Made by a program: the position numbers and the translations under genes. This document shows, piece by piece, positions 1-34,084 of a DNA stretch of 34,084 nucleotides (its first letter is position 1; each line of letters opens with the position of its first letter). The stretch lies in contig CACYTP010000019.1 in NCBI GenBank assembly GCA_902777385.1, forward strand, positions 1 through 34,084, read 5' to 3'. Source of the stretch: an uncultured bacterium. Lineage in GTDB: Bacteria > Cyanobacteriota > Vampirovibrionia > Gastranaerophilales > Gastranaerophilaceae. The notes below the pieces were generated by a model that was not told the DNA's origin, did no database searches, and was given only the letters and a program-made list of their open reading frames with translations.

Positions 1-411
1 GGGTGATTTGTGAAAGGCGAATTCATCAAGTACAACTTTTCCACCCTTTGAACGGAATCCTTTAGGGTTTGAAGAAAGTGCGTGAATTTTTGTACCATTG
101 TTAAACTCAATTACAAATGCCTTTATATCTTTATCGTTATCGATTATTACTTCACCCAATGACTTTGCCGCTATATTGAAGAGTTTTGTCCATTGTTCGC
201 AATAATCAATGTATTCTCGTGCGGCAGATTCATCCGCTGATGAAAACCAAACGGCAGGGACTCGCTTATAAACACAGTCCCTTACGTCTTCATAACTTTG
301 TACATATGTCGCTCCTATTCTTCGGGATTTTTCCCAAATTTTTACTTTTGATTTATCGTTCAGCCATCTTAATTGGTATGGCAGAAAAAATGCTTTATTA
401 TTGTTCTTCAT
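1..411 (-). CDS. Phage terminase large subunit, N-terminal part (Mu gp28-like)
   Basis: This is the ATPase motor that packages DNA into the prohead; only the first 137 codons are in the window and the gene runs off the left edge. I chose the ATG at 411-409, which overlaps the end of the upstream DUF1804 gene by 14 bases. The start region reads FFLPYQLRWLNDKSKVKIW, followed by SRRIGAT (residues 29-35), a degenerate Walker A typical of Mu-like terminases. VVLDE at residues 126-130 is the Walker B motif. The N-terminal pattern of packing residues before an 'EKSRRIG' loop is what I know from gp28-type terminases. The nuclease domain would lie beyond the window. The assignment is inferred from motifs, not from a search. 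Confidence 0.85.
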   Translation of the reverse strand, partial: MKNNNKAFFLPYQLRWLNDKSKVKIWEKSRRIGATYVQSYEDVRDCVYKRVPAVWFSSADESAAREYIDYCEQWTKLFNIAAKSLGEVIIDNDKDIKAFVIEFNNGTKIHALSSNPKGFRSKGGKVVLDEFAFHKSP

Positions 412-841
412 CTTCAGATTCTGTTTGTGGTGGAATACCTAAAATATCCTGTTCGATTTGTGCAATTAATTCAGGTGTTAAACCTTTTGCCGGATTCTTC
501 GTTTTAGCTCTAGCGACAACATCCTCGTAGTCTTTAACTTTTGCAAACATAGGTATTACTTTGCAAAATGCATACATTCTTCCGGGATCAATTTTTTCAC
601 CTGCTTTCATATCGTCAGAAATACCCTTCATTAAGCTACGAGCAAACTCGTATAACTCTTCGTGAAAGGTCTGCTTAGATTTAAAATATTCTTTTCGTCT
701 ATTTCCCCAATCGCCTTCTTCTTTCCAAGCCATAATTGTTTTGCGATTGAGATTAAGCTCATTGGCAATGGTGTCAATATTTTTGTTTTGGAAAATATAA
801 AGCCTCTCGGCTTCGCTGAATAAATGCCTTTTACTATTCAA
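398..841 (-). CDS. DUF1804-family protein, probable terminase small subunit
   Basis: This 147-residue protein starts with a helix-turn-helix-like stretch (residues 8-45, including TIANELNLNRKTIMAWKEEGDW), which fits a DNA-recognition subunit of the packaging enzyme. The C-terminus is acidic (TESEDEEQ). It lies directly upstream of, and overlaps, the large terminase gene, the classic small-large terminase pairing. DUF1804 proteins are found in Mu-like phages at this place. Its start ATG overlaps the end of the preceding small gene by 8 bases, which suggests translational coupling in a minus-strand operon. The family name is from memory of the pattern; the terminase role rests mainly on context. 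Confidence 0.7.
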   Translation of the reverse strand: MNSKRHLFSEAERLYIFQNKNIDTIANELNLNRKTIMAWKEEGDWGNRRKEYFKSKQTFHEELYEFARSLMKGISDDMKAGEKIDPGRMYAFCKVIPMFAKVKDYEDVVARAKTKNPAKGLTPELIAQIEQDILGIPPQTESEDEEQ

Positions 842-1040
842 GTTCCGCCTCCAAATTTTTAATTTTATGTGTTACTTCTTTTAATTCAGCTTGGACATCA
901 TAAAGTAATTTCATAGATGACAAAGCCTTTTCAGTATCAAGTTTTGATACATCTTCGTATGGGTTAAGTAATGAACGAATAATAAGAACGTAGCCGGAAG
1001 CTTGCGTTTTCAATTCACCATACTGTTTTTTAGGATTCAT
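834..1040 (-). CDS. Small coiled-coil phage protein of unknown function
   Basis: A 68-residue, mostly helical protein without cysteines. The last 30 residues (VQAELKEVTHKIKNLEAELE and the part before it) have heptad-like spacing of leucines and valines, so a coiled coil is likely. Its ATG follows the stop of the holin-like gene immediately and its end overlaps the DUF1804 start, so it belongs to the same minus-strand operon. Similar-sized proteins sit between lysis and terminase genes in Mu-like phages. I do not recognise the family and assign no function. Confidence 0.6.
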   Translation of the reverse strand: MNPKKQYGELKTQASGYVLIIRSLLNPYEDVSKLDTEKALSSMKLLYDVQAELKEVTHKIKNLEAELE

Positions 1041-1286
1041 TTATTGAACCTCCTTTTTCAAAAGAGGACACCACAAATTGTTATCTATCTTACTTTCAAT
1101 TCTTGAAAGCAATGCCGCATGGTATTGGTTTGTTTCAAGCAAGTCTTTTAAGATTTCAAAATTATTTTGAATAATCTTTTCAAAAGCCTTAACCTGTGCT
1201 TGGTGGTAAATGTACCATATAGCGAAAATAAGAGCAGGGAAGCCGATATTTTCAACAAATGGTGTTAACTGATCAAATATTTCCAT
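1041..1286 (-). CDS. Small one-span membrane protein, holin-like
   Basis: An 81-residue protein with one hydrophobic segment near residues 12-27 (NIGFPALIFAIWYIYH) followed by a charged, coiled-coil-like tail. This layout resembles the BhlA/UviB/YvrJ class of small phage holin-like proteins, which have a 'GFP' turn at the start of the membrane span. It is the first gene of the minus-strand operon (RBS AAAGGAG just upstream of the ATG). A lysis or membrane-anchoring role is likely but not proven. A spanin-like or unrelated membrane protein remains possible. Confidence 0.55.
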   Translation of the reverse strand: MEIFDQLTPFVENIGFPALIFAIWYIYHQAQVKAFEKIIQNNFEILKDLLETNQYHAALLSRIESKIDNNLWCPLLKKEVQ

Positions 1287-1317
1287 AATACTCCTTTGCT
1301 GTTGTAGAAAGAAAAGG

Positions 1318-1344
1318 GGTTGAAAGCCTTTCGGCTAAACAACC
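1318..1344 (-). promoter_or_regulatory. Hairpin in the leader of the minus-strand operon
   Basis: GGTTG (1318-1322) pairs with CAACC (1340-1344), and inside it AGCC (1325-1328) pairs with GGCT (1333-1336) across a TTTC loop. It lies in the presumed 5' leader of the holin-terminase operon. No T-run follows on either strand, so it does not look like an intrinsic terminator. It may be a leader RNA structure or a protein-binding site. Confidence 0.4.
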
Positions 1345-1371
1345 ATACAAATTAATTAAGGGGTTATGCAC

Positions 1372-1384
1372 ACAGTTTAACTGT
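1372..1384. promoter_or_regulatory. 13-bp palindrome ACAGTTTAACTGT, probable operator
   Basis: A perfect palindrome with a single central base in the divergent region. On the minus strand it overlaps a possible -10 (TAAACT) lying 18 bases after TTGAAT, so it could be the operator of a leftward promoter for the terminase operon. The promoter reading is weak; the palindrome is exact. It shares the core GTTTAAC with the longer palindrome at 28326-28342. Confidence 0.4.
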
Positions 1385-1398
1385 ATTTACAAAGAATA

Positions 1399-1444
1399 TT
1401 CAAATGACTATTTCATAAAAAAATATAAGTAAAAGTCATTTGAA
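1399..1444. repeat. 11-bp inverted repeat in the divergent promoter region
   Basis: TTCAAATGACT (1399-1409) and AGTCATTTGAA (1434-1444) are perfect inverted copies separated by 24 bases. They lie midway between the divergent minus- and plus-strand phage operons. The length and spacing suit a two-site operator for a phage late regulator, or a long-loop hairpin. The right arm touches the -35 of the rightward promoter. Confidence 0.5.
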
Positions 1445-1469
1445 AATGGTCAGAAACACCATTTATAGT
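1440..1469 (+). promoter_or_regulatory. Rightward promoter with internal operator for the head/tail operon
   Basis: TTGAAA (1440-1445) and TATAGT (1464-1469) are spaced by 18 bases, a good sigma-70-type match. A perfect inverted repeat AAATGGT/ACCATTT (1444-1450 and 1458-1464) fills the spacer almost exactly, so a bound repressor would block polymerase. The protease gene starts about 50 bases downstream with the RBS AGAAGG. The promoter is inferred from sequence only. Confidence 0.5.
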
Positions 1470-1519
1470 GTGTGTAAGAGAAAGTTTTGTATTACTTAAA
1501 TTTAAAAGAAGGTTATCGA

Positions 1520-1975
1520 ATGAAGTATTTTGAAGTTTTCAAAGCCGGCGTTTATCCGCAAGGCAAATTTACAAAAAAACAGATTGCAGAAATTGCATCA
1601 AACTATGATCCAAAGTTCTGCGAAGCTCCGATTACAATTGACCACCAACAGTCCGGTCCTGCATACGGATGGGTGCAAGATGTAAAAGCAGAGAATGACA
1701 AGTTAAAGGTATGTTTTAAAGATGTGCCGGAAGAATTTGAACAAGAAGTTAACGCAGGGAAATATAAGAAAGTTTCCGTTGAGTTATACAGAAATCTTGA
1801 AGGCAAAGGTGCATATTTAAAAGCAGTTTCATTTTTAGGTGCGGCAATTCCTCAAGTAAATTTATGGAAGCTGAATCAGACACCTACGAGTTTGAATCAG
1901 ATGAAACTGAAGATAATGCAGAAAAATTCTCACAAGAAGATATCGATGCACTCAAAAAACAAATTGATGATTTAG
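1520..1975 (+). CDS. Mu gpI-like prohead protease domain, reading frame broken or shifted near its end
   Basis: Start ATG 1520 has a good RBS (AGAAGG, 7-base spacing). The first 115 codons (MKYFEVFKAGVYPQGKF... SFLGAAIPQV) match what I know of the Mu I-protein family, the serine-type protease that matures the prohead. After AAIPQVNL the frame continues only with 37 atypical residues (NQTPTSLNQM...) to the stop at 1975. The natural continuation, an acidic coiled-coil scaffold, is in the -1 frame from 1864. In Mu-like phages protease and scaffold are one polypeptide, which here would be about 322 residues against 361 in Mu. Either a -1 frameshift at AAATTTA joins them, or one base was lost from an ancestral GTA AAA TTT ATG. 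Confidence 0.75.
   Translation: MKYFEVFKAGVYPQGKFTKKQIAEIASNYDPKFCEAPITIDHQQSGPAYGWVQDVKAENDKLKVCFKDVPEEFEQEVNAGKYKKVSVELYRNLEGKGAYLKAVSFLGAAIPQVNLWKLNQTPTSLNQMKLKIMQKNSHKKISMHSKNKLMI
1858..1864 (+). promoter_or_regulatory. AAATTTA heptamer at the protease/scaffold frame switch
   Basis: The heptamer sits in the protease frame as A AAT TTA, the canonical X XXY YYZ arrangement for -1 ribosomal slippage. Its last base is the first base of the ATG that opens the scaffold frame, so a -1 slip reads straight into MEAESDTYEF. I see no clear SD-like stimulator just upstream and have not folded the downstream RNA. A simple one-base deletion would leave the same heptamer. Confidence 0.45.
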
Positions 1976-2487
1976 AAGTTCAGGTTGCTAAATTTAAGCA
2001 AAAAGACGAAAACCGTCAGCAAAAACTTGAGACTATTAAATCATTAAAAGACAAAATCAATGCATTAACAGATGAAGTCGCATCTTTCAAAGAAAAAGCA
2101 GAAGGTAAAGATGCTATTGAACGTGAGTTGAACGAGATTAAAACCTCTCTAAAAACAAAAGAGTTCAATGAATTTATTGATGCACAAATAACAAAGGGTA
2201 TCCTCGTTCCTGCAAACAAAGACATTGTCCTTTCTGTATTACAGGAATTAGATAATGTGAAAAAGTTTGGCGAAGATTCACCAGTCATTGATGGCTTTAA
2301 ATTGCCTAACCAAATCACATACCAAGAACTTGCTACTAAAGAAAAGCAAGCAGATGCTACAAGCACCGAAGAAGATAAATTTGCAAATGCCGATGAGGAC
2401 AGTTTGGAAATTTTCAAAGAGGCAAAAGCACTTGCCGCAAAAGAACAAATCTCATTCAGAGATGCATTACTAAAATTAAATATTTAA
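1864..2487 (+). CDS. Head scaffolding domain (C-terminal part of Mu gpI/gpZ-like protein)
   Basis: This frame encodes 207 residues. An acidic start (ESDTYEFESDETED) leads into a long coiled coil (about residues 28-110, rich in K, E, L and Q). The tail, including KFANADEDSLEIFKEAKALAAKEQISFRDALLKLNI, looks like the scaffold C-terminus that binds the major head protein. In Mu the scaffold (gpZ) is made from an internal start within gene I. Here the ATG at 1864 has no convincing Shine-Dalgarno, so expression may depend on frameshifting or on reinitiation. It ends 9 bases before the major head gene. Confidence 0.7.
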   Translation: MEAESDTYEFESDETEDNAEKFSQEDIDALKKQIDDLEVQVAKFKQKDENRQQKLETIKSLKDKINALTDEVASFKEKAEGKDAIERELNEIKTSLKTKEFNEFIDAQITKGILVPANKDIVLSVLQELDNVKKFGEDSPVIDGFKLPNQITYQELATKEKQADATSTEEDKFANADEDSLEIFKEAKALAAKEQISFRDALLKLNI

Positions 2488-2496
2488 GGAGAGCAA

Positions 2497-3452
2497 ATGG
2501 GAAGACTTGAAGATTTACGCATAAATGCGTACCTTTCAGAAGTTGCTCGTGGTTACAGAAACAATGCTTTTGTCGCAGATGTCTTATTCCCGACCATCTA
2601 TTCTGAAAAAGAGAAAATTGATATTTTTCAATTTAACAAAGAAGCGTTCAATATCTACGATACTGAAAGAGCGAAAGAGCAATTCGTGCAAACTCTAATG
2701 TTATTTCTCCGCAGGGTTTCTCAAAACATACTGCAACATTAACAGAACACGACCTTTCATATCCTATCGATTACAGAGAAGAACAGGAAGCAGAAAAAGT
2801 TAAATTGCAATTACACGCAACTAACGTTGTAACAAACGGACTGCAATTAAAACACGAAAAAGAATGTGCAGATTTAGCACAAGATCCTTCTAAATATGCT
2901 AATTCAAATAAGATTGTTTTATCAGGAACATCTTGTTTCAATTGGAAGAAATCAGATCCGCAGGGTGTTGTTGATGATGCAAAAAATGCAGTTTCATCTA
3001 AAATCGCACAAGATCCTAACACAATGGTTATAGGTGAAGATGCTTGGCGTGTGTTGAAAAGAAATTCTCAATTAAAAGGACTTATTTCAGATAATCAAAA
3101 CAAATTGATTACTCTCGATTTATTAAAACAATTCTTTGAAATTGAAAATATTGTTATCGGTAAATCAATATTCGCCGATGCTAACGGTAATTTCACTCGC
3201 ATTTGGCAAGATAACATTATCTTGGCTTATGTTCCGAATTTAGGAGCATCAAGAACAGAATATGATCCGTCTTACGGTTATACTGTCCGCAAAAAAGATG
3301 CTCTGAATATTGATGAATATAACAAAGAAGGCAACAAAGTTAAATATATCAGAGCTACTGATATTTACACTCCGTTTTTGGTCGGTGCGGAGGCAGGTTA
3401 CTTAATTTCAGGAACTAATGATCCAAATTATGATCCTGAAAATGACCAATAA
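2497..3452 (+). pseudogene. Major head protein (Mu gpT-like), frame broken by an 8-bp tandem duplication
   Basis: The first 58 or so codons (MGRLEDLRINAYLSEVARGY... YDTERA) are in one frame, which then runs into junk and stops at 2742. The rest of the protein, from AIRANSNVISPQGF to the stop at 3452, is in the -1 frame, open from 2667. Removing one copy of the duplicated GAAAGAGC (2665-2680) gives ...YDTERAIRANSN... and an unbroken protein of 315 residues, close to the 305 of Mu gpT. The family match (Mu-like major head subunit) rests on the ERAxRAxSN and SYPIDYRE regions and on the position between scaffold and gp35/gp36 genes. As written, no full-length capsid protein can be made, so the prophage would be defective unless the duplication reverts. 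Confidence 0.85.
2665..2680 (+). repeat. Exact 8-bp tandem duplication (GAAAGAGC x2) in the capsid gene
   Basis: GAAAGAGC at 2665-2672 is repeated at 2673-2680 without a gap. It adds eight bases and moves the reading frame by -1. Deleting either copy restores the frame and the conserved protein sequence on both sides. Such a repeat is a natural substrate for replication slippage, in either direction. Confidence 0.9.
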
Positions 3453-3464
3453 GGATAAATGCTA

Positions 3465-3710
3465 ATGGCAAAATATAAGATTAAAAACACTAACATTCTT
3501 CATGATGGAAAAATCAGAAAAGAAGGTTCTGTTGTTGAATTAACAGATGAACAAGCGAAAAAACTTGAAGGTTTTGTTGAACTGGTAAAAGAAAAAGCAC
3601 CTGCAAAACAAACAACAGAAACCAAAACAAAAACAAAAACAGAAACTAAAAAACCTGAAGTAAAAGCTGAAGGTGAAGATCAAAACGGAGGTGAATCTAA
3701 TGGCAAATAA
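3465..3710 (+). CDS. Mu gp35-like small head-region protein
   Basis: About 81 residues from ATG 3465, which I prefer over ATG 3459 because AAGGA then sits 9 bases upstream. The first 45 residues (MAKYKIKNTNILHDGKIRKEG...LTDEQAKKLEGFVE) have the short beta-rich fold seen in gp35-like proteins beside Mu capsid genes. The tail is a low-complexity K/T/E tract (TKTKTKTETKK) encoded by ACAAAA-like repeats. It overlaps the next gene by 11 bases. The role is unknown; it may be a minor head or accessory component. Confidence 0.65.
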   Translation: MAKYKIKNTNILHDGKIRKEGSVVELTDEQAKKLEGFVELVKEKAPAKQTTETKTKTKTETKKPEVKAEGEDQNGGESNGK

Positions 3711-4038
3711 ATTATACCAACCTTTATTGATTGAATCCGTAAAAGCGACTGCTGATATAGAACAACACAGATTTATCGGATTTGACGGTGCTTATTGCAC
3801 CGCAGGAGCAAAGGCTCTCGGTGTTTCTGATGTTTCTATTGAAAATGGTCAGTATGCACCCGTTGCTGTTTTAGGAACTTTGCTTGTTGAATCAGCCGGC
3901 ACAATTAATGCCGGAGAACCAGTTGCATCAGATGGAAACGGCAAAGCAGTAAAAGCAACAGGCGATGCATTAGTTAACGGTTACGCTCAAGATTCTGTAA
4001 CTGAAGGTCAAGAAGTTAGAGTTTTGAGAGGAATCTAA
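3700..4038 (+). CDS. DUF2190-family capsid decoration protein
   Basis: A 112-residue protein starting at ATG 3700 after a strong GGAGGTG ribosome-binding site inside the previous gene. It is rich in small residues and beta structure, with the DUF2190 hallmarks LGVSDVSIENGQYAPVAVLG and INAGEPVASDGNGKAV. In characterised phages such proteins are capsid cement or decoration proteins. It lies just after the capsid gene, as expected. Its stop overlaps the next ATG by one base. Confidence 0.75.
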   Translation: MANKLYQPLLIESVKATADIEQHRFIGFDGAYCTAGAKALGVSDVSIENGQYAPVAVLGTLLVESAGTINAGEPVASDGNGKAVKATGDALVNGYAQDSVTEGQEVRVLRGI

Positions 4039-4481
4039 TGGATTATTGCACGATCGAGGACATTGATACACACATCTCTACCCCTACCCTTATCCAGCTG
4101 ACAAATGATGATGGTGGAGAGACAGTCGATCGTGGTGTGGCAACAGAAGCCATTGTCTATTCTTCTGCTATCATCGATGGGTATCTGCGTGGCAGATATA
4201 CTCTGCCGTTGGATACCCATTTTCCTTTACTTCGTATCTTGGCTATTGATTTAAGTGTTTATCGTTTATATGCAAGACGAATGGCTGATGAAATGCCTGA
4301 AGTCATAGAGAGTGCTTATAAAAATGCAATTGCCACTTTAAGAGATATTCAAAAAGGAATAATATCCCTGCAAGCAGAGAATGACTTACTTGAATCATCA
4401 AGTTTTAATCCTGACGAATACCGAACTAATAAAACTCTTCTTGATAAGTTATTCGGAAAGCAAAAATTAAGTGAATATTAG
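4038..4481 (+). CDS. Mu gp36-like protein (DUF1320)
   Basis: A 147-residue protein with the DUF1320 pattern: MDYCTIEDIDTHISTPTLIQLTNDD at the start, then AIIDGYLRGRYTLPL (about residues 45-60) and LLRILAIDLSVYRLYARR. In Mu-like phages this gene lies between capsid and gp37 and is thought to act as a head-tail connector or head-completion protein. Start ATG 4038 overlaps the upstream stop, with GAGAGGA as RBS. Its 3' end overlaps gp37 by 11 bases. Confidence 0.85.
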   Translation: MDYCTIEDIDTHISTPTLIQLTNDDGGETVDRGVATEAIVYSSAIIDGYLRGRYTLPLDTHFPLLRILAIDLSVYRLYARRMADEMPEVIESAYKNAIATLRDIQKGIISLQAENDLLESSSFNPDEYRTNKTLLDKLFGKQKLSEY

Positions 4482-4881
4482 AACTGTTGAAAATGCAATT
4501 ATTGAAAAACTAAAACTCTCATTCCCTGAAATATTGGTTGAGGGTTTCCCGGATAAACCGAGTGAATTTATTTTATTACATCAAATAGGAGCGTTGCTTG
4601 TTCATTATCAGGGAAGTAATTACACCTCAACACAAGCACTTGGGTTTGTAACTCAAGTAAATCAAAAAGAATTTTCTGTAACTATCGTCACAAGAAACCT
4701 CCGAAACAATAACGGAGCTTATGAATACCTCGATAATGTCAAAGCCGTATTAAGCGGATTTCAAATAGATGAATGTACATCTCTAATCCCCACAAAAGAT
4801 TATTTTATTTCGGAAAACAAAGGAATTTGGCAGTACGGAATAAACTTCACACTAAAAACTCAAAATATACAAGAATTATAA
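4471..4881 (+). CDS. Mu gp37-like protein (DUF1834)
   Basis: A 136-residue protein starting at GTG 4471, inside the end of the gp36 gene. The pattern of a short N-terminal helix (NIRTVENAIIEKLKLSF), then beta strands with FSVTIVTRNLRNNNGAYEYLDNVKAVLSGF, and a C-terminal strand ending in YGINFTLKTQNI fits DUF1834. This Mu gp37-type protein is likely a tail terminator or tail-completion factor. It lies directly before the sheath gene, as in Mu. Confidence 0.8.
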   Translation: MNIRTVENAIIEKLKLSFPEILVEGFPDKPSEFILLHQIGALLVHYQGSNYTSTQALGFVTQVNQKEFSVTIVTRNLRNNNGAYEYLDNVKAVLSGFQIDECTSLIPTKDYFISENKGIWQYGINFTLKTQNIQEL

Positions 4882-4900
4882 CCCCATAGGAGGATAAAAT

Positions 4901-6133
4901 ATGCCTGCATCATTTTTACATGGCGTTGAAACAATAGAAATTACAAAAGGTGCAAGAACTATTCAAACCGTAAAAACTGCGGTCATTGGTATTATAGGAA
5001 CTGCTCCTATTGATGATGTTGAAGAACAATATAGAACTATAAATGAACCGACTTTAATTCTTAATGAAACAGAAGCGGTCAGATATTTTGGACAATCGAA
5101 AGCCGGATTTACAATACCTGATGCACTTGATGCAATGTTTGATCAGGGAGCAGGGATTGCAATCGTAATTAATGTTTTTGATCCATCTAAACACGAGTCT
5201 GTCGAAGATGTTGCTCTTTCAGATATTATCGGAGGAATTGATGCAATAACAGGTAAAAGAAAAGGATTAAAAGCATTTGAAGATTGTTATTCTTTATTCG
5301 GATATTATCCTAAAACTTTAATCGCTCCTGTATTTTGTGAAAATACAGCAATCGTTTCTGAAATGAATGTAATTTGTAATAAAATCAGAGCGATTGGTAT
5401 TGTTGATGCTCCTGTCGGTACAACAGTTCAGGAAGCAATAACAGGAAGAGGTTCGCAAGGAACGATAAACTTTAATACCTCTTCAGAACGCATTATTCTT
5501 TGTTATCCGCATTTAAAAGTTTATGATACTGAAACAGATACAATTAAACTGCAACCTTATTCTCAAAGACTCGCAGGAGTAATTGCTGCTAAAGATATTG
5601 AAAAAGGTTATCATTGGTCTCCTTCAAACACAGAAATAAAAGGAATTGTTGGTGTTGAAAAACAATTAACATCAATGATTAATGATCCGACTTCAGAAGT
5701 TAATACCCTCAATGAAGCCGGAATTGTAACTGTGTTTAATTCCTTTGGTACGGGATTCAGAACTTGGGGAAACAGATCAGCGGCATTTCCGTCATCGACT
5801 CTTCCGACTAATTTCATAAATGTCAGAAGAACAGCTGACATCCTGCACGAGTCTGTTGAATATTCAATGTTGCAATTCATTGATTACCCGATAGACAACG
5901 GTTTAATCGATTCTATTTGTGAAACGGTTAATCAGTTTATAAGAACTCTTATCGGTAGAGGTGCATTAATTGATGGCAAATGTACCTTTAACCAAGATAA
6001 AAACCCAACAACGGAACTTGCTAACGGTCATCTACTCTTCGATATTGAATTTATGCCTCCGACACCTGCCGAACGCATAACCTTTGAATCGTTTATTGAT
6101 ATCGAATTGTTGAAATCGTTAGGAGCATCTTAA
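4901..6133 (+). CDS. Contractile tail sheath protein (Mu gpL / P2 FI-like)
   Basis: A 410-residue protein with a very strong RBS (AGGAGG, 7 bases before the ATG). It opens with PASFLHGVETIEITKGARTI and contains TAVIGIIGTAP near residue 27, the standard beginning of phage sheath proteins. The C-terminal domain includes NFINVRRTADILHESVEYSMLQF and ends with a strand-rich region (FDIEFMPPTPAERITFES). It forms the contractile outer tail tube, so the phage is a myovirus. Its stop overlaps the ATG of a small Cys-containing gene. Confidence 0.9.
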   Translation: MPASFLHGVETIEITKGARTIQTVKTAVIGIIGTAPIDDVEEQYRTINEPTLILNETEAVRYFGQSKAGFTIPDALDAMFDQGAGIAIVINVFDPSKHESVEDVALSDIIGGIDAITGKRKGLKAFEDCYSLFGYYPKTLIAPVFCENTAIVSEMNVICNKIRAIGIVDAPVGTTVQEAITGRGSQGTINFNTSSERIILCYPHLKVYDTETDTIKLQPYSQRLAGVIAAKDIEKGYHWSPSNTEIKGIVGVEKQLTSMINDPTSEVNTLNEAGIVTVFNSFGTGFRTWGNRSAAFPSSTLPTNFINVRRTADILHESVEYSMLQFIDYPIDNGLIDSICETVNQFIRTLIGRGALIDGKCTFNQDKNPTTELANGHLLFDIEFMPPTPAERITFESFIDIELLKSLGAS

Positions 6134-6309
6134 TGTACGCAATAGTAAATGACGAGGAAAATTTAGAAGTTCACACAGACGAAAACGATAGCTGTTTCTT
6201 TTGCAAAAACGTTTATAAATGCCCTCTTATACAAGCCATCAGTAAGGAATATGTGATACTGCATTATTCAGAAATTGAAATAACAAAATGCGGTCTATTT
6301 AAAAAGTAA
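6133..6309 (+). CDS. Small Cys-rich protein between sheath and tube genes
   Basis: A 58-residue open frame whose ATG overlaps the sheath stop (TAATG), so it is probably translated by coupling. It contains CFFCKNVYKC (cysteines spaced 2 and 5) and a fourth cysteine in TKCGLF near the C-terminus, a possible metal site. The N-terminal half is acidic. It ends 24 bases before the tube gene. I do not recognise it; the coupling and the cysteine spacing make it more than a chance frame. Confidence 0.6.
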   Translation: MYAIVNDEENLEVHTDENDSCFFCKNVYKCPLIQAISKEYVILHYSEIEITKCGLFKK

Positions 6310-6333
6310 TTACTTAACCCCAAAGGAAATATT

Positions 6334-6855
6334 ATGTCGAAGATTGAGATTAACAAACTAACAAATGCCAATGTTTATTTGGATGGAGTAAATCTGCTCG
6401 GTCGTGCAGAAGAAGTTCAACTACCGCAAATCAAACACAAAATGGCAGAACACAAAGCACTCGGTATGGTTGGCTCGGCTGAATTTTTCGCCGGCATAGA
6501 CAAGATGGAATGCAAGATTAAGTGGAATGCACTATATCCTGCTGTTTTAAGGACTTGTTCAAATCCGTTTACTGCCGCAATGATTCAGGTCAGAGCATCT
6601 CTTGAAACTTACAACGGAGCCGGAAGAATATCCGAAGTTCCTGCAACAGCATTTATAATCGGTACTTTTAAGGAGTTTCCGCTCGGTAATATTAAACCTC
6701 AAGAGAATGCCGAATATGAAACAACGATGTCTGTTACTTACGCAAAGTTAATCGTTGATAAACAAGAAGTCTTTGAAATTGATGTCCTGCAAAACATCTA
6801 CAAAGTAGGAATGATTGATGTATTGAGCAAGTTTAAGAAGAATATAGGTGCATAG
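6334..6855 (+). CDS. Tail tube protein (Mu gpM / P2 FII-like)
   Basis: A 173-residue protein with the tail-tube family pattern: EINKLTNANVYLDGVNLLGRAEEVQLPQ at the start, then KALGMVGSAEFFAGIDKMECKIKW around residues 46-70 and FPLGNIKPQENAEYETTMSVTYAKL. It polymerises into the inner tube around which the sheath contracts. It follows the sheath as in P2 and Mu. A tape measure would be expected next, but the portal follows instead. Its TAG overlaps the GTG start of the portal. Confidence 0.85.
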   Translation: MSKIEINKLTNANVYLDGVNLLGRAEEVQLPQIKHKMAEHKALGMVGSAEFFAGIDKMECKIKWNALYPAVLRTCSNPFTAAMIQVRASLETYNGAGRISEVPATAFIIGTFKEFPLGNIKPQENAEYETTMSVTYAKLIVDKQEVFEIDVLQNIYKVGMIDVLSKFKKNIGA

Positions 6856-8321
6856 TGGAAGATTCCGTTCTAAAACAAAAAGGAATAAAAAAAGGGATTA
6901 CGGAGGAAATTGCCACTCGCAAACGTGCGTTGAATTTTTATTCTTTGGCTAATATCCTCCCCGATCCTGATATTGTCTTAAAAAAGCAAGGCAAAGACAT
7001 TAGGATTTACAAAGAATTACTTTGTGATCCGCACGTCTTTGCTTGCACTCAATCACGCAAAGCCGGTGTTTTATCTTTAGATTGGGAAATAAACAGAGGA
7101 CTTGATAAAGACCAAAACGCAGAAGATGTGGAAAATTTATTAAAGAAATTAGACATTCAAAAAATAATATCTGACATTTTAGATGCGACACAGTTTGGTT
7201 TTCAGCCTCTTGAAATTATGTGGAAACGAGATAAATCAGGTCATATAATGCCTGAAAGAGTAACTGCAAAACCACCTGAATGGTTTTGTTTTGATGATGA
7301 TAATAATCTAAAATTTAGAACTAAAGAGAATTATTACGGCGAAATTGTTCCTAATAAAAAGTTCCTGCTTGCACAAAATAATCCAACATATAACAATCCC
7401 TACGGAGACCGCACTCTCTCTCGTGTCTTTTGGAATGTTACCTTTAAAAAAGGCGGATTAAAATTTTGGGTTGTGTTTACAGAAAAATATGGAATGCCTC
7501 ACTTAATTGGGAAACATCCAAGAGGATCAACCAAAGAGGAAACAAATTCTCTTGCTGATATGCTTGAGGATATGGTGCAAGATGCTATTGCGGTTATTCC
7601 TGATGATTCATCTATTGAAATTCAGGAAGCAAGCAAATCATCATCTGCCGAGATTTATGAAAAACTAATCGATAAAATGAACACCGAGATATCTAAAGCA
7701 ATTCTCGGACAAACCTTAACAACTGAAATCGGATCAACGGGAAGTTATGCCGCATCAAATACGCATATGCAAGTCCGTCAAGATATTATTGATTCTGATA
7801 AAAAACTTGTTGAAGGTGTTATAAATCAACTAATTCAATGGATTTATGAAATTAATTTTGCTAATGCGGAAGTCCCTGTTTTTGAATTGTACGAGCCTGA
7901 AGATGTTGATTTAACTTTGGCTCAAAGAGATAAAATACTTTCTGACACAGGAGTTAAATTTACAAAAGAGTATTTCATTAAAAATTACGGTCTTGAAGAA
8001 GAGGATTTTGATATTAGAGAAGACATTATCCCTCCAAGTCCTAACTTCAAAGAGTTTAAGGAAGAAGAGGAACATCTTGTTCCCGGACAGGCTCAAATAG
8101 AAAATTTATTTAAATTCATAACTGAAGGAGATTTAAATAAACAAGCTCAAAGCATGCTTTCACCTTTAATAAAACTCTTTGAATCCTGTGAAAGTTACGA
8201 GGAAGCATTTGAATTGCTGACCGATAAAAATCTGCGAAGCAAAAAGTTTGAAGAAACGATACAAAAGGCTTTATTCCTGTGTGAGTTACAGGGTAGAGCA
8301 GACGGTCTTAACGAGGATTAA
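6855..8321 (+). CDS. Portal protein (DUF935, Mu gp29-like)
   Basis: A 488-residue protein starting at GTG 6855, overlapping the tube stop by one base. Family features include the region around AIATRKRALNFYSLANILPDPDIVLKK, then DPHVFACTQSRKAGVLSLDWEI, GFQPLEIMWKRDKSG, and AILGQTLTTEIGSTGSYAASN with a following helical stem and TLAQRDKILSDTGVKFTKEYF. The DUF935 portal forms the dodecameric DNA entry vertex. In Mu it precedes the protease and capsid genes; here it lies after the tail tube. The length is close to that of Mu gp29 (about 510). Confidence 0.88.
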   Translation: MEDSVLKQKGIKKGITEEIATRKRALNFYSLANILPDPDIVLKKQGKDIRIYKELLCDPHVFACTQSRKAGVLSLDWEINRGLDKDQNAEDVENLLKKLDIQKIISDILDATQFGFQPLEIMWKRDKSGHIMPERVTAKPPEWFCFDDDNNLKFRTKENYYGEIVPNKKFLLAQNNPTYNNPYGDRTLSRVFWNVTFKKGGLKFWVVFTEKYGMPHLIGKHPRGSTKEETNSLADMLEDMVQDAIAVIPDDSSIEIQEASKSSSAEIYEKLIDKMNTEISKAILGQTLTTEIGSTGSYAASNTHMQVRQDIIDSDKKLVEGVINQLIQWIYEINFANAEVPVFELYEPEDVDLTLAQRDKILSDTGVKFTKEYFIKNYGLEEEDFDIREDIIPPSPNFKEFKEEEEHLVPGQAQIENLFKFITEGDLNKQAQSMLSPLIKLFESCESYEEAFELLTDKNLRSKKFEETIQKALFLCELQGRADGLNED

Positions 8322-8322
8322 T

Positions 8323-9273
8323 ATGGCATCCATTTCCCCTGAAGAGTATGCGATGAAACGCAACTTCTTAAAACAACGGCAAAGTTTGCCGCTACATTTA
8401 AAAATTGAACTGTCAAAGAATAGAATTAAGCAATTTTATGAGCATTTTGACGGTCAGGTTTATGTATCTTTCTCCGGCGGAAAGGATTCAACCGTTCTGT
8501 TGCATCTTGTCCGTTCTCTTTATCCTGAAGTACCTGCGGTTTTTGTTGACACAGGACTTGAATATCCTGAAGTTCGTCAGTTTGTAAAACAAACTGAAAA
8601 TACAATTACAATCAGACCGAAAATCACGTTCAAGCAAGTCTTGGAACAATACGGATATCCCATTATTAGTAAAGAAGTCGCAAAGGTTATTGAAGAGAAC
8701 CGTAGGAATCCTGAAGGATACACTAAAAAGAAATTTGATCCTAATAGTGATTATGTGAAAAGGTACGGCACTCACTACTGTATGGCAAAGTGGCAATTCC
8801 TCCGAGACAGCGACATTCCTATATCTGCGAAATGTTGTCAGGTTATGAAAAAGACACCTGCAAAGAAATTTGAGAAAGAGTCAGGACTTAAACCATTTAT
8901 TGCAACAATGGCGGCAGAAAGTAACTTAAGAAAAACAGAGTATCTCAAAAAGGGATGCAACTCTTTTAATTCAGATCGGCCGGCATCAACACCTCTTGGT
9001 TTTTGGACTGAACAGGACATTTATCAGTATATAAAAGAATTTGATGTTCCTTACTGTTCCGTTTATGGAGATATCCTACAAGACAATAAAGGGAAATATT
9101 ACACGACAAAGGTTGATCGCACAGGATGTATGTTCTGTATGTTTGGTGTGCATCGAGAAAAATCCCCGAATAAATTTGAAAAAATGAGAGAAACACATCC
9201 AAAGTTACACGATTATTGTATAAACACTCTTGGCTGTGGCAGAGTTTTAGACTTCTTGGGGGTGAAATACTGA
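8323..9273 (+). CDS. PAPS-reductase-like PP-loop enzyme in the head gene cluster
   Basis: I chose ATG 8323, one base after the portal stop, which gives 316 residues. SGGKDS at residues 51-56 is the PP-loop that binds ATP or APS/PAPS in this superfamily. Cysteines later in the protein (YCMAKW, KCCQVMK, GCNSF, GCMFCMFG) suggest a metal or Fe-S site, as in the phage and DndC-like branches rather than classical CysH. The usual product name is phosphoadenosine phosphosulfate reductase family protein. The true substrate is unknown; tRNA or DNA thiolation is possible but not shown. It overlaps the next gene's ATG. Confidence 0.8.
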   Translation: MASISPEEYAMKRNFLKQRQSLPLHLKIELSKNRIKQFYEHFDGQVYVSFSGGKDSTVLLHLVRSLYPEVPAVFVDTGLEYPEVRQFVKQTENTITIRPKITFKQVLEQYGYPIISKEVAKVIEENRRNPEGYTKKKFDPNSDYVKRYGTHYCMAKWQFLRDSDIPISAKCCQVMKKTPAKKFEKESGLKPFIATMAAESNLRKTEYLKKGCNSFNSDRPASTPLGFWTEQDIYQYIKEFDVPYCSVYGDILQDNKGKYYTTKVDRTGCMFCMFGVHREKSPNKFEKMRETHPKLHDYCINTLGCGRVLDFLGVKY

Positions 9274-10034
9274 TGATTCAATTAAAATCATTATTTAAAC
9301 TCGCTCCTGCGATGGCTATTAAATACTTTAAAAACAAAAATAATAAGTTTACTTGGGATTGGTACGAATTATGGCAAGATGCACATAAAAAATCATTTAC
9401 AGTAGCAAAAGCAATGAGAGAGGACATCTTAAAAGACATTCGTTCTGCTCTTGAAAAAGCACTTACAGAGGGAAAAACCTTCAGAGAGTTTTCAAAAGAA
9501 TTAAAACCAACCCTGCAAAAGAAAGGTTGGTGGGGTGAGCAGATAGTTGTTGACAGTCAGGGTGTCGCAGAAAAAGTTCAACTCGGCTCAATGTACCGCC
9601 TGAAAACGATTTATTCGGTTAATATGCAGACGGCATATCAAACAGGGCGATATAAAACTCAATACGAAAATGTGGATAACAGACCGTATTGGGAATACGT
9701 TGCGGTTATGGATGCCTCGACACGACCTGAACATGCTATGCTAAATGGTCTTGTTTATAGATACGATGATCCGTTTTGGCAGAGCTTTTACCCTCCGAAC
9801 GGTTGGAGGTGCAGATGCAGAGTAAACGCACTATCTGATTATAACCTGCAAAAGAAAAACCGAACTGTCAGTTCTTCAGCCGGCACACTATCAGAGGAAT
9901 TGGCTCTTGTTTCTAAAAAGTCAGGAGAATACAAGCCGGTTACAGTTTACACAGATCCTCTGACTGGTAAACGTGTCGCACCTGATGTCGGGTGGAGTCA
10001 TAACCCTGCAAGCGGTCTTATTGAAGGTGATTAA
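9273..10034 (+). CDS. Mu gp30/F-like minor head protein, short form
   Basis: Translation should start at ATG 9273, which overlaps the previous TGA, giving 253 residues. The central and C-terminal parts have the phage head morphogenesis pattern: VNMQTAYQTGRYKTQYE, MDASTRPEHAMLNGLVYRYDDPFW and PPNGWRCRCRV, then a tail with DPLTGKRVAPDVGWSHNPA. The family protein sits near the portal inside the capsid. Mu gp30 is over 400 residues, so this one lacks a large C-terminal part or is a compact version. Its place right after the portal (apart from the PP-loop gene) matches Mu. Confidence 0.82.
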   Translation: MIQLKSLFKLAPAMAIKYFKNKNNKFTWDWYELWQDAHKKSFTVAKAMREDILKDIRSALEKALTEGKTFREFSKELKPTLQKKGWWGEQIVVDSQGVAEKVQLGSMYRLKTIYSVNMQTAYQTGRYKTQYENVDNRPYWEYVAVMDASTRPEHAMLNGLVYRYDDPFWQSFYPPNGWRCRCRVNALSDYNLQKKNRTVSSSAGTLSEELALVSKKSGEYKPVTVYTDPLTGKRVAPDVGWSHNPASGLIEGD

Positions 10035-10071
10035 AACGGCATTTGAACAGTAATAAAAAGGAGTTTGAATT

Positions 10072-10890
10072 ATGACAATTGATAGAAAATGTTTAATAAA
10101 TTGGGTTGGCGGTAAAAGATTATTGAGAAAAACTATTGCTAAACTCATTCCTGAAGATATTAAATCCTACATCGAACCGTTCGGCGGAGGCGGTTGGGTG
10201 TTGTTTTATAAAGACAAGTGGGCAGATTTGGAAGTCTATAATGACCTCGATGGCAGACTTGTAAATCTGTTCCGCATTGTCAAATACCACCCTAATGCTT
10301 TTATTGAAGAATGGAGGCATTTACTCGGCTCTCGTGAGATGTTTTTGCAATTCTTGAACGGCACATTTATTACAGATATTCAAAAAGCAGTTCAGTTTTA
10401 CTTTTTAATTACACGTTCATTTGGCGGTCGTGGTGATACTTTCGGAACGGTAAAGAAAACTTCCGGCGGTGCTTGTAAATCCCTGCACAATGTTCCTAAA
10501 AAAATCGAGGCTATCCATGAGCGTTTGGATACCGTAATGATTGAAGGTCGTGATTTTGAAAAACTAATCAACCAATACGACCACGAGGGAGCATTTTTCT
10601 ATTGTGATCCACCGTATTCGAGAGGTTGCGGTTATGAAGTAACCTCTACAAAAGACTTCGATCACGAGCGTTTAAGAGAGGTTTTAGGAGCGGTCAAAGG
10701 GCGTTTTCTATTGTCTTATGATGACTCACCTAAAATCAGAGAATTATACAAAGGTTTTGATATGATCGCTGTTGAAAGATTAAACGGAATCAACAACAGA
10801 GAAGGAGTTGAGAACCGAAATAAAATGTTCAAAGAGTTGTTGATTGCAAATTATCCGATAAAGGAATTATATGAGCGACAAGCCGATTGA
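10072..10890 (+). CDS. Dam-type DNA adenine N6-methyltransferase (D12 class)
   Basis: A 272-residue protein with WVGGKRLL at residues 11-18 (the Dam-type beginning), EPFGGGGWVLF near 35-45 (SAM-binding motif I) and DPPY at 179-182 (catalytic motif IV). It transfers a methyl group from S-adenosylmethionine to adenine in DNA. The target site cannot be read from the sequence. Placed between gp30 and gpG, it probably protects phage DNA from host restriction; no partner nuclease is seen nearby. It overlaps gpG by 20 bases. Confidence 0.88.
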   Translation: MTIDRKCLINWVGGKRLLRKTIAKLIPEDIKSYIEPFGGGGWVLFYKDKWADLEVYNDLDGRLVNLFRIVKYHPNAFIEEWRHLLGSREMFLQFLNGTFITDIQKAVQFYFLITRSFGGRGDTFGTVKKTSGGACKSLHNVPKKIEAIHERLDTVMIEGRDFEKLINQYDHEGAFFYCDPPYSRGCGYEVTSTKDFDHERLREVLGAVKGRFLLSYDDSPKIRELYKGFDMIAVERLNGINNREGVENRNKMFKELLIANYPIKELYERQAD

Positions 10891-11329
10891 AATTGAATTT
10901 GATAATAAAGAAGTTCATGAAAAACTCCTTAATCTTGCAAAGAGGACAGAAAACCTGCGACCGTTAATGAAGAACATCGCAGGTATTTTTGCCTATTCAA
11001 CTGAAGAGAATTTTAAAGAAGAGGGCAGACCTGACAAATGGGTGGATTTGGCAGAATCAACAAAAAAACAGAGAACTAAAAAACGGAAGTGGCCGGGACA
11101 GATTTTACAAGTTGAAGGTAAACTTGCCGCATCAATTAATACATATTATGACAACGATTCTGCGGTTATTGGATCAAATTTAGAGTATGCGGCAATTCAT
11201 CAACTCGGAGGTCAAGCCGGCAAAAATAAATCTGTTGAAATCCCTGCAAGACCTTATTTATTACTAACGAATGATGATTATGACGAGATACTTACTGAAT
11301 GTGAGAATTATTTGTCCGAAAATTACTAG
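10871..11329 (+). CDS. Virion morphogenesis protein (Mu gpG / P2 gpS-like)
   Basis: A 152-residue protein with the family signature: an early helix (EVHEKLLNLAKRTENLRPLMKNIAG), then NFKEEGRPDKWVDLAESTKKQR, LQVEGKLAASINTYYDND and EYAAIHQLGG, and IPARPYLLLTNDD near the end. The family acts in tail completion or head-tail joining. In Mu it also follows gp30. A short inverted repeat GAGA-N6-TCTC lies just after the stop. It is the last recognisable structural gene in the window. Confidence 0.85.
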   Translation: MSDKPIEIEFDNKEVHEKLLNLAKRTENLRPLMKNIAGIFAYSTEENFKEEGRPDKWVDLAESTKKQRTKKRKWPGQILQVEGKLAASINTYYDNDSAVIGSNLEYAAIHQLGGQAGKNKSVEIPARPYLLLTNDDYDEILTECENYLSENY

Positions 11330-11377
11330 AGAGAAAACAATCTCAAGTTTAGTAGTTACGGGAAGAAAGGAGATTTT

Positions 11378-11920
11378 ATGACAACCGTAGAACCAATTAG
11401 AAGTATAACAGATTTAAAAAAAGTAGAGAGTGTTTTAGCGAAACAAAGTCAAAGGAATTTATTATTTTTTACAATCGGAACAAATTGTGGGTTGAGAATT
11501 TCAGATATTTTGGCTTTAAATGTTGGTGATGTCAGAGGTAAAACTCACATACAAATTATTGAGAAAAAAACGGGAAAATTTAAAAAATTTCCTATAAATG
11601 CTAAATTAAAACCTATGTTTGAAAAATATACAAAAAATCGAAAAGCAGATGAGCCTTTGTTCAAAACAATATTTCAAAACAGATTAGAAAGAGTTGCAGC
11701 ATATTACATAATTAGGAACGCATGTAAAGAGGCAGGATTACAAGAACGAGTTGGAACTCATACGATGAGAAAAACTTTTGGTTATCATCATTATCAAAAG
11801 TTTAAGGATGTTGCAATGTTGCAAAAAATATTTAACCACTCAAGTCCCCAAATTACCTTAAGATATATCGGAATAGAACAAGATCAAATTGATGAAAGTT
11901 ATAGTAACTTTATTTTATAG
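11378..11920 (+). CDS. Short tyrosine recombinase (catalytic domain only), complete active site
   Basis: A 180-residue protein with a strong RBS (AAGGAG). It has all expected catalytic elements of the phage integrase family: Arg in CGLRISD (about residue 40), Lys in EKKTGK, H-x-x-R in GTHTMRKTFGYHHY, His in NHSSPQ and Tyr in LRYIG. The N-terminal core-binding domain of typical integrases is missing. Proteins of this size and sequence are common in phages and genomes of Firmicutes, where their function is unclear. It lies between the last phage structural gene and a 400-base repeat-bearing non-coding stretch. It might act on inverted or direct repeats nearby. Confidence 0.85.
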   Translation: MTTVEPIRSITDLKKVESVLAKQSQRNLLFFTIGTNCGLRISDILALNVGDVRGKTHIQIIEKKTGKFKKFPINAKLKPMFEKYTKNRKADEPLFKTIFQNRLERVAAYYIIRNACKEAGLQERVGTHTMRKTFGYHHYQKFKDVAMLQKIFNHSSPQITLRYIGIEQDQIDESYSNFIL

Positions 11921-12319
11921 CTGAAAACCCTTTAAAAACAACTATTAAGATTACATTTTGAGAACATTACACTTTATTCAGTCTGTAATGAGACCTGTCA
12001 CTACAATAATTTTAGCACAAACATTAAATGTAAATTATTCTATTAAAGATATTTTAAATTAATTTAACATTTTTGAAATGCCCAACACATAAGATAAATT
12101 TTTATTAATCTCTTTATTTTTTATTCAAAATGTAATGAGATAAATTTTTCAAGATATATTTGAATATTCGGGGTGTAGAACAATAAAAAAAGAAGAGAAC
12201 ATTACATTATTTAATATAAAATACAATATCTGTATGTTCGTGATAATATATATTTGAGCCAACTAAAAAACTAGCTCTTTACAAAATGAATAAAATGTCA
12301 TGAAAATTTGAAGTGATGT
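11921..12319. other. Non-coding region upstream of the glycan operon, with CATTACA repeats
   Basis: I see no gene in these 399 AT-rich bases. CATTACA or its reverse TGTAATG occurs at 11965-11971 (+), 11984-11990 (-), 12131-12137 (-) and 12200-12206 (+). The wider GAGAACATTACA is repeated exactly at 11960-11971 and 12195-12206, and TGTAATGAGA at 11984-11993 and 12131-12140. No convincing -35/-10 pair stands out, although the glycan operon needs a promoter here or upstream. The repeats could be sites for the adjacent recombinase or a regulator. Confidence 0.6.
11950..12136. repeat. 12-bp perfect inverted repeats flanking a 163-bp segment
   Basis: ATTACATTTTGA (11950-11961) and TCAAAATGTAAT (12125-12136) are exact reverse complements. 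The segment between them is of the size seen in invertible promoters. It lies between a recombinase gene and a surface-glycan operon. Whether it inverts cannot be told from one sequence. Confidence 0.45.
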
Positions 12320-13801
12320 ATGTCGATGGAGAAGCTTATGGGTCAGTATACTCATCAGAAATTTGATGAACAAATACAAGAATCAAATCTAAAGATTTTA
12401 TATTATAATTGGGTTCAATTTGATAACGAAAAAAAAGAGGGTGGTGGAGTAAACATCTATCAAAAAAATTTGATAGATTATTTGGTAAAAAATACTAATA
12501 ACGAAATTTATTTTCTAAGCTCAGGTTGGAAATATGATCCAATAAAGAAATATCCATATATAAGACAAACTCAGAATATATATAAAGAAAAATGTCATTC
12601 ATTTGAAATAGTTAATTCCACAGTTATGGCTCCGGCTTTTGCCATTTATATGTATCCACAAAAATTTAACGAAGATACCGGTACTTATGAAATATTAGAT
12701 AAATTTATACAAGAACATGGACATTTTGATGTTATACATTTTAATAACATTGAAGGAATTTCCATCAATGTATTAAAATTAAAAGAAAAATACCCAAATA
12801 CAAAATTTATTGTTTCTATTCACAATTACCAACCAATTTGTCCATTAGTGCAATATTTTCAATATAACAACAACATTATTTGCCATAATTTTGACAATGG
12901 TAATGAATGTGTTAAATGTTCCTCTAGTAAACCAAGCAAAAAGGAATATTATAAACGATCCAGAAATTTTTATTATGATATTTTGGTTGGAAATAAAAAA
13001 ATATTTAGACTTCCATTTAAGTTAATGTGCAAAATTTTTAAATATCGAAGCAAGAGGTTTATCGGAAGTAAAAATACAATGCTTCCTGAACAATATGCTT
13101 ATTATAGAAAACATAATATAGAAATGCTAAATAAGTATGCAGATTATATTTTAGCTGTTTCTGATAGAGTTCGTCAAATTATGGTAGAGCACGGATGTAA
13201 TCCCGATAAAGTTATTACTTCTTATATTGGAACTAAATTTGCCGAAAACGAATTAAAGCATTCAGTTGCAACAATCACAAGACCGTTTACTATTGCATAT
13301 TTAGGATATGAAAGGATAGATAAAGGCTTTTTCTTCTTTATTGATTCACTTTCTAAATTAGATAAAGAAATTGCCAAAAATATAAATGTAGTATTAGCGG
13401 TTTCAAAAATTCATAAAGAAAATTATGAAGCTCAATTAAAAAATTTTAATAAAGTAATAGTTTATAACGGTTATACGCATGAAAAGCTTCCTAATATTTT
13501 AAAAGATGTTAATTTAGGTGTTGTACCAGTCCTTTGGGAAGATAATTTACCGCAGGTCGCTATTGAAATGGTTGCATTGGGTGTTCCAATTTTGTGCAGT
13601 AGTTTCGGAGGTGCAAGCGAATTGTGCAGTAGTGATTTATTTAAATTTGAAGGAGGAAATGAATCAGATTTTCTTCAAAAATTAGCAAATTTTGTTAAGA
13701 ATCCTGAGCATTTGGATGAATATTGGAATCACCATACGGATTTAACAACAATGAAAGACCATGTAAAACAAATTATAAGAATATATAGAGGAGATAATTA
13801 A
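12320..13801 (+). CDS. Glycosyltransferase, GT4-like
   Basis: A 493-residue GT-B-fold protein. The N-terminal half contains GGGVNIYQKNLIDYLV and FDVIHFNNIEGISINVLKLKEKY, typical acceptor-domain features. The C-terminal half has FTIAYLGYERIDKG and, near residues 414-430, EMVALGVPILCSSFGGASE, the nucleotide-sugar binding region with the ExxxxxxxE-like pattern of GT4 enzymes. It probably adds one sugar to a surface glycan. The start is uncertain: ATG 12320, 12326 or 12338 are all in frame and none has an ideal RBS. It is the first gene of the glycan operon and overlaps the next ATG by one base. Confidence 0.82.
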   Translation: MSMEKLMGQYTHQKFDEQIQESNLKILYYNWVQFDNEKKEGGGVNIYQKNLIDYLVKNTNNEIYFLSSGWKYDPIKKYPYIRQTQNIYKEKCHSFEIVNSTVMAPAFAIYMYPQKFNEDTGTYEILDKFIQEHGHFDVIHFNNIEGISINVLKLKEKYPNTKFIVSIHNYQPICPLVQYFQYNNNIICHNFDNGNECVKCSSSKPSKKEYYKRSRNFYYDILVGNKKIFRLPFKLMCKIFKYRSKRFIGSKNTMLPEQYAYYRKHNIEMLNKYADYILAVSDRVRQIMVEHGCNPDKVITSYIGTKFAENELKHSVATITRPFTIAYLGYERIDKGFFFFIDSLSKLDKEIAKNINVVLAVSKIHKENYEAQLKNFNKVIVYNGYTHEKLPNILKDVNLGVVPVLWEDNLPQVAIEMVALGVPILCSSFGGASELCSSDLFKFEGGNESDFLQKLANFVKNPEHLDEYWNHHTDLTTMKDHVKQIIRIYRGDN

Positions 13802-14727
13802 TGCCCAAAGTATCAATAGTTTTACCTACATATAATGGTGAAGAATTTTTATCAAATTCTATCGAAAGTGTTATAAATCAGACTTTTCAAGATTGGGAAC
13901 TAATTATCGTAAATGATTGTTCAACAGATAATTCTCTTTCAATTGCTGAAGATTATGTAAAAAAAGATAATAGAATAAAAATTATAAATAATGATGAAAA
14001 TAAAAAACTCCCTGAATCATTGAATATTGGTTTCAGAGAAGCTAGAGGTGAATATTATACTTGGACTTCGGATGACAATGAATATTATCCTAATGCAATA
14101 GAAAAAATGGTAAATTTTTTGGATATCAATAAGTCATATGGAATGGTGTATGCAGTTTGTAAAACTATTAATATAGAAAATGATGAAGTAGGTAGATGGG
14201 GGGATATAGCTATAACTCCCGTAGAATTACTTGAAGGAAATATAATCGGAGCTTGTTTTTTATATCGTAGTGAAGTTGCTAATATAGTAGGATATTATGA
14301 TAAACGACATTTTTTAGCTGAAGATCATGATTATTGGTTAAGATTATATAAAAGATCTAAAATTGCTCATTTAGAAGAGGAACTGTATTTTTATAGGCAT
14401 CATAAAAATAGTTTGACAGCAAAAAAATCAAAGAATGCATGGTATATAAGTAGAAATTTATCTGTACATTACTATACAGAATATGAACAGATTTTCCCTG
14501 CTTATGCAAGTCTTATCCAGAATAGATGGCAGCTTATGCAGGCAATTGTTAATGAAGATGACACATTTTTTAATCAAATAAAATCAAAATATTCCAAAAG
14601 ATATATATATAAACAATTGAAAAATTTTAATAAGATACATTATTCTCCTTGGAATATAAATCATATTTTATTGTTAGGAGGTATCTATTTTATAAAAGGT
14701 TTTATTTTGTTTATGAAAAACCGATAA
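13801..14727 (+). CDS. Glycosyltransferase family 2
   Basis: A 308-residue GT-A protein beginning PKVSIVLPTYNGEEFLSNSIESVINQTFQDWELIIVNDCSTDNS, the hallmark GT2 start. TWTSDDNEYYPNAIEKM near residue 90 holds the metal-binding DxD region (here SDDNE). AEDHDYWLRLYKR near 175 is the ExDxxxxxR-like acceptor motif. The C-terminus is basic with a short hydrophobic stretch (ILLLGGIYFIKGFILFM) that could associate with the membrane. Donor and acceptor are unknown. It has a strong RBS (GAGGAG) and is coupled to the preceding gene. Confidence 0.87.
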   Translation: MPKVSIVLPTYNGEEFLSNSIESVINQTFQDWELIIVNDCSTDNSLSIAEDYVKKDNRIKIINNDENKKLPESLNIGFREARGEYYTWTSDDNEYYPNAIEKMVNFLDINKSYGMVYAVCKTINIENDEVGRWGDIAITPVELLEGNIIGACFLYRSEVANIVGYYDKRHFLAEDHDYWLRLYKRSKIAHLEEELYFYRHHKNSLTAKKSKNAWYISRNLSVHYYTEYEQIFPAYASLIQNRWQLMQAIVNEDDTFFNQIKSKYSKRYIYKQLKNFNKIHYSPWNINHILLLGGIYFIKGFILFMKNR

Positions 14728-14800
14728 ATGTGTATATATGCTATTAAATAAAATTTAATTAAAAATACAAATTATTAACGTAGTCAAGGAGTAACAAACA

Positions 14801-16018
14801 ATGAATATATTATACTTTTCACCGATTCCATTTGAACCTGTAAGACATGGCAATATCAGCACTGTAAATCAATACATGAAAAGATTAAAAGAGCTTGGGC
14901 ATACTGTGCATTATGTAATGTTACAAAACTATGGTACATCTCCTATGGATTACTATAAAATGATGCAAATAGCTGATACTATGGATATTATACCTTGGAC
15001 ACCGAAGAATAAAAAGGTATGTAATGAAGATGGGTATTATATCTACGACTCATTATATCCTGAAGGGGCAGGTGAAGTTATATCATATTTCTGTAAGAAA
15101 TACAAAATTGAAACAATAATTTGTACATATGTGACAATGTCAAAAATTTTAGAATTTGTACCTCCTAATGTTACAAAAATAATTGATACTCATGACCGGA
15201 TGTCAGATAGGCATTTATATCTTAAAAAGAATAATATAAAAAATGATTTCTTTTCTTGTACAGAAGAAGATGAGGCTAAATACTTATCTCGTGCTGATAT
15301 TATATGGGCTAGGAGAGATGAAGAAACTGAATTCTTTAATAGAATTACAAATTCTAAAAAAGCGATAACTGTAACTCATTTTGAAGCACCTAAATTTTTG
15401 AATAAGAAATACGACAGATGCAAAAAAATTGGAATTTTAGCTTCGGAAAACTCTATAAATGCAAAAATGGTTTGTGAATTTGTTCAACAATTTAGTAAAA
15501 AAATGAAAAGAGAGAAAATTGATTTGGAATTAGTTATAGCAGGAAAAGTTAAAAATACTATTTTTGCAAAAAAAAGAAAACATTTTAGAAATCTTGCAAA
15601 TATATATTTTAGTATAATAGGTAGACAGGATAAAATTAAGAAAGAATATTTAAAATATTTTGAAAATGATTATGTAAAAGTAATAGGTGAAGTTGCTAAT
15701 ATCGAAGATTTTTATTCTGATATTGATATTGCCTTAGTCCCTATTACTATCGGCACCGGAATTAATGTAAAAATGGTAGAAGCTATGGCTTTTGGAGTTC
15801 CTGTAATTTCAACTGAGTGCGGTATTAAAGGAATGAAATCTGAGTCTGAATTTCATCATTGTCAGACAATTGAAGATGTTATTGATAAAATTTATAAAGT
15901 TTATAAAAATCCTCGATTATTAGATGATTTAGTCTCAATAAGTAAGAATTGCTATATTGAATTTGTAAATAATGCTCATCGAAATTTTGATAATAGCTTG
16001 GGGGTTGTTAATAAATGA
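14801..16018 (+). CDS. Glycosyltransferase, GT4/GT1-like
   Basis: A 405-residue GT-B protein. It starts MNILYFSPIPFEPVRHGNIS, with the glycine-poor start seen in some capsule glycosyltransferases, and has IIDTHDRMSDRH near residue 130. The C-terminal donor domain contains DIDIALVPITIGTGINVKMVEAMAFGVPVIST near residues 308-340, a clear GT4-type nucleotide-sugar site. The RBS is AAGGAG. A 73-base AT-rich gap precedes it, the largest inside the first part of the operon. Its stop overlaps the next ATG (ATGA). Confidence 0.82.
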   Translation: MNILYFSPIPFEPVRHGNISTVNQYMKRLKELGHTVHYVMLQNYGTSPMDYYKMMQIADTMDIIPWTPKNKKVCNEDGYYIYDSLYPEGAGEVISYFCKKYKIETIICTYVTMSKILEFVPPNVTKIIDTHDRMSDRHLYLKKNNIKNDFFSCTEEDEAKYLSRADIIWARRDEETEFFNRITNSKKAITVTHFEAPKFLNKKYDRCKKIGILASENSINAKMVCEFVQQFSKKMKREKIDLELVIAGKVKNTIFAKKRKHFRNLANIYFSIIGRQDKIKKEYLKYFENDYVKVIGEVANIEDFYSDIDIALVPITIGTGINVKMVEAMAFGVPVISTECGIKGMKSESEFHHCQTIEDVIDKIYKVYKNPRLLDDLVSISKNCYIEFVNNAHRNFDNSLGVVNK

Positions 16019-17925
16019 AATGTAAGAAACTAAAATTTAACAAAAATCACGAAATTATAACACTTGGTTATAATTGTTATGTTCGAAGATTTCTCACTTT
16101 TTGTAATTATATTCCAACAAAAGAACAAGGTCGCTTATCTTTACCTTTTGATTTGTGTACAACAAATATAGAAGCTATAATTCATTTTTTAAATAGTAAT
16201 TTTGAAGATTTTTTTGACGATATTGTTTTTGACCAAGAATATAAAATATATAGAAATAAAACATACGGTATTGATTTTTGGCATGATGACGATTTAATTA
16301 ATTTTGAACAATTCAAACTCAGATATAATAATAGAATTAATAATATTAAAAAGATAATGTCTAATGATGATAAAGTTAAGTACTTTATCAGATTGGTTGG
16401 GTACGAAACAGATTGTAATCAAATTATAAAACTCTATAATTGCATACAAAATATAAATCCTGATTATAAATTAATTATTATTAATTATGATCCAAATAAA
16501 AACTTTAAATTTTCAAACAATGAATCTTTTATATATATAAACAAAAAATATCCGTTTAAAAATTATGATTCTATTTGGTATAAAGATGAATATTTTTTAA
16601 ATAAAAAACATATTAAATTAATGAATTACGTTATAAGAAAAATAGATAATTTTGTGAATGGATACTCCCAAAATATTAATTGTTTTGAAATTTTTAATAA
16701 AATAGTAAAATTAATAATAAATTTAATTCCTATTAAACCTGTTAGACGTCATTTAAGAAAATATTATTTTGATAGAAATTACAGAGATTTTTTTAATTCT
16801 GAAAAAGAATTGTCTAAATATAATGATAAAACATTTTTTAATACAAATGTGCGTGATAATAGTATTTTAATAGTTGAACCTAACTCTTATCATGCAGATG
16901 CACTTGCTTCATATACAAAATATTTTTTAGATTTGGGTTTTAATGTCGATATAATACTACGTCACGAAAATTGTCTTGATAATTCTTTTGTTCTTTGTCC
17001 TAAAGAAAATATTCCCAGAATTTTTAAAGGAAATATTAAACATATAAAAAGATTACTTTCTTTAGATAAATTAAAAAAGTATGAATATGTATTTATATCA
17101 ACATCAGCATACTGGCAGCCTGAGATTGGCTATTTTGACTCTTTTATTAATTATTTAGGGTTTGAACCAAAAGGTAAAAATGGATTGTTGATGATTGAGC
17201 ACAATTTAGATTCTTGTTTAAAAGAATATAAAGAAGAAAAGTATTTAAAAGAAAATAGACTTTTCACACTTTCTGGTTTTCACAATACACCAATGCTAAA
17301 TCCTAATTATTATGGGAATGTAAAAATTACAGATAAATCTGAAGATATTGTTAATTTTACTGTAGTTGCAGGGATTCAAAAATATTGTAAAGATCATGAT
17401 TTAATTATAAATGCTACAGAACAATTATTGAAAGAAAATATAACTAATTTCCAAATAAATATAATTGGAAAAGGTAATATTGAGATTCCGATCGAGTTAT
17501 CTAAATATATTAATGTCCTTGGATATCTATCATTTTTAGAAGTTTTTCAACAAATGGAAAAGGCTGATTTTTGTTTAGCTCTTTTAAATCCAAATATAGC
17601 TGAACATCAAAAATATTTAAGTGGGACTACTACAGGTTCTCGTCAATTATCTTTAGGATTTGCAACTCCAATTTTAATAAATAATCAATTTGCCCAAGCC
17701 TATTCTTTTAATAATTCAAATGCTGTTATTTATGAGGGCAACGATTTGTTTAGTGCTATGAAACAAGCAATTTTTATGGATAAAAATGAGTATAAAGTAA
17801 TGCAAAATAATCTTAAAAAATTAAGAGACACATTATGGAATGAATCGTTAAATAACTTAAAGAAATCAATATCCGAAACATCATTAAAAACAAAGAAAAA
17901 GGAGGATATTGAATGCAAGCAGTAA
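16015..17925 (+). CDS. DUF1796 domain fused to a GT-B glycosyltransferase-like domain
   Basis: A 636-residue, very AT-rich gene. The N-terminal part (about residues 12-210) has the DUF1796 pattern: ITLGYNC with Cys21, then LSLPFDLCTTNIEAIIHFL and a His-containing stretch FWHDDDLINFEQF. DUF1796 is described as a putative papain-like cysteine peptidase but is found mostly in glycan clusters. From about residue 285 the protein looks like a GT-B enzyme, with ILIVEPNSYHADALASYTKYFLDLGF and a donor-like region ending in SGTTTGSRQLSLGFATPIL. The fusion suggests both parts act on the same glycan. The exact reactions are unknown. It overlaps the next gene by 13 bases. Confidence 0.7.
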   Translation: MKCKKLKFNKNHEIITLGYNCYVRRFLTFCNYIPTKEQGRLSLPFDLCTTNIEAIIHFLNSNFEDFFDDIVFDQEYKIYRNKTYGIDFWHDDDLINFEQFKLRYNNRINNIKKIMSNDDKVKYFIRLVGYETDCNQIIKLYNCIQNINPDYKLIIINYDPNKNFKFSNNESFIYINKKYPFKNYDSIWYKDEYFLNKKHIKLMNYVIRKIDNFVNGYSQNINCFEIFNKIVKLIINLIPIKPVRRHLRKYYFDRNYRDFFNSEKELSKYNDKTFFNTNVRDNSILIVEPNSYHADALASYTKYFLDLGFNVDIILRHENCLDNSFVLCPKENIPRIFKGNIKHIKRLLSLDKLKKYEYVFISTSAYWQPEIGYFDSFINYLGFEPKGKNGLLMIEHNLDSCLKEYKEEKYLKENRLFTLSGFHNTPMLNPNYYGNVKITDKSEDIVNFTVVAGIQKYCKDHDLIINATEQLLKENITNFQINIIGKGNIEIPIELSKYINVLGYLSFLEVFQQMEKADFCLALLNPNIAEHQKYLSGTTTGSRQLSLGFATPILINNQFAQAYSFNNSNAVIYEGNDLFSAMKQAIFMDKNEYKVMQNNLKKLRDTLWNESLNNLKKSISETSLKTKKKEDIECKQ

Positions 17926-19088
17926 TATTGGCAGGCGGATTTGGAACAAGGTTATCACATGTTGTAAAAGATGTGCCAAAGCCTATGGCTCCGATAAAAA
18001 ATGTTCCGTTTTTAGAATATATTATTAAAACCTTGAAACAACAAGGTTTTGATCGTTTCGTATTTTTAACCGGATATAAATCGGAAATTATAGAAAATCA
18101 CTTTAAAAATCTCGAAAATGCTATTTTTATAAAAGAAGAAAAAGCACTAGGAACGGGTGGAGCTATTTTAAATGCTTGTGATAAATTACAGGACGAATTT
18201 TTTGTTATAAACGGTGATACATTTTTTGATATTGACTATTCTTTAATTACAGATTTTGCAAAAAATAAGGATAATTCTTGTACAATCGCATTAAGATACT
18301 CAAATAATGTCTATAGATATGGTCTTGTTGAGATAGATCAGAACTATAAAATTAATTCTTTTATAGAAAAAGGAAATCTCCCTGAAAACAAAATAGATGG
18401 ATTTATAAATGGGGGCATTTATTATATTAAAAAATCTTGTTTAAAAAGTTATTTTGTTGATTTCAAAGGCGATTTTATATCATTAGAAAATGATATTTTT
18501 CCAACACTTTTAAAAGAAAATAAAATGTTTGGTTTGCCTTTAGGAGGATGCTTTATTGATATTGGAGTTCCTGATGATTATTATAGAGCTCAAAATTTAA
18601 TCCCTGAATGGATAGAAAAAGAAAATAAACCGGCTTTATTTATTGATAAAGATGGGACAATTATAGAAAATACCGAATATCCACACGGCAAAAATTTCCA
18701 AATTATAAATTCAACTGTTGAAATTGTAAAAAAATATTATGAGCTCGGATACCGAATTGTTATGATAACAAATCAAGCCGGAATTGCCAAGAATAAGTTT
18801 AATTTTGAACAAATGCAGGAAGGTTTAGAGGGTATAAAGGAATATTACAAAAATCAAGGAATTATTTTTGATGATATTGAATATTGTCCTTACCATAAAG
18901 ATGGGGTAATCAAAGAATATTCTTACGATACACTTTTAAGAAAACCAAATCCCGGAATGATTTTAAAAGCGTGTGAAAAATTAAAAATTGATTTAAAAAA
19001 TTCAATAATGATTGGTGATAATTCGGCAATAGACAACATAAAATTGCCATATTTAAAATGCAAAATAATTAAAGTGGAGGAAAAATAA
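17913..19088 (+). CDS. hddC-gmhB: HddC-GmhB fusion: heptose-1-P guanylyltransferase and heptose bisphosphate phosphatase
   Basis: A 391-residue protein with two domains. Residues 1-230 form a sugar nucleotidyltransferase (AVILAGGFGTRLSHVVKDVPKPMAPI at the start and NGDTFFDIDY near 100), the HddC type that makes GDP-D-glycero-alpha-D-manno-heptose. Residues 238-391 are a HAD phosphatase of GmhB type (FIDKDGTIIENTEYPH near 243, ITNQAGIAKNKF, and KPNPGMILKACEKL near 345). The two steps flank each other in the pathway (phosphatase, then guanylyltransferase). It has a strong RBS (AAGGAGG) and lies with gmhA and hddA, which makes the assignment firm. A few bases later gmhA follows. Confidence 0.88.
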   Translation: MQAVILAGGFGTRLSHVVKDVPKPMAPIKNVPFLEYIIKTLKQQGFDRFVFLTGYKSEIIENHFKNLENAIFIKEEKALGTGGAILNACDKLQDEFFVINGDTFFDIDYSLITDFAKNKDNSCTIALRYSNNVYRYGLVEIDQNYKINSFIEKGNLPENKIDGFINGGIYYIKKSCLKSYFVDFKGDFISLENDIFPTLLKENKMFGLPLGGCFIDIGVPDDYYRAQNLIPEWIEKENKPALFIDKDGTIIENTEYPHGKNFQIINSTVEIVKKYYELGYRIVMITNQAGIAKNKFNFEQMQEGLEGIKEYYKNQGIIFDDIEYCPYHKDGVIKEYSYDTLLRKPNPGMILKACEKLKIDLKNSIMIGDNSAIDNIKLPYLKCKIIKVEEK

Positions 19089-19090
19089 AA

Positions 19091-19672
19091 ATGGATATAA
19101 AAAACTACATAAAAAGTTCTATAAGTACAAAAGAACAAATTTTATTTGATGAAACAATAGTTAAGACAATAGAAGAAATAGCCTCTTCAATAGTAAATGC
19201 TTATAAAAACGGTTGCAAAGTTTTAACTGCAGGAAATGGTGGCTCAGCAGGAGATGCTCAGCATATAGCAGGAGAACTTGTATCTAAATTCTTTTTTGAT
19301 AGACCCGGATTAAGTGCATTTTCTCTTGCAACTGATACATCCATACTAACTGCAATAGGAAATGATTACGGCTATGAGAAATCATTTTCTAGACAAATTC
19401 AGGCAAATGCAAAAAATGGCGATGTTTTTATCGCAATTTCGACTTCTGGTAATTCTAAAAATATAATAATGGCACTTGAAGAGGCAAAGAAAAAAGGGGT
19501 TATTACCGTTGGTTTTGTTGGACAAAAACAATGCGAAATGGACAAATATTGTGATTATATAATTCACGTTCCGTCTTCCAGTACTCCTACAATTCAGGAG
19601 TCACACATAATGATTGGACATATAATTTGTGCATTAGTAGAAGAAAGTATTTTTAATAAGGTAGGTGTATAA
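19091..19672 (+). CDS. gmhA: Sedoheptulose-7-phosphate isomerase
   Basis: A 193-residue SIS-domain protein of normal GmhA length. AGNGGSAGDAQHIAGELVSK (about residues 46-65) is the phosphosugar-binding signature with the family's catalytic histidine region, and STSGNSKN near 117 is the second SIS loop. TPTIQESHIMIGHIICALVE near the end is the conserved C-terminal helix of GmhA. It converts sedoheptulose 7-phosphate to D-glycero-D-manno-heptose 7-phosphate in the cytosol, the first step of the heptose pathway. Its stop abuts the start of the kinase gene. Confidence 0.93.
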   Translation: MDIKNYIKSSISTKEQILFDETIVKTIEEIASSIVNAYKNGCKVLTAGNGGSAGDAQHIAGELVSKFFFDRPGLSAFSLATDTSILTAIGNDYGYEKSFSRQIQANAKNGDVFIAISTSGNSKNIIMALEEAKKKGVITVGFVGQKQCEMDKYCDYIIHVPSSSTPTIQESHIMIGHIICALVEESIFNKVGV

Positions 19673-20695
19673 ATGATAATTCGTGCAAAAGCTCCATTAA
19701 GAATAGGTTTAGCGGGTGGAGGAACAGATGTCAGTCCATACTGTGATAATTATGGCGGTTGTATTCTCAATGCGTGTATCAATATGTATGCTTATGCGAC
19801 TATTGAACCACGTAATGACGGAAAAATTGAATTCTGTTGTGAAGATAGAAATGCGAATAAAATATTTGATTCAGTTGACAAATTAGAGATAAATAACGAG
19901 TTTAGTTTATTAAAAGGTGTATATAATCGTATTGTTAAAGATTTTGTAAAAAAGCCTTTAAGTTTTACATTAACAACATATGTTGATGCCCCGGCAGGAA
20001 GTGGCCTAGGTTCATCATCAACACTTGTTGTAGCTATACTAAAAGCTTTTCAAGAATGGCTCAATTTACCATTAGGAGAATATGATTTAGCAAATTTGGC
20101 TTGGAGCATAGAGCGTGAAGATTTAAAGATGGCCGGTGGTAGACAAGACCAATATGCCGCAGCTTTTGGTGGATTTAATTTTATGGAATTTAAAGGAGAT
20201 AAAGTTCTAGTTAATCCTTTAAGGATAAAAAAAGAATATTTAAATGAATTAGAATTTAATATTTTACTGTACTATACAGGAACGAGTCGCCTTTCTGCCG
20301 AAATTATTGAATCACAGGTAAAAAACGCAACAAATAAAAATAAAGTTGCAATAGATGCTATGCATAACTTAAAAAAATCAGCATATGACATGAAAGAAGC
20401 TCTATTGACAGGTCAAGTTGACAGAATGGGAATATTACTAAACGAAGGTTGGGAAAATAAAAAGAAAATGTCATCTTCTATTTCTAATTCCGTTATTGAC
20501 AATATATATAATACTGCGACTAATGCAGGAGCAACAGGAGGTAAAATCTCTGGTGCTGGAGGCGGAGGATTCTTTATGTTTTATTGTCCACATAATGCAA
20601 GATATAAAGTAATACCTTCTCTGCAGGAATTAGGGGGAGAATTTAGAAGATTTAGATTTACAAATATAGGTGCTGAAAGTTGGACAGTTAATTAA
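19673..20695 (+). CDS. hddA: D-glycero-alpha-D-manno-heptose 7-phosphate kinase
   Basis: A 340-residue GHMP kinase. RAKAPLRIGLAGGGTDVSPY near the start and AGSGLGSSSTLVVA near residue 108 (the ATP-binding GHMP motif) are clear, as is the C-terminal KISGAGGGGFFMFYCP near 288. GRQDQYAAAFGG around 160 is typical of HddA. The enzyme phosphorylates the 7-phosphate at C1 to the alpha-1,7-bisphosphate, which GmhB then dephosphorylates for HddC. The alpha-specific kinase fixes the product as GDP-activated rather than ADP-activated heptose. It starts directly after the gmhA stop. Confidence 0.92.
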   Translation: MIIRAKAPLRIGLAGGGTDVSPYCDNYGGCILNACINMYAYATIEPRNDGKIEFCCEDRNANKIFDSVDKLEINNEFSLLKGVYNRIVKDFVKKPLSFTLTTYVDAPAGSGLGSSSTLVVAILKAFQEWLNLPLGEYDLANLAWSIEREDLKMAGGRQDQYAAAFGGFNFMEFKGDKVLVNPLRIKKEYLNELEFNILLYYTGTSRLSAEIIESQVKNATNKNKVAIDAMHNLKKSAYDMKEALLTGQVDRMGILLNEGWENKKKMSSSISNSVIDNIYNTATNAGATGGKISGAGGGGFFMFYCPHNARYKVIPSLQELGGEFRRFRFTNIGAESWTVN

Positions 20696-20716
20696 AATGA
20701 AGGTAGTCTAGTAGAA

Positions 20717-20791
20717 ATGCATATGTTAAACGTTAAAGAATTTATTAAAAATATTTTGTCTTTTAGGAATTCTGATGACAAAAATCCATAA
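20717..20791 (+). pseudogene. Out-of-frame N-terminal segment of the following transferase gene
   Basis: A 24-codon frame (MHMLNVKEFIKNILSFRNSDDK...) runs into the start of the next gene in another frame. Its end and that gene's beginning (IHKIITLFYIKIKFR) together resemble the leader 'NSxDKxHKIITxxxIKIKF' that I know from many surface-glycan proteins. Removing one A from the five-A run at 20780-20784 would join them. It may be an assembly indel, a mutation or a switchable A-tract. Confidence 0.45.
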
Positions 20792-22031
20792 AATAATTAC
20801 ATTATTCTATATTAAGATTAAATTTAGAATTAATCCGAAAATAAAAATATATAGGAAAAAACAGAAATCTTATATAAATAGGTATAACAAAATTTTAAAT
20901 ATTCTAAAACAAAAATCAAAAAATAATAAAATTAGGGTATGTTTTTTAGTTTCTGAATCTGCCAAGTGGAATGCTCAAAGCCTATATGATTTAATGGAAA
21001 AAAGTGATATTTTTGAACCGTTTATTTTGGTTACTAACTTATCATATAATGTATATTTCCAATCATACAAACAAATATTAGAATTTTACAAAACTTGTGC
21101 GAATAATGTTCAAGTTGGTTGGAATGATGAAACTAATGAATCAATTGATTTAAAATTATTCAATCCTGATATAGTATTTTACCAACAACCTTGGGGACTA
21201 TATGATAATCAGAGTGTAGAATATGTTTCCAATTTCGCCTTAACTTATTATTTTTCTTATGCCATGGGCGATGCTTTGCATACATTTAATTGGAATTTTG
21301 AAAACTTTTATTTGATTTTAAAAAATTATTTTGTATTTAGTAAATATGAAAAAAAATTATATACCGATAATTTAAAATTTAATCTCAATAATATTGTTGT
21401 TATTGGGCATCCAAAATTAGACACGTATAAAAATTATAAAGAAGAATATCATGAACATAAATACGTAATTTATGCTCCCCATCATTCTCTTGAAATTGAT
21501 TCATTAAATTATGCAACTTTTTTATGGAATGGAAAATATATTTTGGAATGGGCACAAAAACATCCTAATTTTGATTGGGTGTTTAAGCCTCACCCAAGGT
21601 TAAAACAAGCACTTATTTTAAATAATATTATGAGTGAGGAAGAAGTTAATAAATATTTTAACGAATGGCAAAATGTTGGTATTTTTTGTGACGAAGGTTC
21701 ATATTTTAATTTATTTAAAAATTCAAAATGTTTAATTACAGATTGTGGTTCATTTTTAGTTGAATATTTACCAACTAAACAGCCAGTTATACATTTAAGA
21801 AATCCAAAAGCAACTGACTATATTCCTGCAAGCAAAGTAGCTATGCAGTCTTATTATGATGTATGGAATATTAGAAATCTAGAAAAATGTTTAAATGATA
21901 TTTTGATTAATGGTATTGATACAAAAAAACAAGAACGTATGGATGCAATACGAAAATTAAATATAGAATCTTATAGTTGTGCAGAAAAAATTATAAATAC
22001 AATTAAAAATGAAATAGGAATAAGGAAATAA
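20775..22031 (+). CDS. CDP-glycerol glycerophosphotransferase-like protein
   Basis: A 418-residue protein with a very basic N-terminus (residues 1-60). The central region contains YVIYAPHHS near 235, and the C-terminal half has FDWVFKPHPRLKQAL and NSKCLITDCGSFLVEYLPTKQPVIHLRNPKA, the conserved stretches of the TagB/TagF-type CDP-polyol phosphotransferase fold. Such enzymes add glycerol phosphate or related polyol phosphates to a glycan or teichoic acid. The ATG at 20775 has AGGA upstream, but the true start may lie upstream in another frame. The next gene makes an activated small molecule that could be its donor. Confidence 0.78.
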   Translation: MTKIHKIITLFYIKIKFRINPKIKIYRKKQKSYINRYNKILNILKQKSKNNKIRVCFLVSESAKWNAQSLYDLMEKSDIFEPFILVTNLSYNVYFQSYKQILEFYKTCANNVQVGWNDETNESIDLKLFNPDIVFYQQPWGLYDNQSVEYVSNFALTYYFSYAMGDALHTFNWNFENFYLILKNYFVFSKYEKKLYTDNLKFNLNNIVVIGHPKLDTYKNYKEEYHEHKYVIYAPHHSLEIDSLNYATFLWNGKYILEWAQKHPNFDWVFKPHPRLKQALILNNIMSEEEVNKYFNEWQNVGIFCDEGSYFNLFKNSKCLITDCGSFLVEYLPTKQPVIHLRNPKATDYIPASKVAMQSYYDVWNIRNLEKCLNDILINGIDTKKQERMDAIRKLNIESYSCAEKIINTIKNEIGIRK

Positions 22032-22034
22032 ACA

Positions 22035-23639
22035 ATGAATAACTATGCAATAATTTTAGCAGCAGGAATAGGTAGTAGATTATATCCTTTAACGCAAGAG
22101 TATCCTAAATCACTTATAAAAGTTGATGGTAGAGAAATTCTTGATTATCAAATTCAAGGATACATTAAATCAGGAATAAAAGAAGAAAATATCTATATTG
22201 TAACAGGTTATAAACATGAAATGATTGTTGATTACCTAAAAAGTCATTATTCTAAGGTTAATGAAATATATAGTCCTGATTATTTAGTCACAAATAACAT
22301 GTACTCATTGTACCTCGGATTAAATGCTTTAAAAGATAAATTTGAGAATATTCTCCATTTATTTATAAATAATGCGGACTGTCTATATGATGAAAATTTA
22401 ATGGAAGAGTTTGTTAATTCGAAATATGAAAGTGCAATTGCTGTTGAAGTAGGAACATATAACGAAGAATCTATGAAAGTTGTGACAAGAAATGATAACA
22501 GTTTAGTTAATATATCAAAATCCATTTCTAAAGAGGATGCTTATGGTGTATCAATAGATTTGTATAAATACTCGAAAAAGTCAGTTATAAATTTATTGGA
22601 AATTATTAACGATTACATTGAAGTCAAAAAAGATCTAAAACAATGGACAGAAGTAGCCTTTCCACAATTATTTAAAAAAGAAAAAATTTATCCATATGAT
22701 ATAAAAAATAAAAATTGGGTTGAAGTTGATAATAATGAGGATTTACTTTTAGCCGATAAATTATTTTCGAAAATTGATTTGCGTAAGAAAAAAGTGATTA
22801 TTAGTGACTTGGATGGCACATTATATGTTGGTAGTAAACCTATAGAAAATGCAATAAAATATATTCAAGATACAAATTTTGATTGTTATTTTTTTACAAA
22901 TAATACTTCAAAAACCCCTGATGATTACATTAATAAACTTAATAATTTAGGTATAAATTGTAAAAATGAAAATATCCTAACACCACTCTACCCATTAATT
23001 AATTATTTGGAAGAAAAACAGTATAAATCAGTATATTTAGTTTCAACCCAAAAAGTTAAAGACTACTTTGTTACAAAACTTCCTAATATAAATTTCGAAT
23101 ATGACAAAAAAAATAATAAAGCTGTAATTTTAACCTATGATACTGAAATTGATTACAGTAAATTGTGCAATATTTGTTATTTATTACAAAATAAAGAAAT
23201 TGAATATTTAGCGACTCATCAAGATGTTTTTTGCCCTTCTGAAAATGGGAATATACCAGATATTGGCAGTTTTATTAAATTGTTAAAAACAACAACATAC
23301 AGAACACCAGATAAAACATTTGGGAAGCCTTCTACAAAACTTGTTGAACAATTATTAAAGAAATATAAAACAGAGCAAATATTTGTTGTGGGAGATAGAT
23401 TATACACTGACAAAGCATTAGCAGATAATATTGGTTGTGATTTTATTTGTGTTCTTTCTGGTGAAACTCAGAGATTAGACATTCAGAATTATAAAGATAA
23501 ATACCCAAGTTTAGTCGTTAAAGATATAAGTGAAATTTCTTATCTTGCCGATAATTCCAAAACGCAGATGGTTGTAGAGAGAGAGAGAGTAATATCCCTA
23601 ATAGCATATAAACGAATCAAATGTCAAAAAGTAGCATAA
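22035..23639 (+). CDS. Nucleotidyltransferase-HAD phosphatase fusion, possibly for a CDP-polyol
   Basis: A 534-residue two-domain protein. Residues 1-240 are a sugar-phosphate nucleotidyltransferase of LicC-like type (IILAAGIGSRLYPLTQEYPKSLIKVDG, and NNADCLYDE near 113). Residues 253-515 are a NagD-type HAD phosphatase (SDLDGTLYVGSKP near 257, FFTNNTSKTPDDY near 285, VVGDRLYTDKALADNIG near 449). In pneumococcal CDP-2-glycerol synthesis a nucleotidyltransferase (Gtp1) and a HAD phosphatase (Gtp3) work with a reductase (Gtp2). A fusion of the first two would fit here beside a CDP-glycerol-type transferase, but no reductase is seen. An (AG)7 run lies near the 3' end (23576-23589). Substrate is inferred only from context. 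Confidence 0.75.
   Translation: MNNYAIILAAGIGSRLYPLTQEYPKSLIKVDGREILDYQIQGYIKSGIKEENIYIVTGYKHEMIVDYLKSHYSKVNEIYSPDYLVTNNMYSLYLGLNALKDKFENILHLFINNADCLYDENLMEEFVNSKYESAIAVEVGTYNEESMKVVTRNDNSLVNISKSISKEDAYGVSIDLYKYSKKSVINLLEIINDYIEVKKDLKQWTEVAFPQLFKKEKIYPYDIKNKNWVEVDNNEDLLLADKLFSKIDLRKKKVIISDLDGTLYVGSKPIENAIKYIQDTNFDCYFFTNNTSKTPDDYINKLNNLGINCKNENILTPLYPLINYLEEKQYKSVYLVSTQKVKDYFVTKLPNINFEYDKKNNKAVILTYDTEIDYSKLCNICYLLQNKEIEYLATHQDVFCPSENGNIPDIGSFIKLLKTTTYRTPDKTFGKPSTKLVEQLLKKYKTEQIFVVGDRLYTDKALADNIGCDFICVLSGETQRLDIQNYKDKYPSLVVKDISEISYLADNSKTQMVVERERVISLIAYKRIKCQKVA
23576..23589 (+). repeat. (AG)7 dinucleotide run in the C-terminal coding part
   Basis: Seven AG units, read as VERER in frame, lie 50 bases before the stop. 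Gain or loss of a unit would change the last 16 or so residues and could alter coupling to the ABC transporter gene 16 bases downstream. Confidence 0.7.
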
Positions 23640-23654
23640 AAAAGGAAAAAGAAA

Positions 23655-25478
23655 ATGAAATTAGAAATGACAACAGCAAAAAACTCGTTTAAATACAGAT
23701 GGTTATTATCAAGAATTATGCCATATATTGCACCGTATTGGTTTAGGATTACACTCGGTTTTCTAGTCGCAATACCGTTAGGTTTATTAGATGGTGTAAC
23801 AGCTTTTGCACTAAAGCCATATATGGATTACGTAGTAGGCGGCAAGGCATTAGAATTTACATTTTTAAATAATGATATAACAATAACAAGTATTCAAATG
23901 GCATTTATTCTACCATTTGCCGTAATTTTATTTGCAGTTATTCAGGGTGTATTGAGATACTTAAACGGATATTTATCAAGTTGGACAAGTGCTCATATAA
24001 CTAACGATGTTAAATTCGATTTATTCAAAAGATTAGTACATATGCATCCTCAATTCTTTGATGAAAATTCATCAGGAATTATAATTTCTCGTTATATGGG
24101 TGATCCCGGTGCAGCATCAGCAGGAATTGTAGATAACATTAAAACAATTACAACAAGTTTATTTGGAGCTTTAGGGTTAATTGCAGTTATGCTATATAGT
24201 TCTTGGAAACTTGCAATAATTGGAGTTGTAGTTTTATGTGTTGCATTTTTACCTGTTGCTTTAATTAGAAAAAGAATAAAAGAAGCATCAAATAGAAGTA
24301 TGGTTATAGGCGGAAACATTACAACAAATATAAATGAAACCTATAACGGAAACAAAGTAATGGCGGCATATGGTCTGCAAGATAAAATGTATGATTATTT
24401 TGAAAAGCAAACTTGGGATGGCTATAACGTTGGGATGTCATTGTATAAACGTTCAGGTTGGATGTCTCCTTTGATGTATTTAATTGCATCTTGCGGTATC
24501 GCAACAGTTTTAGGTGTAGGTACATATTTGATTAACTCAGGTCAAATGACAGCCGGAAGTTTTGCATCTTTTGTAACTTCATTGTTACTTTTATATAAAC
24601 CTGTAAAAACATTAGGTAATACATTAACAGGTATTCAAGGAATATTTGTTGCAATGGGCAGGGTATTTGAATTGTTTGATTTAAAACCTGAAATTATAGA
24701 TTCACCTAATGCAAGAGAATTGCAAGGGTTAAATGAATCAATTAAATTTGAAAACGTAAACTTTGAATATATTCCAAATCAACCTGTATTGAAAAATTTG
24801 AATCTGACAGTTGCTAAAAATGAAACACTTGCAATAGTTGGCAATTCAGGTGGTGGAAAATCCACATTAGTAAATCTTATTCCGAGATTTTATGACATTA
24901 AATCAGGTGCAATAAAAATCGATGATGTAGATATTAGAGAATACACAATTGATTCTCTAAGACAAAATATTTCAATGGTATTTCAGGACAACTTCTTATA
25001 TTCAGGGACAATTAAAGAGAATATAATGATGGGCAACTTCAATGCAACTGCTGAAGATTTGCAACAAGCAATATATTCTGCACACCTGCAAGATATGATA
25101 AAAGAACTTCCTCAAGGATTAGAAACTATGCTTGGAGAACGTGGTTTAACTTTATCAGGCGGTCAAAGACAGAGAGTTGCAATTGCACGAGCAATGTTAA
25201 GAAACGCACCTATTGTAATTTTAGATGAGGCAACTTCAGCTCTTGATAACGAATCAGAGGCAATTGTTCAAAAGGCAATGGATAACTTGATGAAAGACAG
25301 AACAGTATTTATTATCGCTCACAGATTATCCACAATTAAGAATGCCGACAGAATCGCTGTAATCAATGAGGGAGAACTTGTTGAATTAGGAACTCACGAA
25401 GAATTGATGAATATTGAAAACGGTCAATATAAAGCTCTTTATGAAATGCAATTTAAGAAACAGGAGGTTAATGCATAG
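23655..25478 (+). CDS. MsbA-like ABC transporter (membrane domain fused to ATPase)
   Basis: A 607-residue half-transporter. Residues 20-330 hold about six membrane spans (for example YWFRITLGFLVAIPLGLLDG and LIAVMLYSSWKLAIIGVVVL). The ATPase domain has Walker A GNSGGGKST near 396, signature LSGGQRQRV near 500, and Walker B VILDEATSALD near 521, with the H-loop in IIAHRLSTI. It would act as a homodimer in the inner membrane. MsbA-type proteins flip lipid A or lipid-linked glycans; here it may export the glycan made by the neighbouring enzymes. Its TAG overlaps the GTG of the transketolase gene. Composition looks less AT-rich than the upstream glycosyltransferases. Confidence 0.88.
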   Translation: MKLEMTTAKNSFKYRWLLSRIMPYIAPYWFRITLGFLVAIPLGLLDGVTAFALKPYMDYVVGGKALEFTFLNNDITITSIQMAFILPFAVILFAVIQGVLRYLNGYLSSWTSAHITNDVKFDLFKRLVHMHPQFFDENSSGIIISRYMGDPGAASAGIVDNIKTITTSLFGALGLIAVMLYSSWKLAIIGVVVLCVAFLPVALIRKRIKEASNRSMVIGGNITTNINETYNGNKVMAAYGLQDKMYDYFEKQTWDGYNVGMSLYKRSGWMSPLMYLIASCGIATVLGVGTYLINSGQMTAGSFASFVTSLLLLYKPVKTLGNTLTGIQGIFVAMGRVFELFDLKPEIIDSPNARELQGLNESIKFENVNFEYIPNQPVLKNLNLTVAKNETLAIVGNSGGGKSTLVNLIPRFYDIKSGAIKIDDVDIREYTIDSLRQNISMVFQDNFLYSGTIKENIMMGNFNATAEDLQQAIYSAHLQDMIKELPQGLETMLGERGLTLSGGQRQRVAIARAMLRNAPIVILDEATSALDNESEAIVQKAMDNLMKDRTVFIIAHRLSTIKNADRIAVINEGELVELGTHEELMNIENGQYKALYEMQFKKQEVNA

Positions 25479-26281
25479 TGAATGAATTGATGCAAATCTG
25501 TATGCAAATAAGAATAGATATTTTGAAGATGATACATAATGCAAAATCAGGTCATCCGGGCGGAAGTTTGTCCTGCGTTGAAATATTAACTGCACTATAT
25601 AAGCAAGTTCTAAAATTTGACCCAAAAAATCCAAAAAGTGAAGAAAGAGACAGATTTGTTTTATCAAAAGGACATGCATCATCTGCATATTATGCAATAC
25701 TTGCAGAATGTGGGTATTTCCCAAAAGAAGAGCTTATGACTTTTCGTAAATTCGGCTCTCGATTACAAGGACATCCGTCAAATCTTTATTTAGATTGCGT
25801 AGAAGTCCCGACAGGTTCATTAGGTCAGGGATTATCAATGGCTTGTGGCATTGCAATATCTCTAAAATTGGATAAAAACCCTGCAAGTGTTTTTTGCCTG
25901 ATGGGAGACGGGGAATTACAAGAAGGTTCCTGTTGGGAAGCATTTATGAATGCGGATACAAGAAACTTAAACAATTTAATTGCGATAATTGACCGAAATA
26001 AGCTGCAAATTGATGGAAAAACAGAAAACATCAAAAAATTAGATAACCTTAAGCAAAAAATTGAAAGCTTTAATTGGAATGTCATTGAAGTTGACGGACA
26101 CGACATAAGTCAAATTACAAATGCTTGTTTAAAGGCAAAAGAAAGTGATAAACCAACTGCAATTATTGCAAACACTATAAAAGGCAAAGGAGTTTCATTT
26201 ATGGAAGATAATACCGGTTGGCACGGGAAAGCTCCAAATGATGAAGAATTGAGTCTTGCATTGAAAGAGTTGGAGGTGTAA
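25478..26281 (+). CDS. Transketolase, N-terminal subunit
   Basis: A 267-residue protein starting at GTG 25478, overlapping the transporter stop. It carries the thiamine diphosphate part of transketolase: NAKSGHPGGSLS near residue 22, SKGHASSAYYAIL near 65, TGSLGQGLSMACGIA near 110, and GDGELQEGSCWEAF (about 143-156), whose motif ends in NKLQIDG. Together with the next gene it forms a split transketolase. It exchanges two-carbon units between sugar phosphates and so makes sedoheptulose 7-phosphate. That compound is the substrate of GmhA encoded 6 kb upstream in the same operon. It overlaps the next ATG by one base. Confidence 0.92.
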   Translation: MNELMQICMQIRIDILKMIHNAKSGHPGGSLSCVEILTALYKQVLKFDPKNPKSEERDRFVLSKGHASSAYYAILAECGYFPKEELMTFRKFGSRLQGHPSNLYLDCVEVPTGSLGQGLSMACGIAISLKLDKNPASVFCLMGDGELQEGSCWEAFMNADTRNLNNLIAIIDRNKLQIDGKTENIKKLDNLKQKIESFNWNVIEVDGHDISQITNACLKAKESDKPTAIIANTIKGKGVSFMEDNTGWHGKAPNDEELSLALKELEV

Positions 26282-27240
26282 TGGTGACTGCATTAATGGA
26301 ATTAAAATCATTAAGAAAAGCATATGGTGAAACTCTGGTTGAATTAGGTTCAGAAAATAAAAATATTGTTGTTTTGGATGCAGATGTTTCATCATCAACT
26401 CAGACAAAAATGTTTGCTCAAAAATTTCCAAACAGATTCTTTAATTCAGGAATTGCAGAGCAGGATATGATTACTACAGCCGCAGGTTTGGCATCTCAGG
26501 GAAAAATTCCTTTTGTTTCAACTTTTGCAATGTTTGCGACTGGAAGAACTTATGATCAAATAAGAAATTCTATTTGTTATTCAAAATTCAATGTAAAAAT
26601 AGTTGCAACCCATGGCGGTGTAACTGTTGGTGAAGACGGAGCAAGCCATCAGGCACTTGAAGATATTGCTTTAATGCGTAATCTCCCGAATATGACAGTC
26701 ATTGTTCCTGCTGATTATAATGAATGCCGACAAGCTATAAAATATGCTGTTGAAAATGAAAGACCAATGTATATAAGAATCCCAAGAATTAATTTGCCGG
26801 ACATTTTTGATAATTCTTATAAGTTTACTCTTACTGCAAAAGTAGTTGAAAAAGGAGATGATATTTCAATAATATCCAATGGAGATACGTTAATTGAATC
26901 AATAAAAGCCGGACAAATGCTAAAACAAAAAGGAATATCTGCACAAATAATTCATTGTCCTGTAGTTAAACCTATTGATAAAAATATTTTAAAGTTGATA
27001 TCTAACTGCAAAAATAAAATGTTATTTACTGTTGAAAATCACTCTATTGTTGGAGGATTAGGAAGTGCAATTTCTGAATTAATAACAGATGAAGGGCTTG
27101 GATTAAAGCTTGTTCGTATTGGTGTTAATGATCAATTTGGACAAAGTGGAACAGCTGAAGAACTTCTTGATTATTACGGGATATCAGCAATTAAAATTTC
27201 AGAAAAGGTAATTTATGAAATGAAAACAACGATTTTATAA
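26281..27240 (+). CDS. Transketolase, C-terminal subunit
   Basis: A 319-residue protein carrying the pyrimidine-binding and C-terminal domains of transketolase. FFNSGIAEQDMITTAAGLAS near residue 53 holds the catalytic glutamate (AEQ). THGGVTVGEDGASHQALEDIALMR near 117 and the following NLPNMTVIVPAD are further signature stretches, and the C-terminal domain is complete to the end. Start ATG 26281 overlaps the stop of the N-terminal subunit, which suggests fixed stoichiometry through coupling. The mate is encoded directly upstream. Split transketolases are common in bacteria; placement in a glycan cluster points to heptose supply. Confidence 0.92.
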   Translation: MVTALMELKSLRKAYGETLVELGSENKNIVVLDADVSSSTQTKMFAQKFPNRFFNSGIAEQDMITTAAGLASQGKIPFVSTFAMFATGRTYDQIRNSICYSKFNVKIVATHGGVTVGEDGASHQALEDIALMRNLPNMTVIVPADYNECRQAIKYAVENERPMYIRIPRINLPDIFDNSYKFTLTAKVVEKGDDISIISNGDTLIESIKAGQMLKQKGISAQIIHCPVVKPIDKNILKLISNCKNKMLFTVENHSIVGGLGSAISELITDEGLGLKLVRIGVNDQFGQSGTAEELLDYYGISAIKISEKVIYEMKTTIL

Positions 27241-27300
27241 AAATGAAATAATAATAAATACTGAATTTAAAAAAATAAATATCAACCAAAAAGGAAAATA

Positions 27301-28077
27301 ATGATAGATATAATAGAATTTCATATAGTAGAGCATTGCAACTTAAACTGCAAAGGATGTATTCATTTTAGTCCTTTGGCAGACAAAAGTTTTGTAAAAA
27401 TGAAAAACTTCAAATCAGATGTTAAGAATATCGCTGATCTAACCAAAGGAAAAGTTAGAGAAATACACATACTTGGTGGTGAGCCATTACTTCATCCTGA
27501 ATTAAATAAAATATTAAAAATTACAAGATTTTATTTTAAAGACAGCCAAATTAGATTGATATCAAATGGTGTCCTTCTATTAAGTATGAATCTTGCTTTT
27601 TGGCAAACATTAAGAAATAGCAGAATTCATTTATCTGTAACAGAATATCCTTTAAATATAAATTATAAAGCTATTTCTCATTTAACCAAAAAATATAATA
27701 TAGAATTTTCTTTTTATGCATTAAGCAAAGAAAATTCTCAATGGCATTTCCCGATAGATATCACAGGAAGCCAAGATGAACAATACAGCTTTGATAACTG
27801 TAGAAAAGGAAACAATTGTACAAATATAAATATAATAAATGGAAAATTATATATGTGTCCAATTTGTGCAAATATAAAGTATTTTAATAAATATTTTAAT
27901 AAAGACTGTATTGTTGATGATAAAGATTTTTTAAGAGTAAGAAGCATAAAAGATGTTGGTGAAATAGAAGATTTTGTATCAAAGCCTTCCCCGTTTTGTA
28001 GATACTGCAACGTTAAAGACCGAACGTTTGATAACAAATGGGATATTTCACAGAAAAAAATAGAGGAATGGGTGTGA
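27301..28077 (+). CDS. Radical SAM protein with a Cys-rich C-terminus
   Basis: A 258-residue protein with Cys13-x3-Cys17-x2-Cys20 (EHCNLNCKGC), the site of the radical SAM 4Fe-4S cluster, followed by HILGGEPLLHPEL near 59 (GGEP motif that binds SAM). Its C-terminal half has more cysteines (CRKGNNC, CPICAN, FCRYC), similar in style to SPASM-type auxiliary clusters. Proteins of this kind occur in glycan clusters, but I cannot name the substrate. A 60-base AT-rich gap separates it from the transketolase genes. It may modify a sugar or a peptide. Confidence 0.78.
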   Translation: MIDIIEFHIVEHCNLNCKGCIHFSPLADKSFVKMKNFKSDVKNIADLTKGKVREIHILGGEPLLHPELNKILKITRFYFKDSQIRLISNGVLLLSMNLAFWQTLRNSRIHLSVTEYPLNINYKAISHLTKKYNIEFSFYALSKENSQWHFPIDITGSQDEQYSFDNCRKGNNCTNINIINGKLYMCPICANIKYFNKYFNKDCIVDDKDFLRVRSIKDVGEIEDFVSKPSPFCRYCNVKDRTFDNKWDISQKKIEEWV

Positions 28078-28102
28078 ATATCATAGTGTAACAGGTGTAA
28101 AT

Positions 28103-28315
28103 ATGAACAAAGAACTGACAAACAGAGAAAAGGAAGTAATGAGATATGTTTGCAAAGGTTATACAAATAAAGAAATCGGAGAAACTATATATGTGACTGA
28201 AAATACTGTAAAAAAGCATATGGAATCAATATTAGAAAAATTACATGTAAGAAATAGAACAGAAGCTGTCTATGACCTGATGTTAGAAGAAGTTACAATC
28301 AGTCAAAAATCTTAA
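28103..28315 (+). CDS. Single-domain LuxR/GerE-type DNA-binding regulator
   Basis: A 70-residue protein that is just a LuxR-type helix-turn-helix: LTNREKEVMRYVCKGYTNKEIGETIYVTENTVKKHMESILEKLHVRNRTEA (about residues 5-55). There is no receiver or ligand domain, as in GerE of Bacillus (74 residues). It probably binds DNA as a dimer and may control the glycan operon or the following gene. It sits at the operon's end, before the degenerate recombinase. Confidence 0.82.
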   Translation: MNKELTNREKEVMRYVCKGYTNKEIGETIYVTENTVKKHMESILEKLHVRNRTEAVYDLMLEEVTISQKS

Positions 28316-28325
28316 AAATAGGAGG

Positions 28326-28342
28326 TATCTGTTTAACAGATA
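28326..28342 (+). promoter_or_regulatory. 17-bp palindrome between ribosome-binding site and start codon
   Basis: TATCTGTTTAACAGATA is a perfect palindrome with one central base. GGAGG ends at 28325 and the next ATG is at 28349, so the SD-start distance is 23 bases, too long unless the palindrome folds. Folding would leave about 6 bases between them. It could instead be an operator for the adjacent regulator or recombinase-like protein. Confidence 0.5.
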
Positions 28343-28348
28343 GTTAAA

Positions 28349-28876
28349 ATGGCAAAAATATTACCAATAAAAAAAGTAAAAGATATAAAACGAATAAAGA
28401 ATAAATACAGGGAAAAAGAACTGTATTATGATTTATTGCTTTTCTTATTGGCAATAAATACAGGTTTAAATACAGCCACTCTATTTAACATAAAAGTTAA
28501 ACAATTAAAAAGAAAAAAATATCTTGTGGTTAAGAAAGGAATATCATACAACCTAAATAATGAAATCTGTGAATTAATCAATGTTGTTTGTAAAGGGAAA
28601 GATCCTACAGATTTAGTTTTTGCAAAGCAAATTAGGAACAATGTCTCAAGGCATAGTTACTACACAAATTTTAAAGACATTTGTGCAGAATTAAATATTT
28701 ATAATGCCTCAATTGATTCTTGGAGAAGGACTTTTGGGTATCATCATTATTTAGCACATAAAGATTTATTCTTTTTGCAATGGTATTTCAATCAAAATAC
28801 AGCTGAACAGGCAATGGAATATATAGACATACACGAACCTATGAGTTCAGGCTTTAGAGAGGGCTTAAACTTGTAG
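28349..28876 (+). CDS. Tyrosine-recombinase-like protein with degraded active site
   Basis: A 175-residue relative of the recombinase at 11378-11920, sharing the fold pattern and the RRTFGYHHY stretch. Aligned by eye, the first catalytic Arg (GLR in the other) is Asn (NTGLNTATL), the His of H-x-x-R is Asp (IDSWRRTF) and the later His (NHSS) is Gln (NQNT). The second Arg and Tyr (MEYIDI) remain, as does a Lys in the VVKKG region. It is therefore unlikely to cut DNA and may bind it as a regulator, or be a decaying gene with an intact frame. The ribosome-binding site is unusually far (see the palindrome at 28326). It ends the plus-strand island. Confidence 0.75.
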   Translation: MAKILPIKKVKDIKRIKNKYREKELYYDLLLFLLAINTGLNTATLFNIKVKQLKRKKYLVVKKGISYNLNNEICELINVVCKGKDPTDLVFAKQIRNNVSRHSYYTNFKDICAELNIYNASIDSWRRTFGYHHYLAHKDLFFLQWYFNQNTAEQAMEYIDIHEPMSSGFREGLNL

Positions 28877-28916
28877 ATTCAAATAAAAGTTTTTAATACT
28901 TAATTTCGTTATTTCT

Positions 28917-28945
28917 CTGGGAGATATTTTTCTCCCAGTTTTCTT
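28917..28945. terminator. Bidirectional terminator between convergent genes
   Basis: CTGGGAGA (28917-28924) pairs with TCTCCCAG (28931-28938) across a 6-base loop. TTTTCTT follows on the plus strand. It sits between the recombinase-like gene (plus) and the S24 repressor gene (minus), so it serves both ends, more strongly the plus side. Confidence 0.75.
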
Positions 28946-29600
28946 ATATTCTTTTCATTGCACTTATAACTTGCCCAACAACTGCAAATTGTTTTGTTTT
29001 ATCTATTTCAAATGGTTCATAATCTTTATTGAATGAAATCGCTGTTATGCCTTCAGCCGTTTTCTTTAATTGCTTACAATATAATTCTGAATCATAAACA
29101 AAGGCATAAACTTTGCCATTATTTATGTAGGTTTTAGATTCATCAACAATTAAGGCATCCCCGGATTCAATCCTATCTGCCATACTATCACCTCGTGCAA
29201 ATACAACGGAAACTGTTTTAGGATTTCCTCCGAATTTTCTAATAAAATTAATATTAAATTCGATCGTATCTGAAACAAAATCTGCGTTTGTAGAAGAACC
29301 TGTACCGCAACTTAATTCAACCTCTGTTCTCACAGGAACTTGAACAATTGAGTCATTTATAACTGCAACATTTAACATCTTTGTTGGAAGTCCGTTATCC
29401 TCTAACCACACCCTCAACATATCGCTTTCTTTCTTAGAAAGTTTACTATCTCTATTAATCCTCTGACCTATGTTTTGTTTCGTGCTTCCGATAATAACTG
29501 CAAGTTGTTTCTTTTCAAAATTAGGATTAAACTTCAGGATTTCTTCATAGCAATATTTGACTGTAGTGCTTGTCTGTTCTGTTTTTGCGTACTTTGGCAT
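28944..29600 (-). CDS. LexA/CI-like repressor with S24 peptidase domain
   Basis: A 218-residue repressor. Residues 15-70 are a helix-turn-helix-like region (KKQLAVIIGSTKQNIGQRINR). Cys98-Gly99 (ELSCGTG) fits the self-cleavage site of this family, which is Ala-Gly in LexA and Cys-Gly in UmuD. Ser139 (RGDSMADRI) and Lys176 (LYCKQL) are the catalytic pair. RecA filaments formed after DNA damage would trigger self-cleavage and so relieve repression. It is divergent from the small gene and polymerase across an inverted-repeat operator, so it likely controls both and itself. Confidence 0.9.
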   Translation of the reverse strand: MPKYAKTEQTSTTVKYCYEEILKFNPNFEKKQLAVIIGSTKQNIGQRINRDSKLSKKESDMLRVWLEDNGLPTKMLNVAVINDSIVQVPVRTEVELSCGTGSSTNADFVSDTIEFNINFIRKFGGNPKTVSVVFARGDSMADRIESGDALIVDESKTYINNGKVYAFVYDSELYCKQLKKTAEGITAISFNKDYEPFEIDKTKQFAVVGQVISAMKRI

Positions 29601-29628
29601 AATGACCTCTTGACATTTTTTAGATTAT

Positions 29629-29660
29629 TAGTAAACTATTATTATACAAATAGTTTACTA
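29629..29660. promoter_or_regulatory. 12-bp inverted-repeat operator between repressor and polymerase genes
   Basis: TAGTAAACTATT (29629-29640) and AATAGTTTACTA (29649-29660) are perfect inverted copies with an 8-base centre. A minus-strand -10 (TATAAT, 29646-29641) lies in the centre, and a plus-strand TTGACA (29610-29615) with TAAACT (29632-29637) overlaps the left arm. This is the likely binding site of the S24 repressor, acting on promoters in both directions. A partial copy of the half-site (CAAACTAT) lies near 29678-29685. Confidence 0.65.
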
Positions 29661-29709
29661 TATCAAATTTAATTTTGCAAACTATCTCGACTATCAAGAA
29701 AGGAAATAT

Positions 29710-29931
29710 ATGTTTGATGCCCATGGACAAAAAGTTGATGCTCGTTATCAACTCATACAAATGAAAAACTGTGAGCGGATAGTTAAATTCAAAACTGCAA
29801 GCATAGACTCTGCTCTTGGTTATCTTCAATGGCACATCCGAAAATATAAACGAGGACTTTTATTAGAAGTTTCTTTATTGAAAAAAATATACGACTGGCG
29901 GACAAAATCGGTGAGATATTCTTATGAGTAA
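29710..29931 (+). CDS. Small protein co-encoded with the Y-family polymerase
   Basis: A 73-residue basic protein (MFDAHGQKVDARYQLIQMKN...) with RBS AAAGGAAA and an 8-base overlap with the polymerase start. I do not recognise it. Small YolD-like proteins often accompany UvrX/UmuC-type polymerases, so an accessory role in translesion synthesis is a guess from context. It would be the first gene expressed when the S24 repressor is cleaved. Confidence 0.6.
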   Translation: MFDAHGQKVDARYQLIQMKNCERIVKFKTASIDSALGYLQWHIRKYKRGLLLEVSLLKKIYDWRTKSVRYSYE

Positions 29932-31141
29932 ATATATTGCTCTCGTTGACTGCGACAGTTTCTTTTGTAGTTGCGAGAGAAAGTTAAATCCTGAATTAAA
30001 CTGCAAACCTCTCTGTGTTGTATCAAGTGAGAGAGGGTGTGTTATTGCTCGTTCCAAAGAGGCAAAAGCAATGGGGATTAAGATGGGCGATCCTTTATTT
30101 AAAGCCGTTGAAGAACATCCGAATTGTATTTATATGGTCGCAAACCACCACAATTATTTAGCAATATCAAAACAAATAATGTATATTCTAAAAGATTTAA
30201 GTCCGAATGTAGAGATTTATTCTATTGATGAGGCTTTCGTTGATGTGACGGGACTCGTCAAAGTTTATAATAAAAATTACTATACAATGGCAAAATACAT
30301 TCAGGACAGAATTTGGAACGAAGTTGGTATGCCGGTTAGTATTGGAATAAGCCGTTCAAAAACTCTCGCTAAACTTGCATCTGATAGAGCCAAAACAACA
30401 AAAGACAGGATTATTTTATTAGGTAAATCAAAATCTAAAAAATACCTGCAAGATGTAGATGCATCAGAGGTGTGGGGAATTGGAGGAAGATTAACTTTAA
30501 GACTTCAAAGGTTCGGTATAAGAACTGCAAGCGAATTCGTAAGCAAAGATGACGAGTGGATGAAGAGAAACTTTGGCAAGAACGGATTAACCACTAAATA
30601 TGAATTATTAGGTCATTCCGTAATTCCGATTGTAAATAATCCACCACCGCCAAAATCTATCTGCGACACACAGTCGTTTCCTGAATTTACATCAGACTTT
30701 GATTATATTAAGAATGAACTGCAAGTTCATATTCACTCTGCATGCCGGAGACTTCGTCAGGCAGGATGTAAATGTAATACGATTGGGGTTATTGTAAAAA
30801 CAAAAGATTTTAAATGCGGTTTTTTGGAAGCTAAACTTGAAAACCCGACTGATTTTGAATTGAACATATCTAAAACGGCATTTGAACTTTTAGAAATGAT
30901 GTACTCTCCGAGTATCCTTTATAGGAGCGTTGGCATACTTTTAGAAGATTTTAATATAACTGCAAATGAACAACTTAATCTCTTTGAGGATCAAGTTAAG
31001 AAAGAAAAGAGCGAACGGCTTGGTAAGGCTATCGATAGAATTGAGGAACGATTCGGTCGTAATAAAATAAAGGTAGGTTTCACTAATAAGGATGTTCCTA
31101 ACAAACAGGGATTTATGACTTCACCAACTTTAATTTATTAA
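29924..31141 (+). CDS. Y-family DNA polymerase (UmuC/UvrX-like)
   Basis: A 405-residue translesion polymerase. Metal-binding residues are seen in VDCDSFF (Asp9, Asp11) and SIDEAF (Asp102, Glu103). GISRSKTLAKLASDRAK near 144 and WGIGGRLTLRLQRFGI near 185 are the palm and thumb/HhH parts. QLNLF near residue 350 is a good beta-clamp-binding motif. The enzyme copies damaged DNA and causes mutation. It lies under the S24 repressor operator, so it is SOS-like regulated; phage and plasmid versions (UvrX, RumB, ImpB) are arranged the same way. Confidence 0.9.
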   Translation: MSKYIALVDCDSFFCSCERKLNPELNCKPLCVVSSERGCVIARSKEAKAMGIKMGDPLFKAVEEHPNCIYMVANHHNYLAISKQIMYILKDLSPNVEIYSIDEAFVDVTGLVKVYNKNYYTMAKYIQDRIWNEVGMPVSIGISRSKTLAKLASDRAKTTKDRIILLGKSKSKKYLQDVDASEVWGIGGRLTLRLQRFGIRTASEFVSKDDEWMKRNFGKNGLTTKYELLGHSVIPIVNNPPPPKSICDTQSFPEFTSDFDYIKNELQVHIHSACRRLRQAGCKCNTIGVIVKTKDFKCGFLEAKLENPTDFELNISKTAFELLEMMYSPSILYRSVGILLEDFNITANEQLNLFEDQVKKEKSERLGKAIDRIEERFGRNKIKVGFTNKDVPNKQGFMTSPTLIY

Positions 31142-31145
31142 GATA

Positions 31146-31175
31146 TTGATTTATTTTGCTATTATTATATATAAT
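31146..31175 (+). promoter_or_regulatory. Promoter of the HU gene
   Basis: TTGATT (31146-31151) and TATAAT (31170-31175) are spaced by 18 bases. They lie about 45 bases before the HU start, after the polymerase gene ends. The leader carries a small hairpin at 31182-31196 (TCCTC/GAGGA) ahead of the ribosome-binding site AAAGGGG. Confidence 0.7.
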
Positions 31176-31218
31176 TAATTATCCTCGTGGTGAGGAGTAA
31201 ATAAGAAAGGGGACTATA

Positions 31219-31491
31219 ATGAACAGAGAAGAATTAGTTGCTGAAATTGCAAAGGTAGCAAAAGTTTCAAAAAAAGAAGCAGGTGAAGTTTTAACTGCAA
31301 CAATCGATACTATCGAAAAAACAGTTAAAAAAGGTGAAAAAGTAACATTAGTCGGTTTCGGTACTTTTGAACGTAGACAACGTGCTGCTAGAACAGGCAG
31401 AAACCCTCAAACAGGTGCTACTTTAAAAATTGCCGCTAAAAAAGTTCCTGCATTCTCAGCAGGTAAAAAATTCAAAGAATTAGTAAAATAG
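31219..31491 (+). CDS. hup: HU-family histone-like DNA-binding protein
   Basis: A 90-residue protein of standard HU length. The start MNREELVAEIAKVAKVSKKEAGEV and the DNA-arm residues GRNPQTG (about 61-67) with KVPAFSAGKKFKELV at the end are classic. It bends and compacts DNA as a dimer. The gene has its own promoter and a strong terminator, so it is a separate unit. It could be the chromosomal HU or a phage-borne copy; base composition and flanking genes do not settle this. Confidence 0.96.
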   Translation: MNREELVAEIAKVAKVSKKEAGEVLTATIDTIEKTVKKGEKVTLVGFGTFERRQRAARTGRNPQTGATLKIAAKKVPAFSAGKKFKELVK

Positions 31492-31511
31492 TTCTTTTTG
31501 AAAAATACTTA

Positions 31512-31552
31512 AAAAGTGTCGGATTTATTGATAAATTCGACACTTTTGTTAT
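31512..31552 (+). terminator. Intrinsic terminator of the HU gene
   Basis: A 16-bp stem (31512-31527 with 31532-31547, one G-T pair) with loop TTGA is followed by TTTTGTTATTTTTAT. The A-run at the stem's base also allows some activity on the other strand. Confidence 0.85.
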
Positions 31553-31992
31553 TTTTATACTTTGTACAGGAATTGACAGGATTTTTAGTAAAAAATGTGT
31601 ACATTAAAACGATAATCTAAATGTTTAGTTGCCCGAAAGAGTCAAACTAGGTGTTAAAGTTATCCTTTCCATGTGTTCTTTTACAGTAAGAGTGAAGTGA
31701 GCGATAAATTAAACAATAAAAAGTTTGCGAAAACATCAAGCTGTTCGCAGGACATATGTAGTAAGACAATCAGTTTGACAGAGATGGTTAGTTTGATAAT
31801 TTTTAGCAAAGTCCGCTCGTTGTAGGGATTTTGACGGTCGGAAGCAGGTTGATTTAAAAAATATCAAACTAATCTTTCTTGCACTTTATCTTCATTTTAA
31901 CTGCTCGCACTTTCACTTTATTTTCAATACTTTTCGGCAGTTTGATAGTTTACGGTTAGTTTGATATTTTACGGCGATGTAAAAATAAAAAA
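31553..31992. other. Non-coding region with six AGTTTGA motifs, iteron-like
   Basis: I see no gene in these 440 bases. AGTTTGA followed by T or C occurs on the plus strand at 31772, 31790, 31939 and 31958, and on the minus strand at 31641-31649 and 31862-31873. GGTTAGTTTGATA is exact at 31786-31798 and 31954-31966. The last two copies are nearly tandem, with an 18-19-base period (CGG...TTTA). A hairpin GCGAA...TTCGC is at 31727-31747. TTGACA occurs at 31573 without a good -10. The stretch could be a replication origin, a transposase- or regulator-binding array, or encode a structured RNA. Confidence 0.6.
31772..31966. repeat. Cluster of TTAGTTTGATA repeats
   Basis: Within this span are four plus copies (CAGTTTGACA, GGTTAGTTTGATA, CAGTTTGATA, GGTTAGTTTGATA) and one minus copy (TATCAAACTAAT at 31862-31873). 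Spacing is irregular (18, about 72, about 76, 19), with two closely spaced pairs at the ends and the inverted copy midway. Confidence 0.7.
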
Positions 31993-32202
31993 TCATTTTT
32001 CGTTATCAATAAAAAATGCATTTAATAAATCTGCGTTTTCTCTTAAATTTTTAATCACAGGTGCAAGGTTGTAACATTCTTCTATTTCAGGTTGATTGCT
32101 AACGAAATAATCAACGATAACGGCTATATTATAAACATTTTCTGCCCATTTACTAATCTGTTTAAATTCTTTATTTGTAATATTGTATCCTATTTCTTCC
32201 AT
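31993..32202 (-). CDS. Small protein of unknown function
   Basis: A 69-residue acidic protein (MEEIGYNITNKEFKQISKWAENVYNIAVIVDYFVS...) with a good ribosome-binding site (AGGAG, 7 bases before ATG). It is predicted mostly helical and has one cysteine. It lies 90 bases downstream of the restriction gene on the same strand. No family is recognised and no function is assigned. The repeat-rich stretch begins just beyond its stop. Confidence 0.6.
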   Translation of the reverse strand: MEEIGYNITNKEFKQISKWAENVYNIAVIVDYFVSNQPEIEECYNLAPVIKNLRENADLLNAFFIDNEK

Positions 32203-32292
32203 AATGCACTCCTAATATCAGAAAACACAATACATGAAAGTTGTCAGAAAAGCGAAAAAGCAGAAAATATTTTACAAAAGGACATATAAATA

Positions 32293-34084
32293 TTATAGCT
32301 TACTCATAGCTTCGTTAAATTGAGCTTGTCTATCGGCAACATTAAAGAATGGGAATCCTATTATCTTATAATTGTTATCATCTATAAGTGTTTTAACAGG
32401 TCTTCCAGATTCTTCAATCTGTAATAAAAATTCTTCTTTCCATGTATTGGTCTGTAATGTTACCTTCTTGTTTTGTCATAATAAGAACATAATCTGGTTC
32501 AAAGCGTTCACCACCATTAAATGAGAATAACTTTAATTGTCTTTCATTTCTTATTAGATATACCTTATCATATTTGTTCTTTAAGTCTTGAACGTGGTCT
32601 TTGAAGTATGCAACAAATTCCTTTTCTTCACTTGTTCCGTAATTATCGGTAAATACAAACCAGTCTTCATTAGAAAGATTAACTTTCAAGTGTTCTGATA
32701 TTGCACCATGTGATTGTGATACACCTTGACCGTCTCCATGAGGGTCAGTATAACTTACAGTCTTATCTCTGAATACTTCACATAGTTTTCTAGGCTTAAA
32801 TTCCTTTGTTCCTTCGTAAGTTTCTTCAATGTCTGAGATTCTATTTGATATTTTACCTAAAGTATATTTCAAGGCTAAATATAACTGTTCATTAGTAATA
32901 TCAGATTCACTAATTCTTATACTCAGCTTGATATTCCCTAAATACTTAGAATCCGTTATGAATTGTTTAATTGATGTTAGATTAGGATAATATTGTTTAA
33001 GTATATTGAATTTAAAAATATTATACTGTCTTAAAGCCTTATGCACGATAGGATAAGGAATATTAGAAATAACAAATTCTTTCAAGATTCCTCTTTCTCC
33101 TGTGCTTGTGTCATCTGCTGAACTTTCCAATAAGGTAGTTGTGCTTGAAGCACCTGCTGATAGGTCGTAACTATATATTGTATCTCTGACAGACGGTAAA
33201 AGTTCAGTTATTGTATTTCTTGATTTAACAGCTCTTTCATTTTCAAAGACTAAACCATGTTTATATAGGTTATCATTCTTGAATTCTTCTTTAAGGATAT
33301 AAGGACATTCTTTGATGTTATCTGGCATTAAGCCAATACCTCTCATAGCTGTTGTAAGTTCTGAGATATATGTGGAATTATTCATACAATGGTAATAGAG
33401 AGTCTCACAAACTCTTAATTCATTTTCTATATCTTCATCAAACTTACGCAAGAATCTTTCTGCTTTATCCGTAGTTGTGAATGGACAATATCTTGCACCA
33501 CGACCAATTAATTGTGCTTCTTGAATAGTTTGTTTTCCCGGACCGCCATGTCTTTCTGCACTTCTTGTTTCATAAAGTCTAACTATATCAAACAAGTTAA
33601 GAACATCCCAACCTTCATTTAATTGGTCAACAGCAAAGATACAGCGAATCAGATTGTTTCTGTCTTCTAAAGAGTTAATCTGTAATTGATAATTTCCTTT
33701 GTCTTCTTTACTGTTTACTGAAACACATTTCTCATCAGAAAAGTCTTCTCTGATTTCTGCAATCAGTTCTTCTGTTGTTAAATGTTTGTCAAAGTATTCA
33801 AACATCTTAACAAGTAACGGATGATTATTCTGTGTTCTAATTCTTGTTAAATCCGCTTCTGATAGGTTCTCAATAAGCGGTCTGAATTGTTCTGTGTAGA
33901 AGCTCTTACTTGATTCTATCTTATCACTTTTAAATAAGATTACAGGCTTAATAGTTTTCTTATTATCTTGAAACAGCTTTAATCTGTACTGACTTAATAG
34001 TATTGCTTGTAATACTCTGTCAATTAAAGGTACATGAGATTGAAAAGTCTTAACTTCCTTTGAATAACGGTCTTCTCTAAACTT
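32293..34084 (-). pseudogene. Type III restriction enzyme R subunit (C-terminal part), frameshifted near the end
   Basis: The frame is open from the right edge (34084) to a stop at 32414, about 556 residues, and the gene starts outside the window. AVDQLNEGWDVLNLFDIVRL and QLIGRGARYCPF are SF2 helicase motifs V and VI. FEPDYVLIM near the end is the start of the PD-(D/E)xK nuclease core; the usual following E-x-K segment (often IFIEPKG) is not visible. Between about 32450 and 32475 the frame changes: NTWKEEFLLQIEESGRPVKTL and FFNVADRQAQFNEAMSKL, a credible end, continue in the +1 frame to a stop at 32293. So the nuclease is probably dead, or this is an assembly indel. No methylase gene is in view. 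Confidence 0.65.

What the first reader, a model, noticed from the sequence alone, without database searches (positions are those of the whole stretch)
31641..31966. Six-copy AGTTTGA(T/C) array in both orientations in a gene-free stretch
The motifs include two exact 13-base copies (GGTTAGTTTGATA), near-tandem pairs and inverted copies, with no gene over 440 bases. This is how iteron origins, transposase end-sites of Mu-like phages or regulator arrays look. It may mark a prophage end or a plasmid-like origin, which would make the element a phage-plasmid.
Basis: partly seen in the sequence, partly recalled or inferred. Interest (0 to 1): 0.6.

Follow-up and report, generated by a model that had tools for sequence, protein, structure and literature searches.

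The report
Two tRNA-targeting transposon ends, back-to-back
The repeated motif marks the ends of two mobile elements sitting side by side behind a tRNA gene in a gut bacterium, a virus that inserts by transposition and a related element that carries a restriction enzyme; it is not a replication origin, and it points to a little-known family of tRNA-seeking viruses and defence-carrying elements.

Summary
In detail: six AGTTTGAY in 326 bp, against at most three in 1000 shuffles. It is not one array but two transposon ends, 71 bp apart. Window 1-31685 is the right part of a ~58-kb Mu-like prophage. Its left end is on contig C3, 92 bp after a tRNA-Gly gene. The contigs overlap inside one terminase gene, and a 5-bp target duplication (GTAAG) flanks the prophage. 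Motif 1 lies in the prophage right end. Motifs 2-6 form the transposase-side end (31757 to ~31976) of a second element, here carrying a small ORF and a type III restriction gene. The same end starts elements behind tRNA-Gly and tRNA-Asp in relatives; the tRNA-Asp one is 3158 bp with 5-bp duplications and no transposase gene. In close relatives the same sites lie directly before a MuA/TniA-like transposase. Homologues of that transposase sit behind a tRNA, always in the same orientation, in 35 of 63 loci (0.4% control). Many such phages encode a second, Mu-type transposase 3.9 kb downstream. Trans-mobilisation of the defence element is inferred, not shown.

The parts
1..31685 (+). right-hand ~31.7 kb of a ~58-kb Mu-like prophage (the left-hand 26.3 kb is on contig C3:26281-1)
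   Evidence: Mu-like head and tail genes. C19:1 and C3:1 overlap within one TerL gene. 5-bp duplication GTAAG at both outer ends.
31561..31585 (+). subterminal 25-mer TTTGTACAGGAATTGACAGGATTTT of the prophage right end; two related copies lie before the first transposase gene on C3
   Evidence: 25-bp match at 96% to C3:25982-26006; conserved in G130:C8; also before MuA2
31641..31648 (-). motif 1 (AGTTTGAC), inside the prophage right end
   Evidence: right-end segment 31561-31695 conserved at 91% in G130:C8 and, more weakly, in many relatives
31685..31685 (.). last base of the prophage (...TTCTTTTACA)
   Evidence: TSD match and comparison with uninterrupted post-tRNA sequences
31686..31690 (.). 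5-bp target-site duplication GTAAG (other copy C3:26282-26286)
31691..31756 (+). host spacer, part of a module found uninterrupted downstream of tRNA-Gly, -Arg, -Leu and -Ser genes in relatives
31757..31976 (+). transposase-side (left) end of element A, starting 5'-TGTAGTAAGACAATCAGTTTGACAG; holds motifs 2-6
   Evidence: same start behind tRNA-Gly in G074 and tRNA-Asp in G097. Same sites directly before MuA1-like genes in G061 and G027.
31772..31779 (+). motif 2 (terminal site)
31786..31798 (+). motif 3, exact GGTTAGTTTGATA
31862..31874 (-). motif 4, inverted GATTAGTTTGATA
31939..31946 (+). motif 5
31954..31966 (+). motif 6, exact GGTTAGTTTGATA
31993..32202 (-). 69-aa conserved small ORF of these elements; two-helix hairpin predicted (pLDDT 91), function unknown
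   Evidence: 24 relatives in alignment A2, model, recurrent beside R-M cargo
32414..34084 (-). type III restriction enzyme gene (res), cargo of element A; cut by the contig end
   Evidence: PADLOC REase_III 6.8e-50; the frame runs to 34081 at 1.2e-60
28944..31491 (.). S24 repressor, UmuC-like polymerase and HU genes at the prophage right end
   Evidence: UmuC 93% identical in a deletion derivative next to the same transposase

Best explanation
The motif is the core of a ~22-bp transposase-binding site of a MuA/TniA-family transposase. The cluster consists of two element ends lying back to back. One is the right end of a Mu-like prophage (ends at 31685, one motif). The other is the transposase-side end of a second element, A (starts at 31757, five motifs), which carries a small ORF and a type III restriction gene. 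Both were inserted, in the same orientation, within ~165 bp of host sequence behind one tRNA-Gly(GCC) gene. Proposed mechanism: a transposase (MuA1), its TniB-like ATPase and perhaps the third protein X1 bind these arrays, pair the two ends and insert the element 3' of a tRNA gene with a 5-bp duplication. Element A has probably lost its transposition genes and would be moved in trans by a relative such as the neighbouring prophage. Shown: the prophage ends, the TSD, the contig overlap, the start of element A, the same array before transposase genes, the tRNA association, and a transposase-free complete relative of A. Inferred: protein-DNA binding, the role of X1, trans-mobilisation, present-day activity, and that A in this genome lacks a transposase, since its far end is off the contig.
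For: Prophage: left end C3:26281, 92 bp after tRNA-Gly; right end 31685; GTAAG on both sides. C3 and C19 overlap in one TerL gene. The two flanks joined match uninterrupted post-tRNA sequence in several relatives. Element A: the conserved block begins at 31756/31757 behind tRNA-Gly in G074 and behind tRNA-Asp in G097. The G097 copy is 3158 bp with TTAGT on both sides and no transposase gene. The same sites lie directly before MuA1-like genes in G061 and G027, whose MuA1 is 93-94% identical to this genome's. Two further MuA1 elements have 5-bp duplications, TCACT and TTTAA. tRNA association: 35 of 63 MuA1 loci within 800 bp, all 35 in the same orientation, against 0.4% in random positions of the same loci. 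MuA1 matches rve and Mu-transpos_C, and TnsB in the PDB; its partner matches TniB. PMC8649781 describes arrays of ~20-bp transposase sites as the mark of Tn7-like ends.
Against: No binding or transposition experiment exists. Only one end of element A is in the assembly; a search for its far end by pattern found nothing in this genome, so its own TSD could not be tested. The G074 copy of A does not show a clean TSD. The motif in the prophage right end is a single copy and could be chance within that end. 28 of 63 MuA1 loci have no tRNA within 800 bp upstream; some of these lie behind other insertions. The uninterrupted sites used for comparison lie behind other tRNA genes, because the module recurs.
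Confidence: 0.88

Rival explanations
1. All six motifs belong to one element: the prophage extends past 31685 and the array is simply its own right end.
For: The motif occurs on both sides of 31685 and the distance is short.
Against: GTAAG duplication exactly at 31686-31690. The spacer 31691-31756 is found uninterrupted behind tRNA genes in relatives that lack a phage there. The block from 31757 exists alone behind other tRNA genes.
Confidence: 0.05
2. Iteron-type replication origin of a plasmid or phage-plasmid.
For: Clustered repeats in a gene-poor AT-rich stretch.
Against: Repeats are unevenly spaced and in both orientations. The site is chromosomal and behind tRNA genes in relatives. No Rep-like match among the proteins searched. 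The same array is fixed at transposon ends.
Confidence: 0.02
3. Operator array for a repressor that controls the transposase and neighbouring genes.
For: The arrays lie upstream of transposase genes in many loci. In phage Mu itself, repressor and transposase recognise overlapping DNA (general knowledge).
Against: The same sites occur at the far (right) ends of elements, away from the transposase promoter, and in elements without a transposase. The shared TTGTACAGGAATTGACA repeats next to MuA1 and MuA2 are better operator candidates.
Confidence: 0.08
4. A structured non-coding RNA or intergenic repeat without a role in transposition.
For: AT-rich intergenic sequence with inverted motifs.
Against: No Rfam match. 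The block ends exactly at TG and at 5-bp duplications, which structured RNAs do not predict.
Confidence: 0.02

Closest known systems
Ends of Tn7-like transposons (Tn7, Tn5053, Tn552, CASTs)
   Same: Arrays of ~20-bp sites in both orientations near the ends, 5-bp duplication, one orientation behind a 'safe' site, defence genes as cargo. Insertion downstream of tRNAs is also described for Tn7-like elements (PMC8649781; CyCAST homing 30-33 nt downstream of tRNA-Leu, PMC10293859).
   Different: No TniQ/TnsD was recognised; the third gene encodes a winged-helix protein of unknown family. The full element is a Mu-like phage. PMC8649781 found no Tn7-like transposase homologues in viruses.
Mu-like transposable phages
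   Same: Mu transposase (DDE_2), MuB-like ATPase, GemA, Mu-like head/tail genes, TG...CA ends and 5-bp duplication.
   Different: Carries a second, TniA/TniB-like transposition module and lies behind tRNA genes in one orientation, whereas Mu inserts nearly at random (general knowledge).
Phage satellites with defence genes (PICI-like)
   Same: Relatives of element A carry the same transposases, a TerS-like gene and defence cargo, but no virion genes.
   Different: Move by transposition rather than by an integrase; helper dependence and packaging untested; element A in the window shows no TerS gene up to the contig end.

Membership tests
Tn7-like transposon | array of ~20-bp transposase sites at both ends | tested here: met
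   Five sites at the A left end; right-end sites in G097 and G074 copies. In this window only one end of A is present.
Tn7-like transposon | 5-bp target-site duplication | tested here: met
   GTAAG, TTAGT, TCACT, TTTAA in four elements. For the window's own element A not testable, as its far end is missing.
Tn7-like transposon | TnsB/TniA-type transposase and TnsC/TniB ATPase | tested here: met
   rve and Mu-transpos_C (rve below Pfam's cut-off), TnsB hit in PDB, TniB over cut-off, in the prophage and relatives; none seen in element A itself.
Tn7-like transposon | TniQ/TnsD target selector | tested here: inconclusive
   No TniQ match for X1 or in the genome, but the control search rang in no genome, so absence is not shown.
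Mu-like transposable phage (the prophage) | MuA with DDE_2 domain, MuB ATPase, GemA | tested here: met
   C3:20019-21989, 19154-20032, 18541-18987
Mu-like transposable phage (the prophage) | Mu-type virion genes | tested here: met
   Gp36, Gp37, sheath, tube, portal, protease
Mu-like transposable phage (the prophage) | near-random insertion | tested here: not met
   35 of 63 relatives sit behind tRNA genes in one orientation
Phage satellite | depends on a helper phage for mobilisation and packaging | not testable with these tools
   Only suggested by the absence of transposase and virion genes in the 3158-bp G097 copy
Iteron plasmid origin | regularly spaced direct repeats with an adjacent rep gene | tested here: not met
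   Irregular spacing, both orientations; neighbouring genes are HU, a small ORF and a restriction gene

The most novel reading that the evidence does not exclude
Candidatus Gastranaerophilales harbour a family of transposable phages that combine two transposition modules. A TniA/TniB-like module with a winged-helix third protein homes behind tRNA genes; a classical Mu module drives replication. Transposase-less elements built from the same ends carry anti-phage systems and ride on the phage's transposase, stacking behind the same tRNAs. The window would then capture such a phage and its defence-carrying parasite side by side.
Probability: 0.45. Interest if true: 0.8.

Novelty: new variant of a known kind. 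Interest (0 to 1): 0.6.

Why it matters
Terminal arrays of transposase sites, tRNA-proximal insertion and defence cargo are each known for Tn7-like transposons, but I found no report of them in a Mu-like phage or in this bacterial order. If the two modules divide homing and replication between them, the system offers a natural test of how one transposable phage switches between a safe lysogenic site and lytic transposition. If the defence elements use the phage's transposase, they would be transposable phage satellites, a way for restriction systems to spread at the expense of the virus that moves them. The exact end sequences given here make both ideas testable.

Tried and rejected
Rfam search of the window: no match. 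Far end of element A in this genome, by a right-end pattern: none. A second piece of the type III restriction gene elsewhere in the assembly: none. TniQ in the genome: none, but uninformative because the controls were silent too. X1 fold: only its N-terminal winged helix is matched; the C-terminal part was not tested alone. Small ORF fold: only generic two-helix hairpins (Rop-like, E > 1), so no function is inferred. An automatic search for end pairs with TSD gave mostly noise; two pairs (G104, G009) were kept because the right ends also resemble each other. At first I took the right end to be at 31580, at the TTGTACAGG repeat; the TSD and relatives moved it to 31685. One NCBIfam call failed on a wrong frame and was not repeated. 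Papers: six searches found tRNA-proximal Tn7-like elements, but nothing on dual-transposase phages or on Gastranaerophilales mobile elements; subscription journals and preprints are largely not held.

Full report
Observation. The six AGTTTGAY motifs and the two exact 13-mers are present as described. No 326-bp stretch in 1000 dinucleotide shuffles held more than three motifs, against six observed. The exact 13-mer occurs only twice in the 2.32-Mb genome; one of six one-mismatch copies lies on contig C3, upstream of a MuA-like transposase gene. The window is the whole of contig C19. The host order is Candidatus Gastranaerophilales, judged from the named records that hold close relatives of the transposase.

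What lies left of the array. Window 1-31685 is the right part of a Mu-like prophage: capsid E, Gp36, Gp37, tail sheath, tube, portal, protease and minor head genes, then a polysaccharide gene cluster, then S24 repressor, UmuC-like and HU genes. Its left part is on contig C3. C3:1 and C19:1 overlap inside one terminase large-subunit gene (residues 3-138 on C19, 106-450 on C3). The left end, TGTATTTTAATGACC..., is at C3:26281, 92 bp after tRNA-Gly(GCC). The right end...TTCTTTTACA, is at 31685. GTAAG flanks both. When the flanks are joined with one GTAAG removed, the result aligns along its length with uninterrupted sequences behind tRNA-Gly, -Arg, -Leu and other genes in relatives. So the prophage inserted there with a 5-bp duplication, as Mu does.

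What the array is. Motif 1 lies within the last 45 bp of the prophage, a right end that is 91% conserved in G130:C8, where a shrunken copy of the element lies behind tRNA-Phe. After a 66-bp host spacer, a second element begins at 31757 with TGTAGTAAGACAATCAGTTTGACAG and holds motifs 2-6. The block 31757-32292 recurs as a unit behind tRNA-Gly in G074 and tRNA-Asp in G097. The G097 copy is complete: 3158 bp, TTAGT on both sides, one large ORF and the small ORF, no transposase. In G061 and G027 the same site arrangement lies directly before a transposase gene 93-94% identical to the N-terminal part of this genome's MuA1. Across more distant relatives the architecture (direct site, inverted site within ...CGGTCGGAAG..., then further direct sites) is kept while the site letters drift with the transposase, for example GATGGTGTGATTATTTCGGGCAA or AACGGATAAAACGATTATTTGGC. 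That is what transposase-binding ends should look like.

Target. Of 63 distinct MuA1 loci with enough upstream sequence, 35 have a tRNA gene within 800 bp upstream, all 35 with the tRNA 3' end facing the element; random positions in the same loci give 0.4%. Many tRNA types are used (Gly, Phe, Ser, Met, Asn, Ala, Arg, Asp), so a shared feature of tRNA genes, not one isoacceptor, is probably recognised. Four elements show 5-bp duplications: GTAAG, TTAGT, TCACT, TTTAA. Several loci hold two elements in tandem behind one tRNA, as here.

Machinery. MuA1 (664 aa) matches rve and Mu-transpos_C and, weakly, TnsB of a CAST in the PDB; PHROGs places it with phage transposases. Its neighbour matches TniB. 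The third gene, X1, evolves faster and has an N-terminal winged helix; no TniQ similarity was found, which does not exclude it. In 24 of 45 loci with more than 7 kb of sequence downstream, a second transposase lies 2-7 kb downstream, mostly near +3.9 kb; in this genome it carries the Mu DDE_2 domain and is followed by a MuB-like ATPase and GemA. A second class of elements keeps both transposases but has a TerS-like gene, the small ORF and other cargo in place of GemA and virion genes. Element A looks like a reduction of that class: end, small ORF, defence cargo. Cargo next to this small ORF or these ends includes type I, II, IIG and III restriction systems and a PrrC-like protein.

How it most likely works. 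MuA1 binds the arrays, pairs left and right ends, and with the TniB-like ATPase inserts the element behind a tRNA gene. That step, the choice of target by X1, and the use of a phage's MuA1 by element A are inference from anatomy. The prophage next door has a MuA1 closely related to those found with A-like ends, so it is the natural candidate helper, but its own left end differs somewhat in sequence, and compatibility is untested.

Known or new. Terminal arrays as Tn7-like boundaries, tRNA-proximal safe sites and defence cargo are described (PMC8649781, read; PMC10293859; PMC11656645). PMC8649781 also states that no Tn7-like transposase homologues were found in viruses. I found no description of a Mu-like phage with two transposition modules homing to tRNA genes, nor of transposase-less defence elements with its ends, within an open-access library. 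I therefore call it a new variant of a known kind. The array itself is an ordinary transposon end; the interest lies in what it belongs to.

Noticed in passing
window 12320-28077: About 16 kb of polysaccharide-type genes (glycosyltransferases, sugar nucleotide and heptose-like enzymes, MsbA-like transporter, transketolase-like pair) inside the prophage. Annotation mostly from reading the translations; only some were searched.
   Followed up: partly
window 11378-11920 and 28349-28876: Two small tyrosine recombinases (180 and 175 aa) bracket the polysaccharide cluster. The same pair recurs close together near MuA1 elements in L181 and L191, so they may handle cargo insertion.
   Followed up: partly
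C3:18541-25904 (L043); L132, L137, L139, L135: Two different transposase modules in one phage, MuA1-TniB-X1 then MuA2-MuB-GemA, with constant spacing in divergent relatives.
   Followed up: yes
C3:22532-23224 (L043:7532-8224 minus): X1, a fast-evolving winged-helix protein, third in the module in most loci examined; candidate target selector without recognisable TniQ similarity.
   Followed up: partly
window 31691-31756; L090, L091, L092, L261-L265: A conserved module (...GGATTTTGGCAAGAGTG-AGTGAGCG...GTTTGCGAAAA...GCTGTTCGCAGGAC...) recurs behind many different tRNA genes, in some places with partial copies of the tRNA 3' end. Its nature is unknown.
   Followed up: partly
C2:170872-171300, C27:19504-20031, L193, L197, L200, L201, L232: TerS-like genes without a terminase large subunit or virion genes nearby, in elements with restriction or other cargo; reminiscent of phage satellites.
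   Followed up: partly
window 8248-9273 and 10072-10890: PAPS-reductase-like and Dam-like methylase genes among the head genes of the prophage.
   Followed up: no
L086 (G061:C68), L081 (G130:C8 6530-7763): Internal-deletion derivatives of the phage that keep both ends, one joining the 5' part of MuA1 to the 3' part of UmuC.
   Followed up: partly
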